Source: an uncultured Roseibium sp. (GTDB lineage Bacteria; Pseudomonadota; Alphaproteobacteria; Rhizobiales; Stappiaceae). Taken from it: 64,000 bases of DNA. The stretch is from NCBI RefSeq assembly GCF_947496995.1, contig NZ_CANMFD010000005.1:248001-312000 (forward strand), given 5' to 3'. How positions within the stretch are numbered: position 1 is the first letter of the stretch; each line of letters begins with the position of its first letter. The notes under the pieces are model-generated. The model ran no database searches and had not been told where the DNA came from. It saw only the letters and a list, made by a program, of their open reading frames with translations. Position numbers and translations under genes: made by a program. Shown piece after piece: positions 1-64,000 of the stretch.

Positions 1-3000
1 GAGATATGGCGCGCATTTCTGCCTGCAGGTGTCATGCCCGGCCCTGCGGACAGTTTTTTCGCCCTTGGTGGCAACTCCCTGGGGGCGGTTCAGATTGTCG
101 CCCAGTTGAGAGACACATTCGGCGTGGATCTTGGCGTGCGGGACCTGTTCGAACGCCCGAGTGTTGCGGAGATGCAAGGCTTGCTCGGTGCTGCAGACGA
201 GACACAGGTGGCCCAATCTTCGCCGGCGATCCGCACTGGCCCTGCACAGCTTTCCCCGGCCCAGGAACGGATGTGGCTTCTGGACAGAGTGGCGGCGGAC
301 CGCTCGGCCTATTGTATCTGCGGGGCTTTCTGGGTCGATCGGCCTTTGGATGAGGCCCGGTTGCGTGCGGCGCTTGGCGCTGTGGCGCAAAGGCATGAGG
401 CGCTCCGCTGCGCCTTCGAGGATACGGGGTCGGACACTCCTCGATTGAACATTGCCGAACGGATCGAGCCGGTGCTGACGAGCCGGGCCGCGTCGAGCGA
501 AGCCGAGGCGCTTGCGCACGCTTCGGATCTGGCCGCACAGGGTTTCGACCTGGCGAAAGCGCCGCTCTGGCGCGTGCACATCGAAAAGACCGGCGAACGC
601 AGCCTGCTGGTCATCTGCCTGCATCATGCCATTGCCGACGGCTGGTCCGTCGCGGTGCTGATGCGGGATCTGTCCCGAGCCTATGAAGGCGGGGCACTGG
701 CTGCTCCCACCGGTACCTACAGCGAGCATGCGTCCCAGAGGCGCCATTTGCTCGAAAGTCCGGCCGGATTGGAAAGCCGCTCCTATTGGGAAGACATGCT
801 GGCGGATGCTCCGCGTCAGATCGAACTCTTAGCGGACCGCCCCAGACCGGCGGTCAAGAGCTATCGGGGCGGCACGGTCCACAGCAGGCTGGAGCCGGAC
901 GTGTCAACTGCGTTGCGTGCGCTGGCAGAGCGGCATCGTGGCACGCTCTACCATGTTCTGATGGCCCTCAGCGCGGCCCTTCTGCACCGGTACTCCGGGC
1001 AAAGTGACCTGGTCATCGGCAGCGTTGCGGCGGGACGGCGCAGCAAGGAGGAATTCGATCAGGTCGGCTGCTTCATCGAGAATTTCGTCCTGCGCCTGCA
1101 ACTCGACCCGGAAACGACTTTCGCGGCGTTGCTCGATCAGACAAGGGAAAGGCTGAGCGAAGCGCAGGAGCACAGCCATTATCCGGTAGAACAGCTGGGC
1201 CAGGCGCGTGGCGGGACAGGCCGGGGCGGCCGGCTGGGGCTCTATAACGTCATCGTCACGGTGGAGGAATTCGCCGGAGAGAGCCTGTCCTTCGACAACC
1301 GGCCGGCGACGGCGGCGGAGCTGCCGAGTGCCGTTTCCCGTGCCGATCTGATTTTCTACCTTCGTCCCTCCTCCGGGGGCATCGATCTTGAACTCGAATT
1401 TGACGCCGACCTGTTCGATCCTGGAACTGTGCAGAGAATGGCGGATCATCTCGGTGAGCTTGCGGCGGCGGCCGTGTCGACACCGGAAAGCCTTCTGCCT
1501 GCGCTGCAATTCATTGGTGAGGAGGAACGGGACACGGTGGTCCGCCGCTTCAACCAGACCGATACCGCTTATCCGCGAGAGGCCAGTGTCGTCGACCTGT
1601 TCCGGCAGGTTGCCGGCAAAACGCCGGAAGCAACCGCGCTGCGGCACGACGCGAAAGGTGTCAGCTATGGCGAGCTCGACAGGTGGTCCGACCGAATTGC
1701 GGCGGGCCTTGTCGCAGGCCATGGCGTCATGCCGGGGGATCTGGTCGGTCTGATCGCGCACCGCAGGCCGGCGCTGATTGCGGCGATGCTCGGGGTTCTG
1801 AAAGCCGGGGCCACCTATGTGCCGATCGATCCGGACTATCCGGGGGACCGGATCGCCACCCTGCTTGATATTGCCAGGCCCAAACTGACGCTGAGCGACA
1901 CGGATGTCGGGCAGGCGAAATTCGCGGTGACGCTGAAGTCGGTGGAGGCAGATCCGGAAGGCGTTGTGCTGCCGGAACTCGGCGCCGAGATGCCCGCCTA
2001 TGTCATGTTTACCTCCGGCTCCACGGGTACTCCGAAGGGCGTGGTGGTGCCTCACCGGGCCATCGTCCGGCTGGTGCGTGACAGCGACGTTGTTCCGCTG
2101 GGACCGGACGACAGGTTGCTTCTCACCGGTGCGCTGTCCTTCGATGCGACAACTTACGAAATCTGGGGGCCGCTTCTGAATGGCGGGTGCCTGGTGCTCG
2201 CCGACCGGGAAGCCCTGCTCGACCCCTGGGCCGTTGCGGATATCGCCGCACGGGAAGGGGTTACCGTGATGTGGCTCACGGCAACTCTGTTCAACACATT
2301 TGCCGATCTCAATCCCGGTGTCTTTGCATCGCTGACCACTGTGCTGACAGGTGGCGAGCGGATCTCAGCAAGTCATGTCGCGGCCGCCATGACCGCAAAT
2401 CCTTCGCTCACCGTGGTCAACGGGTACGGTCCGACCGAGAACACTACCTTCTCCGCGACCTACAGGATTGAAACGCCCCCCGAACCGGGCGCGGACATGC
2501 CCATCGGACGGCCGATCGCAAACAGCACGATCTTCATCCTGGATCCGGCCGGTGCGCCGGTGCCCATCGGCTTGCCGGGTGAAATCTGGGTTGGCGGCGA
2601 CGGTCTCGCGATCGGCTATCTGGGACGGGAGGACCTGACGGAGGAGCGGTTTGTCTGCCACGCTGAATTCGGCCGGCTTTACCGGACCGGCGACCTGGGG
2701 CTGTGGCGGCCGGACGGCACCGTGCGGTATCTGGGGCGCAGTGACGATCAGCTCAAGATCCGCGGCCACCGGATCGAACCCGGTGAAATCGCAGCGGTTC
2801 TGGAAGCGCAGGAGGGCGTGCGCCAGGCGGCGGTGATTGCCCGGCCCGGACCGGCTGGACCGGAACTGGCGGCCTATATCGTGGTGGAGGGCGCCGTCGA
2901 TCTGACAGTTCTCCGTACCAGGCTCGTGCAGCAGCTGCCGGCTCCGCTGGTGCCGGCGCATCTGATTTCTCTGGACAGCCTCCCGATAGACGGCAACGGC

Positions 3001-6000
3001 AAACTGGACCGGCGCGCGCTCCCTGAGCCTGCATCCGAACCGTCCACCGCCGCTGACGCAGCAGCCAGACCGGTCCGGGGTCCGGCCAACCGGATTGAAA
3101 CCGAGATCTCGGAAGACTGGGCGGTGCTGCTCGGTGCGCCGGTCCGGGACATGGACGCGGATTTTTACATGCTTGGCGGGCACAGCCTGCTTGCTGTACG
3201 GCTCATCAACCGGATTCAGGGCCGTTACGGCCCGGTCGTGAGCCTGCGCGATCTCTTTGAGGAGCCGACCGTCGCGGGGCTGGCCGCACGGGTGATTGAC
3301 GGATTGGCGGGCGGAGCTCCGCGAGTGACATCTCCGCTTTCCGCATTGCCCGCCGCCGAGAATTATCCTGCATCGGCGCAGCAACAGCGCCTGTGTTTCC
3401 TGCAGCAGCTCGACGGGCCGCGGCCGGACTACACAGTCATGGGCGGATACTGGATCGACGGCCCGCTCGACGTGGCAGCCCTGCAATCAGCCCTTCAGAC
3501 CGTGGCACACCGGCACGAGGCTCTGCGGACACGATTTTTCACCCTGCGTGGAGAAGTGCGCCAGCGCATCGAGGCCGAAGGTCGTCTGACCCTGGAGCAC
3601 CGCGATTTCAGAAAAGAGGATGATCCGGCGCTTGCCGTGGTTCAGGCGGCGCAGGTCCTGGCCGCCGAGGGATGGAACCTTCAACGCGGGCCGCTGGCGC
3701 GTGCCTGTCTGTTCCGGACGGGTGCGCAGCGCTCGCTCTTCCTGTTGTCGCTCCATCATGCGATCTGCGACGGATGGTCCATGGAGATCCTGACCCGGGA
3801 AATCACGGCAGCCTACAGCGCCGCTTGCACCGGACAATCCGCGGACTTGCCGGGCTTGCCCTGTCAGCCGAAGGAAATTGCCGCCTGGCAGTCCGACCGC
3901 CGGGATGGCCCAGATGGCCGCGCCGATCTCGCCTATTGGACGACCAGGCTGGACGGCCACCCCGCTCAACTCGATCTGTACCCGGGGGTATCGGAGGATC
4001 TGGATCCGGAGGCACTCTTCGCCCATCGCAGCATTGTCGCTCTCGACGGCCTTACAGAAAAACTGCAGACGCTGGGCGCTCGGCACGGCGCCAGTCTTTT
4101 CAGCACCCTTGCGGCCCTCACCGCAGCGACGCTGCACCGGCTGAGCGGTCAGACCGATTTGTGGATCGGAACTCCGGTTGCCGCCCGGAACCTGCCGGAA
4201 TTCGAAGGTCAGGTGGGTTATCTGTCCGACATGGTGGTTCTGCGGGCGAATGTCGATCCGCAGGTGAGTATGTCCTCGCTGATCGAACAGACCGGCCTTC
4301 TGGTGACCGAAGCACTCAGTCATCAGGATGTGCCGTTCGACGAGATTGTCCGCGAACTCGGCCTGAAACGCGATCAACCACCTTTCGACACGATTGTCGC
4401 GCTGGAGGATATTCCCGCGCTGCCGGATCTGCCGGGACTGACCCTCAGTCCCTTCGATGCGGGCCCGGTCGGCCCGAAAACCGGGTTGAGTTTCACCTAT
4501 CTTCGCGGCCCGGACAGGGTTCTGAGACTTCAGCTTGACGCGCATCCGGCACGGTTCACGGCTGAGCGGACCAGTCAGATCGCGTCGGCAGTTGAACATC
4601 TGATCCGCTCTGCCGCAGCAGCGCAGGCGGTCGCACGGCTCGGTGCGCTGCCGCTGCAGCATGCGGCGGAGCGAACACGGCTTGTGCAGGATTTTGGATG
4701 TGCCCCGTCGCCAGCCGTCAAGCCGACCGCAACCGTGCTGGAGCGTTTTGCAGAGCAGGTTGTGGGCAGGGGGGAGGCTTCGGCGGTCTCTGGATGCGAC
4801 GGCACGTACAGCTACCGCGAGCTGGACCAGGCATCCAACGCAATCGCTCATAGTCTGCAGGATCGCCTTGGCGTCAAGACCGGCTCACTGGTGGGGCTGG
4901 CCCTGCCGCGAGACAGCCGGTTGATCGCGGCGATGCTCGGAATCCTCAAGGCAGGGGCTGCTTACGTTCCGGTCGACCCGACCGCGCCTGCGGAGCGTGT
5001 TGCGACAATTCTGACGGATGCAGACTGCGCCGCAGTCATTTGCGACAGGAGTGCACCGGACGATTGCTGGGGCTTTGCGGAAAGGATGCTTTCGACAGAC
5101 GATCTTTGCGACCGGTCGGAAACGGCACCGGATGTCCAGGTTCGACCGGACGATCTTGCCTATGTGATCTTCACTTCAGGCTCAACCGGGCGGCCGAAAG
5201 GCGTGATGATCGAGCACGGCTCGGTGTCGGCCCTTGTCGAGGCGCTTGAGCGGGAAGTCTATGCCGGGCTGAAAGGCGTGCAGACCGTGGCGCTTGTTGC
5301 TCCGCCCATTTTCGACGCTTCGGTGCAGCAGATCTTTGCCGCCCTTTGCGGCGGGCATCGGCTCGTCGTCGTGGATGCGGAGACGCACCGCGACGGCCGT
5401 GACCTGATAGAGCTTTTTGCGAGCGAAGGGGTCAGCGTATCGGACGCAACCCCGAGCCTCCTGTCGCTGCTGCTGAACCTGGGTTTTGCCCAGAGTGAAG
5501 ATCTGGCTCTCCGTCATATTCTCGTTGGCGGGGAGGCGCTGCCCGCCCGACTGGCGCAGGCGGTGCTGAATGCGCCTTCCTGTCCGCAGCTCAAGCTTAC
5601 AAATGTCTATGGCCCGACCGAGTGCACCGTCGACTGCAGTGCCCATACGCTCACGTCTGCAGACATGAAGGAGGCCGGACTTGTCAGCATCGGGCGCCCT
5701 CTTGGCGCAGCGCGGCTGCTGGTGCTGGATTCTGCCGGAGAGCCCGCGCCCATCGGGTCGCCTGGTGAAATCCATGTGGGCGGTCCCGGTCTTGCCAGGG
5801 GCTATCTCGACCCTTCACTGACAGAAGAACGGTTTATCCGGCATGCCGAATTCGGGCGTCTTTACCGGACCGGAGATATGGGGGCCTGGGACTCGGACGG
5901 ATCCCTGCATTTCCTCGGGCGGCATGACGATCAGATCAAGCTGCGGGGCTATCGCATCGAGCTGGCGGAGATCGATGCCGGTCTGAACCGGATACCGGGT

Positions 6001-9000
6001 GTCCGGCGGGCCGCTTCCATCTTGAGCGGGCAGGGAGAGACGGCGAAGATCATCGGTTTCGTCGAAAGCGTGCAAGAGGCCGGTTCGGATCTGCGCGCGG
6101 CCGCCGCCGGTATCCTGCCCGACTACATGGTCCCTTCTGAAATCGTCCGCATCGATAGCCTGCCTTCGACACCGAGCGGCAAGGTCGACCGGCGCGCGCT
6201 TGCGGCGCTTCATGTTCCCACACGGCGGACGGGGTCTGCGGTCAGGCATCCGAATACCCCGCGCGAACGCAGCATTCTTGAAATCTGGTCGCATGTGCTC
6301 GACAGGCCGGCCGACGACATGACTGCTGATTTTTTTGCATGCGGGGGCCACAGTCTTGCCGCAGCGAGGCTGATCGGCCTGGTGGAGGAGACCTTCGGCG
6401 TCACGGTATCGCTGAGGGCGTTTTTCGATCAACCGACCCCGGAAGGATTGTGCGCGCTGATCGACGTCGCACCCGACGCTGACGTCAATTCGGCAGATCC
6501 CCCTCCTGAACCTGAAAGCGGGGCCTTCAACCTGTCGCCGGCGCAATACCGCCTCTGGGCCATCGATCAGATGCATGAGGAAAGCCCGGGTTATGCCATG
6601 CCGGCCGCATGGCGGGTTTGCGGGCGGTTCGATCCCGAAGCGTTAAGACGCGCTGTCGAGACGGTTGCCGCGCGGCACGAAGCGCTGCGCACACGGTTTG
6701 AAATGCAGGAAGGTCAGCCGGTCCAGGTCATCGACGCGGTTGCGAACGTCGATTTCACCGCCGAAGCCGTCCTGTCTGACGGCGACCCGATGGACGAAGC
6801 GCTCGCGCGCTGCGCTCTGGAAGTCGCGCGGCCTTTCGACCTGGAGAATGGCCCGCTGCTGCGCGTCAGGCTCTGGACCATCGGCGAGAATGAGCACGTT
6901 CTCTTCGTGAACCTGCATCACATCATCGCGGACGGCCATTCGCTGGATATACTGGCTTCGGAACTTTGGCCGGTTTATGCCGCGATGGCGGACGGCCGCG
7001 TTCCGGACCCGGTGCCGCCTGCCCCGCAATATCGCGCCCATATGGCCAGAACGCAGGTACGGGCGAGCTCTCCGAAGGCGCAGTCGGACCTGCGGTATTG
7101 GCAGGAGGTCCTGACGCCTCTGCCGGAACCGCTCGACCTGCCTGCCGATCGTGCACGGCCAGCGGTGCGCAACCAGAGCGGCGCGTCTCTCGATCTGACC
7201 GCAGGGGAGAGCATGCGGAAAGCTCTCGCTGCCGCTGCCTACCTGCATGGCACGACACCGTTTTCAATCCTGACGGCACTCAGCGCATATGCCTTGCATG
7301 CCCTTTCGGGACAGAACGATCTGATCCTCGGAATACCCGTCGAGGGGCGTCCCGACCGCGGCGGCCGGATGGTAATCGGTCTGTGCGCGGAGACGGTTCC
7401 CCTGCGTGTCACGCTCGATCCCGAGGCGACTTTCGCTGCGCTTGTCAAACAGGTGCGGTCCGGTCTGGCAAATGCGCTCGACCGGCTGGACTGTCCCCTC
7501 GACCGGATCGTCGATGCCTTGAAACCGCCGAGCAGACCTGACCGCTCCATGCTTTTTGACGCGATGGTGAGTTACCGTGTGAGCGAGGCAATGGTCGTGC
7601 CCGGGGGGCTGGAGCTCGAGCCGCTGCCGCTGCCTGTACAGGGAAGTCAGCTCGACCTGGCTCTGTTGTTTGCCGAAACGTCCGGGTCCCTGACGCTTTC
7701 CCTGCAATATGACGATGCGCTGTTCGACACCGCAAGGGTGGAGGGGGTCGGGCAATATGTCCTGTCTTTGCTGGAAACCTGTACCGGTCTGACGGATCTG
7801 CCGCTTCAGGCGCTGCCAAAGCCCGATCCGCACCTACTTTCCCGCGCCGGTGAAAATACTCCGGGACAGGTGGGTACGCCGGCTGGGGAACCGGCGGGCG
7901 GATCGGACCGGATGCTCGATCTGTGGCGTGAGGTACTTGGTCATCCTGCGCTTGGACCCGACGATGATTTCTTTGCTGCCGGTGGTCACAGCCTCACGGC
8001 CGCAAGGCTTGTTCAAAGGGTTTATGGCGACTTCGGTGCCAAGCTGCGGCTGAACGATGTCATGCGCAATCCGACGGCTGCGGCCCTGGCCGGATATGTA
8101 GCCAACCAGGCACCGGAGACGACCGGCCGCGTCAAACGTTTGCCGAAAGCTGCGGACTACGCCCTGTCGCCCGCGCAACGTCGATTCTGGGTGCTTGAGC
8201 AACTTGAAGGGCAGCAGGGGTACGGTCTGCTGTCGGGCATGGCCGAGCTGGAAGGTCCGCTGGATGAAGCGGCATTCGCCATGGCTGTCAGGGCGCTCTG
8301 CAAACGCCATGAGGCGCTGCGTACGGTGATCACGACGGACCCGCAAGGTGAGCCGCGCCAGAAGATACTGGATACGGGCTCCCCTCTCGCCACGATGGAC
8401 TTCAGCGGCAGCAAGTCTCCGGAGGCGGATGCCGAGGTCTGGTTCGCGCCGCTTCTGGCGCGGCCGTTCGATCTGGAAACTGAACCTCTTTTCCGCATCG
8501 GGCTTGCCCGGACCGGCCCTGAAAGCCACGTGCTCGGCTTCTGCCTGCATCATATCGTTGCCGACGGCTGGTCGATGGACGTGCTGATCCGGGATCTGTC
8601 GGCACTCTATGCGGCAGCAAAGAAGACCGGCCCGAGGCCGGCCACACTGCAACGGCAATTCCGCGATTGCGCGGCCCATCAGGCCGAGCGCGCGGACGCG
8701 CCAGAGGATCTGGACTACTGGCGCGACAAGCTTGCCGGTCCGCCGCCACGGCTGGACCTGCCAACTGACCGGCCGCGCCCGAAGCGCCAGGACATCCGAG
8801 GGGCAATGGCGTCGTTCAAACTGGATGCGGTTCGCACAGCAGGTTTGCAATCGCTGGCGGCGGACCGGCACCTCACGCTGTTTGCCGTGCTGACGGCGGT
8901 CTTCCAGACACTGCTTTACCGCTACAGCGGTCAGGAAGATCTTACGATAGGTACGCCGGTCGCCGGGCGGGAGCACCCCGACTACGGCGATCAGGTGGGA

Positions 9001-12000
9001 TTGTTCCTGAACCAGCTTGCGCTGCGCGTGACGGTCGATCCGCAGGCCGGATTCGACGATCTTCTGCAGACGACCGGCGCCACGATCAGCGAAGCGCTCG
9101 ACCACCAGAATACGCCTTTCGACAGGATTATGGAGGCGCTCGATCTGCCCCGTGACATCTCCCGCAGCATTCTTTTCGATGCGATGATCGTCATGCAGGA
9201 TCCGGATCACTCCCGGTTGAGCCTTGGAGATGTGAGCGTGATCCGCCGGACGCAGGCAGCGGCTGTTGCCAAGACGGATCTGACGCTGATCATCGAACCT
9301 GAAGACGATGCAATCGCGGTGCACTTCGAATATGCCACTGCGCTGTTCGATCGCGACAGCATCGAAAGGATGATCGCAGCTTTCGGTCAGGTGATCGACG
9401 CCGTAACCGCCGATCCGGCCGGGCCGCTCGGTGCGCTGGAGATAACTTGTGAAGAGGAGCGGCAGACGCTTCTGGACTGGGGCGGGCTTCCCTCGAACCT
9501 GCATCCTGCAAAGGGCACGATCCTCGACGCGGTCGCGGAATGCGTCGATCGGACACCTGAGGCTCCGGCAACAAGCGACAGGATACGAACCCTCAGCTAT
9601 GAAACCCTTGCCGGTCTGTCCGACCATCTGGCGGGTCAGCTCATTCAGCTTGGTATCGAACCCGGCGCGCGGGTCGGTGTGGAACTGCCGCGGGATGCGC
9701 GCCTGCCTGTCGCGCTGCTGGGTGTGCTGAAGGCCGGCGCTGCCTTCGTTCCGCTGGATCCGGCACTGCCGGAAGAACGGCGCGAGGTGCTGATCGAGGA
9801 CGCCGGTTGCGCACTTGTTCTGACGGATGTTTCGCGGGGCAAGCTGCGTCAGAAGCTGACGGCATTGCTGGATGCACCGCGAAGCGACGTTACCCTGCCG
9901 AAGATCGACGCGCAGATGCTCGCCTATGTCCTGTTTACCTCCGGGTCGACAGGCAACCCGAAGGGGGTGATGATCGAGCACGGCGCTCTGGCGGAATTCT
10001 GCCGGTCGCTGCCTGACGTATTCGGTCTTGGCTCCGAGGACCGCGTCGCGGCGCTGACCAATATCAGTTTCGATATCTCGATCCTGGAACTGCTGGGCAC
10101 TCTGACCTTCGGGGCTTGCGTGCTTGCGATCAACGCGGAAGATGCGCGCGAGCCGGACTGCACGTTGCAAGCGCTGGCCGAGCATAAAGTGACGGTGCTG
10201 CAGGCCACTCCGACCCGCCTTGCGCTCTTGCTGGATATGGACGCTTCCTGCGGAACACAGGTGTTTGCACCGGGTGCCGCGCTGCACACGGTACTCACCG
10301 GAGGGGAAGCGCTGCCGGCGCCTCTCCGCGAGCGGTTGGGAGCACTTGACCACCTGACCGTTTACGAGGTTTACGGCCCGACGGAAACGACGATCTGGAG
10401 TTGCGCGCGGCGCATCACCGAAACGTCGCGGGCCGATCTCGGCCGACCGCTTCCCGGCGAAGGGGTTGCCGTGCTTTCGCAGGAAGGGGCGCTGCAACCG
10501 ATTGGTGCTCCGGGCGAGATTGTTCTTTTCGGTGCGGGGCTGGCACGCGGTTATCTCGATGATCGGGAGCGGACCGCTCAAGCCTTTCCGGAACGTCTCC
10601 GTCCGGTCGCAGGCAGGCTCTATCGTACCGGTGACCAGGCGCGTTGGCGCGCCGACGGGCGGCTGGAGTTCCTGGGCCGGACCGACGGTCAGATCAAGCT
10701 CCGGGGCAACCGGATCGAAATCGGCGAAGTGGAGGCCGCCTTGTCGGCGCAGCCGGGCATCCGCCACGCGGTGGTCGAATTGCGGGGCGTGGACGCTGAA
10801 GCGATGCTGGTCGCGCATGTCACCGGCGACACGGTGGAGCCGCAAGTGATCCTCTCGGCGCTGCGGACGAAACTGCCGGCCGCGGCGGTGCCGGGGCAGA
10901 TTGTCGCCCATGAACAATTGCCGCTGCTGCCGTCCGGCAAGATCGACAGGCGCGCGCTGTCGCTGATCTGCCTGCCCGGGATCGCTGATACCGGTACAGC
11001 CTCCGCCGAGGTGTCCTTCAATCAGTTAGAAGCCGAGATCGCCGCTGTATTTGCCACTCTCCTGAAAACACCGGTGGTGGACCCCGACGCGAGCTTTTTC
11101 GATATGGGTGGCCAGAGCCTTCTGGCTGCTCGGGCGGTGCGGCAATTGCGTGACAGGCTGGGCTGCAAGGTAGATCTCGGTGATCTGTTTGCTCTGCCGT
11201 CGGTACGCGCGCTTGGTGAAGCCCTGCGCTTACGCGGGCTGGCTGACAGGCCTCCGCTCGTTGCATCCCCGAGCCCGGATGCCTGCCTTCTGACACATGC
11301 GCAGCGGAGGATCTGGACGGCGCAGCAGCTTTCGAAAGAGTCGGCGGCCTACGTCATTCACGCTGCGCTGCGTTTCAACGGGACCGTGCGGATCAGAGCA
11401 CTCAAAAAGGCGTTTTCCGCCGTGGTTGCCCGGCACGGGGCTCTCAGAACGGCATTTCTGACCGGGATCGAAGGTCCGCGGCAGGTCATTCATGATGACG
11501 TCCCGTTCACGCTCGTCCGCAGCCGGGCGGACGATGAGGATATGCTGGCGAAACTGCTGAATGAAGACGCAGCGCAGCCTTTCGATCTGACGCAGGCGCC
11601 GCTGTTCCGTGCACGGCTGATCGATGTGAAGAAAAGCAGATCGGTGCTGTCGGTTTCGCTGCATCATGCTGTCGCCGACGGCCGCTCGCTCGAACTGTTG
11701 ATGAGCGATCTGGAGGCTGCCTACAGCGCGGCAATCGACGGACGGGACTGCACTCTTCCGGTGCAGGACATCCAGTTCACGGATTACGCGCGCTGGGAGC
11801 GTCAGCTTCTGGAAGCGCCATCCATCGAGGCGGACCGCGATTATTGGCGCAAAACACTGTCGTCTCTATCTGCCCCGTTCGACCTGCCCTTCGCTTCCGT
11901 CCGGCCTCCGCGCCAGACCACCAGGGGCGAGACGTACCGGAAGGATTTCGATGCGGTGCAGGCAAAGGCGCTTCGCGAACTCGCGGCAAGACAGTCCGCC

Positions 12001-12642
12001 ACCGTATTTGCGGTATTCCTTGCGGCGGTAAGCGCGTTGTTGCAGCGGCTGACCGGCCGCGAGGACATGGTGCTCGGAACGGTGTCGGAAAATCGTGAGC
12101 ATGTGGCGCTCGAGGAGATGATCGGCTGTTTCGTCAATGTGCTGCCACTTCGGATGAAGCCCGCGGCCGACTTGCCGGTCAGTGCGTTGATCTCGCAGGC
12201 CAGAGAAGTGATCACCGGAAGCCTGCGGCACGGTCATGTTCCCTTCGAGGAGATCGTTCACGACATGCAGGCAGCCGTAACGCCCGGCCGTTCGCCGCTG
12301 TTTGACATCGCAGTTACCTGGAATGAACTCGACCACACGGGTCGGACCGAATTCGCAGGCATTCCCATTACCGATCTGAGCCCCGCATCGCCGTTTGCGA
12401 AATATGACCTGCTGTTCGTTTTTTCCCCGTCAGAGTCGGGTGGCATCGCCTGCGCCATCGAATATCGAAGTGACCTCTACAGCCAATCCGACATAGAATA
12501 TCTTGCCAGTTTGCTGGATCGACTTCTGGAAGAGATGGCCGCCGCTCCGGAAAGCCCGATCATGGATCTGGGCATCGGTATCGAGGGAAATACGGTTGCC
12601 CATGGCGAAGCCGCTGACATCGTAAGCATACTGGATATCTGA
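1..12642 (+). CDS. Nonribosomal peptide synthetase, 5'-truncated by window edge (T-C-A-T-C-A-T-C-T-C-A-T-C)
   Basis: The frame is open from base 1, so the gene starts upstream; the ATG at 34 lies inside a carrier (T) domain and is not a start. Counting codons from base 1, domains are: T (GGNSL, Ser26); C (HHAIADG at nt 622); A (TSGSTG at nt 2011); T (Ser1062); C (HHAICDG, nt 3754); A (nt 5173); T (Ser2118); C (HHIIADG, nt 6916); T with no A before it (Ser2664); C (HHIVADG, nt 8548); A (nt 9937); T (Ser3706); C (HHAVADG, nt 11662). Specificity residues aligned by eye to GrsA read DAYWLGGTFK (Val-like), DAQDLGVVDK (the classical Gln code) and DILQLGVIWK (near the Gly code). All C domains keep HHxxxDG and all T domains their serine. 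The protein ends on a complete C domain, so the next A domain is on the following protein, which starts 8 nt after the stop. Family assignment is certain; substrates are inference. Confidence 0.97.
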   Translation, partial: EIWRAFLPAGVMPGPADSFFALGGNSLGAVQIVAQLRDTFGVDLGVRDLFERPSVAEMQGLLGAADETQVAQSSPAIRTGPAQLSPAQERMWLLDRVAADRSAYCICGAFWVDRPLDEARLRAALGAVAQRHEALRCAFEDTGSDTPRLNIAERIEPVLTSRAASSEAEALAHASDLAAQGFDLAKAPLWRVHIEKTGERSLLVICLHHAIADGWSVAVLMRDLSRAYEGGALAAPTGTYSEHASQRRHLLESPAGLESRSYWEDMLADAPRQIELLADRPRPAVKSYRGGTVHSRLEPDVSTALRALAERHRGTLYHVLMALSAALLHRYSGQSDLVIGSVAAGRRSKEEFDQVGCFIENFVLRLQLDPETTFAALLDQTRERLSEAQEHSHYPVEQLGQARGGTGRGGRLGLYNVIVTVEEFAGESLSFDNRPATAAELPSAVSRADLIFYLRPSSGGIDLELEFDADLFDPGTVQRMADHLGELAAAAVSTPESLLPALQFIGEEERDTVVRRFNQTDTAYPREASVVDLFRQVAGKTPEATALRHDAKGVSYGELDRWSDRIAAGLVAGHGVMPGDLVGLIAHRRPALIAAMLGVLKAGATYVPIDPDYPGDRIATLLDIARPKLTLSDTDVGQAKFAVTLKSVEADPEGVVLPELGAEMPAYVMFTSGSTGTPKGVVVPHRAIVRLVRDSDVVPLGPDDRLLLTGALSFDATTYEIWGPLLNGGCLVLADREALLDPWAVADIAAREGVTVMWLTATLFNTFADLNPGVFASLTTVLTGGERISASHVAAAMTANPSLTVVNGYGPTENTTFSATYRIETPPEPGADMPIGRPIANSTIFILDPAGAPVPIGLPGEIWVGGDGLAIGYLGREDLTEERFVCHAEFGRLYRTGDLGLWRPDGTVRYLGRSDDQLKIRGHRIEPGEIAAVLEAQEGVRQAAVIARPGPAGPELAAYIVVEGAVDLTVLRTRLVQQLPAPLVPAHLISLDSLPIDGNGKLDRRALPEPASEPSTAADAAARPVRGPANRIETEISEDWAVLLGAPVRDMDADFYMLGGHSLLAVRLINRIQGRYGPVVSLRDLFEEPTVAGLAARVIDGLAGGAPRVTSPLSALPAAENYPASAQQQRLCFLQQLDGPRPDYTVMGGYWIDGPLDVAALQSALQTVAHRHEALRTRFFTLRGEVRQRIEAEGRLTLEHRDFRKEDDPALAVVQAAQVLAAEGWNLQRGPLARACLFRTGAQRSLFLLSLHHAICDGWSMEILTREITAAYSAACTGQSADLPGLPCQPKEIAAWQSDRRDGPDGRADLAYWTTRLDGHPAQLDLYPGVSEDLDPEALFAHRSIVALDGLTEKLQTLGARHGASLFSTLAALTAATLHRLSGQTDLWIGTPVAARNLPEFEGQVGYLSDMVVLRANVDPQVSMSSLIEQTGLLVTEALSHQDVPFDEIVRELGLKRDQPPFDTIVALEDIPALPDLPGLTLSPFDAGPVGPKTGLSFTYLRGPDRVLRLQLDAHPARFTAERTSQIASAVEHLIRSAAAAQAVARLGALPLQHAAERTRLVQDFGCAPSPAVKPTATVLERFAEQVVGRGEASAVSGCDGTYSYRELDQASNAIAHSLQDRLGVKTGSLVGLALPRDSRLIAAMLGILKAGAAYVPVDPTAPAERVATILTDADCAAVICDRSAPDDCWGFAERMLSTDDLCDRSETAPDVQVRPDDLAYVIFTSGSTGRPKGVMIEHGSVSALVEALEREVYAGLKGVQTVALVAPPIFDASVQQIFAALCGGHRLVVVDAETHRDGRDLIELFASEGVSVSDATPSLLSLLLNLGFAQSEDLALRHILVGGEALPARLAQAVLNAPSCPQLKLTNVYGPTECTVDCSAHTLTSADMKEAGLVSIGRPLGAARLLVLDSAGEPAPIGSPGEIHVGGPGLARGYLDPSLTEERFIRHAEFGRLYRTGDMGAWDSDGSLHFLGRHDDQIKLRGYRIELAEIDAGLNRIPGVRRAASILSGQGETAKIIGFVESVQEAGSDLRAAAAGILPDYMVPSEIVRIDSLPSTPSGKVDRRALAALHVPTRRTGSAVRHPNTPRERSILEIWSHVLDRPADDMTADFFACGGHSLAAARLIGLVEETFGVTVSLRAFFDQPTPEGLCALIDVAPDADVNSADPPPEPESGAFNLSPAQYRLWAIDQMHEESPGYAMPAAWRVCGRFDPEALRRAVETVAARHEALRTRFEMQEGQPVQVIDAVANVDFTAEAVLSDGDPMDEALARCALEVARPFDLENGPLLRVRLWTIGENEHVLFVNLHHIIADGHSLDILASELWPVYAAMADGRVPDPVPPAPQYRAHMARTQVRASSPKAQSDLRYWQEVLTPLPEPLDLPADRARPAVRNQSGASLDLTAGESMRKALAAAAYLHGTTPFSILTALSAYALHALSGQNDLILGIPVEGRPDRGGRMVIGLCAETVPLRVTLDPEATFAALVKQVRSGLANALDRLDCPLDRIVDALKPPSRPDRSMLFDAMVSYRVSEAMVVPGGLELEPLPLPVQGSQLDLALLFAETSGSLTLSLQYDDALFDTARVEGVGQYVLSLLETCTGLTDLPLQALPKPDPHLLSRAGENTPGQVGTPAGEPAGGSDRMLDLWREVLGHPALGPDDDFFAAGGHSLTAARLVQRVYGDFGAKLRLNDVMRNPTAAALAGYVANQAPETTGRVKRLPKAADYALSPAQRRFWVLEQLEGQQGYGLLSGMAELEGPLDEAAFAMAVRALCKRHEALRTVITTDPQGEPRQKILDTGSPLATMDFSGSKSPEADAEVWFAPLLARPFDLETEPLFRIGLARTGPESHVLGFCLHHIVADGWSMDVLIRDLSALYAAAKKTGPRPATLQRQFRDCAAHQAERADAPEDLDYWRDKLAGPPPRLDLPTDRPRPKRQDIRGAMASFKLDAVRTAGLQSLAADRHLTLFAVLTAVFQTLLYRYSGQEDLTIGTPVAGREHPDYGDQVGLFLNQLALRVTVDPQAGFDDLLQTTGATISEALDHQNTPFDRIMEALDLPRDISRSILFDAMIVMQDPDHSRLSLGDVSVIRRTQAAAVAKTDLTLIIEPEDDAIAVHFEYATALFDRDSIERMIAAFGQVIDAVTADPAGPLGALEITCEEERQTLLDWGGLPSNLHPAKGTILDAVAECVDRTPEAPATSDRIRTLSYETLAGLSDHLAGQLIQLGIEPGARVGVELPRDARLPVALLGVLKAGAAFVPLDPALPEERREVLIEDAGCALVLTDVSRGKLRQKLTALLDAPRSDVTLPKIDAQMLAYVLFTSGSTGNPKGVMIEHGALAEFCRSLPDVFGLGSEDRVAALTNISFDISILELLGTLTFGACVLAINAEDAREPDCTLQALAEHKVTVLQATPTRLALLLDMDASCGTQVFAPGAALHTVLTGGEALPAPLRERLGALDHLTVYEVYGPTETTIWSCARRITETSRADLGRPLPGEGVAVLSQEGALQPIGAPGEIVLFGAGLARGYLDDRERTAQAFPERLRPVAGRLYRTGDQARWRADGRLEFLGRTDGQIKLRGNRIEIGEVEAALSAQPGIRHAVVELRGVDAEAMLVAHVTGDTVEPQVILSALRTKLPAAAVPGQIVAHEQLPLLPSGKIDRRALSLICLPGIADTGTASAEVSFNQLEAEIAAVFATLLKTPVVDPDASFFDMGGQSLLAARAVRQLRDRLGCKVDLGDLFALPSVRALGEALRLRGLADRPPLVASPSPDACLLTHAQRRIWTAQQLSKESAAYVIHAALRFNGTVRIRALKKAFSAVVARHGALRTAFLTGIEGPRQVIHDDVPFTLVRSRADDEDMLAKLLNEDAAQPFDLTQAPLFRARLIDVKKSRSVLSVSLHHAVADGRSLELLMSDLEAAYSAAIDGRDCTLPVQDIQFTDYARWERQLLEAPSIEADRDYWRKTLSSLSAPFDLPFASVRPPRQTTRGETYRKDFDAVQAKALRELAARQSATVFAVFLAAVSALLQRLTGREDMVLGTVSENREHVALEEMIGCFVNVLPLRMKPAADLPVSALISQAREVITGSLRHGHVPFEEIVHDMQAAVTPGRSPLFDIAVTWNELDHTGRTEFAGIPITDLSPASPFAKYDLLFVFSPSESGGIACAIEYRSDLYSQSDIEYLASLLDRLLEEMAAAPESPIMDLGIGIEGNTVAHGEAADIVSILDI

Positions 12643-12649
12643 GAATTTC

Positions 12650-15600
12650 ATGACCTTGTCCCAAACCCGCACAACCGATGTCGCCGAAGCCGGTCAGTAC
12701 ACGGCCCGCAGCTATCAGGGACATCGCAGCTTCTGGCAGGGCTGCGCCGAAGAGGTTGAGACACCTTTCCATCTGTCCGGCCTCCAGGGTTTTGCGTCCC
12801 TTGGTGCTGGTGGCGGGTCTTACGAGGTTGGTCTGGGCCTGGAGGCGGGCGCCGTGCTTGCGCGGATCTCCAAGGGTGCTCCGCTTCCGGAGTTCGTCGT
12901 CATCACGGCTGCCTTGAGCCTCGCCCTTTGCACGCATCTGGAAGACGACCATATCGTTTTGTGGACGCCGGCGCTTGCATCGGCTGAGGCCCTTCCGGCC
13001 GGTCACGAAACCGTGCCTCTGGTGCTGCCTTCCCTGCGGACCGGCACGGTGCGTGAATTTCTGGGTTCGGTGAATACCCGTATTACCGAGGCCTATCGCC
13101 ATCAGGACTGGCCAATCGAAACGTTTCTGCCCAATTTTGCGGGTCTGTCGAGCGACGTGCTTCTGGTTGACACCGTCAATCATGTGCCGCTGTTGAGGCG
13201 CAGCAAGGCAGCGCTTCTGGCCGAGATCGTCAGGGATGACGGGATAAGGCTGCGCCTGTCCAGTCCGGCCGGGACACTTCCCGATTTCTATCTGCGGGCG
13301 TTGGCAGATCTGACCGTGCATCTGCTTTGCCAGTTCGCGGATACTGGGGCTTCCCTTGCCTCTCTTGATCTTGTCTCGGATCATGAGAAGGCCAGAGCCA
13401 TCGCTGACGGTCCAGAATCGGCCGGGTCGCCGATGGACACCATTGTGAGCCTGTTTACCGACGCTGTTGCCACGCACGGCCGGAACGCTGCTTTGATCAC
13501 GGCTGGGGAAAGCGTCAGCTACGATGCCCTGGCGGCGCGCGCCGGCGGTGTCCGGGCACGTCTGCATGAACTTGGCGTACAGCCCGGTGATGTGGTTGGC
13601 CTGTTTGTCGATCGCACTCCGGACTGGATTGCGGGACTGATCGGCATCATGGCGCATGGAGCCGTCTATCTGCCGCTCGATCCGGAGCAACCGGAGACAC
13701 GAACAGCCGCCATACTGGACCAGGCGCGGCCCATGCAGCTGTTGGCGGCAGGGACTGTACCGGAGGCGTTTTCCGACCGGGTGCTGCAGATAAGCGCTAT
13801 CCCACCGGTGGTTTGTGATCTCAACGCAGATGGACCGGGGCCGGACGACTTAGCCTATCTGCTGTTCACTTCCGGCTCGACGGGCACACCCAAGGGCGTC
13901 AAGGTCGCCCATCACGGGTTTACCGTCATGATCCGGGACCAGATCCGGCGCCTCGAAAACAGTCCGGCGGATACGGTCGCACAGATCGCGGCGGCGACTT
14001 TCGATGCGTCGCTCTCCGAGATTTTCATGGCGCTGCTTGCCGGTGCGAAGCTCGCCCTGTTTCCGGCTGAGACATTGCGGATGCCCGACCGGTTGCGGGA
14101 GATCTTTGCGCGGCATGAGGTGACAGTGGCCACCTTCACGCCCCGCCTTCTGGAAACGCTGAACGGTGCCCCGCTGCCGACCCTGCGCGCCCTCTTGACG
14201 GCGGGAGATGCGGCTCCGCCCGCGCTGATCGGACGCTATGCCAGGGATTGCACGGTGTTCAATGCCTACGGTCCCACGGAGTGCTCGGTCTGCGCGACGA
14301 TGTACAAGGTGCAGTCCGGAGATGAGGCGGGCGGTGTCCTTCCCATCGGACACCCCATTGCCGGAAACAAGGTGGAAGTGCGTGACGCGGCCGGGCGTCC
14401 CCTGCCTGCCGGACTGCCGGGCGAGATCGTGATGTCGGGTCCGGGTGTCGCCCGCGGGTATCTTGGCCGCGATACTGGTGAGCCACCCTTCGGACGGAAT
14501 GAGGAGACGGGTGAACGGGCCTATGCCACCGGAGATTACGGTATCCATGATGCCGGTGGCGCTCTTGTCTATCTGGGCCGACGCGACGGGCAGATCAAAT
14601 TGCGGGGCTATCGCGTCGAGCGGGGAGAAATCGAAGCGGCACTTTCGGCGCATCCTTCCGTAGCTCAGGCCCATGTGCCGGTTCCGAAAGAAGGCCAGCC
14701 GCTTCTGGCTTATGCCGTCCGTCGCGACCCGGTGGAGGTCTGGCCTTCCATTGCTGAATTCTTTGTCTATGACACCCTCGCCTATGGCGCCATGGCGGGC
14801 GATACGCGGCGCAACCTCAGTTATCGCGCCGCGATGGCACGTCAGGTCGCGGGCAAGGTCGTTCTGGAAATCGGTCCGGGTGCGGAAGCGGTTCTGACGC
14901 GCATGTGCGTGGAGGCCGGGGCACGCAAGGTCTATTCGGTCGAGATCGATCCTGTCACGGCGGACAAGGCGCGGGCGCGTATCCAGGCAGCGGGAATGCA
15001 GGACCGGGTCGAGATCATCACCGGTGACATCATGTCGGTGGCGCTGCCCGAGCTTGCCGATATCCTTGTGGCGGAGATCGTCGGCAGTATCGGCGGATCG
15101 GAGGCCGCAGCCTATCTGGTCAACCACGCCCATGGCCTGATGCGGACGCCGCAATGCCAGATCCCGTCACGCAGCGTGACACGGCTTGCTGGCGTCGATC
15201 TCTCCGGATTGATCGAGGGACCGGGATTTGCGCCGGCCGCTGCCGCGTATGTCGAGCGCATTTTCGAGCAGGTCGGACGCCCGTTCGACTTGCGTCTCTG
15301 CCTTAAAAACCTGCCGCATGACCGGCTTCTGACAAGCCATGACGTTCTGGAAGATCTCAACTTCCGCAGGCCCATGGATCTGGAAAACGAGCATCGGATA
15401 CGGCTTGAGGTAAATGCTCCAGGGCGCATCGACGGCTTGCTCGCCTGGCTTCATCTGATCGTGGATGCGGACCATCCCGACGAGGCCGTGGACATTCTGG
15501 AAAACCCTTCCAGCTGGCTCCCTGTGATCCTGCCTCTCGACACTCCTCTGGAAGACCTTAAAGCCGGAGAGGTGCTTGAAGGGACAGTCACGCGCACCGT

Positions 15601-17527
15601 TTCGGCGAACGGCAGAAATCCGGATTTTGTGATTGAGGGGATCTGCCGTCGTATCGACGGGACGAGCGAGCATTTCAGCTGCGCCGCGCCGCATGCCGCT
15701 GACGGTTTCCGTCAGACGCCTTTGCACCGGAAGGTCTTCGGGTCCGGATCGGCGGTGCCTACCGCGCCGGCCTCGGGCCCGACCGAGTTGCGCGACTGGC
15801 TTGCCGCCTGTCTGCCGGACTACATGCTTCCGGCGGAAGTCATCCCGCTCGACCGTCTCCCGCTGACTCCCAGCGGCAAGGTCGATACGGTTGCCCTGCC
15901 GCGTCCCGCCGTTCAGGCATATGTCGCTCCCCGCAACGCGCTGGAAACCGCGATCCTTTCGGTTTGGCAGAGTGTACTTGGAGCCACGGAGATCGGCGTG
16001 ACCTCCGATTTCTTCTCCGCCGGTGGCGACTCGATATCAGCCATCCAGATCGCATCGCGCCTGGGGAGTGAAGGCATCGTCACGACTGCCGCCGATATTC
16101 TGAGCGAAAGCACCGTCGAACGTCTGGCGCAGATCGTCACGCGCAGCAACGATGCCTCCGGGGTGGATCAGGGTCGCGTAACCGGCCGGATGCCCGCATT
16201 GCCTGCCCAGAAATGGTTCTTCTCGTCTTTCAAAGATCATCGCGGTCATTTCAATCAGGCAATGCGCCTGCGCCTGCAGGGGCGCGCGGACTGGGCGGCG
16301 GTCGAGGCCGCGCTGGCGGCGCTGGCCGAACATCACGACGCGCTGAGAAGCCGCTTCGATCCTGCCGAACCTTTGCCGCAGATCGAACTCGCCGATGTTG
16401 TAGGGCCCGTGCCGCTCGCGGAAATCACGCCGGATGATGCCGATGCCGAGACGGCACTGGCCGACTTGCAGGAAAGTCTGAACCCCGGAGCAGGGCAGGT
16501 AATGGCTGCCCTGCTGCTGCGCGGATCGACAGCGGACGACCTTGTCATCTGTGTGCATCACGTGGTCGTGGATTGGGTCTCCTGGGGAATCCTCATCGCG
16601 GATTTCGAACGCGCCTATCGTGCGGCGAACTCCGGCAATCCTATCGGATTCGATGCCAAAACCGAGCCGGTCAGCGCATGGGCGAACGATGTCGAAGAGG
16701 CAGTTCCCGGGCTTGCGAAGGAAACCGGCGCTTTCTGGCGCGACATGGTGGTGCGCCCGGCACGCGCGCTCTCTCCGGGCGAGCCCGGTCTTTATCGCGA
16801 CAGCGAGAGCCTTGCATTCGCGTTGCCCGCCGATCTTGCGCTCGCCGTCACCGGTCCGGCGAACGAGGCCTATTCGACCCGCCCGCAGGAACTGGTCCTG
16901 ACCGGGCTTGTCCAGGCTCTCGACCGGGTGTGGTCACCAGGCGGGACGATGTTGCTTCTGGAGGGCCATGGCCGCGAACCGGCACTCAGCCCGCGCAATG
17001 TTTCGCGCACGGTCGGGTGGTTCACGATGCTTTACCCGGTGGTTCTCCCCGAGGCTGAAGGAGAAGCCGATCAACGGATCAAGGCGGTCAAGGAAACCCT
17101 GCGCTCTGTGCCGGACAATGGCGCCAGCTATCTGCCGGTTGCGCTCGCAAGCGATGCGGATCCTGTGTTTTCCAGTCTCGCGCCACAGGTGAGTTTCAAT
17201 TTCCTCGGCGGCGGATCAGGGGCGAACGAGGGAGCCTGGTCGGTCGTGGACGCACCCATCGGTCCGGTTGTGGCGGGGGAACATCGCCGTGTCTGTCCCA
17301 TCGATATCGCCGTGGTTGCCCATGGCCCGGAAGTCGTGCTGACCCTGACGTGGAACGGCAAGGCAATCGAAGAGGCGAAGATCAGACGCCTCGCCGAAGA
17401 AATCGAGGCCGACCTTCGCCGCCTCTGCGACCACTGCCAGGCGCTGGGCCGGACCGAGCTCACGGCATCGGACGTTGCCATGTCGGGCCTGTCGCAGGAC
17501 GAGCTCGAGGCGTTGCTGGACGAATGA
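12650..17527 (+). CDS. Nonribosomal peptide synthetase: C-remnant, A interrupted by PRMT-like methyltransferase, T, E
   Basis: 1625 residues. Residues ~15-245 resemble the C-terminal lobe of a condensation domain but lack the HHxxxDG half. The A domain core (~265-690) has TSGSTG near nt 13867 and code residues DASTLAAVC, close to Tyr/Phe codes. Between the A8-like region and the A10 motif (SGKVD, nt ~15872) sits a ~330-residue methyltransferase (~700-1030). It has a class I SAM motif (VLEIGPG, from residue 738), two glutamates nine residues apart (Glu809, Glu818) like the double-E loop of protein arginine methyltransferases, and a following beta-barrel-like part. The T domain has GGDS (Ser1128). 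The last domain is an epimerase, with HHxxxDxxSW from His1303 and an E-type VSRTVGWFT segment. The likely job is to activate an aromatic residue, methylate it and epimerise it. Start ATG is 8 nt after the previous stop; its ribosome site is weak. Confidence 0.95.
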   Translation: MTLSQTRTTDVAEAGQYTARSYQGHRSFWQGCAEEVETPFHLSGLQGFASLGAGGGSYEVGLGLEAGAVLARISKGAPLPEFVVITAALSLALCTHLEDDHIVLWTPALASAEALPAGHETVPLVLPSLRTGTVREFLGSVNTRITEAYRHQDWPIETFLPNFAGLSSDVLLVDTVNHVPLLRRSKAALLAEIVRDDGIRLRLSSPAGTLPDFYLRALADLTVHLLCQFADTGASLASLDLVSDHEKARAIADGPESAGSPMDTIVSLFTDAVATHGRNAALITAGESVSYDALAARAGGVRARLHELGVQPGDVVGLFVDRTPDWIAGLIGIMAHGAVYLPLDPEQPETRTAAILDQARPMQLLAAGTVPEAFSDRVLQISAIPPVVCDLNADGPGPDDLAYLLFTSGSTGTPKGVKVAHHGFTVMIRDQIRRLENSPADTVAQIAAATFDASLSEIFMALLAGAKLALFPAETLRMPDRLREIFARHEVTVATFTPRLLETLNGAPLPTLRALLTAGDAAPPALIGRYARDCTVFNAYGPTECSVCATMYKVQSGDEAGGVLPIGHPIAGNKVEVRDAAGRPLPAGLPGEIVMSGPGVARGYLGRDTGEPPFGRNEETGERAYATGDYGIHDAGGALVYLGRRDGQIKLRGYRVERGEIEAALSAHPSVAQAHVPVPKEGQPLLAYAVRRDPVEVWPSIAEFFVYDTLAYGAMAGDTRRNLSYRAAMARQVAGKVVLEIGPGAEAVLTRMCVEAGARKVYSVEIDPVTADKARARIQAAGMQDRVEIITGDIMSVALPELADILVAEIVGSIGGSEAAAYLVNHAHGLMRTPQCQIPSRSVTRLAGVDLSGLIEGPGFAPAAAAYVERIFEQVGRPFDLRLCLKNLPHDRLLTSHDVLEDLNFRRPMDLENEHRIRLEVNAPGRIDGLLAWLHLIVDADHPDEAVDILENPSSWLPVILPLDTPLEDLKAGEVLEGTVTRTVSANGRNPDFVIEGICRRIDGTSEHFSCAAPHAADGFRQTPLHRKVFGSGSAVPTAPASGPTELRDWLAACLPDYMLPAEVIPLDRLPLTPSGKVDTVALPRPAVQAYVAPRNALETAILSVWQSVLGATEIGVTSDFFSAGGDSISAIQIASRLGSEGIVTTAADILSESTVERLAQIVTRSNDASGVDQGRVTGRMPALPAQKWFFSSFKDHRGHFNQAMRLRLQGRADWAAVEAALAALAEHHDALRSRFDPAEPLPQIELADVVGPVPLAEITPDDADAETALADLQESLNPGAGQVMAALLLRGSTADDLVICVHHVVVDWVSWGILIADFERAYRAANSGNPIGFDAKTEPVSAWANDVEEAVPGLAKETGAFWRDMVVRPARALSPGEPGLYRDSESLAFALPADLALAVTGPANEAYSTRPQELVLTGLVQALDRVWSPGGTMLLLEGHGREPALSPRNVSRTVGWFTMLYPVVLPEAEGEADQRIKAVKETLRSVPDNGASYLPVALASDADPVFSSLAPQVSFNFLGGGSGANEGAWSVVDAPIGPVVAGEHRRVCPIDIAVVAHGPEVVLTLTWNGKAIEEAKIRRLAEEIEADLRRLCDHCQALGRTELTASDVAMSGLSQDELEALLDE

Positions 17528-17563
17528 GACCAGAGCCCAAACTGCTTTTTGCTTCTGCTTTCC

Positions 17564-17573
17564 GGGAGGAGGG
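17564..17573 (+). promoter_or_regulatory. Ribosome binding site that sets the start of the third NRPS gene
   Basis: GGGAGGAGGG lies 6 nt before the ATG at 17580. The open frame extends upstream to an ATG at 17475 inside the previous gene, but that extension (35 residues, Cys/Arg-rich) has no NRPS similarity. The protein from 17580 begins directly with a typical C-domain start (IYPLSPMQ), so 17580 is the start. Confidence 0.8.
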
Positions 17574-17579
17574 CGCAGC

Positions 17580-20500
17580 ATGATCCGCAAGGACCGCATA
17601 CAGGATATCTACCCGCTTTCTCCCATGCAGGAGGCCATGGTGGTGACGGGCCTGCGGGCTCCGGAATCTACCGCCTATACTCAGCAGATCCGGATCGCGC
17701 TGAAAGGCCCGCTGGACAGAGCCGCCTTCGATGCGGCCTGGCAGCAACTGATTGACCGCCACACGATACTCAGAACCGCCTTCATCCTGCGCAATACGCC
17801 GCGGTTTCTCCAGGTTGTCCTGAAACAGGCGTCTGCAGATGTAACCGCGCATGATCTGAGCGCCCTGGATCCGCCGGACCGGGACGTGCGGATCGAGCGG
17901 CTTTGCCTGGCGGAACGGGTGCGCGGTTTCGATCTTGAGGCAGGACCGCCCTCGCGCATTCAGCTGGTGCGGCGATCACCGCAGGAACACCTGATGATCT
18001 GGACGCATCATCACGTGTTGCTCGATGGCTGGTGCCTCGGGCTTCTGGCCGAGGAATTCTTCTCGCTTTATGCCTCCAGGTGCACTGGTCAGCCCTCCGG
18101 CCTCCCACCGGCCCGCGCCTACTGCAATTTCATCAAATGGGTGCAGGACCGGCCGGTTGAAAAGTCACTGCCTTACTGGAAAACCTATCTGGACGGCCAC
18201 GAGCCGATGCCTGCGCTTCCCGCGGGCGACGCGCCGCATTCAGATGCGGGAAAAGCAGATGTGGAGCATACCTTCGGCCCTGAGGTTTTGCGCGCGGTCG
18301 AAGAGCTCGCCGGCCGGCTGCGGTTGACGCCCGGTGCGCTGATCCACGCGGCTTGGGGTGTGTTCCTCGGCAGATATACTGACACAAGCGATGCGCTGTT
18401 CACCTCCGTGATCGCCAACCGTCCTCCTGACCTGCCGGGTGCGGACAGGATGATGGGTCTCCTGATCAACGCGGTGCCGGTTAGAGTGCGTTTTCGCGAG
18501 GCCGAGAGTTTTGCGGACATCGCCCGGCAGGTTCATGCTGATATGCTGGCGCGTGCAGACCATGAACATGTACCGCTTGCCGGTATTCAGGGCGCCGCCC
18601 CGCAGGCTTCCCGGGTCTTCGACACGCTGCTGATTGTCGAGAACTATCCTCTGGGCGGCGCGTCCGGTGTGGAGGCCGCGACCGGGCTGCATGCGATCCC
18701 GGAAGCGCTGACTGAAGAAACGCATGCGCCGATGACACTGCAGGTTTCCCTGGCAGGGTCGCTTCATCTGCATTTTTCCGCAAATCCTGAATGCCACGAC
18801 CGGAAGATACTGGCGCAGTTCGCCCGCCATTTCGCGGACCTGTTCGAAAGACTGGTTGCACAGGCCGAGCGGCCGCTAGGCGAGCATTCCCTGTTGGGCC
18901 GGCAGGAGGCGCGCGTGCTCAGCCAACTCCCGGGAGACCTTCCATCTCCCGGCAGCATGGCTGGGCTGCTTGCAGCCCGGTCGGCAGAGATACCGGATGC
19001 CCCTGCCTTGAGAGCCGGCGGAGAATCCCTGACCTACGCGGAGCTATCCGGCAGGGCCGATCGGCTCGCGGCGCATCTTGGTTCCACGCTCGGCGTGCGC
19101 CTTGGGGACCGGGTCGGCCTGATGCTTCCGCGCAATTCGTGGCTGGTGACGGCCATGCTGGCGCTCATCCGCATCGGCGCCGCCTATGTGCCCCTGGGAC
19201 CGCGCGATCCGGCGGCGCGCACCGGTTTCATCCTGGACGATGCAGGCGTGAGCGCGCTCATCGCCGCGAAGGAGACCTCTCTCCCGACTGGGTATGAAGG
19301 CCCCGTTCTTCGGCTCGATGCGGAAACGGTTCTGCCAGAGGCTGGCTTCGAAGGTCCTGCTCCCTCGCCGGACGATCTGATTTACGTGGCCTATACATCG
19401 GGTTCCACCGGGCAGCCCAAGGGTGTCGAGATCGCCCATCGCAGCGTTTCGGCTTTTACCGCAAGCCTGCCCGCCACGCTGGGGTTCAAATCCGGTCAAC
19501 GTATCCTCGGGCTGACGACGCACACGTTCGATATTTCGGTTCTTGAACTGATTTCCAGTCTTGCACTCGGGCTGGAAATGGTTCTTGCCGACGACGATAC
19601 CGCAGCCGATCCCCTGGCAATCTGTGATCTCATCCGGAAGTCCTCTATCGACGTGCTGCAGGTCACGCCCTCCCGCCTGCGCACACTGGTAGATGCCGGT
19701 GGCTGGGAAAGCCTCCGGGATGTGGAGACCGTTCTGGTCGGCGGGGAGGCATTGCCCACCGACCTCTTCAACGGCCTTCGCGCCCTGCAGAAAACGCGCG
19801 CGATCAACGTCTACGGACCGACGGAAACAACCATCTGGTCGACGGCGCAGGATCTCGGCGACGGACTTTTGTGTGTCGGCCGTCCCTTTCCCGGCGAAGG
19901 GGCATTCATCCGGGGGCGTAACGGGCAGATCATGCCTGTGGGCGCAATTGGGGAATTGTGCCTGACAGGCGCCGGGCTGGGCGTGGGCTATCACGACAGG
20001 CCGGACCTCACGGCGGAGCGCTATCCCGCGCACCCTTTTTCTGCATCCACAAGATACTACCGCACCGGAGATCTGGGGCGCCGGCGCGCCGATGGCCGGT
20101 TCGAAGTGCTGGGGCGTCTGGACGATCAGGTGAAACTGCGCGGTCACAGGATCGAACTGGGCGAGATCGAAACTGTCCTGCGGCAGCTTTCGAGCGTGGA
20201 GGAAGCGGTCGTTCTTGCTAATCCGGACCCGTCCGGCGCTGTCCGCTCTCTCACCGCATACGCTGTCCTTTGCAGTGGAGTTGCATCCGAAACGGTGCTC
20301 GAGCAGTTGGCAGGCAGACTGCCCGTCTACATGATACCCGCGGCGCTGGTACCCTTGCCGAAGCTGCCCCTCATGGCCAGCGGGAAAATCGATCGCTCCG
20401 CGCTGAGACTGATGCAGGGAACGGTACCGGCGGCAATAACCGAGAATGATCCGCCCCAGGACGAGACGGAATCCGGCATTGCCCGTATCTTCGCGGAGGT

Positions 20501-23500
20501 TCTGGAAAGGCCGGCGTTCGGGCGAACGGAGGATTTCTTTGCCGCAGGCGGCCACAGCCTGCTGACTGCCAGGGTGATCGGACGTATCCGGCGCGACTTC
20601 GGATGCTCCGTGTCGATCCGGGAGTTTTTCGACGAGCCGACCGTCGCCAGTCTTGCACGGCATGTGCGCGCGCGCGGCGGAGCACAGGGGACAAGGATCG
20701 AGCCCGCGCCGCAGGCTGCCGACGATCCGCTGACACCCGCGCAGCAGCAGCTCTTCGTGCTTGACCGGATCAGGCCGGGCCGGGCCGATTATGTCGTGTC
20801 CACCGCCTTCACGCTTCAAGGTTGCCTTGACGTTTCCGCCCTGCGCCGGGCGCTCGATGGGGTAATGCAGCGTCACGAAAGTCTGCGCACGGCTTTCGTG
20901 ATCAAGGACGATGCGCCGCGGCAGGTTGTCCAGCCGCCAAGGGCTCACACCTTCGAGCAGGCAGATGCGCCGGATCTTGCCACCGCGGAGGACATCATTG
21001 CCGCTTTCATGGCATGCGGCTTCGATCTTTCGGAAGGCTACCTTTCGCGTGCGTTGCTCGTTCGGATAAACGGGAACGAACACGTTCTTGCGTTTGCGCT
21101 CCATCATATTGTGGGCGATGCCATTTCGCTGGGCGTGATCGCCCGGGATCTTTCGCGGCTTTACAATGCTGAAAAGGCGACGCGCTCCGACGCCTTGAAG
21201 CCGCTGGCACTGCAGCAGCGGGATATCGCCTGCTGGATCAGTGCCCGGTCGGACGGTCCGGAAATGAGCGAAGCGGCAGCCTATTGGGCGGAGACGATGA
21301 AGGGGCCTGTTCCCCGGCTCGACCTTCCGCTTGACCATCCCCGCCCTGCGAACCTTTCCGATGCGGGAGAAATCGTCAGCAACGGCATCGATCCGGACCT
21401 GTCTCTGGCGCTGCAGCAACGGGCCCAGGCAGCGGGTATCAGCCTGTTCACCCTTGTCGCCGCCATCACCGCCCTCACCCTGACGCGCTGGTCGGGGCAG
21501 GATGAGGTTGTTGTCGGCACCGCCGTCGCCGGACGCGATCTGGTTGAACTGGAGAGCCAGGTCGGCCTTTATGTCAACATGGTGCCGCTCCGTTTCAGCG
21601 TGGCGGACCAGGAAAACACGGATGCGTTTCTGGCTGCAGCGCACGCCGTCGTGCTGGGTGCGCTTGACCATCAGCACTATCCCTATGACCGGTTGATCGA
21701 CAGCCTGCAGATCCAGCACGATCCGGCCCGTACGCCGCTTGTCGAGGTCATGATCGGACTGCAGCGCCTGACGCAAAGCCGGGCTGAATTCGACGGGCTA
21801 ACCGTCAACGCACTGCCGCATGCCGGCCGATCGGTGCGTTTCGACCTCTCCTTCGATGTGGTGGAGCGTGACGAAGGCTGTTTCAGCCTTGAACTCAGCT
21901 ATCGGAAGAGCGTTTTTCCCGCCGCGCGTGCCGAACGTCTGGCCCGGAGCTGGTGCCATGTCGCCCGACAGATGGTCGAGATGGCAGCGATGCCACTCAA
22001 TCACCTGGCTATCCTGCCGCAAGTCTCGGCTGAAGAGCCTGAAGCAATCGCGCCTGATACGCTCACCGACATGTTTGCCAGGCAGGTGGCCCGAACCCCA
22101 AAAGAAACAGCGTTGGTTGAGGCGGGCAGGAGCCTGACCTATCGCAGCCTCGCCGACAAGGTTCAGACCCTGGCGCGGGCGCTGGTTTCAAGTCACGGTG
22201 CCGCACCGGGAGACCGGGTCGGCCTGTTTCTGTCCCGGTCGGCCGACGCGGTAATCGCCCTTCTTGCGATACAGCACGCGGGTGCGGCTTATGTGCCGCT
22301 TGATCCGAAGTTGCCGGATGCGCGGCTCCGGCAGATCGCGGAACAGGCCGGTATCGCTCTCGTGGTGACCGGTGACGAGGGGCTGAACCGCGCCAAAACG
22401 CTTTTCCCGGTTCGAGTGGCAACGGTTGCGGACAAGACGCACGAGACAGCCGCTCTGCCTTCTGTCGGACCGAATGACCTGGCCTATGTCCTTTTCACGT
22501 CCGGCACTACGGGCGTGCCCAAGGGGGTCATGATCGAACATGGCAGCGTGACAAATCTGGTCCGCTGGATGAACGGCACAATTCATGGTGGCAGAGACGC
22601 GGTTCCGGGCCATCACGCCGCCCTCGCGTCACTCGGTTTCGACGTTTCGGTACATGAGATTTATGCCGCGCTTCTGCTCGGCCATGCGCTGCATATCATC
22701 CCGGATGAGATCAAGACCGATCCGCGTCGCCTCTGCGCGCAAATTGCCAGAGAGGGGATTACCTCGCTCAGCCTGACCCCAAGCCTTCTTTCGATTCTCC
22801 TGGATGCCGGTCAGATCGATTCGGCCTGGCCGGTCCGTACGCTGCTGCTTGGTGCGGAGGAGCTGCCGATTCCGATGGTCGAAGCGGTTAGAAAGGCCGC
22901 ACAGCAGCCGGATTTGCGCATTTTCAATCTTTACGGTCCCAGCGAGGTCTGCGTCGAGGCGACGTGGCACGAGTTCGAAGCCGATCTGTCGCAGCTTACC
23001 GCGGCACCGATCGGGGTGCCGATCGATGGGGCCGAGGTGCTGATTTGCGATGCGAATTTGCGTCCACTGCCGCCCGGGGTCGCCGGCCAGATCTGTATCG
23101 GCGGACTGGGATTGGCACGGGGCTATCTGAACGCGCCCGAACTCACGGACGCCGTTTTTGTGCCGCATCCGCAGCGGCCCGGCGCCCGGCTCTACCTGAC
23201 GGGAGATTTCGGCTACCGCCGCGAGGATGGGGTTCTGATGTTTTGCGGCCGGCGGGACCATCAGATAAAAATCCGCGGCCACCGGATCGAGCTGCTGGAA
23301 ATCGAACGGCAGCTCACCGCCCTTCCAGGCATTCGTTCGGCTGTCGTGACAGCTCCCGAAGGACCGGCAGGGCGCGATCTGGTCGCCTATGTGGCCGCCG
23401 CAACGCTGGACGCCGAGGCCGTGCGCCAGTCGCTGGCTGCTGTCCTTCCCGCATATATGGTGCCGGAACGCTACGTCCGGCTCGACAAGATCCCGCTGAA

Positions 23501-26500
23501 CGCGTCGGGCAAACTGGACCGCAGCCTGCTTCCGGCACCCGGTGACCCGGTTGCCGCCGGGACGCCGCCCTGTCCTGGCCGGGAGACGGAAATCGCCGTC
23601 CTGTGGGCGCGCATTCTCGGTTTGGAAAAGGTCACCCGGGAGGACGATTTCTTCCGCTGCGGCGGGCACAGTCTGGCCGCGATCCGGCTGCTGACAGCGC
23701 TGGAACGCGAGACAGGTGTCACCGTGCCTCTGGCGGATTTCATGAGGTGGCCGACAGTGGCGGGACTTGCCGCGCTCAGCCAGGGAGCGGGCGCTGCAGA
23801 TGAAATCCGGCCCGCGCCGCCGTCCGCCAATTATCCGTTGTCTCCGGCACAGCGCAGGCTCTGGGTTCTCAACGAGATCGACCCGAGGGCCTATCTCCTC
23901 AATGTTGCCGTCAGGATCGACGGACCGCTCGGTACCGACCGCCTTGCCGCTGCCTGCGCGCAGATCGGGGCGCGGCATTCGGCGCTCGGCACCCGGTTCG
24001 TTACAGCCGGCGGTGGACCAAGGCAGTTCCCGGCCGCCTGCCAAGTGGAGCTGATCCAACATGATGCGCGCGGCTGGAGCGAGAGCCGGATTCAGGATGC
24101 GCTGCAGCAGGCGGCGCAGATGCCGTTCGATCTGGAGGCCGGACCTCCCCTGAGGCTGCAGCTCTGGCGCAGTTCGGACGAGCGGGCGCTGTTTCTGCTC
24201 AGCCTGCATCACATCGTCGGCGACGCCGGGTCGCTGGATCTGGTGCTGAACGAGATCTGCGCCGTCTATGACGCCCTCGGGAAGGGCGAGACCTCGCCCC
24301 TTCAAGCTCTCGCACTCCAGGCGCACGACTTCGCGGTGCATGAGAACGAACTGCTTGCACGGCTCGAAGCTGGTGAGGAGAGCCCGCTCAAAGCGGCACG
24401 CGATTATTGGCATCAGCAGCTTGCGGGGGGACCGACCCGTCTCGATCTGCCTTCCGACCGTCCACGGCCCAAGGTCAAGACGAGCACCGGGCGAACGATC
24501 CCTTTCATGGTCGATCCGACCCTCGCCAAGGCCTTGACGGATCGGGCGGTGTTTGCGCATGGCGGCCTCTTTGCGCTTCTCACGGCTCTCGTGAAAACCC
24601 TGTTTCACCGCTACACCGGCGAGGAAGATATCTGGCTGGGGACTGCCATCACGGCGCGCCAAAGGGCAGAGCTGGAGGCGCAGGTCGGGTTCCATGTGCA
24701 GACCGTCGTGCTCAGGGACCAGGTGTCGGGGGATATGCCGTTCGACTCGCTTGTCGATGCTGTCGCGGAGACCATCGTGCAGGCCACGGCACACGCCGCC
24801 TATCCGCTCGACAGTCTCGTTGCCGACCTCAACGTGCCGCGCGACACGAGCCGGGCCGGCCTGTTCGACGCGATGATCGTCTATCACGTGACCGAAGCCC
24901 AGCCGGACGGGATGAAGGACCTGTCCTTTACGCCCGTGCCGCTTGCCGATGACATTGCCCGCTTCGATCTGACGATGCATTTCTCGCGGGATGGCGACGG
25001 CCTTTCCGGTGCGGTTGAATACAACACCGATCTGTTCGACGCAGACAGGATCACACGACTGATCGAGCATCTGCTGCAACTCGCCCGGAGCGTGGTGGAA
25101 GCAGGCGACCGTACGGTTTCTTCCCTCGATATGATCGCGCCATCGGAGAGGGCGCTGCTTTCGGCCTTTTCCACCGGACCTGCCGCTCCCATGCCGACGG
25201 GTACGATCCACGATGCGGTCTGGGCACAGGTGGCGCGGACGCCGGACCGGCTGGCCGTCGCCGGTTCCGAGCATCTTACCTATGCCCGGCTCAGGTCCGA
25301 CGCGCAGGACCTTGCCGCCTGGCTGGCCGACACCGGCAAGCTGGTGGGAGGGGAGGCTGTCGGCGTGTGCATGGAACGTGGGTCCGACCTCGTCACCACC
25401 ATTCTGGCGATAATGGAGGCGGGCGGTGTCTATCTGCCGCTCGATCCGGCCCATCCGGTAACGCGGATGGACAAGGCGCTTTCGGAAGCGGGATGCCGGC
25501 TCGTTCTTCACGACGCGGCCGGTCAGGGCGTGACTTCGGTGGCGCCGTCCATTGCCCGCTACAAGAACCTGACACTGGGCGGCCGCGCGGTGGGAACACC
25601 CGGTCTCCACCCTGACAGCGCCTATCTGATCTTTACGTCGGGCTCTACCGGTCTGCCCAAGGGCGTCAGGGTCGGACATGCGGCGTTCCTCAACATGGTC
25701 GCCGCGCAGGTCGAAACCTTCGGGATCGGGGCCGAGGACCGGGTCCTGCTTTTTGCCTCGCCTGCCTTCGATGCGTCCCTGGCGGAGATGTTCACCAGCC
25801 TGACCAGCGGAGCCGCACTTGTACCGGCAACGGCTGAACGCATCCGCGACGGCGCGGAATTTGCCGGCTGGATGACGGATGAGCGGATCAGTGTCGCAAC
25901 CCTGCCTCCGGCCTTTCTGGCGGCTCTCGACCAGCCGGAACTACCATATTTGCGCGTCTTGATTACTGCAGGCGAAGCGCCGCTGATCAGGGATGTTGCG
26001 CACTATGCCAGGCGGCTTGCCTATTTCAATGCCTACGGCCCGACGGAAAACGCCGTCTGTTCGACGATCCAACGTGTGGAAACCGCCGTTCCCCCCATAC
26101 CCATCGGCCGACCGATCGCCAATACCCAGGCTCATATTCTCGGCGCCGATCTGCACCCCGTCCCCATCGGTATTCCGGGGGAAATCTGCGTTGCCGGGGC
26201 CGGACTTGCGCAGGGCTATCTGGATCCCGTGCAAACGGCGGCGCGCTTCGTCACCGGGCCGGACGGCACCCGTCTTTATTTCACGGGTGATCGCGGGAGT
26301 TGGAGTACGGACGGCACGATCCTTTATGCGGGTCGTGACGATGCGCAGGTGAAGATCCGCGGGCAGCGCATCGAACCGGGCGAAGTCACGGCCATTCTGG
26401 AACAGCATCCGCAAGTGCAGCAGGCGCTCGTCCTGCTGCGCGGCGAAGCCCTGATTGCCTATGTCGTCGGCACCGTGCAGGAGCGTGAATTGCGCCGCCA

Positions 26501-28946
26501 TGCCGCCGGAGAACTGCCGTCGGCGATGGTTCCCGCACGCATTGTCGTTCTGGATGCCTGGCCGTTGACGTCCAATGGAAAGATCGACAGGGCAGGACTG
26601 CCGGAACCTGCCTCTCAGAGCCCGCAGGAAGAGGCCGCTCCGCAGCCGGGTCTTGAGCGCGAGATCGCCGAGATCTGGATGCGGGTGCTCGGCACCGGCG
26701 AGATTGGCCGTCAGGACGATATTTTCGATGCGGGGGCGGACTCGCTGAAGATCGTTCTCCTGGTCAACGCGCTGAAGAAGCGAGGCTTCACCGTCGGCGT
26801 CGCGGATCTTTACCTTCATCGGACTGTCGAAATGCTGGCGCAGCATCTGCGGGCGCCGGCTCCTGTGATTGCGGGCCCGCGCGCAGCTCATGACGGGCCG
26901 GCGCCGGTGACGGCAATCCAAAGCTGGTTCTTTTCCCGGTTTGACGGCAACCTTAATCACTTCAACCAGTCGGTCACGCTCAGGCTGGACCGCGACCATA
27001 CCTGCGACGAAATCCGCGAAGCACTTGTCCGCCTCGCCGAAAAGCACCCGGCGTTGCGGACCCGTTTTCAAAGAACCGCCGGGATCTGGATCCAGGAGTT
27101 TGGAGGCGACGCAAGCGATGCCGTCGGGCCGGTCGCACAGCATCGCGTGACGAGCGACGCCGAAGCAGACGATATTGCCGAAGATATCCAGCGTGCGCTG
27201 GACATCGACAAGGGCCGTCTGATCGGTGCCGCGCGTATCAGCCATGAAACCGAAGGCGAATTGCTGATTCTCGTGATCCATCATCTGGCAGTAGACGGCT
27301 ACAGCTGGCGGCTGATCCTGCGGGATCTGACCGATCTGCTGGCGGGCCGGAAAACGGCTCCGCACGATGGCTGGACGATGGGCGACCTCGCCCGGGTCGA
27401 GCAGGATCTGCGCACGATGCCTTCGCTCCTGCGCGAGCGTGCCCAGTGGACGCAATTGCTCGGTTCGGTCCGCCCACCGCCCTGGGCTACCGTGTCGCCC
27501 TGCCGGTCGGACGAGATGTGTGAAGTTACCTCGACCCTGTCTGCCGGGACGTCAAAGCGCATGTTGCAGAGTGCGGGGCCCGGCGGAATGGAAAGCGTTC
27601 TTCTTGGAGCGCTGGCGGCAGTGCTGCGGACGCATCTGTCCGTTAGCGACCTTCTGTTCCTGCTTGAAGGCCATGGCCGCACACCTCTGATGCGCGCCGC
27701 CGATCTCTCCGATACGGTCGGCTGGTGCACGAGCATGTTTCCCCTGGCTCTTCCCGCGGGCACACTGGATACGCCTGTTGCGGTGGCTGCGGCGATCTTC
27801 GCTCTGCCTGCCGGTGGAGCCGGGTTCCTGAGGCTGTTGAGGGAGGATCCTGCGCTTGCGGAGCCGATACGCGGAGCAATCGTCTTCAACTACCTTGGAG
27901 AGTTTGACGGGCAAATTCCGGAAACCGGCCGGCAGGGGCCGGCGGTTATCGGCTCGCATGGGACCATGAGCGATCCCGAGGCGTCGTCCCTGGCTCCCGT
28001 GGATTGTCTTGCTGTGGTGCAGAGCGGGTGTCTTTCGGTCACGCTGCGCGCCAATCCGGAGGTGATCGCACCGCATCTGCTGCAAACGATCCTGGACGAT
28101 ATGTTGCAGAAGGCGGCGTCACAGGAACTGCAAACCGGCGGAAACGCTGTGCCGCCAAAACCGATGCGGCCCTATGATGTCCCGCCCGCCGATGCGCCGG
28201 TCCTGTTGAATGGGGCATCAGGCCCGGATCTTTTCGCCATGCCGCCGCTGCTCGGCTACGGTTCCGCATTCACGCAGTTGGCCGCAGCGCTCGGGCATAC
28301 CCGGCTGCACGCCTTCGACTTCATCGAGGCGCCGGACAGGCTTGAGCGGTACGCAGACTCGATCACCGCCATCTCCGGTGACAAGCCGATCCGGCTCATC
28401 GGGCTTTCCGGAGGCGCATTGCTGGCCTTTGAAGTGGCGAAACATCTGGAGGCTGCCGGACACCGGGTCGCGGATCTGGTCATTCTGGATACACCGGCCA
28501 ATCTCGAGCCGATCGTGCGCTCCAGGGAGGACGTCGAGGCGAAAATTTCCAACGACCTGGCTTATTTCCGCGATCGGATGGTCTCAGAAGACGGGAGCTA
28601 TGGCCGGGCGATCCGGAACGCAGAGGCCTATGAGGCATTGGTCGCCAAAATGCGCGGCTTCATCTGCTACCTGGATCCCCTGGTCACTGCGGGCAGGATC
28701 GCGGCCGATATTCATCAGATCCGATCCGAACAGACCTGGCAGACGGATGCGGCGTTCGAGCGTTGGAGAGACCTTACGAGCGGCAGCTACAGGATCTGCC
28801 AGGGGGTCGGGAACCATGCGGACATGCTTGACCCGACCACTGGTCCGGCGAATGCTGAAATCGTCGAGAGAATTCTTGGCGGAGGCAAGGGAGGTGTCGC
28901 AGTTCTGGACACCACATTGTCAGCGGTTTCCCGGAAACCGGACTGA
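17580..28946 (+). CDS. Terminal nonribosomal peptide synthetase (C-A-T-C-A-T-C-A-T-E-TE)
   Basis: 3788 residues. The first C domain (HHHVLLDGWC from residue 143) looks like a DCL type, as expected after the epimerase ending the previous protein. It is followed by A (YTSGSTG, nt ~19392; code DILQLGVIWK, Gly-like) and T; C (HHIVGDAIS from residue 1175), A (TSGTTG, nt ~22500; code DVHSLGLVEK, no match I know) and T; C (HHIVGDAGS from residue 2210), A (code DAATIAAVCK, Phe/Tyr-like) and T (GADSL). Next is an epimerase (HHLAVDGYSW from His3234) and a type I thioesterase with GLSGG (Ser3610, nt 28407) that would release the peptide, possibly as a ring. Two C domains have Ala instead of Gly after the catalytic-motif Asp. 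The gene is convergent with the exporter operon, 85 nt away. Start chosen on the ribosome site at 17564-17573. Confidence 0.96.
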   Translation: MIRKDRIQDIYPLSPMQEAMVVTGLRAPESTAYTQQIRIALKGPLDRAAFDAAWQQLIDRHTILRTAFILRNTPRFLQVVLKQASADVTAHDLSALDPPDRDVRIERLCLAERVRGFDLEAGPPSRIQLVRRSPQEHLMIWTHHHVLLDGWCLGLLAEEFFSLYASRCTGQPSGLPPARAYCNFIKWVQDRPVEKSLPYWKTYLDGHEPMPALPAGDAPHSDAGKADVEHTFGPEVLRAVEELAGRLRLTPGALIHAAWGVFLGRYTDTSDALFTSVIANRPPDLPGADRMMGLLINAVPVRVRFREAESFADIARQVHADMLARADHEHVPLAGIQGAAPQASRVFDTLLIVENYPLGGASGVEAATGLHAIPEALTEETHAPMTLQVSLAGSLHLHFSANPECHDRKILAQFARHFADLFERLVAQAERPLGEHSLLGRQEARVLSQLPGDLPSPGSMAGLLAARSAEIPDAPALRAGGESLTYAELSGRADRLAAHLGSTLGVRLGDRVGLMLPRNSWLVTAMLALIRIGAAYVPLGPRDPAARTGFILDDAGVSALIAAKETSLPTGYEGPVLRLDAETVLPEAGFEGPAPSPDDLIYVAYTSGSTGQPKGVEIAHRSVSAFTASLPATLGFKSGQRILGLTTHTFDISVLELISSLALGLEMVLADDDTAADPLAICDLIRKSSIDVLQVTPSRLRTLVDAGGWESLRDVETVLVGGEALPTDLFNGLRALQKTRAINVYGPTETTIWSTAQDLGDGLLCVGRPFPGEGAFIRGRNGQIMPVGAIGELCLTGAGLGVGYHDRPDLTAERYPAHPFSASTRYYRTGDLGRRRADGRFEVLGRLDDQVKLRGHRIELGEIETVLRQLSSVEEAVVLANPDPSGAVRSLTAYAVLCSGVASETVLEQLAGRLPVYMIPAALVPLPKLPLMASGKIDRSALRLMQGTVPAAITENDPPQDETESGIARIFAEVLERPAFGRTEDFFAAGGHSLLTARVIGRIRRDFGCSVSIREFFDEPTVASLARHVRARGGAQGTRIEPAPQAADDPLTPAQQQLFVLDRIRPGRADYVVSTAFTLQGCLDVSALRRALDGVMQRHESLRTAFVIKDDAPRQVVQPPRAHTFEQADAPDLATAEDIIAAFMACGFDLSEGYLSRALLVRINGNEHVLAFALHHIVGDAISLGVIARDLSRLYNAEKATRSDALKPLALQQRDIACWISARSDGPEMSEAAAYWAETMKGPVPRLDLPLDHPRPANLSDAGEIVSNGIDPDLSLALQQRAQAAGISLFTLVAAITALTLTRWSGQDEVVVGTAVAGRDLVELESQVGLYVNMVPLRFSVADQENTDAFLAAAHAVVLGALDHQHYPYDRLIDSLQIQHDPARTPLVEVMIGLQRLTQSRAEFDGLTVNALPHAGRSVRFDLSFDVVERDEGCFSLELSYRKSVFPAARAERLARSWCHVARQMVEMAAMPLNHLAILPQVSAEEPEAIAPDTLTDMFARQVARTPKETALVEAGRSLTYRSLADKVQTLARALVSSHGAAPGDRVGLFLSRSADAVIALLAIQHAGAAYVPLDPKLPDARLRQIAEQAGIALVVTGDEGLNRAKTLFPVRVATVADKTHETAALPSVGPNDLAYVLFTSGTTGVPKGVMIEHGSVTNLVRWMNGTIHGGRDAVPGHHAALASLGFDVSVHEIYAALLLGHALHIIPDEIKTDPRRLCAQIAREGITSLSLTPSLLSILLDAGQIDSAWPVRTLLLGAEELPIPMVEAVRKAAQQPDLRIFNLYGPSEVCVEATWHEFEADLSQLTAAPIGVPIDGAEVLICDANLRPLPPGVAGQICIGGLGLARGYLNAPELTDAVFVPHPQRPGARLYLTGDFGYRREDGVLMFCGRRDHQIKIRGHRIELLEIERQLTALPGIRSAVVTAPEGPAGRDLVAYVAAATLDAEAVRQSLAAVLPAYMVPERYVRLDKIPLNASGKLDRSLLPAPGDPVAAGTPPCPGRETEIAVLWARILGLEKVTREDDFFRCGGHSLAAIRLLTALERETGVTVPLADFMRWPTVAGLAALSQGAGAADEIRPAPPSANYPLSPAQRRLWVLNEIDPRAYLLNVAVRIDGPLGTDRLAAACAQIGARHSALGTRFVTAGGGPRQFPAACQVELIQHDARGWSESRIQDALQQAAQMPFDLEAGPPLRLQLWRSSDERALFLLSLHHIVGDAGSLDLVLNEICAVYDALGKGETSPLQALALQAHDFAVHENELLARLEAGEESPLKAARDYWHQQLAGGPTRLDLPSDRPRPKVKTSTGRTIPFMVDPTLAKALTDRAVFAHGGLFALLTALVKTLFHRYTGEEDIWLGTAITARQRAELEAQVGFHVQTVVLRDQVSGDMPFDSLVDAVAETIVQATAHAAYPLDSLVADLNVPRDTSRAGLFDAMIVYHVTEAQPDGMKDLSFTPVPLADDIARFDLTMHFSRDGDGLSGAVEYNTDLFDADRITRLIEHLLQLARSVVEAGDRTVSSLDMIAPSERALLSAFSTGPAAPMPTGTIHDAVWAQVARTPDRLAVAGSEHLTYARLRSDAQDLAAWLADTGKLVGGEAVGVCMERGSDLVTTILAIMEAGGVYLPLDPAHPVTRMDKALSEAGCRLVLHDAAGQGVTSVAPSIARYKNLTLGGRAVGTPGLHPDSAYLIFTSGSTGLPKGVRVGHAAFLNMVAAQVETFGIGAEDRVLLFASPAFDASLAEMFTSLTSGAALVPATAERIRDGAEFAGWMTDERISVATLPPAFLAALDQPELPYLRVLITAGEAPLIRDVAHYARRLAYFNAYGPTENAVCSTIQRVETAVPPIPIGRPIANTQAHILGADLHPVPIGIPGEICVAGAGLAQGYLDPVQTAARFVTGPDGTRLYFTGDRGSWSTDGTILYAGRDDAQVKIRGQRIEPGEVTAILEQHPQVQQALVLLRGEALIAYVVGTVQERELRRHAAGELPSAMVPARIVVLDAWPLTSNGKIDRAGLPEPASQSPQEEAAPQPGLEREIAEIWMRVLGTGEIGRQDDIFDAGADSLKIVLLVNALKKRGFTVGVADLYLHRTVEMLAQHLRAPAPVIAGPRAAHDGPAPVTAIQSWFFSRFDGNLNHFNQSVTLRLDRDHTCDEIREALVRLAEKHPALRTRFQRTAGIWIQEFGGDASDAVGPVAQHRVTSDAEADDIAEDIQRALDIDKGRLIGAARISHETEGELLILVIHHLAVDGYSWRLILRDLTDLLAGRKTAPHDGWTMGDLARVEQDLRTMPSLLRERAQWTQLLGSVRPPPWATVSPCRSDEMCEVTSTLSAGTSKRMLQSAGPGGMESVLLGALAAVLRTHLSVSDLLFLLEGHGRTPLMRAADLSDTVGWCTSMFPLALPAGTLDTPVAVAAAIFALPAGGAGFLRLLREDPALAEPIRGAIVFNYLGEFDGQIPETGRQGPAVIGSHGTMSDPEASSLAPVDCLAVVQSGCLSVTLRANPEVIAPHLLQTILDDMLQKAASQELQTGGNAVPPKPMRPYDVPPADAPVLLNGASGPDLFAMPPLLGYGSAFTQLAAALGHTRLHAFDFIEAPDRLERYADSITAISGDKPIRLIGLSGGALLAFEVAKHLEAAGHRVADLVILDTPANLEPIVRSREDVEAKISNDLAYFRDRMVSEDGSYGRAIRNAEAYEALVAKMRGFICYLDPLVTAGRIAADIHQIRSEQTWQTDAAFERWRDLTSGSYRICQGVGNHADMLDPTTGPANAEIVERILGGGKGGVAVLDTTLSAVSRKPD

Positions 28947-29031
28947 TGCGGAACGCATTTGCACTGCAAACGCTGCCTCGGGCGTCGTCCTGGTCCCTTG
29001 TTCACCTGAATCCGCTTAAACGCGACATGCT

Positions 29032-30153
29032 CTAGTTCGCAGGAAGCACCTCGATGACCTCAAGGCGGGGAGGAAAGTCCGCCGGCTCTGTCGGCACCGC
29101 GGCGCAGCGCCGTTCCAGCAGATATTGGGCAACACCGGGATGAAAGTCCATGACTTGCCCGAAGTCGAACATTTTTTCCTCTCCGGGATTGGCAAGCTCG
29201 AGGTGCTGCAACAGGACGAGTTGAGGGTGCTCGAACAAGGCCTTTGCGATATGGCAGGTTACATAGTTCGGCAATTCTTCGTGGAACAGCAGAGCAACTT
29301 CTATATCGAGAAGGACTGAAGGTTCCTGGTCGACCTCCAGGATATCCGAGGTGTCACTGAATTCGGAATCGAGGGGTTCGAGGCCGGGATCGTCTGTTTC
29401 AGTGTCGACATCGAAGCTGACGACGCGTGCCCCGCATCGTGACCCTGTCTGGATCAAGGCCGGTGAAACGAGACCTACCAGGCTCAGGAAAACATCGATC
29501 TCGCCTTCGCAAAGCGCCCGCAGATCGTCGTCCGCAGTCGCGGTGATGACCTCTTGCATGTCGTCGGGAGACAGACCGTTGGCGTCCAGGAGCGCGTGCC
29601 ACAGACGACGCGTTTCCGATCCTTCAATCCCCAGATTGATCCTCTTTCCCGGCAGGTCCGCGATGGAGTTGATGCCGGAGTTTCGCGCCACGATCATCAC
29701 ACCGGGATGACTGATCAGGGAGAGACCGTAGCGGGTGCGCGGCATCGGCGCCAATTCATGCATCAGCTCGAGATCCAGGCCCGCTTCCACCAGAATGGAT
29801 TGTGCCTTGCCGCTGTTCATCAGGTGGACATTGTCGTCCGACCCTTCGGAGCGGAGCGGTGCGCAATGGATGCGGTGCTGCGGAAATGTCGCCCTCATGA
29901 CCTCGCATATGCCGGCGGCGACGTAATAGTTGTTGCTGAGTGTCGAGCCGGAATAAATGCCGATGAACCACTCCGGCAGCCGCCGCGCATCGGACAGCCG
30001 ATCTGCATATTGCGCACCGTTCTCGGTGATCACGGGAACGGTGTTGGGATTGTAGGGAGCGTTCAGGAGCCACTGTGTGTTCTGCGAACTGGCGGGCTGC
30101 GAAACAAGCAGGGGCGAACAGATGATCGCGCAGAGCAGGGCAAATCGGATCAT
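29032..30153 (-). CDS. TAXI-family substrate-binding protein, orphan (no TRAP permease nearby)
   Basis: 373 residues. The N-terminus is a signal peptide (hydrophobic stretch then ASSQ), so the protein is periplasmic. The body resembles TRAP-associated extracytoplasmic immunogenic proteins (TAXI): a GSTLSNNYY segment near residue 70 corresponding to the family's GGTYYP-like motif, a LPGKRINLG lobe motif near residue 168, and a late segment with tyrosines and a long helix. TAXI proteins usually deliver organic acids or glutamate-like ligands to a fused TRAP 4TM-12TM permease; none is seen here. It is the last gene of the exporter operon, 79 nt after the second ABC gene. It may be a sensor or binding partner for the exported peptide or another ligand; that role is speculative. 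Family assignment is good, function unknown. Confidence 0.82.
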   Translation of the reverse strand: MIRFALLCAIICSPLLVSQPASSQNTQWLLNAPYNPNTVPVITENGAQYADRLSDARRLPEWFIGIYSGSTLSNNYYVAAGICEVMRATFPQHRIHCAPLRSEGSDDNVHLMNSGKAQSILVEAGLDLELMHELAPMPRTRYGLSLISHPGVMIVARNSGINSIADLPGKRINLGIEGSETRRLWHALLDANGLSPDDMQEVITATADDDLRALCEGEIDVFLSLVGLVSPALIQTGSRCGARVVSFDVDTETDDPGLEPLDSEFSDTSDILEVDQEPSVLLDIEVALLFHEELPNYVTCHIAKALFEHPQLVLLQHLELANPGEEKMFDFGQVMDFHPGVAQYLLERRCAAVPTEPADFPPRLEVIEVLPAN

Positions 30154-30232
30154 GATGGTTTTCCCGGCATACTTGTCTCAACCTTTCAAATACATACCAT
30201 CGCGTTGCGATAACAAGGCTGTTCGTGCCCCG

Positions 30233-31849
30233 TCATCTTACCTTCGACATGCGCCCGTCGGCCATGGCGTAAAGTGAATCGGCGACATCAAAATATTGTT
30301 CGTCATGCGAGATGCAGATGACAATCCGTCCTTCCGCCGCGAGAGACGGCAGGATGTCGCGATAGAACACCTTGCGGAAGTGTGGGTCCTGATCCGCCGC
30401 CCATTCGTCCAGCATGAGGATCGGCGGATCCTGCAGGAGCGCAACGATCAGCGCGAGGCGCTTGCGCTGACCGGACGACAGGTCGGTGGTCGTGAAGGCC
30501 CCTTCGGACAGTTCCACCTTGCCGGTCAGTTCGAACCGCGCGAGCAGCTCGGAGACGCGGGCAGGGTCAATGTCGTCAAGACCGAGCAGCGACCGGAACA
30601 GATAGTAATCCGAGAACACGACACCTATTCGGTCGCGGTAAGCCCCAAATCCATCGGGTGGGACCGGTTCCCCATCAAGCAGGATCCGGCCTTCTTGCGG
30701 GTGAACGAGACCCGTCATCAAGCGAAACAGGGTCGACTTTCCCGAACCGTTGCCGCCTGTGATGAATGCGATCTTGCCACGGTGAAAGGTGGCATCGACC
30801 GGTTCCAACGTGAAGGTCGGGTTGCCTTGACTGTCCCGGAAACTGTAACCGACTGCATCCAGTGTCAGCGTCTGCGGGTGTCTTTCCGCAGGCAGCGTCT
30901 CTTCATCGTCGGGCGCCTGCTCGCAGGAACGCAAGCGGTCGTTCAGAGCGTGGATGTTTCCAAGGGCACGTGCGGTGTCGTTCACGGCGGGGATTCCCTG
31001 GGCCACGTTCGACAGGGAACCGATCATGAATAGCGCCGCCATGGTCGCCTGGATGACCACGTCGTGATAGGTCTCGGTGAACATCGGCACGACAAAAACC
31101 ATCACGCCCAAGAGGATGTAGAACAGCGTTTGCGTCAGCACGTACTGTTTTGCCCAGTGGCGCCGGATCCTGGAGGTGTTGGCTCGGGTTCTGCGCGACT
31201 GTGTCTGAATATGGGTGACGACGTCCTGTCCGCGCGCTTCGTTGAAGGCAATTTCCTTGCGTCCGGCAAGCATGCCGCTGAATGCCTCGAACAGTCTGTT
31301 CTGTGTGCGTTTCAAGGCTTCGGTTCGCTTCCTGAGACCGGTCAGCCCGGTTATGTGGAACCAGACCGCGAATATCCCGAAGAGACCGATCACTACGAAG
31401 GCAACGCCCGACAGGTACGCAATGTAGAACGACATGAAGATCAGGAGCACGCTTTGCTGCGCCCCCACGACGATCATCGGCAGCGTGTTGGAGATCGTCT
31501 GCGTTTCCTGCGTCACGGCCTTGTATATGGGGGCGCGGCCAATGCGCTGCAGCGAGATGTAGTCGGCTGCGCGGGTCGCCGCGAGAATACTGCGGCGCTG
31601 CTCCGCGATCATGCGCTCGGCGCCTCTGGCGACTTCCATCATCACGAAGCGCTGGGCGCTGCTGTAGAGGAAGATGCTCAGCAGGAAATAGACCGCGAAC
31701 ATGAATTCGCCTTCGCCGGCGTCGCGTCTGAGCGCCATGTTGACGACAGCGATCGTCATGGTGGTTCCAAGGGCCGAAAGGACAAGCATCAAAAGGAACT
31801 TGCCCTTGTCCATGTCCAGATCGCGCAGCAGCTGTCGCAGCATCTCCAT
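30233..31849 (-). CDS. Cyclic-peptide-type ABC exporter, fused membrane and ATPase domains (second of pair)
   Basis: 538 residues. The N-terminal half is a six-helix ABC exporter membrane domain; the C-terminal half is an ATPase with Walker A GGNGSGKST near residue 360, signature LSSGQRKRLAL near 456 and Walker B ILMLDEWAADQDP near 478. The EWAADQDP(H/Q)FRK form after Walker B is typical of the SyrD/PvdE cyclic-peptide exporter group, which move NRPS products or pyoverdine precursors across the inner membrane. It begins 5 nt after the stop of a paralogous ABC gene and lies next to an NRPS cluster, so the two probably form a heterodimer exporting that cluster's peptide. The pairing and substrate are inference from position. 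Confidence 0.92.
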   Translation of the reverse strand: MEMLRQLLRDLDMDKGKFLLMLVLSALGTTMTIAVVNMALRRDAGEGEFMFAVYFLLSIFLYSSAQRFVMMEVARGAERMIAEQRRSILAATRAADYISLQRIGRAPIYKAVTQETQTISNTLPMIVVGAQQSVLLIFMSFYIAYLSGVAFVVIGLFGIFAVWFHITGLTGLRKRTEALKRTQNRLFEAFSGMLAGRKEIAFNEARGQDVVTHIQTQSRRTRANTSRIRRHWAKQYVLTQTLFYILLGVMVFVVPMFTETYHDVVIQATMAALFMIGSLSNVAQGIPAVNDTARALGNIHALNDRLRSCEQAPDDEETLPAERHPQTLTLDAVGYSFRDSQGNPTFTLEPVDATFHRGKIAFITGGNGSGKSTLFRLMTGLVHPQEGRILLDGEPVPPDGFGAYRDRIGVVFSDYYLFRSLLGLDDIDPARVSELLARFELTGKVELSEGAFTTTDLSSGQRKRLALIVALLQDPPILMLDEWAADQDPHFRKVFYRDILPSLAAEGRIVICISHDEQYFDVADSLYAMADGRMSKVR

Positions 31850-31854
31850 GGCGG

Positions 31855-33510
31855 TCAGGCCTCCGCTGCCGGCGCGGGGCCGGTTTCGATCTGCATGCCC
31901 TCACTCAAATGAACCCGCCGGTCCGCGGCATCAAAATAGGCGTCATCGTGAGTCACGGCGATGATTGTCTTACCCTCCGCCTTCAGCCTCGGAAGCAGCT
32001 CGCGGTAAAATTTCTTGCGGAATTGAGGGTCCTGATCGGCTGCCCATTCGTCGAGTACCAGGATCGGGCGATCCTCGAGGAGAGCAACAGCGAGGGCAAG
32101 ACGTTTTTTCTGCCCGGTGGACAGATCGAGGGTGACAAAACGGTTGTTCTCCATACCGACGACATCGTCGAGTTCGAAGTAGCGAAGCTGTTCCATGACA
32201 GCGTCCTTCGACACGTCCTGCAGGCCGAAGAGTTCCGGAAACAGATGATAGTTCGACAGAACCGACGCAATCAGTGCCCGGTAGTCGCGCCTGTTGAGGG
32301 GGCCGACGGTTCGCCCATCCACCGAGAGCTGTCCGGCGGAAGGGGCATAAAGACCTGTCAGGATACGGATCAACGTCGACTTGCCGGAGCCGTTGCCTCC
32401 GGAGATGAACAAGATCTCTCCCCGGTTCACATGAAGGGCGACAGGACCGAGATGGAAGGGGTCAACGCCCGATTCGGCAGGGTATTCGTACTCGGCAGCT
32501 TCCAGGGATATCCTGCTGAAACCGGCAAAAGCTTCGGGATTGACCGGTTTACGGCTGTCCATACCGGAAGCAAATTCCTCCAGGCGGTTTTCCAGGGTCA
32601 GGATACGCGCCGCCGATGCCTCTGCCGATCCAAGGACCGCAACCGCCTGAATGATGATCCCGATAGGGCCGATGATGAACAGCACCGCGGTGGCGGTCTT
32701 GGCGAGGTTGCCGGCGTTGATATCCGTATAGCTGGGGACCACGAAAACCACGACACCGAGCAGAATGAACAAGGCGAGCTGACCGAAAATATAGAGATCG
32801 AAACTTGCGTTCTGGACGGTGATCCTGCCTTCGGCGGCCTGATCCACGGACGTATTGAATGCGTCGGCCAACTCGATGCGGCGCGGCCGCAGCATGCGGA
32901 CCTCCTTCCAGCCGTCAAGCTGATCGGTGATCCGGTCGAACATTCTCTTGTCGTCCTGAGCAACGCTCATATGGGACTGCAAGACCCGCTGTCCGCGGCG
33001 CATGTAGACGAAACCGGCGATCCCGATAGCGAACGTCAGCATGAAGAACGTCGTTTTCGACGTTACAAATATATAGGCAAGGATGGCGACGACCAGGATG
33101 GCTGACCGGAACGCAATGGCAATGTACTGGCTGCTCTGCGAAATCGTGTCGGACGCCTGTGTAACGACATCGTAAAGCTCCGCATCGCCGACCCGGTCGC
33201 GGTCGGCCAGGTTCAGATCGCGCAGAAGCTGTACGATATCGCACCTTGCCGCATGGATCGCGTCTTCGACCAGTACCGCAAACCGTGAGAGCAGGCGCAA
33301 TTCGAAAATCAGATACAACGCAATGGCAGCGCAGAACAGGCCCGCCATGAGCCAGTTGACGTTATCGACCCCGTCCGCCGCAATATCCTGGGCCGCCCGG
33401 TTCACCAGTATCATGATGCCGACATTGAACAGGCTGGAACCGGCCGCGATGATGATCAGCGCCTTGAGGGGGAGTGCAGCTGTACGCGTGAGGAGTGCAA
33501 ATAGCTGCAT
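31855..33510 (-). CDS. Cyclic-peptide-type ABC exporter, fused membrane and ATPase domains (first of pair)
   Basis: 551 residues with the same layout as the next gene: about six membrane helices in the first ~330 residues, then an ATPase with Walker A GGNGSGKST near residue 372, signature LSTGQKKRLAL near 465 and LVLDEWAADQDPQFRK at Walker B. Similarity to the downstream gene is clear by eye in the ATPase part and weaker in the membrane part, suggesting duplication and divergence into a heterodimer. It belongs to the SyrD/PvdE-like group linked to NRPS products. It starts 5 nt after the SPFH gene stop, so it is translated from the same message. Both ATP sites appear intact in sequence. Confidence 0.92.
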   Translation of the reverse strand: MQLFALLTRTAALPLKALIIIAAGSSLFNVGIMILVNRAAQDIAADGVDNVNWLMAGLFCAAIALYLIFELRLLSRFAVLVEDAIHAARCDIVQLLRDLNLADRDRVGDAELYDVVTQASDTISQSSQYIAIAFRSAILVVAILAYIFVTSKTTFFMLTFAIGIAGFVYMRRGQRVLQSHMSVAQDDKRMFDRITDQLDGWKEVRMLRPRRIELADAFNTSVDQAAEGRITVQNASFDLYIFGQLALFILLGVVVFVVPSYTDINAGNLAKTATAVLFIIGPIGIIIQAVAVLGSAEASAARILTLENRLEEFASGMDSRKPVNPEAFAGFSRISLEAAEYEYPAESGVDPFHLGPVALHVNRGEILFISGGNGSGKSTLIRILTGLYAPSAGQLSVDGRTVGPLNRRDYRALIASVLSNYHLFPELFGLQDVSKDAVMEQLRYFELDDVVGMENNRFVTLDLSTGQKKRLALAVALLEDRPILVLDEWAADQDPQFRKKFYRELLPRLKAEGKTIIAVTHDDAYFDAADRRVHLSEGMQIETGPAPAAEA

Positions 33511-33515
33511 TGGCC

Positions 33516-34808
33516 CTATCGCGTGTCTGGTGGAATGACTGTCGAAGGCGTGCTGAATGCGCTGGAGCTGTCCGGCCGAGACTGGGGTTCCTCAATGTCC
33601 GGAGCCATCGCCGGCTCCTGGGCGATGGGCGCCGTTTCCGGTGCGACTGTGCTGCGTCCGGTGTCGATCTGCGTGGTGGACTGGCCGGGAGTGACAGGAT
33701 TTGCGCTGTCGGTCGCCGGGACCGGGGCCACAACGGTGGGGGAAGGCTGGAAACGGAATGAATCCGGCTGAATCGCGTTGGTCGATTGCACTTCCGTCTT
33801 GGAGGCATTCGGCACGAGGGGGGAGGAAATCCGTTCCAGGGTCTCCTCGTCGTCATTCTGGTCAGCTCCGGCGTTGAATTCACCGGTATTCAGGATAACC
33901 GGAAGCCCGTCGGACCCGCCCATGACGATGATCTTGGAATTGTTGGAAGAGGCGATGGCCAATGTCGCGTCAATTCCCCGCAAGCGAAGATATTCGTCGG
34001 TGATTGTGCCGGAAACGATTTCCTGAAACTCGCGTATCCCGCGCGCCTCGATATTCTTACGCTGACGCTCCAGTTCTTCCCGCTCTATCCGGAAATCATA
34101 TTCGAGCATCACATGATATTGCTGGGCCTTGCGCTCGATCGCTTCAACGACCGATGCGGGGAGCGTGACGGAACGGATCAGGGCATCTTCGATATAGACC
34201 AGCTGTCCGGAGGGGCTCTGCGAGATCAGCGAGGACCCCAGCTGCGTGACCATCCGCTCAAGTATCTGCGCCTGTATGAAAGACCGTGCGTCCGAATAAA
34301 GCTGTTCCGGCGTGTAGCGCGAAATCACTTCCCGGGCATTGGAGCCGATTTCAGGAATGAGCAGCACTTCGGGATAGTTCGGCCCGATCTGCTTGTGCAG
34401 CGCGCCAACCGACTCCCTGTTGATGCGATAGCGGGTGGCGATCTCGACCTTCATCGTCAGGCCGTTGGAGGAGATCGTGTCATAGTTGCGCACGATTGTC
34501 CGCAAACGGGCATCATAGATAAACGCCCTGTTCCACGGGAAGATCAGGTGAATGCCTTCGCCGAAGTGAAAATCGGTGACGGTTCCGCCCATGAACCGTT
34601 TCCACAGAACGCCGACGTGGCCGGCAGGAACATTCACGACGGTCAGCGGCACCGTAACGGCGATAATGAAAAGAAGGGTCAGTATCGTCAGACCCAGGGA
34701 AAAGGTATGCCGCCTTCGCCAGGACCTGAACCGGTTGCCAAACGTATTTTCGCCGGGCGCCGGGCCGATCACGCCACCGGCGTTCGAAGCGCCACTGCTC
34801 ACAGCCAT
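33516..34808 (-). CDS. SPFH/prohibitin-domain membrane protein (stomatin/HflC-like)
   Basis: 430 residues from the chosen ATG. A basic, Gly-rich N-terminus is followed by one membrane helix (~residues 37-58) and an SPFH domain (VPAGHVGVLWKRF, then GIHLIFPWNRAFIYDARL). Next is a charged coiled-coil-like helix (EREELERQRKNIEARG) and a long Thr/Ser/Pro/Ala-rich, probably disordered tail (~290-430). SPFH proteins build ring or raft-like assemblies that organise membrane proteins and proteases. No partner protease gene is present. It sits between a tiny membrane protein and the two peptide-exporter genes, with 5 nt to the first exporter. An alternative ATG at 34892 would overlap the upstream gene by 56 nt; 34808 is preferred because a GGGACAAGGG-like site precedes it and it lies 28 nt after that gene's stop. 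Confidence 0.88.
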   Translation of the reverse strand: MAVSSGASNAGGVIGPAPGENTFGNRFRSWRRRHTFSLGLTILTLLFIIAVTVPLTVVNVPAGHVGVLWKRFMGGTVTDFHFGEGIHLIFPWNRAFIYDARLRTIVRNYDTISSNGLTMKVEIATRYRINRESVGALHKQIGPNYPEVLLIPEIGSNAREVISRYTPEQLYSDARSFIQAQILERMVTQLGSSLISQSPSGQLVYIEDALIRSVTLPASVVEAIERKAQQYHVMLEYDFRIEREELERQRKNIEARGIREFQEIVSGTITDEYLRLRGIDATLAIASSNNSKIIVMGGSDGLPVILNTGEFNAGADQNDDEETLERISSPLVPNASKTEVQSTNAIQPDSFRFQPSPTVVAPVPATDSANPVTPGQSTTQIDTGRSTVAPETAPIAQEPAMAPDIEEPQSRPDSSSAFSTPSTVIPPDTR

Positions 34809-34836
34809 CTGTTTCGCCCTTGTCCCGTTGAAACGA

Positions 34837-35064
34837 TCATAAAGTCTGACGATGGCTCTGGCGCAATTCTTCCTCCAGCCTTGCTTTCTCAAGCCTCAGC
34901 CGCTCGCGCTTGTTGGGGCGCAGCAGGAAGAGAAAAATCAGGGCAAGGAGCGGACTGACGATGATCGAAAGAAGGAACATCCCGATGAAGCCGGCAGCTG
35001 TATTCCGACCGATCAGACCGACGATGGCAGCCGCGAAAAGATAAAGCACCATGGCAAAATACAT
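34837..35064 (-). CDS. Small two-helix membrane protein with charged C-terminal helix, unknown function
   Basis: 75 residues from the ATG at 35064. Two hydrophobic segments (about residues 3-18 and 24-48) are followed by a strongly charged, coiled-coil-like tail rich in Arg, Glu and Lys. I do not recognise the family. A longer frame reaches an earlier ATG at 35139, but the shorter start has a GGGGA site 8 nt upstream and gives a compact membrane protein. It is the first gene of the operon continuing into the SPFH and ABC exporter genes, so a role helping to assemble that membrane complex is possible but unproven. Confidence 0.65.
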   Translation of the reverse strand: MYFAMVLYLFAAAIVGLIGRNTAAGFIGMFLLSIIVSPLLALIFLFLLRPNKRERLRLEKARLEEELRQSHRQTL

Positions 35065-35482
35065 GAGCGGTTCCCCGGGCGATGCTAGTGAGAATACAAG
35101 CAGAAGACGTGATGATATCCCGAAAACAGCTCTTAGCAAAATCCAAGAACCGTTGCAAACGACTCGCTGTTCCTCCGGCCGCTGTTTCGCCCGGAAAAAG
35201 GCGCCGGATCCGGGGGTGATTTTGTTTCTTTTCGAGGTGAAACCCTGGTGTTTGCCCAGACGCGGCGGGATAAAACCCGGTTAGCCTAAAAATTGAGGCA
35301 AACCTGTACCCTGGGTTGAACGAAGTGTCAGGAGGAGCGGGGTAGACTCCGGAAGCATTCACGGAAGGGTCCCGAGTGATGGTCCCGCCCGTGGTTGCAT
35401 TGCCTCAAGTACCACTTCTGCAGCGGGGTCCCAGAGCTCCGCTGCAGCTTCTATCGGCAACCGCACCCCGGCCGGTACGCAG
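35065..35482. other. Intergenic region, 418 nt, likely holding the exporter-operon promoter
   Basis: No convincing gene. It lies upstream of the leftward exporter operon and downstream of the leftward dehydrogenase gene. Part of it is relatively AT-rich (around 35205-35305). The one clear structure is the inverted repeat listed separately at 35418-35447. No promoter boxes could be assigned with confidence. Confidence 0.5.
35418..35447. repeat. 9-bp perfect inverted repeat after the dehydrogenase gene
   Basis: CTGCAGCGG (35418-35426) and CCGCTGCAG (35439-35447) are perfect complements around a 12-nt loop, 35 nt past the stop of the leftward dehydrogenase gene. There is no T-run on either side, so it may end or stabilise that transcript rather than act as a classical intrinsic terminator. 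Confidence 0.4.
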
Positions 35483-36556
35483 TCATTCACCGATCTTGAG
35501 AAACAGACTTCCTTCCGCGTGCGACCGTTCGGCGGCATCCAGAGCTTTTTGGAGGTCCGCGCCGTGGTCGAAGCCTGGCTCTGCAGGCGTATCTTCCCGG
35601 ATCGCCGATATGAAGCGGTCATAGACCGTGGGAACCGGTTCGGCGGTCACCTCGTACCAGTCGGCGGTTTCAAGGTCGGGGTTGCGGCAAATCCAAAGGC
35701 TTCCTATCCGTTTTTCGAACCGGACTTCCAGACCGCCGCCTTCACCGTATAGCCTGAGGCGCAGGTCGTTCAGGTGGCCGGAGGCGAAGCGGGTCGCGCT
35801 GATGGTGCCGAGCGCACCGTTCTCCAGTTCCGCCTGAAGCGTGAAACTGTCATTGGCGTCCAGAACATGGTCGCCGATCCTGCCGCCCTCCGCCTTGTCG
35901 AAGGTTTTCAGGCGGCAGGACAGTGCGTCGACGCGGCTGCCGGCGGCAAAAGTGGTGAAATCCAGAATGTGGATGCCGACGTCGCCGAGGACGCCCTTGG
36001 ATCCGTGACGTGTCGAGAGCCGCCAGAGCCACTGGTCCTGCGTGCGCCAGTCTCCCCATGCGGGCTGGGTCAGCCAACTTTGCAGATAGGAGGCTTCGAA
36101 GTGGCGCAACGTGCCGATGGTGCCTTCCGCCACAAGAGACGCCGCCTTCTGCAGCACGGCGACATCGCGGTAGCTGAGATTGACCATGCCGATCAGCTTC
36201 TTCTGCCGCGCAAGATCCGCCATTTCCAGGGCGTCCCGCTCATTGGTCGCGAGCGGTTTTTCGCACAGGACGTGTTTTCCCGCATTCAGGAATGTCAGGG
36301 TCGTCGCGTGATGCGCAGCGTCGGGTGTGACGTTGGACACCGCATCAAATTCCCCCCAGGCGATGGCCTCTTCCAGGGTGGCGAACCTGTGCGGGATCGC
36401 GAAGCGGTCGCAAAAGTCCGAAAGGACCTCAGGCCGCCGGTCGACGCCGGCCACGACTTCAATCCCCGGGATTTTCTGATAGGCCGTGACATGATTGACG
36501 GCCATGTTTCCGGTGCCGAGGATCAATATCCGGACCGGGGTGGCAGCAGAGATCAT
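35483..36556 (-). CDS. Gfo/Idh/MocA-family NAD(P)-dependent sugar oxidoreductase (ThuB-like)
   Basis: 357 residues. The N-terminal Rossmann fold has the nucleotide-binding GTGNMA motif (residues ~12-17), and CEKPLAT near residue 98 is the signature of this family. The C-terminal alpha/beta domain (~130-355) carries the conserved GDVGIHILDF segment. These enzymes oxidise or reduce sugars, inositols and sugar derivatives. The start ATG at 36556 has a GGAGAAC site just upstream; an in-frame ATG nine codons earlier is less likely. It lies directly downstream of a ThuA-family gene on the same strand. ThuA and ThuB form such a pair in rhizobial trehalose and disaccharide use, but the ABC transporter genes of that locus are absent, so the exact substrate is unknown. 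Confidence 0.85.
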   Translation of the reverse strand: MISAATPVRILILGTGNMAVNHVTAYQKIPGIEVVAGVDRRPEVLSDFCDRFAIPHRFATLEEAIAWGEFDAVSNVTPDAAHHATTLTFLNAGKHVLCEKPLATNERDALEMADLARQKKLIGMVNLSYRDVAVLQKAASLVAEGTIGTLRHFEASYLQSWLTQPAWGDWRTQDQWLWRLSTRHGSKGVLGDVGIHILDFTTFAAGSRVDALSCRLKTFDKAEGGRIGDHVLDANDSFTLQAELENGALGTISATRFASGHLNDLRLRLYGEGGGLEVRFEKRIGSLWICRNPDLETADWYEVTAEPVPTVYDRFISAIREDTPAEPGFDHGADLQKALDAAERSHAEGSLFLKIGE

Positions 36557-36622
36557 AGGTGTTCTCCATCGCAACAGGAGCATGGGCCGGAGGTCGACTG
36601 CGTCCGGCGGGGGAACGAGAGA

Positions 36623-37408
36623 TCAGCGAAAGCCTTCCTCGCCTTCCGCATGAAGCTTGGGTCCGCGCTCCTCGATTTTTTCCGGCGCGGCCTCCACAGG
36701 CACGTTCGGGGCCTCGGTCGGATCCTTCACGCGCGCCATCTGATTGAAGGCCCATTTGACGCCGTTCTTCAGAACGGTTTGCACGTTTGCGTCATGATAG
36801 GTCGGGTAGGTTTCGTGACCCGGCCGGAAATAGAAAACGTTTCCCGCACCGCGCTTGTAAGTCAGCCCCGAGCGGAAGACCTCGCCGCCCTGGAACCAGC
36901 TGATGAAGACCGTTTCCAGCGGCTCCGGCACGCCGAAGGGCTCGCCGTACATTTCTTCCATTTCCAGCTCGAAACTGTCCGGCAGGCCCTGGGTTATGGG
37001 ATGGTTACGGCTGGTGACCCAGAGCCGCTCGCGTTCCCCGGCCTCGCGCCATGTCAGGTTGCAGGGGCTGCCCATCAGGCGCTTGAAGGGTTTGGAAAAA
37101 TGTGCCGAATGCAGAAACATCATGCCCATGCCGGACCAGACGGCATTGCACACCCGTTCCACCACGTCGTCGGCGACATCGCCATGGGCGGCATGGCCCC
37201 ACCAGACCAGAACGTCCGTCTCGGCAAGACGCTCCTGCGTCAAGCCGTGCTCTGGATCCTGGAGCGTCGCCGTCGTCGCGCTGATATCCGGGTCGGCGTT
37301 CAGAGCATCGGCGATGCATTGGTGCATGCCGTCCGGATAGAGGCCGGCGACAATCCTGTTGTGCTGTTCATGGACGTTTTCGCCCCAGACCACGGTTCTG
37401 ATGGCCAT
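36623..37408 (-). CDS. ThuA-domain protein (trehalose-utilisation family)
   Basis: 261 residues. A ThuA-like, glutamine-amidotransferase-fold domain covers about residues 5-220: a VVWGENVHEQ start, DVLVWWGHAAHG near residue 66, GMMFLHSAHFSKP near 95, and a YTYKRG/VFYFRPGHET segment near 190. The last ~30 residues are Pro/Glu-rich and look flexible. ThuA proteins act with ThuB-type dehydrogenases in converting disaccharides to keto-derivatives; the exact reaction is poorly defined. A strong GGAGGAAC site precedes the ATG. The dehydrogenase gene follows after 66 nt, so the two are probably one operon. Operator-like palindromes lie about 60-80 nt upstream of the start. Confidence 0.85.
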   Translation of the reverse strand: MAIRTVVWGENVHEQHNRIVAGLYPDGMHQCIADALNADPDISATTATLQDPEHGLTQERLAETDVLVWWGHAAHGDVADDVVERVCNAVWSGMGMMFLHSAHFSKPFKRLMGSPCNLTWREAGERERLWVTSRNHPITQGLPDSFELEMEEMYGEPFGVPEPLETVFISWFQGGEVFRSGLTYKRGAGNVFYFRPGHETYPTYHDANVQTVLKNGVKWAFNQMARVKDPTEAPNVPVEAAPEKIEERGPKLHAEGEEGFR

Positions 37409-37466
37409 GACGGTTCCTCCCGGTTGGCGGAAACTCTGATGAGATCTTGTGCTGCAATGAATGGTT

Positions 37467-37488
37467 CAAAGCGCTTTGGATAGCGCTA
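37467..37488. promoter_or_regulatory. Tandem operator-like palindromes upstream of the ThuA gene
   Basis: CAAAGCGCTTTG (37467-37478) is a perfect 12-bp palindrome; two bases on, TAGCGCTA (37481-37488) is a second, 8-bp one. Both have the central AGCGCT core seen in many LacI/GalR-family operators of alphaproteobacteria. They lie about 60-80 nt before the leftward ThuA start, where a sugar-responsive repressor would bind. No LacI-type gene is in the window. Confidence 0.55.
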
Positions 37489-37574
37489 GCACCGGTCTCC
37501 GGGACTGTCAATCGAAGGGACCGGAAGTTGGCGGATCGCAGTCGGATGGCGACCGCTGCGAGGCGCGGGCAAAT

Positions 37575-39320
37575 TCAATAGCCTGCGGTCAGGGCTCCGA
37601 CGCGGCGCGGGTCCGAGGCCCCGGCAAGGAAGCCGTCGGCCTTCATGATCGACTGGGTCGACCCCATTGCATTGCGGACCTCAACCGTGTGACCCCGCTT
37701 CTGCAGAAGCTTTATCGTGTCCGGTGAGATACCTTCCTCGATGCGGATTTCGTCCGGGAGCCACTGGTGGTGAATGCGCGGCGCGGCCGTCGCCTCGGCG
37801 ATGTTCATCTTGTGATCGATGACATTGAGGATGATCTGCAGCGTGGTGGTGATGATGCGGCTGCCGCCCGGAGAGCCGGTGGCAAGGAAGAACTCACCGT
37901 CCCTGAAGACCAGCGTCGGGCTCATGGAGGACAGCGGACGCTTGCCGGCCTCGATGGCGTTTGCCGTGCCGCCGATCAGCCCGTAAGCGTTGGGAACACC
38001 CGGTTTGGCGGAAAAATCATCCAGTTCGTTGTTGAGCAGAACCCCTGTTCCCTCCGCCATCATGCCGACGCCATAGGAGAAATTCAGCGTGTAGGTGTTC
38101 GACACCGCGTTGCCGTCCTTGTCCACAACGGAAAAATGCGTGGTCTCGTTGCTCTCGTAGGGAAGCGGATTGTCGGGACCGATCTCTTCGGATGGTGTCG
38201 CCGTCTCCATGCCGATAGTCTTCACCAGTTCCGCCGCATAGTCCGGCGAAGTCAGGCCGGTGACCGGCACGCTGACATAATCCGGGTCGCCGAGATATTT
38301 CGACCGGTCCGCATAGGCACGGCGCATGGCTTCGGCCATGACGTGAATGCTGTCCGCGGAATTCAGTCCGTATTCCGCGACCGGGAAACCTTGCAGCATG
38401 TTGAGGATCTGGACGATGTGAACGCCGCCCGAAGATGGCGGCGGCATGGAGGCGATTTCAAATCCGCGATAGGAGCCGGTGACGGGCTCACGCCAAACCG
38501 GCAGGTAAGATGCCAGATCCGCGGCCGTCATACCGCCGCCGGCTTCCTGAACCCTGGAAGCGATCCTCTCGGCAACATCGCCCTTATAAAACCCGTCGGC
38601 TCCCTTGTCCGCAATCACGCGCAGGGTTGAAGCGAGATCTTGCTGCTTCAGAATCTCGCCCGGAAGCGGCGGGATCAGGCCCATCTTGTAGAAGACGGCC
38701 GCGGTGGCAGGATCCTTGGTCAGGCGCGGCATGGCCGCCGTCAGGGCGGCCGACAGACCGGGCGTGACCACTATGCCGTTTTCCGCCAGTTCGATTGCCG
38801 GAGCAATCAGCTCCGCCCAGGACAGATTTCCGCTGCCGTGCCGTTGATGGGCTTCGGCGAAGCCTGCGACGGTTCCCGGAACGCCGACGGCCAGACCTGA
38901 GAAACGGGACTTGGTGTTGTCCGGTTCACCGTCGTCTCCCAGAAACATGTCCCTGAAGGCGGCGGCCGGCGCCTTTTCGCGGTAGTCGAGGGCTTCGGTT
39001 TGGCCGCTTTCGGACATATGAATGAGCATGAAGCCGCCGCCGCCGAGGTTGCCGGCGCGCGGCAGGGTGACCGCAAGGGCGAACCCGGTGGCGATGGCAG
39101 CGTCCACGGCGTTGCCACCCTTTTCAAGAATTTCCACGCCGACTTCGGTCGCGACGGCTTCCTGGCTCGCCACCATGCCGTTTTGCGCGACAACCGGCTG
39201 AAACCTGTCCTTGAGCGAATAAATAGGGGCTTCCTGAGCCGTGAGGGGCGCGGTCTGCCCGAAGGCGAGTGCGGCGGCCAGGGCGAGCGAGCAGACAACG
39301 GATTCAAGGCGGCGGCGCAT
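37575..39320 (-). CDS. ggt: Gamma-glutamyltransferase (glutathione hydrolase), periplasmic
   Basis: 581 residues from the ATG at 39320, which has GGAGGGAA just upstream; the frame runs 31 codons further upstream without family similarity. Residues 1-~28 form a signal peptide ending near LTAQ. The enzyme cleaves the gamma-glutamyl bond of glutathione and related compounds and transfers or releases glutamate. It matures by self-cleavage before a threonine: here TTHFS (around nt 38131-38145) marks the small-subunit N-terminus. Other family marks are NAVDAAIATGFAL in the large subunit, PPPSSGG near the substrate site and GSPGGSRII in the small subunit. Length fits the family. It is monocistronic, leftward, and followed by the ThuA promoter region. 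Confidence 0.95.
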   Translation of the reverse strand: MRRRLESVVCSLALAAALAFGQTAPLTAQEAPIYSLKDRFQPVVAQNGMVASQEAVATEVGVEILEKGGNAVDAAIATGFALAVTLPRAGNLGGGGFMLIHMSESGQTEALDYREKAPAAAFRDMFLGDDGEPDNTKSRFSGLAVGVPGTVAGFAEAHQRHGSGNLSWAELIAPAIELAENGIVVTPGLSAALTAAMPRLTKDPATAAVFYKMGLIPPLPGEILKQQDLASTLRVIADKGADGFYKGDVAERIASRVQEAGGGMTAADLASYLPVWREPVTGSYRGFEIASMPPPSSGGVHIVQILNMLQGFPVAEYGLNSADSIHVMAEAMRRAYADRSKYLGDPDYVSVPVTGLTSPDYAAELVKTIGMETATPSEEIGPDNPLPYESNETTHFSVVDKDGNAVSNTYTLNFSYGVGMMAEGTGVLLNNELDDFSAKPGVPNAYGLIGGTANAIEAGKRPLSSMSPTLVFRDGEFFLATGSPGGSRIITTTLQIILNVIDHKMNIAEATAAPRIHHQWLPDEIRIEEGISPDTIKLLQKRGHTVEVRNAMGSTQSIMKADGFLAGASDPRRVGALTAGY

Positions 39321-39548
39321 GGTTCCCTCCGGTATTTGGGCTACACAGCAACTGTGCAGAAGGCTGTGACGCGAGGCAACAGGTTCATGGCGGCGGTCGT
39401 TGGCATGACGCAAACGTGAAGCTGCTTACCTGCCCGCGGTACGATTGATTCACCGCAAGGCACATCAGCCGGGGACGGGTAGAGTGTCCATGCTGACGCC
39501 GCATCGGCTGTAAAAACTCACGGATGCGGCGCGCCGTAAGGAGGCTTC

Positions 39549-39914
39549 ATGGGACGCATGATTTTACGCAAGGCTTCTGCCGTTCTGCTGTGGGCGATAT
39601 TTGTCGCAAGCGGTGCGGCGGTGTTCGGTTTGGCCCCTTCCGGCGGAGTAACCTCCGCGCAGGCGGCCGATGAGTTGGCCGGAAAAGCGCTGGCGCTACG
39701 CTGGTGTGCCGCCTGTCATCTGGTCGCCGAGGATCAGCCGAGTGTTTCCAGCACGTCGCTGCCGAGCTTTTACGACATCGCCGCGGACCCGGAGTGGACC
39801 GAAGACCGTCTGGCGACCTTCCTGGTGGATCCGCATCCGGCGATGCCCGACATGAACCTGGGAAATATCGAGATCGCCAATCTCGCTGCTTATATCACCT
39901 CTCTCAAGCAGTAA
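39549..39914 (+). CDS. Small periplasmic c-type cytochrome (mono-haem)
   Basis: 121 residues. Residues 1-~40 are a signal peptide with a hydrophobic core and AQAAD-like cleavage end. The single haem site is CAACH (Cys53-His57); the likely axial methionine is in the PAMPDM segment (Met99 or Met102). The size and pattern fit class I cytochrome c of the short c5/c552 type carrying electrons in the periplasm. AAGGAGG precedes the start by five bases, supporting the ATG at 39549; a second ATG nine bases on is possible. It faces the gamma-glutamyltransferase gene across a 228-nt promoter region and converges on the downstream exonuclease-fold gene. Confidence 0.9.
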   Translation: MGRMILRKASAVLLWAIFVASGAAVFGLAPSGGVTSAQAADELAGKALALRWCAACHLVAEDQPSVSSTSLPSFYDIAADPEWTEDRLATFLVDPHPAMPDMNLGNIEIANLAAYITSLKQ

Positions 39915-39923
39915 TCGCGGACC

Positions 39924-40895
39924 TCACATGTTGAACTCCGCGCGCATTGCGGCGTGGAAAGAGCCTGCGATCTCCGGGTCGTCGGCATCGAAGATTTCAT
40001 CGGGCAGATCATCGTTGAAGACCCGGACATCAATGGTCCTGTGGGTCATTGATGCGCTTGCAAGGATATGATCAAGCGCCTGGCCCTTGCCCTTGTGCAG
40101 GATGGTCCGGCGCCGGTCGAGTGGTAGCGAGGCATCAAGCTGGAAAAGCCGGCGCGGCGCGAGGTCCGGCGAGGAGGTGTCATCCGGGTCGGCGCGCAGC
40201 AGGCGCAAGGTTCCGGTCTCGCCGGTGGCGTTGAAGTCTCCGGCAAGGATCACCTGCGCTTCCTCATCCACATCGAGCAGCGCTTCGACTGCCAGGCGCA
40301 GCTCCAGGGCCTGCGCGATCTGTTTCAGAACAGAGAGCTGATAGCCTTCCGCCCAGGCCGAAATGCTTTTCCATGTCCGGCTGTCTGTCTTGCCTCCCCG
40401 GATATTTGCCGCAATCGGAGCGCGCAGGTGAACCGCGAAAAGATGCAGCGGTTTGCCGGTGCCGATATCGATTTCGGTTTTCAGGATAGGCCGGTCGAAT
40501 TCGATCGCCTGCGGCGCATCATATACCGGGTCGGCTGTTCCCGGCTGCCACAGGAGCGGATGGGCATGAGTCTGAAAGAGGCTCTGGGCAGATATGATCG
40601 GGAAGCGCGACAGAACCACCAAATTGTGCCTGTCGCCGGGGCCCTTGCCGGGTGCCCGTTCGCTGGCGGCAAGGTGATAGCCTTCGTAAGGCGTGTCTGA
40701 CAGAAGCAGGTCGAGGGCTGGAAACCGGCGCCTGGATGCCCCTTTCACCTTTTGCGCATTCACTTCCTGAAGGCAGAGGATATCGGCATCCAGTTCCACA
40801 ATTCTCGGCCGCAGGGCGTGCAGTCGCGGCTGCAGAGCCTCTGCGTCAAAACGATCGGCGCCGAAGGATTCGATGTTGAAGGTTGCAAGTTTCAT
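39924..40895 (-). CDS. Endonuclease/exonuclease/phosphatase-family protein
   Basis: 323 residues with no signal peptide. The EEP fold is shown by LATFNIES at residues 3-10 (metal and substrate Asn), ILCLQEVN near 39-46 (catalytic Glu), a central VVLSRFPI, LAGDFNATGE (Asp/Asn pair) and a late ALDHILAS (Asp/His). Members of this fold cut DNA or phosphodiesters, or act as phosphatases; the sequence does not tell which. It is a single leftward gene, convergent with the cytochrome gene nine bases away. It could equally be a DNase, an RNase-like phosphodiesterase or a lipid phosphatase. Confidence 0.85.
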   Translation of the reverse strand: MKLATFNIESFGADRFDAEALQPRLHALRPRIVELDADILCLQEVNAQKVKGASRRRFPALDLLLSDTPYEGYHLAASERAPGKGPGDRHNLVVLSRFPIISAQSLFQTHAHPLLWQPGTADPVYDAPQAIEFDRPILKTEIDIGTGKPLHLFAVHLRAPIAANIRGGKTDSRTWKSISAWAEGYQLSVLKQIAQALELRLAVEALLDVDEEAQVILAGDFNATGETGTLRLLRADPDDTSSPDLAPRRLFQLDASLPLDRRRTILHKGKGQALDHILASASMTHRTIDVRVFNDDLPDEIFDADDPEIAGSFHAAMRAEFNM

Positions 40896-40998
40896 TGCGC
40901 CGGGCCAGACCGTATGGAACGTGGACCGACACCTTAGCGGTGGGACGGTTCTATGAACCAGTGGTAGAGAACAAAAAGTTTGATTTCAGGAGACCTGC

Positions 40999-41397
40999 AT
41001 GGCCGATGACCTTTGTCCGTGTGGTGGCGGCGAACCGTTCGATCGCTGCTGCGGGCGTTTTCTCGGCGGCGAAGCGCCTCCCGAAACCGCGGAAGCGCTG
41101 ATGCGCTCGCGATACACTGCCTATGTCCGGCAGAATATTGCCTACCTGAAGGAAACACTCTGGCCGAAACACCAGGATGGCTTTGACGAACTGGAAACCG
41201 CCAGATGGGCGGCTCAAAACCACTGGACCGGCTTGCGCATCCTGGCAACGGAAAAAGGTGGAAAAGGCGACCGCGAAGGCACGGTTCTTTTCGAAGCAAG
41301 ATACCTTTCCGGTGGCACATTGCACACGCACCGGGAACTCAGCCGTTTCCGCAAAAAGGCCGGTCTCTGGTACTATGCGGAGGCCGTGCCGGAATAA
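40999..41397 (+). CDS. YchJ-family protein (UPF0225) with SEC-C zinc motif
   Basis: 132 residues. The N-terminus carries the SEC-C metal-binding pattern CPCGGGEPFDRCC (residues 6-18). It is followed by the conserved YchJ core with RSRYTAYVRQNI near residues 37-48 and a late RFRKKAGLWYYAEA segment. Length matches the family, which has an NTF2-like fold; its function is not established. It stands alone on the + strand with a 399-nt gene-free stretch after it. Confidence 0.85.
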   Translation: MADDLCPCGGGEPFDRCCGRFLGGEAPPETAEALMRSRYTAYVRQNIAYLKETLWPKHQDGFDELETARWAAQNHWTGLRILATEKGGKGDREGTVLFEARYLSGGTLHTHRELSRFRKKAGLWYYAEAVPE

Positions 41398-41796
41398 CAG
41401 AGCTGCGAGCGGCCCGGGCATTATTTCGGAGAAAAATGTCCGGCTCCTGCGGAAGGCGGCGGGGGCAGGAGCCGGACCAAACTGCGGATAGAAGGGGAGG
41501 CAACCCTCGACATCCGCAATGCTGGTGCATTTTTCAAACAGACAGGGCCGACAATGTGCAGAGGTCAGGTCGTTTGAATCAATGTTCACTATTTGTTCCA
41601 TATTCCACTAAGGACGTCAAGCTGCGATTTCCGAGCGCATCTCGTGTGGTTGGGTCATGAACAGCGGGCGTCCTGTTCGCCGGCCCGGTACGTTCACGTT
41701 TCTGTGAATCGATACGGATGCCGGAATTTCAATCGCCATTGAATATTAAGGCCTTCATGTCACAAATACGGACAAGATTTCAAAAAGGATCCGTGT
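41398..41796. other. Intergenic region, 399 nt, with a strong hairpin
   Basis: No convincing gene on either strand. The 13-bp hairpin at 41432-41477 is listed separately. The right half (about 41570-41790) is more AT-rich than the surroundings and probably carries the promoter of the flippase gene; an AAAAAGGA ribosome-site-like run ends at 41789. Confidence 0.5.
41432..41477 (-). terminator. Perfect 13-bp hairpin with T-run on the minus strand
   Basis: GTCCGGCTCCTGC (41438-41450) and GCAGGAGCCGGAC (41465-41477) pair perfectly around a 14-nt loop. Read leftward, the hairpin is followed by A then five Ts (complement of 41432-41436), an intrinsic-terminator shape for minus-strand transcription. 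No minus-strand gene is evident to its right, so what it ends is unclear; it could also end the rightward YchJ transcript without a U-tract. Confidence 0.5.
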
Positions 41797-43215
41797 TTGC
41801 GATTTTCGGCTTTCTTGGCAAAACCTTTTCAAAGCGCCGTCTTGTCCCAGGCTCTGGGCAAGGCAACGAAGGCTGCCGGGGTGCTGCGGGGCGGTGGGAC
41901 GGACCAGGGTACCGCGGGCCGCATGGCGGTTTCGACGTTCGCGATCCGTGTTGGCGGCGCGGCTCTTGCCTATCTTTCACAGATCGTTCTGGCGCGACTT
42001 CTGGGGGCGCATGATTACGGTATTTACTCCGTTGCGTGGACCTTTCTGATTGTCATCGGCGCGATGACCTGTGGCGGATTTTCAACGTCCGCCAGCCGGT
42101 TCATCCCGCAATATCTGCAGACCGGCGACATGGACGGCCTGCGCGGCTTTCTGCGTGTCAGCCGGCAAACGGCCTTCTTTGTCGGATCGTTGGCCGGCGT
42201 GCTCGGGATCGGCCTTGTTTTCATTTTCCGCACGGCAATCGACCCCGATTATGTTCTGCCGCTGATGACCGTGCTGTTCGCCTTGCCGTTCTTCACCTTC
42301 GCTCAGGTACAGGACGGTATCGCGCGCAGCTATGACTGGCCGGCGCTGGCGATGGTGCCCCCCTATATCTGGCGGCCTCTGACCATTCTGCTGCTGCTTG
42401 TCCTTGCCGCGCTCGTCGGGCTGCAAACCGATGCCCTCACCGCCACGGTCGCGGTCGTGTCGGCCACCGTTATGATCGCCCTTTATCAATATGCTCATCT
42501 GAAGCGACGGCTGGCGCCGAAGGTTCCGGCCGGGCCCCGCAGGGTCGACCTGAAATTCTGGCTGGCGGTCTCCGCGCCAATGCTTCTGGTGGACGGTTTC
42601 CTGCAGCTGATCACCAGCGCCGACGTCATCATGATCAGTTTCTTTGAAGACCCGGACGAGGTGGCGGTCTATTTCGCCGCTTCCAAGACGCTTGCCCTCG
42701 TCCATTTCGTCTATTTCGCAGTGAGATCGGCTTCCGCGCACCGGTTTTCCGGCTATCTCCACAATGACGACCAGGCGGGTCTTGCCGATTATGTCCGCCA
42801 GGCGACGCACTGGACCTTCTGGCCGTCTCTTGCCGCAGGTGCGGGGCTGTTGCTGATAGCGCCGCTGCTGCTGCGCTTGTTCGGCAGTGGATTTGAGAGC
42901 GGCTATCCGCTGATCGCGCTGCTGATGATCGGTGTGCTTGCCCGAGCGTCGGTCGGTCCGGCGGATGCGTTGTTGACCATGACCGGACACCAGAAGTCCT
43001 GTGCCGTGATCTATGCGGCAACCTTCCTGATGAACGTCGTCTTCAACCTCGCCCTGATCCCGCTGCTGGGTCTTGCAGGGGCGGCAATCGCCACGAGTTG
43101 CGCCATCTTCTTCGAGGCCGCAGCGCTTGCGCTGACGGCAAGACGCAAGCTCCGGATCACGACATTCATCGTGCCCCTTCTCTTTGCATCCAGGGAGCGG
43201 CCGGTTGACCAGTGA
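41797..43215 (+). CDS. Polysaccharide flippase/translocase (Wzx/MATE-like, MOP superfamily)
   Basis: 472 residues, almost wholly hydrophobic, with about 12-14 predicted membrane helices by eye. The first long helix begins near residue 48 and a typical LARLLGAHDYGIYS segment follows, characteristic of the Wzx/RfbX and related exporters that flip lipid-linked sugars across the inner membrane. The start is uncertain: TTG at 41797 has AAAAAGGA 7 nt upstream; the first in-frame ATG is at 41923 and would also keep all helices. The next gene, a GNAT/FemAB-like protein, overlaps its end by about 11 nt, so the two are co-translated, probably in surface polysaccharide synthesis or modification. Confidence 0.85.
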   Translation: MRFSAFLAKPFQSAVLSQALGKATKAAGVLRGGGTDQGTAGRMAVSTFAIRVGGAALAYLSQIVLARLLGAHDYGIYSVAWTFLIVIGAMTCGGFSTSASRFIPQYLQTGDMDGLRGFLRVSRQTAFFVGSLAGVLGIGLVFIFRTAIDPDYVLPLMTVLFALPFFTFAQVQDGIARSYDWPALAMVPPYIWRPLTILLLLVLAALVGLQTDALTATVAVVSATVMIALYQYAHLKRRLAPKVPAGPRRVDLKFWLAVSAPMLLVDGFLQLITSADVIMISFFEDPDEVAVYFAASKTLALVHFVYFAVRSASAHRFSGYLHNDDQAGLADYVRQATHWTFWPSLAAGAGLLLIAPLLLRLFGSGFESGYPLIALLMIGVLARASVGPADALLTMTGHQKSCAVIYAATFLMNVVFNLALIPLLGLAGAAIATSCAIFFEAAALALTARRKLRITTFIVPLLFASRERPVDQ

Positions 43216-44338
43216 TCCGACTGCCATCCCGGAACCGGAGTTCTGTTTCTTCGATCCTTTGAAGGAAGATCTGCCGTCCGAAGCCTGGCAGCAATTGTGC
43301 GATGACGCGCTGGATCCGAACCCGTTTTTCAGCCCGGCCTTTCTGTGCCCCTATCTGAGGCACATGGAACATCGGCCTGTCCGGCTTGCCGTTGTCCGTG
43401 ACGGCAGAACAGGTGTGTGGCTGGTGGCTGCTCCCGTGGGCAGGCGCCGTCTCGGGCTCGCACTTCCGACGGCGACGGTCTGGGCAACGGATTATTCTCC
43501 GCTCGGGACGCCCCTCATGCACCCGCAGGCAGGGCCGGATGCCGTTGACGCCTTTCTCAAGGGCGCTGCCGGGTCCGGAGCGTTGCTGGCCATTCCCTAT
43601 CTGCCGCTCGCCTCGCGAACAGCGTCTCGTCTGAGCGCGTCCGGCGCGGTGCGGATCACGGTCACAGCGCGGGAAAAGCGTTCGGCTCACGATGCGGGCC
43701 CAAAAGGTGAAGAGCAACTGCAGGCCGCCTTCAGCGGCAAGCGGCGCAAGGAAATGCGCCGGCTGCTGCGCCGTCTCGGAGATGAACATGAAACAAGCTT
43801 TGAAAGCGTGACCGGCGCGGGCGTGCCGGCTGCCTTCGACGCTTTTCTCCGCCTGGAAGCCTCCGGATGGAAGGGCCGGTCGGGAACGGCTCTCTCAAGC
43901 CGATCGCAGACAGAGGCCTTCGCAAAGTCCGCAATCGCCAACCTTGCGGGTGGGAACTGCGTCCGCATCGATCAGCTGAAGGTGGGTGAAGCGCTGGTGG
44001 CAGCTCTTGTGCTCATTCAAAACCGGGGGCATGTGTTTTCCTGGAAGATCGCCTTCGACGAAAGCCGGGCGCGTTTTTCTCCAGGCGCGCAGATCGCGCT
44101 GCATGCGCTGCGGGAAAATCTCGCGATGCCGGGGTTCAAGGGCGCCGATTCCCTGGCGGTTCCCGGCCATTCGATGATCGAGCCGCTCTGGAGGGGACGC
44201 GTGGAAACCGCAACGTTGCTGGGCTCGCAGGGCTTTGGAGGACGTTTGATGACATTCCTCGGTGAAGCGGACCTGACGGCAAAGCGCGGATTGCGGCGGG
44301 GCCTCCGCGCGGTCAAGAAACGGCTTGGAAGGACCTGA
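43205..44338 (+). CDS. GNAT/FemAB-like acyltransferase (BioF2/CelD-type Acetyltransf_6)
   Basis: 377 residues from a TTG at 43205 that has GGGAG seven bases upstream and lies within the last codons of the flippase gene; a TTG at 43184 is the alternative. The C-terminal part (~160-330) resembles the double-GNAT 'BioF2-like' domain: GKRRKEMRRLLRRL, then FLRLEASGWKGRSGTAL, then ALVLIQNRGHVFSWKIAFDE with the family's W-K-x-A-(F/Y) pattern. Such proteins are often found with polysaccharide or cellulose genes and are thought to acylate sugars or lipids. The overlap with a flippase gene supports a role in exopolysaccharide decoration. The substrate is unknown. Confidence 0.8.
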   Translation: MTSDPTAIPEPEFCFFDPLKEDLPSEAWQQLCDDALDPNPFFSPAFLCPYLRHMEHRPVRLAVVRDGRTGVWLVAAPVGRRRLGLALPTATVWATDYSPLGTPLMHPQAGPDAVDAFLKGAAGSGALLAIPYLPLASRTASRLSASGAVRITVTAREKRSAHDAGPKGEEQLQAAFSGKRRKEMRRLLRRLGDEHETSFESVTGAGVPAAFDAFLRLEASGWKGRSGTALSSRSQTEAFAKSAIANLAGGNCVRIDQLKVGEALVAALVLIQNRGHVFSWKIAFDESRARFSPGAQIALHALRENLAMPGFKGADSLAVPGHSMIEPLWRGRVETATLLGSQGFGGRLMTFLGEADLTAKRGLRRGLRAVKKRLGRT

Positions 44339-44351
44339 GTGTCCGACGGGT

Positions 44352-45980
44352 CTAAAGCTCCAGCCTCGCCTGCTCGCGGAGCTCCCGGCGGATGATCTTG
44401 CCGGTGGTGGTCATCGGCAAGGCCTCCACGAATGCGATCTCACGCGGATATTCATGGGCGGACAGATGCTCGCGGACGAATGCGCGGATGCTGTCTTCCA
44501 GCGTCTTGCCACCGGTTTCTCCCGGTTTGAGGACGACATAGGCCTTCACGATTTCCGTGCGCAGCGGGTCGGGTTTGCCGATGGCCGCGGCCAGCGCCAC
44601 GGACGGGTGCTTGATCAGGCAATCCTCGATTTCACCCGGTCCGATCCGGTAACTTGCGGAGGTGATGATGTCGTCGTCGCGGCCAATGAAATGCACATAG
44701 CCATCCTCGTCGATCACGCCCTGATCTCCGGTGATCATCCAGTCGCCGATGAACTTTTCGGCGGTTGCCTCCGGCTTGTTCCAGTATTTCAGGAACATCA
44801 CCGGATCGGGCCGCCTGACGGCAATCTGGCCTGGGGTTTCCGGCGGTAGGGGTGTTCCGGCGTCATCGACAATCGCCACCTGGTGACCGGGTGTCGCCTT
44901 GCCGATGGCCCCGGACCGGCTGACGCCGATCTCCGCCGCCGATCCAAGAACGGCGTTGCATTCGGTCTGGCCGTAAAATTCATTGACCGGAAAGCCGAAT
45001 TCCTCGGCGAACCAGTCATAGGTTTCCCGGCCGAGAGTCTCGCCGGCCGAGCCGACGCTGCGCCAGTCGAGCTTGAACCGCTTGCGCGGGGTGGCGACAC
45101 TGCGCAGCATCTTCAAGGCGGTTGGCGGAATGAACGCATTGCGGATGGCCTGTTGTTCGAGAAGACGAAAGGCGAACTCCGGATCGAATTTTCGCGAGGC
45201 ATGGCAAACCACGGGCACGCCGAGCGCCAGGGCAGGGAAAAGGGCGTTCAAGAGACCGCCGGCCCAGGCCCAGTCGGCTGGGGTCCACAGGATGTCGCCG
45301 CTCCGGCCGAGAAAATTCTGGGACAGTTCGATGCCCGGCATGTGGCCGGCCAGCACGCGGTGACCATGCAGGACGCCCTTGGGCTGACCTGTCGTGCCCG
45401 AGGTATAGATCATCAATGCCGGATCGTCCGGCGTGGTCTGCAAGGTCTCGAAGCTGTCGGATGCGGCGGCCAGAAGCTCTTCGAAGGCGTGAACCCCGGA
45501 GTCCGGCCCATCCACCGAAACCACCAGTTCAAGGCTGGGAAGGTCGTCTTGGATTTCCACCAGCTTGGCCAGGCCCGCGCTGTCGGTCACCAGCGCCCGT
45601 GCGCCGGAGTCCGACAGGCGGTAACGCAGGGCCTCGTGCCCGAAAAGGGACGCCAGCGGTACGGCGATCGCCCCGAGCTTATAGGCGGCAAGATGGCCAA
45701 TCGCGGTTTGCGGGATCTGCGGCAGCAGTAACGCCACCCTGTCGCCGCGCCCGATGCCCTGCGCCTGAAGCGCATTGGCAAATCGGTTTGCCGCCCGGTT
45801 CAAAGTCTGATGGCTCCAGTCCTGCAGCGAACCGTCCGAAAGCACGTGGCGGATGGCAAGACGCTGGGGATCGCTTGCCGCCCAGCGGTCGTTCACGGCG
45901 CCGGCCATGTTGTAGGTAGTCGGCAAGGCCCAGCGAAAACGGGCTTTCAGCGTGTCATAGTCGCCGGCGGGCTGCAGCAT
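44352..45980 (-). CDS. AMP-forming acyl-CoA synthetase (ACSM/acetyl-CoA-synthetase-like)
   Basis: 542 residues, one adenylate-forming domain with no carrier domain. Motifs seen: P-loop-like IYTSGTTGQPKG near residue 190, EFYGQTECN (A5-type) near 335, DWMITGDQG (A7) near 415, GRDDDIITSASYRIGPGEIE (A8) near 430 and a C-terminal TTGKIIRREL with the catalytic lysine. It activates a fatty or organic acid as acyl-AMP and then acyl-CoA. The sequence resembles medium-chain/ACSM-type enzymes more than long-chain FadD. It is leftward and convergent with the acyltransferase gene 13 nt away. There is no reason to link it to the NRPS cluster more than 15 kb away. Exact chain-length specificity is unknown. 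Confidence 0.88.
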   Translation of the reverse strand: MLQPAGDYDTLKARFRWALPTTYNMAGAVNDRWAASDPQRLAIRHVLSDGSLQDWSHQTLNRAANRFANALQAQGIGRGDRVALLLPQIPQTAIGHLAAYKLGAIAVPLASLFGHEALRYRLSDSGARALVTDSAGLAKLVEIQDDLPSLELVVSVDGPDSGVHAFEELLAAASDSFETLQTTPDDPALMIYTSGTTGQPKGVLHGHRVLAGHMPGIELSQNFLGRSGDILWTPADWAWAGGLLNALFPALALGVPVVCHASRKFDPEFAFRLLEQQAIRNAFIPPTALKMLRSVATPRKRFKLDWRSVGSAGETLGRETYDWFAEEFGFPVNEFYGQTECNAVLGSAAEIGVSRSGAIGKATPGHQVAIVDDAGTPLPPETPGQIAVRRPDPVMFLKYWNKPEATAEKFIGDWMITGDQGVIDEDGYVHFIGRDDDIITSASYRIGPGEIEDCLIKHPSVALAAAIGKPDPLRTEIVKAYVVLKPGETGGKTLEDSIRAFVREHLSAHEYPREIAFVEALPMTTTGKIIRRELREQARLEL

Positions 45981-46058
45981 AGATCGGATTCCAGTGCTAA
46001 AAAATTAGGCAGCGGAGTTTAGTTCGGAGAATGCTGCAGCGCAATAGATCACCGGCTG

Positions 46059-46982
46059 TCACCTTTTGGCCAGCGGATGCGCGCTTTCCACGAGCTCCCG
46101 CAGGCGCTCATCAAGGACATGGGTGTAGATCTGCGTGGTGGAAATATCCGCATGTCCGAGAAGCTGTTGCACCACGCGCAGGTCCGCCCCGTTCTGCAGA
46201 AGATGCGAGGCGAAGGCGTGGCGCAGGACGTGGGGGGAGACCTTTGTCGTGTCGAGCCCGGCAGAGGCTGCAAGATCCTTCAGGTCGCGGGCAAAATGTT
46301 GCCGGGTCAGATGTCCGCTGCCGCCGTGTGACGGGAACAGCCAGGGGCTTTTTTCATGAGCGCCTTCGGCGGCGCGCAATCCGACATAATCCTTCATGGC
46401 CGCCTGGGCCGCCCGGGACAGTGGCAACAGTCGTTCCTTGCCGCCCTTGCCCCGGACCTCGATCAGGCGTGCGTCCCGCAAGGCGGCCGATACCGGCAGG
46501 GCAACCAGTTCGGACACTCTGAGGCCTGTTGCGTAGAGGGTTTCGATCAGCGTGTACATGCGCTGGACCCGCAAGCGGGCGGCAGCGCTTTTCTGGGGCC
46601 TTACCGTCTCGGCCCGGGCTGTCTCGATCAAGGTGTCGACCTCGTCCATCGAAAGCACCTTCGGCAGACTGCCGCGTTTCTTGGGCGCGGACAGGGTGCG
46701 GGTCGGGTCGTCCTCCCGGCTGCCTTCCGCATAAAGAAACTTGTAGAACTGTTTCAGGGCCGAAAGCCGGCGCGCCTGGGAGGTTTCGGCAAAGCCGCGC
46801 CGTACGAGGTCCCCCAGATAGGCGGAAATATCCTCGGAGCGGGCGGCCGCCAGGGTTCTGCCTCCGAGAAAGCCCGAGAAATCCTCCAGGTCCCGGCGGT
46901 ATCCATCAAGGGTGTTCTCGGCCGCGCCGCGTTCGGCGGCCAGCATTTCAAGGAAGTTTTCCAGATCGAAGCCAGTAGCCAT
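46059..46982 (-). CDS. xerD: Tyrosine site-specific recombinase XerD
   Basis: 307 residues. The N-terminal SAM-like DNA-binding domain (residues ~5-90) and C-terminal catalytic domain carry the full tyrosine-recombinase set: Arg155 (ATGLRVSEL), Lys in RGKGGKERL (~182), His251-x-x-Arg254, His277 ([13 protein letters not shown]) and nucleophile Tyr286. XerD acts with XerC at dif to resolve chromosome dimers; the neighbouring aroK-aroB order is the usual context of xerD in alphaproteobacteria. The start ATG overlaps the stop of the small frameshifted gene upstream (TGATG), suggesting translational coupling. Confidence 0.93.
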
Positions 46983-47126
46983 CAGCGGCCAAAACCGTCT
47001 TTCTTGACACGAACCGTGATTTCCCGTTCGCGCGGGTCGACAAAATTCGCCAGCGAGTAAATCGCCCCGTAACCGAGCGCGCCCAGCAGAAGCAGTGCAA
47101 ACAGCAATCGTGTCAGGGTCGGCACG
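46982..47126 (-). pseudogene. Small single-helix membrane protein gene, apparently frameshifted
   Basis: From the stop at 46982-46984 back to ~47098, the frame encodes a plausible short protein: a hydrophobic helix rich in Leu/Ala/Gly, then a conserved-looking tail with DPRERE and VKKDGFGR. It overlaps the xerD start as TGATG. No ATG, GTG or TTG exists in this frame before an in-frame TGA at 47114-47116. A GTG at 47126 with GGGAGA upstream would open the same protein (beginning PTLTRLL) if one base of the AAAA run at 47099-47102 were removed. So either a single-base indel has broken the gene or the run was miscounted. Small membrane proteins are known next to xerD in related bacteria, by recollection only. 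Confidence 0.5.
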
Positions 47127-47267
47127 TCGGGTCTCCCGGATCGTAACATTCGGCGAATCGGATGCCGAATTGTTTCAGCAAGCGAGCGGCGGGCGCAAGG
47201 GATCAGATAACGACAACTTCCCGCGTTCCCCCCGTGTCTTTTCCGCGGAATATGTTACAACGCCGCA

Positions 47268-47915
47268 ATGAAAGAAAACGACAGGATGCGGAGCCATGAA
47301 GAAGGCGACGCGGGAATGACAGCGCAATCCGTCGACCTCGCCCGGCTCGTTCAGACCATCGGGCGGCGGTCTATCGTTCTCGTCGGCATCATGGGCTGTG
47401 GAAAATCAACGGTCGGCAAGCGCCTCGCGCACCGGCTCGGACTGGAATTCGTCGATGCGGACAGCGAAATCGAACGCGCTGCCAACATGACGGTTGCCGA
47501 GATTTTCGCCGAGCACGGCGAAGATTATTTCCGCAGCGGCGAAGAGCGGGTGATCGCCCGGCTTTTGCGGGAAGGTCCCCAGGTTCTGGCGACCGGCGGC
47601 GGCGCCTTCATGAGCGAGGCGACACGTACGGCGATCAGGGAACAGGGCCTTTCCGTCTGGCTCAAGGTGGATCTGGCGACCGCTATGGCCAGGGTGCGCC
47701 GGCGGGCAACCCGGCCGTTGCTGCGCAATCCGGATCCGGAAGGAACGATGCGCAAGCTGCTGGCCGAGCGGGAGCCGGTCTATGCGCAGGCGGCGATGAC
47801 CGTCCGGTCCAGGGACGTTCCGCACGAGGCGGTGGTCGACCAGATCGTCCTGACCCTCGCCGATCACCTGTTGCAGGGTGCGGGCAGTTCCCTTTCGAAG
47901 ACTTCCATTTCCTGA
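47268..47915 (+). CDS. aroK: Shikimate kinase
   Basis: 215 residues. P-loop GIMGCGKST (Gly40-Thr48), shikimate-binding VDADSEIE (Asp60 region), FRSGEERV, LATGGGAF and the lid RRATRPLL are all present. It phosphorylates shikimate at O3 using ATP in aromatic amino-acid synthesis. The first ATG gives a ~30-residue N-terminal extension; ATGs at 47286 and 47316 are alternative starts, none with a clear ribosome site. It is followed 18 nt later by aroB, the usual pair. Confidence 0.94.
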   Translation: MKENDRMRSHEEGDAGMTAQSVDLARLVQTIGRRSIVLVGIMGCGKSTVGKRLAHRLGLEFVDADSEIERAANMTVAEIFAEHGEDYFRSGEERVIARLLREGPQVLATGGGAFMSEATRTAIREQGLSVWLKVDLATAMARVRRRATRPLLRNPDPEGTMRKLLAEREPVYAQAAMTVRSRDVPHEAVVDQIVLTLADHLLQGAGSSLSKTSIS

Positions 47916-47933
47916 ATTTCAAAGCGTGACACC

Positions 47934-49088
47934 ATGGCAGATACGGCACTAGCAGATGCAGAAAACGGTTCCGGGCAAGACGTGAATGTCGTGCGCGTCG
48001 ATCTTGGCGAGCGCAGCTACGACATCAAGATCGGGCGCGGCATCCTGGCAACGGCGGGAGCGGATATCGCTTCGGTTCTTCCCGGTGCGCGTCTGGCGGT
48101 CGTTGCGGATGAAACCGTCGCTAGGCTTCACCTCAAGGATTTCACCAAAAGTCTGAATGCCGCTGGCCTGGAGCATTCGGTGATCACCGTTCCTCCCGGC
48201 GAGAGCACCAAGTGCTTTCGTGAGTTCGAGCGGTTGTGTGACGAACTTCTGGCCGCGAAGCTGGAGCGCGGCGATGCGGTTGTCGCGCTGGGCGGCGGTG
48301 TGGTCGGCGACCTGACCGGGTTCGCCGCTGCGGCCGTGCGGCGGGGCATGGCCTTCATTCAGGTGCCGACGACGCTTCTGTCCCAGGTTGACAGCTCCGT
48401 CGGCGGCAAGACCGGCATCAATTCCCGGCACGGCAAGAACCTGATCGGCGCCTTCCACCAGCCTGCGCTGGTGCTGGCCGACACGGCCATTCTCGACACG
48501 CTGTCCCCCCGCGAATTCCGGGCAGGATATGCGGAAGTGGCAAAATACGGCCTGCTTGGCGATGCGGATTTCTTTGCCTGGCTGGAAGCCAACTGGCAGG
48601 CGGTCTTCGCGGGAGGTCCCGAGCGGGAAGAGGCGGTTGCCCGCTCCTGTCAGGCCAAGGCCGACGTCGTTGCCGCCGACGAGCTGGAATCCGGCCGCCG
48701 GGCGCTGCTCAATCTGGGTCATACCTTCGGCCATGCGCTGGAATCGGCGGTTTCCTACGAATCCGTGCGGCTGGTTCATGGCGAGGGGGTTTCCATCGGC
48801 ATGATGCTGGCGCATGAATTTTCCGAGCGGCTCGGGCTGCTCGATGAAGAGACGACCTTGCGGGTGCGCAAACACCTGACGGATGTCGGCCTGCCGGTGC
48901 GGACAGGCCAGATTCCGGGGCAATTGCCACCTGCGGAAACCCTCATGGATATCATTGCGCAGGACAAGAAGGTGAGCCGCGGCGCTTTGACCTTCGTTCT
49001 GACCCGCGGCATCGGCGAGGCCTTTGTCGAAAAGGGTGTGGACCCGGCGCAGGTTCTGGACTTTCTCAAGGAGAAACTCGCGGGATGA
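47934..49088 (+). CDS. aroB: 3-Dehydroquinate synthase
   Basis: 384 residues. The NAD+- and metal-dependent enzyme converts DAHP to 3-dehydroquinate, the first ring of the shikimate pathway. Family marks: PGESTKCFREFERL (residues ~83-96), the NAD-binding GGGVVGDLTGF (~121-131), QVPTTLLSQVDSSVGGKTGIN (~143-163), and metal-ligand histidines in NLGHTFGHALE (~260-270) and HGEGVSIG (~282). The 15-residue N-terminal tail is unusual but harmless. It starts 18 nt after aroK, and its stop overlaps the start of the next gene (ATGA), so aroK, aroB and the transporter gene form one operon. Confidence 0.95.
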   Translation: MADTALADAENGSGQDVNVVRVDLGERSYDIKIGRGILATAGADIASVLPGARLAVVADETVARLHLKDFTKSLNAAGLEHSVITVPPGESTKCFREFERLCDELLAAKLERGDAVVALGGGVVGDLTGFAAAAVRRGMAFIQVPTTLLSQVDSSVGGKTGINSRHGKNLIGAFHQPALVLADTAILDTLSPREFRAGYAEVAKYGLLGDADFFAWLEANWQAVFAGGPEREEAVARSCQAKADVVAADELESGRRALLNLGHTFGHALESAVSYESVRLVHGEGVSIGMMLAHEFSERLGLLDEETTLRVRKHLTDVGLPVRTGQIPGQLPPAETLMDIIAQDKKVSRGALTFVLTRGIGEAFVEKGVDPAQVLDFLKEKLAG

Positions 49089-50437
49089 TGGAAACGACTC
49101 TCTGGCTGGCGATTGCCGCCATTTTTGTGCTTCTTGGTCTTTCCGGTTTCTTTTCCGGCTCGGAAACGGCGCTGACTGCCGCGTCCCGTGCCCGGCTGCA
49201 TCAGATTGAAAAGACCGGCGACTGGCGGGCTGGCGTTGCGAACCGGCTGATGGCGTCCCGGGAACGTCTGATCGGTGCGCTGCTTCTGGGAAACAACCTC
49301 GTCAACATTCTGGCTTCTGCCCTGGCGACAAGTGTGTTCCTGAGCCTGTTCGGCGAAGCGGGGGTGGCGCTTGCGACCCTGGTCATGACCGTTCTGGTGC
49401 TGGTTTTCTCGGAGGTTCTGCCAAAAACCTGGGCGATTTCCAACCCGGAACGCTTCGCCCTAGCTGTCTCTCCGATCGTGCGCCTGGTTGTCGCGGTCTT
49501 CGGGCCGGTGGTTATCGGCGTGGAGTGGATCGTTCGCCATCTCCTGAAGCTTCTCGGGGTCAATGTCGACGATGACAGGTCCATTCTCTCCGCGCTTGAC
49601 GAGCTGCGCGGTGCTGTCGATCTGCAGCATATCGAAGGCGCGATCGAGAAGGGGGAACGCGACCGTCTCGGCGGCCTTCTTGACCTTGCCGAACTGGAAG
49701 TGTCCGACGTGATGGTGCACCGGACAAACATGGTGGCGCTCAACGCGGACGATGATGCCGCCAATCTGGTCAATGCCACGCTGGCGTCACCGCACACGCG
49801 CATTCCGTTATGGCAGGGCAAGAGCGACAATTTTGTCGGTGTCCTGCATGCCAAGGACCTGTTGCGGGCCCTGCACGCTGTCGGCGGAGATGCCGCGAAG
49901 ATCGATTTCCTCGATATCGCGGCTCCCGCATGGTTCGTGCCGGACACGACCAGCCTGAAAGACCAGCTCAATGCCTTCCTGCGCAACAAGTCGCATTTCG
50001 CGCTCGTCGTGGACGAATATGGTGAGGTGATGGGTCTGGTGACGCTGGAAGATATCCTGGAGGAGATCGTCGGAGAGATCGCGGACGAACACGATGTCGA
50101 GCTGGAAGGCTTGCGTCCGCAGGCGGACGGTTCGGTGATTGTCGACGGGTCCGTTCCTATCCGGGATCTCAACCGCGCCGCGGACTGGAACCTGCCGGAC
50201 GACGAGGCGACGACGATCGCCGGTCTCGTCATTCATGAAGCGCGGATGATACCGGAGGAACGACAGATCTTCACCTTCCACGGTTTCCGCTTCACGGTTC
50301 TCAGACGGGAAAAGAACCGGATCACCCGGCTGAGGATCATGCCGCTCGGGCAATCTCCGGTCATGAAGACGCCCATTGTCGGAACGGTGTCCCCGGCGAC
50401 GGTGGCAAGTGCTCCGGCAGCAAAACCGGGAGGGTAG
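49085..50437 (+). CDS. CNNM/CorC-type transporter (DUF21-CBS-CorC_HlyC; Mg/Co efflux family)
   Basis: 450 residues. An N-terminal DUF21 membrane domain (~1-170) has about three to four helices and the GFFSGSETALTA start. Two CBS motifs follow (~205-330; MVALNADD..., ALVVDEYGEVMGLVTLEDILEEIVG, the last being very typical), then a C-terminal CorC_HlyC domain (~345-430; VIVDGSVPIRDLN). The family moves Mg2+ or Co2+ or modulates ion transport in the inner membrane. The start overlaps the aroB stop by 4 nt. The last ~25 residues are a Pro/Ala/Thr-rich tail. Confidence 0.92.
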   Translation: MMETTLWLAIAAIFVLLGLSGFFSGSETALTAASRARLHQIEKTGDWRAGVANRLMASRERLIGALLLGNNLVNILASALATSVFLSLFGEAGVALATLVMTVLVLVFSEVLPKTWAISNPERFALAVSPIVRLVVAVFGPVVIGVEWIVRHLLKLLGVNVDDDRSILSALDELRGAVDLQHIEGAIEKGERDRLGGLLDLAELEVSDVMVHRTNMVALNADDDAANLVNATLASPHTRIPLWQGKSDNFVGVLHAKDLLRALHAVGGDAAKIDFLDIAAPAWFVPDTTSLKDQLNAFLRNKSHFALVVDEYGEVMGLVTLEDILEEIVGEIADEHDVELEGLRPQADGSVIVDGSVPIRDLNRAADWNLPDDEATTIAGLVIHEARMIPEERQIFTFHGFRFTVLRREKNRITRLRIMPLGQSPVMKTPIVGTVSPATVASAPAAKPGG

Positions 50438-50439
50438 AC

Positions 50440-51153
50440 GTGACCCGGAGCGTTCACGGCCTGCTTCTGCTGTGCACGCTCCTGTTTGCATCTGTCAGCC
50501 ATGGCTGGGCAAAACCTTTGCCCGCATACATTCCCGGCGTTTATGTGTACGATCCGGAAGGTGTCATGCCGGAGGACCGGCGCCGCGCTCTTTCCGATGA
50601 ACTGGCGGCGTATCGCGCGGCAGAAAAAACCACGGTCTTCGTGTTTCTGATCGAGCGTCCGGAAGCCTATGACGGTATCGACTCGATTCTGCCGCTTTAC
50701 ACGATAGCCTCGGAGATCTTTGCCAGCTGGGACCTCGTACATGGATACGAGGATATGAGTTTGTGGGACGTGGTGTTTTCCCCGGATTACAAAGGCAGGA
50801 CAATTCTTGCAATCATCCAGACGGCCCAGCCGGTGGTGGGGCTCTGGTCGGATCGGATGTCCTACTCAAGCGACCTCGACGGTCTGTTGCTGCGGATCGA
50901 GTACCAGGGTTTCCGGCCGGCGCTCGAGAGAGGGGATGCTCCTGCCGCTGCGGAGAAGGGCACAGCGTTTCTGATCAAGTCGTTTTCGGAAAACTGGTTG
51001 GTGCGCTACTGGAAACAGACTCTGTTCGAGGGCTATTATTTCGCGATAGTGATCGCTCTCGTCATCGGGCTGCTTGCGGTTCTCATTGCGTTGTATCTAT
51101 TTTCCAGCCGGATCTGGGGTCTTGTGACCGGAAAACGACCGGAGGATGATTGA
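50440..51153 (+). CDS. TPM-domain-like periplasmic protein with C-terminal membrane helix
   Basis: 237 residues from a GTG at 50440, preceded by GGGAGGG. An N-terminal signal peptide ends near HGWAK (~residue 25). Next comes a region resembling the TPM domain (residues ~35-165; VYDPEGVMPEDRRRALSDEL, TVFVFLIERPE), and near residue 200 a ~22-residue hydrophobic helix before a short charged tail. TPM proteins sit at the membrane facing the periplasm; proposed roles include phosphatase activity and help with membrane-protein repair. It begins 2 nt after the CorC-type gene and converges on bolA with 2 nt between. The domain call is moderate. Confidence 0.7.
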   Translation: MTRSVHGLLLLCTLLFASVSHGWAKPLPAYIPGVYVYDPEGVMPEDRRRALSDELAAYRAAEKTTVFVFLIERPEAYDGIDSILPLYTIASEIFASWDLVHGYEDMSLWDVVFSPDYKGRTILAIIQTAQPVVGLWSDRMSYSSDLDGLLLRIEYQGFRPALERGDAPAAAEKGTAFLIKSFSENWLVRYWKQTLFEGYYFAIVIALVIGLLAVLIALYLFSSRIWGLVTGKRPEDD

Positions 51154-51155
51154 AA

Positions 51156-51455
51156 TCAGACGTCGGCGACACGCGTGGCACGGGGGTCCGGTTCGTTGTC
51201 GGCGCGAATCTCCAGTGCAAGGGCGTGGACACCGTTCGCGAGTTCCTCCGCCAGAACGTCGTTGACGGCCCGGTGGCGGGCCAGGCGGTTCAGGCCTTCA
51301 AATGCGGAAGCGGCGATCTGGACGCGAAAATGGGTCTCTCCACCCTCTTTCCAGCCGCCATGGCCGCGGTGCTTTTCGGATTCGTCAATGACGTTCAGGT
51401 AGGATGGCGAGAAGGCCGAGGTCAGCTTGCCTACAATAATCTCTTTTGTGCTCAT
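51156..51455 (-). CDS. bolA: BolA-family protein
   Basis: 99 residues from the ATG at 51455; the frame runs 17 codons further upstream without family similarity. The BolA fold is visible as an N-terminal helix (EIIVGKLTSAF), the DESEKHRGH segment with conserved histidine, then HFRVQIAASAFEGLNRLARHRAVNDVLAEEL, ending in a short tail. BolA proteins pair with monothiol glutaredoxins and act in iron-sulfur and redox signalling. It is divergent from the DnaJ-domain gene across 178 nt. Confidence 0.9.
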   Translation of the reverse strand: MSTKEIIVGKLTSAFSPSYLNVIDESEKHRGHGGWKEGGETHFRVQIAASAFEGLNRLARHRAVNDVLAEELANGVHALALEIRADNEPDPRATRVADV

Positions 51456-51633
51456 GTTTTTAACGTGGAGCCCCTGTTTTGAAAGTTCAAGTCTTTGCTG
51501 GCCCAACTACGACTGATATTGTAGCGGGCTTTCCGACGTCCGGGAGTCGCGGCGCCATATTGGCTCCGGCTTCCGGTTCAACGTAATCGCCTGCGGCGTG
51601 TCCGCAGCCTGATGGATCTCAAGATCTTAGCGC

Positions 51634-52224
51634 ATGAAACTGGAATCCAAACTCTTCGATAGCATTCGGGTCAAACCGGACAAGGAACGGGCAAAGCAGG
51701 ACGGTCATCCGGCCTGCGAACATCCGGGATGCAAGAGGCCCGGAACGCACAAGGCACCGAAAGGGCGCGACCGGGAAGGCCAGTATTTCAATTTCTGCGT
51801 CGATCACGTTCGCGAGTACAACAAGTCCTACAATTATTTCAACGGAATGGGCGACGACGATGTGCGGTCCTATCACAAGGACAGCCTGACCGGCCATCGC
51901 CCGACGTGGAAGATGGGCGTCAACCGGGAGGCGGCCGAGGGCCCCGACGGGCATGACACCCGCGCCGACACACGCACAAATGCGCAGCGCAGGGCCGCGC
52001 AGGCGCACCGTCCGCGCCAACGAAAGCTGCTTGCGCTTGAAAAACGCTCGCTGGATGTGCTCAATCTGGCTTACACAGCCCGTGGCACCGAGATAAAAGC
52101 GCGTTATAAAGAGCTTGTGAAATTGAACCATCCGGACGCCAATGGCGGTGACAGGTCTTCCGAAGACCGCCTGCGGGAGATCATTCAGGCCTATAATGTC
52201 CTGAAAAAAGCCGGTTTCCTTTGA
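51634..52224 (+). CDS. DnaJ-domain protein (C-terminal J domain)
   Basis: 196 residues. The J domain is at the C-terminus (residues ~135-196) with the diagnostic His166-Pro167-Asp168 (HPD), needed to stimulate Hsp70/DnaK. Residues ~25-60 hold spaced Cys/His ([12 protein letters not shown] ... FCVDH), which may bind metal. The rest is polar. It looks like the alphaproteobacterial J-protein that commonly sits beside bolA and cobS. A hairpin just after the stop may end transcription, although cobS begins 67 nt later and could be read through. Confidence 0.88.
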
Positions 52225-52249
52225 GCTTGCAGGATCCTGCAGGCTTTCT
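52225..52249 (+). terminator. Possible weak terminator after the DnaJ-domain gene
   Basis: GCTTGCAG (52225-52232) and CTGCAGGC (52237-52244) form an 8-bp stem with one G-T pair around a GATC loop, followed by TTTCT. The inner TGCAGGATCCTGCA is a perfect 14-bp palindrome. The T-tract is short, so it may only weaken read-through into cobS. Confidence 0.4.
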
Positions 52250-52291
52250 CCAATTGACCCTTCCCGAGAATTACGGGACTGCGGAGGACTG

Positions 52292-53278
52292 ATGACAGAG
52301 ACGACGACTGCGGCCATCGCCATGCCGGATACTGAAGTTTCCGTGGAAGAGGTTTTCGGTTTCAACTCCGGCCTCAAGGTACCGGCATTTTCCGCGCCGT
52401 CCGAGCATGTACCTGAGCGAGATGAAGATTACCTGTTCGACCGGCCGACAACATTGGCGATTCTCGCCGGCTTTGCGCACAATCGCCGCGTCATGGTGAC
52501 CGGGTACCACGGCACGGGCAAATCGACGCATATCGAGCAGGTCGCCGCGCGTCTCAACTGGCCCTGTATCCGCGTCAACCTGGACAGCCACATCTCGCGA
52601 ATCGATCTTGTCGGCAAGGATGCGATCGTCCTGAAGGACGGCCAGCAGGTGACGGAATTCAAGGACGGGATCCTGCCCTGGGCCTACCAGCACAATGTCG
52701 CGCTGGTCTTCGACGAATATGACGCCGGCCGTCCGGATGTGATGTTCGTGATCCAGCGTATCCTGGAATCCTCCGGCCGCCTGACGCTGCTCGACCAGAG
52801 CCGTGTCATCCGCCCGCACCCTGCGTTCCGACTTTTCGCCACCGCCAACACGGTGGGCCTGGGCGATACCTCCGGCCTTTACCACGGCACGCAGCAGATC
52901 AACCAGGCGCAGATGGACCGCTGGTCGATCGTCACCACGCTGAATTACCTGCCGCACGACAACGAGGTCGACATTGTTCTGGCCAAGGCCAAGCACTTCC
53001 GCACGGATGAAGGCCGCCAGACCGTTTCCAAGATGGTTCGTCTCGCCGACATGACCCGGAATGCTTTCGTCAACGGCGACCTTTCCACGGTCATGAGCCC
53101 GCGGACGGTGATCACCTGGGCGGAAAATGCCGAGATCTTCGGCGATATCGGCTTTTCCTTCCGCCTGACCTTCCTCAACAAATGCGATGACATGGAGCAG
53201 TCCCTCGTCGCCGAGTTCTATCAGCGCTGCTTCGGCGAAGAGCTGCCGGAATCGTCCGTCAACGTGGTGATGAGCTGA
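52292..53278 (+). CDS. cobS: Cobaltochelatase subunit CobS (AAA+ ATPase)
   Basis: 328 residues. An AAA+ ATPase with Walker [10 protein letters not shown] (residues 71-79), Walker [11 protein letters not shown] (~146-155), sensor region [15 protein letters not shown] and a Gln/Arg-rich finger QMDRWSIV. With CobT and the large subunit CobN it inserts cobalt into hydrogenobyrinic acid a,c-diamide in aerobic cobalamin synthesis. Length matches rhizobial CobS. cobT follows 39 nt later; cobN is not in the window. Confidence 0.95.
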
Positions 53279-53317
53279 GAGGCCCAATGGCACCCAGTGC
53301 AAATGAGGGCTTAGGAA

Positions 53318-55234
53318 GTGCGTGATACACGGGCCAGGCCGGGCAACAATTCCCTTCCGGGCAACAAGCCCGCACCGTCCACCGAGCCGTTCAAGCAGTC
53401 GGTGACCGGGACCATGCGCGCGATTTCGGGCGAAGGGGAGCTGGAGGTGATTTTCTCCGGCGACCGTCCCGGCCTCAGTGGCCTGTCCGCCCGGTTGCCG
53501 GAGCCGTCGCGCAAGCTGAGCGCGCACGAAATCGCCGTGACGCGGGGTCTTTCCGATTCCATGGCGCTGCGCATCGCCTGTCACGACAAGGCGCTGCACG
53601 CCAAGAACATGCCGCAGGGCGCGGAAGGACGGGCGATCTTCGAAGCCCTCGAGCAGGCGCGCTGCGAGGCCGTCGGCGCACGGCGGATGCAGGGTGTTGC
53701 CGACAATCTGGCGGTGATGCTGGACGACAGGTTCCGCAAATCCGGCGCGCCGGACATTGCCAGCCGCGAGGATGCACCGCTTCAGGACGCGCTGTCGCTG
53801 ATGGTGCGCGAGCGGCTTACCGGGGCCACGCCGCCGGAAAGCGCACGAAAGCTCGTCGATATGTGGCGCGGCTGGATCGAGGAAAAGGCCGGCGACGATC
53901 TCGACAGGCTCGAAGCGGAAGTGGAAGATCAGGACCTCTTTGCGGACCGCCTGCGCGATGTGCTCAGGTCCCTCGACATGGCCGACGAGATCGGCGACCG
54001 GGACGAGGACACGGATCCCGATCAGAACGAGGACCAGGGCGACAACGACGAGGCCGAAAGCGGCGACGACGGCGAAGAGGACAGCGGCGAACAGGAAGCC
54101 TCTCCCCAGGAAATGGAACTTTCCGGCGAGGAGCAGGACAGCGGCGACACCGAAGCCGCCGAAGCCGATATGGATGACTTCGCCGACCAGGACATGACTG
54201 AAGAGGCCGAGGAGCCGGGCGAAAGCGACCGGCCCAATTCGCCTTTCAGCAACCGGCCGGAAACCGATTACCGGGTTTTCACCCACCAGTTTGACGAGAC
54301 CGTCACCGCGGAAGAGCTGTGCGACATGGCGGAGCTCGACCGGCTGCGCGGTTTTCTGGACAAGCAACTGACGCCGCTGCAGGGCGCCGTCGCCCGGCTT
54401 GCCAACCGGCTTCAGCGCAAGCTGATGGCACAGCAGAACCGGGCCTGGGATTTCGATCTGGAAGAAGGCTTGCTGGATACGGCGCGGCTGACGCGCGCGG
54501 TGACCGATCCCATGGCGCCTCTGGCGTTCAAGCAGGAGCGGGACACGAATTTCCGCGACACGGTCGTGACGCTGCTGCTCGACAATTCCGGCTCCATGCG
54601 CGGCCGTCCGATTACCGTCGCCGCGACCTGCGCCGATATTCTGGCGCGGACGCTGGAGCGCTGTGGCGTGAAGGTGGAGATCCTCGGCTTCACCACCAAG
54701 GCGTGGAAAGGCGGACAGTCGCGGGAAAGCTGGATCGGCGCCGGCAAACCGCCGACACCCGGACGGCTGAACGATCTGCGGCATATCATCTACAAATCCG
54801 CGGATGCTCCGTGGCGGCGGGCCAGGCGCAATCTCGGCCTGATGATGCGGGAAGGGCTGCTGAAGGAGAATATCGACGGCGAGGCGCTGATGTGGGCGCA
54901 CGACCGGCTGATGGCGCGTCCCGAACAGCGCCGCATCCTGATGATGATCTCCGACGGGGCGCCGGTGGACGACACGACGCTGTCGGTGAACCCGGGTAAC
55001 TACCTGGAGCGCCATCTGCGCTATGTGATCGAAGAAATCGAGACCAGGTCTCCGGTCGAACTGATCGCCATCGGCATCGGCCACGACGTCACGCGCTACT
55101 ATCAGCGTGCGGTGACCATCGTCGATGCGGAGGAACTGGCCGGAGCGATGACCGACCAGTTGGCCAATCTGTTCGACGACAACGTCCAGCAGGACTTCCA
55201 GTCACGCGGGCGCCGCCGCGCCGGCCGCCGTTAA
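53318..55234 (+). CDS. cobT: Cobaltochelatase subunit CobT
   Basis: 638 residues from a GTG at 53318, the first start after an in-frame stop; the next Met is residue 33. The N-terminal part has the [14 protein letters not shown] segment typical of CobT. Residues ~205-300 are strongly acidic (Asp/Glu repeats). A C-terminal von Willebrand A domain has a MIDAS motif [11 protein letters not shown] near nt 54571 and a late [15 protein letters not shown]. CobT partners with CobS in an AAA+ ring that drives cobalt insertion by CobN. Neighbours and length fit. The ribosome site is poorly spaced, so the start is uncertain. Confidence 0.94.
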
Positions 55235-55251
55235 TCGGCACGGCGCGACGC

Positions 55252-56289
55252 ATGACGGGAAGACGATTCCGGCATTTTCAGAAATCCGCAGCTGTCCTGG
55301 CCGTTATGGCCGCCGTCCTTGCGTCACCGGTCGCCGGGTTTGCCGACGAACCGTTGAGCCAGGGAAAGCCCGTCAATGTCCGGACCAAGGCAATCGACAT
55401 CTTCCAGATCGGCCGTGAAGAGCGGACTTTCGGCAAGCTGACATTTCTCGGCGGGTTGGAGCTGCTGGCGTCCGATCGGGAGATCGGGGGACTTTCCGGA
55501 CTTATCAGTCTTGAAGGCGGGAACGCCTTCCTCGCGGTGACGGACCACGGTCATTGGGTGAGCGGCCGGATCGTGCAGACAGCGGAAGGGACGCCGCTGG
55601 ATGTTTCCGGTGTCCGCATGGCGCCGCTGCTCGGCGCGGACGGCAAAGCCCTCAAGGCCCGTTGGGGCCATGACACGGAAGCCCTGGCGCTGGATGGCTC
55701 CGATCTTTACGTGACCGCCGAAACCCGAAACGCGATCTACCGTTACCCCTGGCCGCTGACAACGGGCAAGGAGCGCATGCTCGGCGAAGTGAAGCTTGCC
55801 GAGGATATCCGCGCGCTTCCCCGTAACACTGGGCTGGAAGCGCTGGCCGTCGCGCCCGGTGGCAGTTCCGTCGCGGGCAGTCTGATTGCTGTCGCCGAAT
55901 CCCCGGCAGGCGAGGGGAGCGATCTCGAGGGCTACATCATCGGGCCGGACGGGACGGACAGGTTCGGGATCCGACGGCATGACGGGTTCGACGCCACGGA
56001 CGCGGCTTTTCTGCCCGATGGCGACATGTTGCTTCTGGAGCGCCGGTTCACGTTGCTCGACCTGATCGGCCTGCGGCTGCGCCGCTTCCCGGGCGAGTCT
56101 ATTCGGCCGGATGCCCTTCTGGAGGGCGAATTGCTGCTTGAGGCGGATTTCGGCTACCAGATCGACAATATGGAAGCGCTGGCGGTCCACCGGAACGAGG
56201 CCGGCGAAACAATCCTGACCCTGCTGTCCGACGACAACAGATCGTTTCTCCAACGAACGATCCTGCTGAGGTTCCGTCTGGACGATTAG
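55252..56289 (+). CDS. Esterase-like activity of phytase family protein, exported
   Basis: 345 residues. The N-terminus (residues 1-~32) is a signal peptide (basic start, Ala/Val core, GFADEP end), so it acts in the periplasm. The rest resembles the phytase-like beta-propeller family: GGLSGLISLEGGNAFLAVTDHGHWVSG, an RWGHDTEALALDG segment, NTGLEALAVAP and NMEALAV repeats. Such repeats of E-A-L-A-V at blade ends are typical. The activity is not settled for this family (phosphatase or esterase). It starts 17 nt after the cobT stop and could be co-transcribed with it. Confidence 0.8.
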   Translation: MTGRRFRHFQKSAAVLAVMAAVLASPVAGFADEPLSQGKPVNVRTKAIDIFQIGREERTFGKLTFLGGLELLASDREIGGLSGLISLEGGNAFLAVTDHGHWVSGRIVQTAEGTPLDVSGVRMAPLLGADGKALKARWGHDTEALALDGSDLYVTAETRNAIYRYPWPLTTGKERMLGEVKLAEDIRALPRNTGLEALAVAPGGSSVAGSLIAVAESPAGEGSDLEGYIIGPDGTDRFGIRRHDGFDATDAAFLPDGDMLLLERRFTLLDLIGLRLRRFPGESIRPDALLEGELLLEADFGYQIDNMEALAVHRNEAGETILTLLSDDNRSFLQRTILLRFRLDD

Positions 56290-56403
56290 GCGATAGGCAG
56301 CTTTATCAGCTGCCGTCAGGCGCGAGAGATGTTGCCGCGGTGTGCGGTGCCCGAAACAAGCGCCTGTGGGCGATTTTCAGGCCGATGACAAATCTGCTTC
56401 GTC

Positions 56404-56444
56404 TTTCCGGACAAGTGCAGCGTCGCTGCACGCTGATCCGGAAA
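56404..56444. repeat. REP-like hairpin 1
   Basis: Nested inverted repeats: outer TTTCCGGA (56404-56411) with TCCGGAAA (56437-56444), inner GTGCAGCG (56415-56422) with CGCTGCAC (56424-56431). Both arms pair perfectly. The layout resembles intergenic palindromic elements (REP/ERIC-like) that recur across a genome, but recurrence cannot be tested in one window. Confidence 0.5.
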
Positions 56445-56537
56445 CCAGCACGTCAGCGCGAGCGCAAGCGAGCACTCAACCAGTCAAGTCTCTGAAATCA
56501 TGGAACAAGACGCGCCTATGGCGCGAAATATGTCTGG

Positions 56538-56582
56538 ATCCCGGATCTGGCCATGCAGCTATCGCTGCAGACCGTCCGGGAT
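56538..56582. repeat. REP-like hairpin 2
   Basis: ATCCCGGA (56538-56545) and TCCGGGAT (56575-56582) pair perfectly; inside, GCAG (56555-56558) faces CTGC (56565-56568). It shares the CCGGA-type arms and GCAG/CTGC core with the first hairpin, so the two may be copies of one element family. Confidence 0.5.
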
Positions 56583-56657
56583 GACCGCCGAGGGTAGTAT
56601 TTAGTCTCTCGGTTCACTCAACAGAGTTGATGACCGCAAGGGTTCGTCAGCACTCTG

Positions 56658-56680
56658 AAGCGCCCGGTGGGCGCTTTTTT
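56658..56680 (+). terminator. Intrinsic terminator, rightward
   Basis: AAGCGCCC (56658-56665), loop GGT, GGGCGCTT (56669-56676) and a T-run to 56680: a classic intrinsic terminator read rightward. The nearest + strand gene ends 370 nt upstream, so it either ends that long transcript or a short unannotated RNA. Read leftward it has no T-run, so it does not serve the leftward transporter gene. Confidence 0.75.
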
Positions 56681-56705
56681 CATGTGCTTGAAGTCGCGGG
56701 AAGCT

Positions 56706-57371
56706 TCAGGCCGCTGATCCGTTCGGGGCGGGCTGGAAGATGCCGAGGAGAACCCGATAGGGCGCCAGCAACGCGACCGCGACCAGCATCTTCACCAGGA
56801 AATCGCCGGCTGCGAGGGAAACCCACAACAGCGCCTGGGGCTCTTCGGAGATGCCGAGGAACGGGACAGGAAAGGCGAGTGAGCCGTCTTCCATGCCGAA
56901 GAAGAGATCGATGAAGGCGAAGCTTGCCGAGAAGGCAATGCCGAAGAACAGGATCGTATCGACCACCGAACCGATCAGGGAAGAAACGACCGGCGCCTTC
57001 CACCATGTCGAGCGGCGCAGGCGGTTGAAGATGGTGACGTCGAGGAGCTGGGCGACCAGGAACGCGGAGCCGGAGGCGATCGCAATGCGCGGGGTTGCCA
57101 GCCAGACGGACAGAACCACCGCGATCAGGAAGCCGGCGATCACCACCTTGCGGGCGGCGGCCGGTCCGAAGCGGCGGTTGGTCAGATCCGTAACCAGAAA
57201 TGCGACGGGATAGGTGAAGGCACCCCACGTCAGCGTATCGGCCAGATTGACGCCGCCGACAATGTGCTCGACGGGGAACTGGACAAGATAGTTGGAGGCC
57301 ACAACGACAATCGCCATCGCGAGGATCGCGATGGCGTGATGGCCCGCGGAAAAATTCCGGGTATCCGTCAT
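56706..57371 (-). CDS. Queuosine-precursor transporter (VUT/YhhQ family)
   Basis: 221 residues, about six membrane helices. Family marks: a first helix ending in ASNYLVQFPV, LADTLTWGAFTYPVAFLVTDLTNRRFGPAAARKVV (a long conserved loop-helix with DLTN), and SSLIGSVVDTILFFGIAF. VUT/YhhQ proteins take up preQ0/preQ1-type queuosine precursors across the inner membrane. It starts 26 nt after the rpmB stop on the same strand, so it is probably read through from rpmB. A short CCCC-TT-GGGG element covers the ribosome-site region, which might affect translation. Confidence 0.88.
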   Translation of the reverse strand: MTDTRNFSAGHHAIAILAMAIVVVASNYLVQFPVEHIVGGVNLADTLTWGAFTYPVAFLVTDLTNRRFGPAAARKVVIAGFLIAVVLSVWLATPRIAIASGSAFLVAQLLDVTIFNRLRRSTWWKAPVVSSLIGSVVDTILFFGIAFSASFAFIDLFFGMEDGSLAFPVPFLGISEEPQALLWVSLAAGDFLVKMLVAVALLAPYRVLLGIFQPAPNGSAA

Positions 57372-57396
57372 GATTTTTACCCCAAGGGGTTGGAAT

Positions 57397-57702
57397 TTAG
57401 GCGGCAGCGGAAGCTGCGGCTTCAGCCTGCTTGCGCTTGATGCTGACCTTGATCTTGCGGGCAGCGTCGGAGAGCTGCGCGTCGGAAGCCTTGCTCAGGT
57501 AAGCGTCGAGGCCGCCACGGTGCTCAACGGAGCGCAGGGCATGAGCCGAGACTTTCAGCTTGAAGGTTTCGCCAAGCGTGTCGCTCATGAGAGACACGTT
57601 GCACAGGTTCGGCAGGAACCGGCGGCGGGATCTGTTGTTCGCATGCGAGACGTTGTTGCCCGTCATCACATCTTTACCGGAAAGTTCGCAACGGCGTGCC
57701 AT
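57397..57702 (-). CDS. rpmB: Large ribosomal subunit protein bL28
   Basis: 101 residues from the ATG at 57702, which has AAAGGTG upstream; the open frame continues 89 codons further without family similarity. The start [10 protein letters not shown], then the [14 protein letters not shown] segment and the [11 protein letters not shown] end are typical of alphaproteobacterial bL28, which has a long form with an Ala-rich tail. It sits in the 50S subunit near the peptidyl-transferase region. The upstream stretch is shared with a divergent DUF3108 gene. Confidence 0.96.
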
Positions 57703-58114
57703 GATATCACCTTTTGTTTTCGTGGCCGGGCCGTTACATGGAACCCGGCAAGTCCAAACCGGAACCGGCGCGGACCTTAGGTCCGGCGACATCGTCTCCG
57801 GCAATTCTCGGAAAAAAGTTGCCCCGCTATACTGGCAGCGCGCGCCAGCGTCAAGACATCTCCGGCGATTTGGCAAGATTCTGTGATTTTTCTCCGCAGG
57901 AAGGTCCTCCGGGAGGCTCGGGAATGAATATTCATTGCGGCTATAGCGATTTTCAACAGTTCTCGACACCGGACGTTAACCAGTCAGTTACCATAATTTA
58001 GAATGATTGGTTGCGTTCATCGGGCGGAATTCGTGATATCCTTGCCGTTACGGAACACTTTTGGCGCGCGGGGGCGCAATTCGCTGCCGGATCTGGCAGT
58101 GCGGAGGTTTTGAG
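57703..58114. other. Divergent promoter region between rpmB and the DUF3108 gene, 412 nt
   Basis: No gene seen. It carries a perfect 14-bp palindrome (57923-57936) and a 9-bp inverted repeat with one mismatch (57978-58012), listed separately, in a locally AT-rich stretch (57920-58015). Promoters for both directions are expected here but could not be placed exactly. Confidence 0.5.
57923..58012. promoter_or_regulatory. Palindrome and inverted repeat, possible operators
   Basis: AATGAATATTCATT (57923-57936) is a perfect palindrome. AACCAGTCA (57978-57986) and TGATTGGTT (58004-58012) form an inverted repeat with one mismatch and a 17-nt spacer. They lie 102-192 nt before the DUF3108 start. A regulator binding site is plausible; no known consensus is matched. 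Confidence 0.35.
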
Positions 58115-58960
58115 GTGTTTGGTTTTAGGTTTTCATCGGGTCTGATCCCGGAACGGCTGATTGCTCTGCCGATGCTTGCGGGCGCGTTGTTGATTTCACC
58201 GGCTCATGCGGAAAAGAGCAGTGTCGGCGGCCTTTATTCCATCTCCATCGCCGGTTTCAAGGTCGGCCGGGGATCGCTCTCGCTTGTCATGCAGGGCAAC
58301 GCCTATTCCGCCAAGGTCAGCCTGGAGCCGGCTGGCATCGGAACGCTGTTTTCCACCGGCAAGGGCGGGGCGGAAGCTTCCGGCTGGCTGGTGGGCTCGC
58401 GGGTCGTGCCGTCCAAGTACCGTATGGCCTCCCATGCGGCGAACATCGATTTTCACGTCAAGCTGAGCCAGGGCTCCGGCAGCATCCGATCCATGGATGT
58501 GGCGCCGCAGTTCAAGCCGAATGCGGAACGCATCAAGGTCACCAACCGTCATACCAGCAATGCTATCGATCCGCTGAGCGCGGCGCTGATGCCGGTCGGC
58601 CGTGCCAAGGACAGCCTGGGTCCGAAGGCCTGCTCGCGCAAATTGCCGATTTTCGACGGCTGGACCCGGTTCGACATCAAGCTGAGCTATGAGGGAACCA
58701 AGGAGGTTTCCGGGCGCGGGTATGACGGACCGGTGGTCGTGTGCAAGGCGCGCTGGGTTCCGGTTGCCGGTCACCGCCCGTCCAAGGAGTCCGTCAAGCA
58801 TATGGCCAAGGCCAACATGGAGGTCTGGGTTGCGCCGATGGGCCGCGAAAACGTCCTGATCCCCTACCGGATTTCGATCGACACGCAGACCGGCCGTCTG
58901 GTCGTTGAAGCCTCCAAGCTGAACATCGAGGGCGCAGGTAGCGATCAGGCCTCCCGCTGA
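58115..58960 (+). CDS. DUF3108-domain exported protein
   Basis: 281 residues from a GTG at 58115 with GGAGG upstream; a TTG at 58061 would add 18 residues. An N-terminal signal peptide (PMLAGALLISPAHA then EKSS) is followed by a DUF3108-type beta-rich domain: YSISIAGFKVGRGSLSL, SLEPAGIGTLFSTGKGGAEASGW, PIFDGWTRFDIKLSYEG and a late ENVLIPYRISIDTQTGRLVVEAS. DUF3108 proteins are periplasmic or outer-membrane-associated with an unresolved function. The conserved neighbour is rpmB, divergent. It ends 220 nt before accA. Confidence 0.8.
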   Translation: MFGFRFSSGLIPERLIALPMLAGALLISPAHAEKSSVGGLYSISIAGFKVGRGSLSLVMQGNAYSAKVSLEPAGIGTLFSTGKGGAEASGWLVGSRVVPSKYRMASHAANIDFHVKLSQGSGSIRSMDVAPQFKPNAERIKVTNRHTSNAIDPLSAALMPVGRAKDSLGPKACSRKLPIFDGWTRFDIKLSYEGTKEVSGRGYDGPVVVCKARWVPVAGHRPSKESVKHMAKANMEVWVAPMGRENVLIPYRISIDTQTGRLVVEASKLNIEGAGSDQASR

Positions 58961-59180
58961 AGTCGTCCGTTGAAGAGGAAAGCGCCCCGGCGCGTGGCCG
59001 GGTCGTCCCTTGTCGACCCGAGTTTGGAGGTAGGAGGGCAAAGCGAAGGCTTGCGCCTCCTTGCGTCTCTTGTTACAGCCCACCACATCATGCTGTCCGG
59101 GCCAAGAATGCCCATGTAACTGTTTTCCGGAGTGGCCGCTTTCTTGAGGCGGTGCCGGCTTGTCTCAGGTAACCGAGTAA

Positions 59181-60137
59181 ATGCGCAGCTATTTGGAATT
59201 CGAAAAGCCCGTTGCAGACATAGAAGGCAAGATCCAGGAGTTGCGGGCGCTGGCCGCCGGTGGCGAAACGGTCAATGTCGAGGACGAAATCGCCCGGCTG
59301 AAGGCAAAATCCTCGCAAACGCTGAAGGAACTCTATTCCAAGCTGACGCCCTGGCAGAAAACGCTTGTCGCCCGTCATCCGGACAGGCCGCATGCCGTCG
59401 ATTACATCGCCGGGCTGATCGAGGATTTCACTCCGCTCGCCGGTGACCGCAAATTTGCCGAAGATCACGCGATGATCGCCGGGATCGGCCGGTTCCGCGG
59501 CCAGTCCGTGGCGGTTCTGGCCCAGGAAAAGGGTCACAACACCGAGACGCGGCTGAAGCATAATTTCGGCATGGTCCGGCCGGAAGGCTATCGCAAGGCG
59601 GTCCGGATCATGGAAATGGCCGAGCGCTTCGGCCTGTCGCTGATCACCTTCGTCGACACGTCCGGCGCCTATCCGGGCCGTGGCGCGGAAGAACGCGGGC
59701 AGTCGGAGGCGATTGCACGCTCGACCGATGCCGGTCTCGGCCTTGCCACACCATCCGTATCCGTGGTGATCGGTGAAGGCGGTTCGGGCGGAGCCATTGC
59801 GATTGCGACCGCCAACAAGGTGCTGATGATGGAGCATGCCATCTATTCGGTGATCTCGCCGGAAGGCGCGGCTTCCATCCTGTGGCGGGACAGCACCAAG
59901 GCGCAGGACGCGGCGACCGCGTTGAAAATCACCGCTCAGGACCTCAAGCAACTGGGTGTGATCGACGGAATCATCGAGGAACCGGTCGGCGGCGCGCACC
60001 GTGCCCGCGAGATCGTGATCGACTCCGCGGGGAAGTCCATCGAGGCTGCGCTGAAAACACTGTCGGGTCTGAGCGCGGACGAACTGCGCAAGCAGCGGCG
60101 CGAGAAATTCATCTCCATAGGCCGCACACTCGGCTGA
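59181..60137 (+). CDS. accA: Acetyl-CoA carboxylase carboxyltransferase subunit alpha
   Basis: 318 residues, the usual length. The N-terminus has the [17 protein letters not shown] segment and the body the crotonase-like carboxyltransferase marks: [63 protein letters not shown] and [12 protein letters not shown]. With AccD it transfers carboxyl from biotin to acetyl-CoA, giving malonyl-CoA for fatty-acid synthesis. A possible terminator hairpin follows at 60217-60240. The ribosome site is weak. Confidence 0.96.
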
Positions 60138-60494
60138 GAGCTGTAAGGGCTTTTGTTTGGCTGTTGAGGCGCCGGTTACGCCAATTTACTGAAATTTCAG
60201 CAGAATATTCGCAATTCCCGGCACAAAGCTGCCGGGTTTGCCATTGTCTGGCCAGAATTTTCCCGCACTCAGGTCACCATGGACAAGGGCTGAAACCGGT
60301 CTTTCTGCGAAAATGGTTGTCATCACCGGAATTTGGTTCGCAGGTGAGAACAAGATTCAGTAACTTATCGTCAACCATCGTACCCTAGCCTCGCGCAGGG
60401 GCGAAATGACTGGAAATACGAGCGGATCGTCTTGGCACACGGCTGAAGGCCGCCAGCGGTTTCCGGCAAGTTCGGGCGAGTTTGGGATAGTATC
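60138..60494. other. Intergenic region, 357 nt
   Basis: No gene seen. After accA comes a probable terminator (60217-60240). The second half, up to the L,D-transpeptidase start, should hold that gene's promoter; I cannot place its boxes. Confidence 0.5.
60217..60240 (+). terminator. Probable terminator after accA
   Basis: CCCGGCA (60217-60223), loop CAAAGC, TGCCGGG (60230-60236), then TTTG. The stem is perfect but the T-tract is short, so efficiency is uncertain. It lies 80 nt beyond the accA stop. Confidence 0.45.
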
Positions 60495-61769
60495 ATGGTG
60501 TTTCGGCGCTTCATGAAGATGCGGGACGGCATCCGGCAAGGTCTGGAAAGTCTGCGCGGCAACTCGACCAGGCTAGCCTGTGCGCTGCTTGCCGCCGGTT
60601 TTCTTGCCTCCTGCCAGGCCGATGAATTCGGATACGGTCCCAAGGCGCAGCGTCCGGTCAGTGCGTCGATCAAGCGCAAGATGAGCGATCTCAACATGAG
60701 CGCCACTTCGCCGATCATGATCCGCATCTTCAAGGAAGAATCCGCGCTCGAGGTCTGGAAACAGACGCGCAGCGGAAAATACAAGCTTCTGGAAGAATTC
60801 GAGATCTGCAAGTGGTCCGGCGACCTTGGTCCGAAGTTCAAGGAAGGCGACCGTCAGGCGCCGGAAGGCTTCTACGAGATCACCCCGGCGCTGATGAACC
60901 CCAACTCCAGCTATCACCTGGCCTTCAATCTCGGCTACCCGAACGCCTATGACCGCTCGCACGGCCGTACAGGGTCGCACCTCATGGTGCATGGTGCCTG
61001 CTCGTCGCGCGGCTGTTACGCCATGACAGACGAACAGGTTCAGGATATCTACGCGCTGGCCCGTGACAGCTTCAAGGGCGGGCAGCGGTCCTTCCAGGTG
61101 CAGGCCTATCCCTTCCGCATGACCCCGGAAAACATGGCGCGCCACCGCAACAGCGAGCATCTGGAATTCTGGCAGATGCTGAAGACCGGTTACGACCATT
61201 TCGAAGTCACGCAGCAGCCGCCGGAGATCGCGGTCTGCGAACGGAAATACGTGTTCGACGCCACAACGCTGGTTCAGGGCGTGCCGTTCCGCGCCAGCGC
61301 GAAATGTCCGGACCTGAAGATCAGTCCGCGGATCGCCTCCGCCGTTTCGGCGAAGCAGCGCAAGGACAATGAGAAGTTCCAGATGCTTGCCGCGCGCTTC
61401 GATGCGCGCGAGGAACGCCAGAAACGCTGGGAAGAACGCTCCAACCGCATCGCCGAAGTTCTCGGCGGCGGGCAGGAGGACCAGGCAGCCGAAACCGCAG
61501 TTGCCGGGACCGATGCCGAAACGGGTGCGCAGCCTGTTGCCACCGATCAGCCGGTAGAGACCGCAGCTACGGAAGCCGTAAGTGCTCCGGAAGCGCAGAA
61601 GCGGCCGGGCGCCGCGGTTGAAACGGCCTTCGTGGCTGAGGAAAAACCGCGCGGCGGGTCTGTCGGCGGTTTCTTCAAGCGCTGGGTGCCGTTCGGTCCG
61701 AAGACCGCGGACGAAGGCGACGGCGTCGGGCCGATCGCCACGGAAGTGGTGCCTGCCGCGAAGCCTTAG
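60495..61769 (+). CDS. L,D-transpeptidase-family lipoprotein (YafK-like)
   Basis: 424 residues. A lipobox LLAAGFLASC gives a lipidated Cys40 and places the protein in the periplasm at a membrane. The YkuD-like catalytic region has GSHLMVHG (His166) and SSRGCYAMTD with catalytic Cys174, as in murein transpeptidases of the YafK/DpaA type that act on peptidoglycan or on its bond to lipoproteins. Residues ~165-180 are the active-site loop. The C-terminal ~150 residues are Ala/Glu/Pro-rich, with a GGSVGGFFKRW segment near the end, probably flexible. It stands alone, convergent with the mesaconyl-CoA hydratase gene. Confidence 0.85.
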   Translation: MVFRRFMKMRDGIRQGLESLRGNSTRLACALLAAGFLASCQADEFGYGPKAQRPVSASIKRKMSDLNMSATSPIMIRIFKEESALEVWKQTRSGKYKLLEEFEICKWSGDLGPKFKEGDRQAPEGFYEITPALMNPNSSYHLAFNLGYPNAYDRSHGRTGSHLMVHGACSSRGCYAMTDEQVQDIYALARDSFKGGQRSFQVQAYPFRMTPENMARHRNSEHLEFWQMLKTGYDHFEVTQQPPEIAVCERKYVFDATTLVQGVPFRASAKCPDLKISPRIASAVSAKQRKDNEKFQMLAARFDAREERQKRWEERSNRIAEVLGGGQEDQAAETAVAGTDAETGAQPVATDQPVETAATEAVSAPEAQKRPGAAVETAFVAEEKPRGGSVGGFFKRWVPFGPKTADEGDGVGPIATEVVPAAKP

Positions 61770-61784
61770 AGCCCCTTTCTGACC

Positions 61785-61831
61785 GATCAGCTTTCGGACG
61801 TTCTTTGATCTGAATTGAACGTCCGCTGATC
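61785..61831. terminator. Hairpin between convergent genes, possible two-way terminator
   Basis: CGGACGTTC (61795-61803) and GAACGTCCG (61817-61825) pair perfectly; outside them GATCAG (61785-61790) matches CTGATC (61826-61831) with a small bulge. It sits between two convergent genes, where a shared terminator is expected. No clear T-run on either side. Confidence 0.45.
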
Positions 61832-61844
61832 CGGATCGCGAAGG

Positions 61845-62897
61845 CTATTTCGGCATCAAGGCCCAATAATCGAAATCGAGAATGACGTTGTCCGCGTAGG
61901 CGCCATCCGGGTTCCTGCCGGGAAAGTCGTGGCACGGCCGGTTGCGGGTGGCGATCAGGCTCAGGCGCAGCGCGCCGACATCCGTGCGCCCGTCGATATC
62001 GGCCTTGTCGAGAACTTCGGACCAGGCATAGACGGTGTCGCCGGCTGCCAGCGGGGCGACGTGACGGCCGCCGTTGATGGCGGCGATGTGGAAGGCGTTC
62101 GCCAGTCCGTTGAAGGACAGCGCCCGGGCGATGGAAATGACGTGACCGCCATAGATCAGCCGGTGGCCGAAGCGGCTTGTCGCCTCCGTGTGCTGGTTGA
62201 AATGAACCTTGGCCGTGTTCTGGTACAGCCGGGTGGCCATCTGGTGCTCGGCTTCCTCCACGGTCATGCCGTCGACATGATCGATCTTCTCGCCGATTTC
62301 ATAATCATCGAAGCGGTACTGCGAGCCGGACAGGTCGTTGTCCCACCTGGCGCTGTCCAGCAGGGGCACGGCCATGCCGAGGGACTGCGGGTCGAGGGCG
62401 GCCGGAAGGTCCGGCACCACCGGTTCGGGCGCGGGGTTGGACGCAACGCGCTTGTTGACCATCACCCAGCGCACGTAATCCAGCACCTCCGTGCCCTTGT
62501 CCGTGTAGCCGGTGGAGCGCACGTAGACGACGCCGGTCCTGCCGTTGGAATTTTCCTTCTTGCCGATCACTTCCGAGACGGTGGAGAGCGTGTCTCCGGG
62601 AAACACCGGCGCAAGGAAACGCCCGCCCGCATAACCGAGATTGGCGACCGCGTTCAGGGAGATATCCGGAACGGTCTTGCCGAAGACGATATGGAAGGTC
62701 AGCAGGTCGTCGATGGGGGCATGGGCATAGCCGAGCCCCTTGGCAAAGGCATCGGAGGACTGCACGGCGAAGCGGGAGCCGTAGAGCGCCGTATAAAGCG
62801 CCTGGTCGCCGCTGGTGACTGTGCGCGGCGTCGCGTGCCGGATCACCTGCCCGATCTTGAAATCCTCGAAAAAATTGCCCTGATCGGTCTTGCTCAA
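61845..62897 (-). CDS. mch: Mesaconyl-CoA hydratase (beta-methylmalyl-CoA dehydratase), double MaoC/hot-dog protein
   Basis: 350 residues from a TTG at 62897. A perfect AGGAGG (62903-62908) lies five bases upstream of that TTG; a GTG at 62903 would overlap this site, so TTG is the better start, giving the family-like opening SKTDQGNFFEDF. Two hot-dog domains: N-terminal (ATPRTVTSGDQALYTALYGSRFAVQSS, SEVIGKKENSNGRTGVVYVRS) and C-terminal (HFNQHTEATSRFGHRLIYGGHVISIA). The enzyme reversibly adds water to mesaconyl-CoA in the ethylmalonyl-CoA pathway for acetyl-CoA assimilation. Length and opening fit; other MaoC-type dehydratases are the alternative. It is divergent from the TPR gene. Confidence 0.85.
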   Translation of the reverse strand: MSKTDQGNFFEDFKIGQVIRHATPRTVTSGDQALYTALYGSRFAVQSSDAFAKGLGYAHAPIDDLLTFHIVFGKTVPDISLNAVANLGYAGGRFLAPVFPGDTLSTVSEVIGKKENSNGRTGVVYVRSTGYTDKGTEVLDYVRWVMVNKRVASNPAPEPVVPDLPAALDPQSLGMAVPLLDSARWDNDLSGSQYRFDDYEIGEKIDHVDGMTVEEAEHQMATRLYQNTAKVHFNQHTEATSRFGHRLIYGGHVISIARALSFNGLANAFHIAAINGGRHVAPLAAGDTVYAWSEVLDKADIDGRTDVGALRLSLIATRNRPCHDFPGRNPDGAYADNVILDFDYWALMPK

Positions 62898-62902
62898 CGC
62901 CA

Positions 62903-62908
62903 CCTCCT
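62903..62908 (-). promoter_or_regulatory. mch: Ribosome binding site deciding the TTG start of mch
   Basis: A perfect AGGAGG on the minus strand, five bases before TTG at 62897. Upstream in-frame starts either overlap it or lack a site. Confidence 0.7.
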
Positions 62909-62987
62909 GCCTGTGATCCCACCGGCGCGCATTAAGCCTGCTGCGGCGCACAAGGGCAAGTTGAACGTTTTGCTGATAGAGGTGATT

Positions 62988-63006
62988 AGTATAAGCTATT
63001 TATACT
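62988..63006. promoter_or_regulatory. 7-bp inverted repeat in AT-rich divergent promoter region
   Basis: AGTATAA (62988-62994) and TTATACT (63000-63006) are exact complements around five bases, in the AT-rich space between the leftward mch gene and the rightward TPR gene. It could be an operator for either gene or part of a promoter. Confidence 0.35.
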
Positions 63007-63036
63007 TCTGATTGCGGGGGTATCAGAGATATTTCG

Positions 63037-64000
63037 ATGCAAAATGGATTTTTAGGATTTTTTGATTGTGCAAGTATTGGTTGGCATTGGGGCCATGGTG
63101 TCTGCACAGGCGTCGCCAATTTACCATTGCACGAACAAGTAGCATGGGTAGCAGGCCCTCCGCTTGTGTTGTTGGGCGGCATTTTTACAGTTTTAAAGCT
63201 TTTTCCAAAGTTAGTAGGAAGAGATCAGGAGGGGACACCCTCTCCCACGGTTGTCAACGTTAATGTGCCTGAGAAATCGTCACCGCTCTCCACTGACGGG
63301 CAGGTGCTCGACCATATGAAGGACTTGTCCTCAGAGGATTTCCGCCGGCTGTTCGCGGCGGCGCAGACGCTGCGCGGAGAAAGCGGTGATCAACAGGAAA
63401 AAGCGGCTGAGCGTGTGGAAGACGCAGTGGAGGCACTGGAGGAGGTCTCACCCGAGGATGCCACCGCGCAGACGATCACGGATGCAATAGCTGCCCTGAA
63501 ACAGGGACAACCGGCGCTTGCCGAAGGCATCTTCCGCCAGATCCAGGATGACCGTGCGCAAGAAGGCAAACAGGCTTTTTTTGAAGCTTCGGAAGCCGCC
63601 CGGCACCGGGCTGCCTTATTGTATCTGAATGACAAGGCCAAGGCCCTTGAAGCCCTTCAGGACGCCGTTCGCCTCTGGCCCGAAAACGAGGCTGCCCAGA
63701 TCGACCTCGGAGACGTCGCAGTGAGCGCGGGAAATCTGGTTATCGCCGGGGAGGCCTTTTCCCGTGCACATGATCTGGCGTCTGGCCGGCAGGATCACCG
63801 GGCGAAGATGGTTGCGGACAATTGTCTGGGCGATGTTCTAATTGCGCAAGGCAAGCTTGGAGAGGCGCTGACCCGTTTCGAGGCCGGTCTTGAGGTTGCC
63901 GAGCGACTTGCCGGGTCGGACGGCTCGAACAGCGAATGGCAGCGTGATCTATCTGTCAGCTATGACAGGATCGGCGATGTTCTGGTCGCGCAAGGCAAGC
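63037..64000 (+). CDS. Membrane-anchored TPR-repeat protein, 3'-truncated by window edge
   Basis: 321 codons visible, no stop before the window ends. The N-terminus is short and polar, then a hydrophobic helix (about residues 35-58, LVLLGGIFTVL core) and a Pro/Thr/Val linker. A charged helical segment (MKDLSSEDFRRLF, ~92-104) leads into tetratricopeptide-like repeats from ~155 (repeat-like GDVLIAQGKLGEALTRFEAGLEVAERLAG, then GDVLVAQGK again at the edge). The WQRDLSVSYDRIGDV run before the last unit is a pattern seen in long alphaproteobacterial TPR proteins. The ATG at 63037 has only a weak AGAGA site. The first ~70 codons use many A/T-ending codons, unlike the rest. Function unknown; TPRs mediate protein contacts. 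Confidence 0.75.
   Translation, partial: MQNGFLGFFDCASIGWHWGHGVCTGVANLPLHEQVAWVAGPPLVLLGGIFTVLKLFPKLVGRDQEGTPSPTVVNVNVPEKSSPLSTDGQVLDHMKDLSSEDFRRLFAAAQTLRGESGDQQEKAAERVEDAVEALEEVSPEDATAQTITDAIAALKQGQPALAEGIFRQIQDDRAQEGKQAFFEASEAARHRAALLYLNDKAKALEALQDAVRLWPENEAAQIDLGDVAVSAGNLVIAGEAFSRAHDLASGRQDHRAKMVADNCLGDVLIAQGKLGEALTRFEAGLEVAERLAGSDGSNSEWQRDLSVSYDRIGDVLVAQGK

Follow-up and report, generated by a model that had tools for sequence, protein, structure and literature searches.

A methyltransferase that folds like the protein arginine methyltransferases (PRMTs) lies inside the tyrosine-coded adenylation (A) domain of an NRPS protein encoded in the window, i.e., the whole 64,000-nucleotide stretch of DNA of an uncultured Roseibium sp. 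that was analysed. Computation demonstrated its fold, its insertion site, the conservation of its residues and its link to Tyr codes. The insert is very probably an in-cis phenol O-methyltransferase of the PRMT fold acting on carrier-bound tyrosine, and the window is a new alphaproteobacterial example of an already described type of Tyr O-methyltransferase insert. The relevant features are as follows.

34..12642, + strand: 3' part, in the window, of the upstream NRPS frame, the start of which lies ~10 kb beyond the window's left end
12650..17527, + strand: NRPS protein of 1625 aa (half-C, A with the methyltransferase inside, PCP, E-type C-family domain)
12722..13369, + strand: vestigial C-terminal half of a condensation (C) domain that lacks HHxxxDG (residues ~25-240; recognised by eye in the translation)
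13436..14731, + strand: main part of the A domain, reaching past motif A8 (residues 263-694; Pfam/TIGR01733)
14732..15754, + strand: PRMT-fold methyltransferase insert, Rossmann part and beta-barrel (residues ~695-1035)
14801..14812, + strand: Asp718..Arg721 (alignment)
14858..14890, + strand: SAM-binding motif VVLEIGPGAEA (residues 737-747)
15071..15103, + strand: double-Glu loop AEIVGSIGGSE with Glu809 and Glu818 (alignments)
15509..15517, + strand: SSW at the place of the PRMT THW loop (residues 954-956; Ser at the His position)
15779..15889, + strand: C-terminal rest of the A domain with A9 and A10 (Lys1077; profile search and translation)
15950..16135, + strand: PCP (carrier) domain, GGDS (profile search and translation)
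16184..17479, + strand: C-family domain of the epimerase (E) type (HHVVVDW, TIGR01720)
17475..28946, + strand: downstream NRPS protein, C-A-PCP modules and a terminal thioesterase

The insert splits motif A8 (GYRVERGEIE) from A9 (LPDYMLP) and A10 (PSGKVD). It thus sits in the a8-a9 gap of an A domain that is complete in other respects and is followed by a carrier domain, which is the layout of the side-chain (Ms) type of interrupted A domains. In the predicted model of residues 259-1164 (pLDDT 86.8, pTM 0.68), the A domain parts on either side of the insert were folded. MAFFT alignments, read at what we take to be the code positions, gave the specificity code DASTLAAVCK, a Tyr-type code, in line with the Tyr/Phe-like code noted in the initial annotation. 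The C-family domain was taken for an epimerase on the basis of TIGR01720 and of what we presume to be E-domain motifs (HHVVVDW). The PF00668 search of the 1625-aa protein returned no stretch at the half-C region (12722..13369). This half condensation domain opens the protein though the upstream protein ends with a full C domain.

The upstream NRPS has 7582 aa by arithmetic (window 34-12642 and L085:8894-19100), and the full C domain at its end should feed the methylating module. The cluster starts upstream of the window with a 2176-aa AMP ligase-KS-AT-KR (PKS) protein, next to which a phosphopantetheinyl transferase and a thioesterase are encoded. The gene order is AMP ligase-PKS protein, 7582-aa NRPS, 1625-aa methylating NRPS and the last NRPS with the thioesterase, with two ABC transporter genes downstream on the opposite strand. 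The third (last) A domain of the 17475-28946 protein (residues ~2595-2998) carries the Tyr-type code DAATIAAVCK without an insert. Judged from its genes, the cluster looks like a lipopeptide assembly line.

Structure and fold comparison showed that the PRMT fold covers nearly the whole insert, as a class I SAM domain followed by a beta-barrel, which upheld the earlier proposal of a PRMT-type enzyme inside the A domain. Structural alignments of the predicted structure with PRMT1, PRMT6, CARM1 and PRMT8, a re-examination of Foldseek's own matches, had identities of 17-25%. The residue numbers given initially were correct according to translation and alignment. The Glu809/Glu818 pair, nine residues apart, was confirmed, and the family profile aligns it with SEWMGYGLLHES of PRMT6; alignments and fold scores, rather than distances, served to assess the geometry of the pair. 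Both glutamates sit at what we take to be the place where PRMTs grip the guanidinium group, and Asp718 and Arg721 align with residues that are presumably Asp51 and Arg54 in PRMT1 numbering. SSW occupies the place of THW as had been noticed: Trp956 is kept, and the THW-loop His of the PRMT family proper is absent, with Ser955 at its position. The N-terminal helix at the place of the PRMT YFxxY motif reads VYDTLAY in the window, and the aligned PRMT6 itself reads YECYSDV. An ordinary NRPS N-methyltransferase insert was considered and rejected, as the PF08242 (Methyltransf_12-type) profile did not match the window protein at E ≤ 1 and BLASTP found no similarity (E 3.9) between the insert and the N-methyltransferase region of the AprJ-like protein described below.

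The protein search with the insert gave 311 matches, the best 120 of which, the window's own included, were listed. Among these best 120 of 311, identity reached 90% in Roseibium marinum, near 60% in Acetobacteraceae and ~42-50% in Azospirillum, Rhodobacterales, methanotrophs and cyanobacteria. Both glutamates were present in 118/120 of these proteins and Glu/Gln (Gln at 818) in 2/120, and the A code beside the insert was DASTIAAVCK (42), DAATIAAVCK (35), DASTVAAVCK (15) or DASTLAAVCK (3) in 95/120. The scan of genome contigs yielded at least 397 relatives, from which 80 loci, including twelve named phyla, were kept for counts. In these, both glutamates were found in 77/80, Arg721, Tyr707 and Arg882 in 80/80, Trp956 in 79/80 and Asp718 in 74/80, and the THW-His position was taken by Ser (36), Cys (35), Asn (5), Ala (2), Ile (1) or Gly (1) and never by His. 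Glu809 or both glutamates were missing in L036, L066 and L078. Together with the two proteins with Gln818, these three loci imply that the pair is dispensable for gene persistence or that those inserts are inactive. L078:4378-12156, in which both glutamates were lost (Gly, Asp), has a cytidine-deaminase-like domain behind its carrier. Within the window's own family, Stappiaceae, the insert was detected at E ≤ 1e-20 in 2/87 genomes searched, one being that of the window and the other having an insert at 90% identity; hence it is scattered there.

Free-standing PRMT-type methyltransferases of ~420-450 aa were also observed (P0125, P0127-P0129, P0131-P0134, P0140, L042 and L044). The P entries among them carry the TubC_N docking domain in a precomputed Pfam list, and these look like an in-trans version that may dock to an NRPS. 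Other domain orders bear on the substrate. P0116 consists of an aromatic amino acid lyase (ammonia-lyase), an AMP ligase, a carrier and the PRMT-type methyltransferase, and its substrate is expected to lack the alpha-amine owing to the ammonia-lyase fused upstream. The same is suggested for L010:2194-12948 (Pfam order AMP ligase, KR, PRMT-type methyltransferase, carrier, PKS), with which L024, L039, L050 and L060 were grouped by tree and ORF length, Pfam having been run on L010 only.

In the 80 kept loci, 144 A domains were located, 65 with the insert behind them and 79 without. Classes set by letter pattern comprised 45 Tyr-type, 9 Arg-type, 3 Hpg-like and 8 other codes in the former, and 3 Tyr-type, 1 Arg-type, 73 other and 2 incomplete in the latter. 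Tyr-type codes were enriched beside the insert (Fisher p 2e-17, the 2 incompletes excluded), a value overstated by the mutual relatedness of the domains, though the difference itself is clear.

The genome of Moorena bouillonii PNG5-198 contained one insert match, in a 2954-aa protein (L016:3055-11919) with the Pfam order TubC_N, C, A, PRMT5-like, PCP, C, A, Methyltransf_11/12, PCP. AprJ, encoded behind AprI, is described as a 2955-aa protein with the order C, A(Tyr), MT, T, C, A(Ala), MT, T, and O-methyl tyrosine, then N-methyl alanine, are predicted for its modules in the apratoxin paper (PMC3075265). The L016 protein fits AprJ, being identified by length (2954 vs 2955 aa), domain order and host, not accession. 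One loose end in this identification is that AprI, expected in front, does not form a single full-length frame in the M. bouillonii record, where a KR-ACP end of 316 aa, its KR cut at the start, lies upstream of L016:3055-11919. The insert of the Tyr module, matching PRMT5, is the sole methyltransferase of that module, and the methyltransferase of the second module matches Methyltransf_11/12. If the L016 protein is AprJ, one protein thus has O-methyl-Tyr matched to the PRMT type and N-methyl-Ala to the ordinary type. The window insert is 43% identical to the Tyr-module insert over 345 columns, and the codes differ at one position (DASTLAAVCK in the window, DASTVAAVCK in Moorena bouillonii PNG L016:3055-11919). 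The letters of the Tyr-type code were sought in the literature and not found; their meaning was anchored on AprJ. Altogether, the phenol oxygen is favoured because of the AprJ-like protein, the presumably amine-free substrates of P0116 and L010 and the A-code counts. The initial annotation had proposed methylation of the amino nitrogen or of a side chain; the module residue was retained as the likely target, and the site was narrowed to the side chain.

At nine loci, the residue at code position 239 is Glu: L061 (L061:3127-8328, DVEDIGAIT), L063 (DVENIGAIT), L071, L074 and L076 (DVENVGAIT), L057 and L067 (DVEDLGCIS), L075 (DMESIGGVA) and L070 (DVEELGVVT). The L061 code DVEDIGAITK fully fits the Arg-activating pattern of a survey (D, A/V, E, D, I/V/L, G, A, V/I, T/D, K), in which related codes are also assigned to residues such as Lys and homoarginine (PMC12283262). 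The ApnA A1 genotypes DVEDIGAIEK, DVEDIGAVEK and DVESIGAIEK are reported with Arg only in anabaenopeptins, and Tyr or Lys is taken as well by some of the ApnA A1 genotypes whose codes are similar (PMC5311044). Among single-domain PDB matches, ApnA A1 ranked first for the A domain of L061 (489 bits; two-stretch entry 430, McyB 400), linear gramicidin synthetase reaching 653 bits solely as two domains (337 + 316). The A domain of the window lacks this resemblance to ApnA (173 bits vs 217 for GrsA). By code and match, the L061 A domain likely takes Arg; the other eight loci were assigned by code alone, as Arg-type or acidic-pocket codes. The inserts of all nine keep both glutamates and are possibly NRPS-embedded arginine methyltransferases.

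Residue 702 is Gly in 9/9 Arg-coded vs Ala/Ser in 50/50 Tyr-coded rows, and residue 811, two after the first Glu, is Ile/Met in 9/9 vs Val in 50/50, with the columns chosen on 8/9 Arg rows (L070 alone held out) and a broad Tyr-like class, set by the first code letters, that takes in L015, L023, L036, L045 and L058. The 34 rows outside this comparison (12 other, 12 free-standing, 7 without an A domain, 3 Hpg-like) include some with mixed letters. Among the free-standing proteins, P0139 and P0142 (both Allokutzneria), P0138 and P0146 have Arg-type letters, cyanobacterial P0125 (TubC_N), L042 and L044 have Tyr-type letters, and P0140 (Magnetococcales, TubC_N) has Gly702 and Ile811. A co-change test of the A code against insert residues gave no statistical support, with one supported independent pair and three possible ones. 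The insert of L061 shares 65% identity with the L057 and L067 inserts, 60% with that of L071 and 51% with that of L075, and also up to 64% with Tyr-coded cyanobacterial inserts; by overall identity (8 Arg rows), the classes were poorly separated, the mean being 57% among Arg rows and 48%, with values up to 67%, between Arg and Tyr rows. The base of the family tree rooted with two PRMTs, which left out L066, L068, L078, L080 and L081, gave no order for Arg- vs Tyr-coded rows. In the midpoint-rooted tree with these five, the root of which is arbitrary, the Tyr-coded rows and the cyanobacterial Arg-coded pair lie inside a 72-row set (99*), and the Acidobacteriota Arg-coded rows lie outside it.

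We put forward, tentatively and with less than even confidence, the hypothesis that PRMT-fold domains entered NRPS lines and split by the side chain chosen by the A domain, into a phenol branch that keeps the Glu pair, including that of the window, and a branch acting on the guanidino group of carrier-bound arginine. The arginine branch would have hosts among Acidobacteriota and cyanobacteria, possibly also Bacteroidota and Gemmatimonadota, and the arginine/tyrosine change would be tuned by a few positions (702, 811, 813 and 842).

Three other activities were weighed for the window insert. Methylation of the alpha-amino nitrogen of tyrosine, as by ordinary A-domain-embedded NRPS methyltransferases, would agree with a review table in which four of the six a8-a9 rows are N-methyltransferases only, one being O and one O and N (PMC11355689). 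It is nevertheless highly unlikely, given the lack of BLASTP similarity to the N-methyltransferase region of the AprJ-like protein, the presence in LynB3/LynB5 of the PRMT-like type beside a separate N-methyltransferase (PMC10127204) and the substrates without an alpha-amine that P0116 and L010 should offer. The insert might instead methylate the aromatic ring, at a carbon or elsewhere, or be inactive by now, since the THW His occurs in 0/80 kept loci. The retention of both glutamates in the window and in 77/80 loci, the assignment of the AprJ module as O-methyl, not C-methyl (PMC3075265), and the 90% identity to Roseibium marinum make this highly unlikely as well. A true arginine methyltransferase, modifying arginines of the peptide or of proteins, is suggested by the PRMT fold, the double Glu and the relatives in Arg-coded A domains. 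It is hardly credible here, as the window A domain is Tyr-coded and the insert has the Tyr-set residues (Ala/Ser at 702, Val at 811; 50/50 rows including the window) and not the Arg set (Gly at 702, Ile/Met at 811; 9/9).

For tyrosine O-methylation, the preferred activity, the following course is proposed. The A domain would activate L-tyrosine and load the neighbouring carrier domain, which would offer the tyrosyl thioester to the insert; methylation after loading on the carrier is also stated in the review (PMC11355689). We infer that the insert would then move a methyl from SAM to the para-hydroxyl, giving O-methyl-tyrosine on the PCP. The conserved Glu809 and Glu818 probably bind or orient and deprotonate the phenol in the Tyr branch instead of holding guanidinium. 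The preceding C domain, at the end of the upstream protein, would condense the residue, perhaps already as O-methyl-tyrosine, and the E domain would convert it to the D form.

The PRMT fold is known mainly from eukaryotic arginine methylation. It is distributed across bacterial peptide synthetases as a presumed Tyr O-methyltransferase that keeps the arginine-binding glutamates. New here are the conservation of both glutamates in 77/80 loci though most of the A domains are Tyr-coded, and the nine PRMT-type inserts in A domains with putative Arg-type or acidic-pocket codes. How the double-Glu loop deals with a phenol and whether the Arg-coded relatives methylate arginine are now testable questions; if the two-branch hypothesis is true, so is an enzyme-level arginine/tyrosine switch. 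In the open-licence literature, the lyngbyapeptin paper was the sole one of its kind among the matches listed for arginine methyltransferase with NRPS/adenylation, and no report on Arg-coded PRMT-type inserts was found among the matches listed. A PRMT-type profile could correct automatic N-methyltransferase labels on such inserts, as for HcaA, for which antiSMASH predicted two NMT domains (PMC10949194).

PRMT1, PRMT6, CARM1 and PRMT8 share with the window domain the Rossmann and barrel fold, the double Glu, the Asp/Arg of the N-terminal helix and the Trp of THW. Unlike them, the window domain is built into an A domain, has the THW His replaced and is expected to act on tyrosyl-PCP. Moorena bouillonii is said to make columbamide; the AprJ-like insert was the sole match in the one M. 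bouillonii genome scanned at E ≤ 1e-3, so the ColG domain, if encoded in that genome, is no near relative. Compared by description, the KtzH and ColG inserts also lie between a8 and a9 and perform side-chain O-methylation, but their substrate is Ser (PMC11355689).

No characterised NRPS of this architecture had been known to the initial annotation, but the architecture is on record: LynB3 and LynB5 of lyngbyapeptin were described in 2023 as A-domain-embedded and similar to arginine methyltransferases (PMC10127204), and Tyr O-methyltransferase domains have been published for apratoxin (PMC3075265) and for vatiamide and hectoramide (PMC10949194). LynB3-OMT, the first methyltransferase in the Tyr A domain, is presumed there to be a phenol O-methyltransferase (PMC10127204), and O-methylation of Tyr is the function assigned to HcaA-MT1 and VatN (PMC10949194). 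The published assignments appear to be predictions from product structures and sequence, not from assay (PMC10127204, PMC3075265, PMC10949194). The OMT domains of LynB3 and LynB5, VatN and HcaA-MT1 resemble the window insert, by description only, as NRPS Tyr O-methyltransferase domains; unlike in the window, a second, N-methyltransferase domain comes after the O-methyltransferase in LynB3, LynB5 and HcaA. The AprJ Tyr module differs from that of the window in being cyanobacterial, in having a TubC_N docking domain and a full C domain in front and in the domain description of PMC3075265, which gives no E domain for AprJ. Like the window module, that of Moorena bouillonii (L016) bears a PRMT-type insert in a Tyr-coded A domain, at the 43% identity given above.
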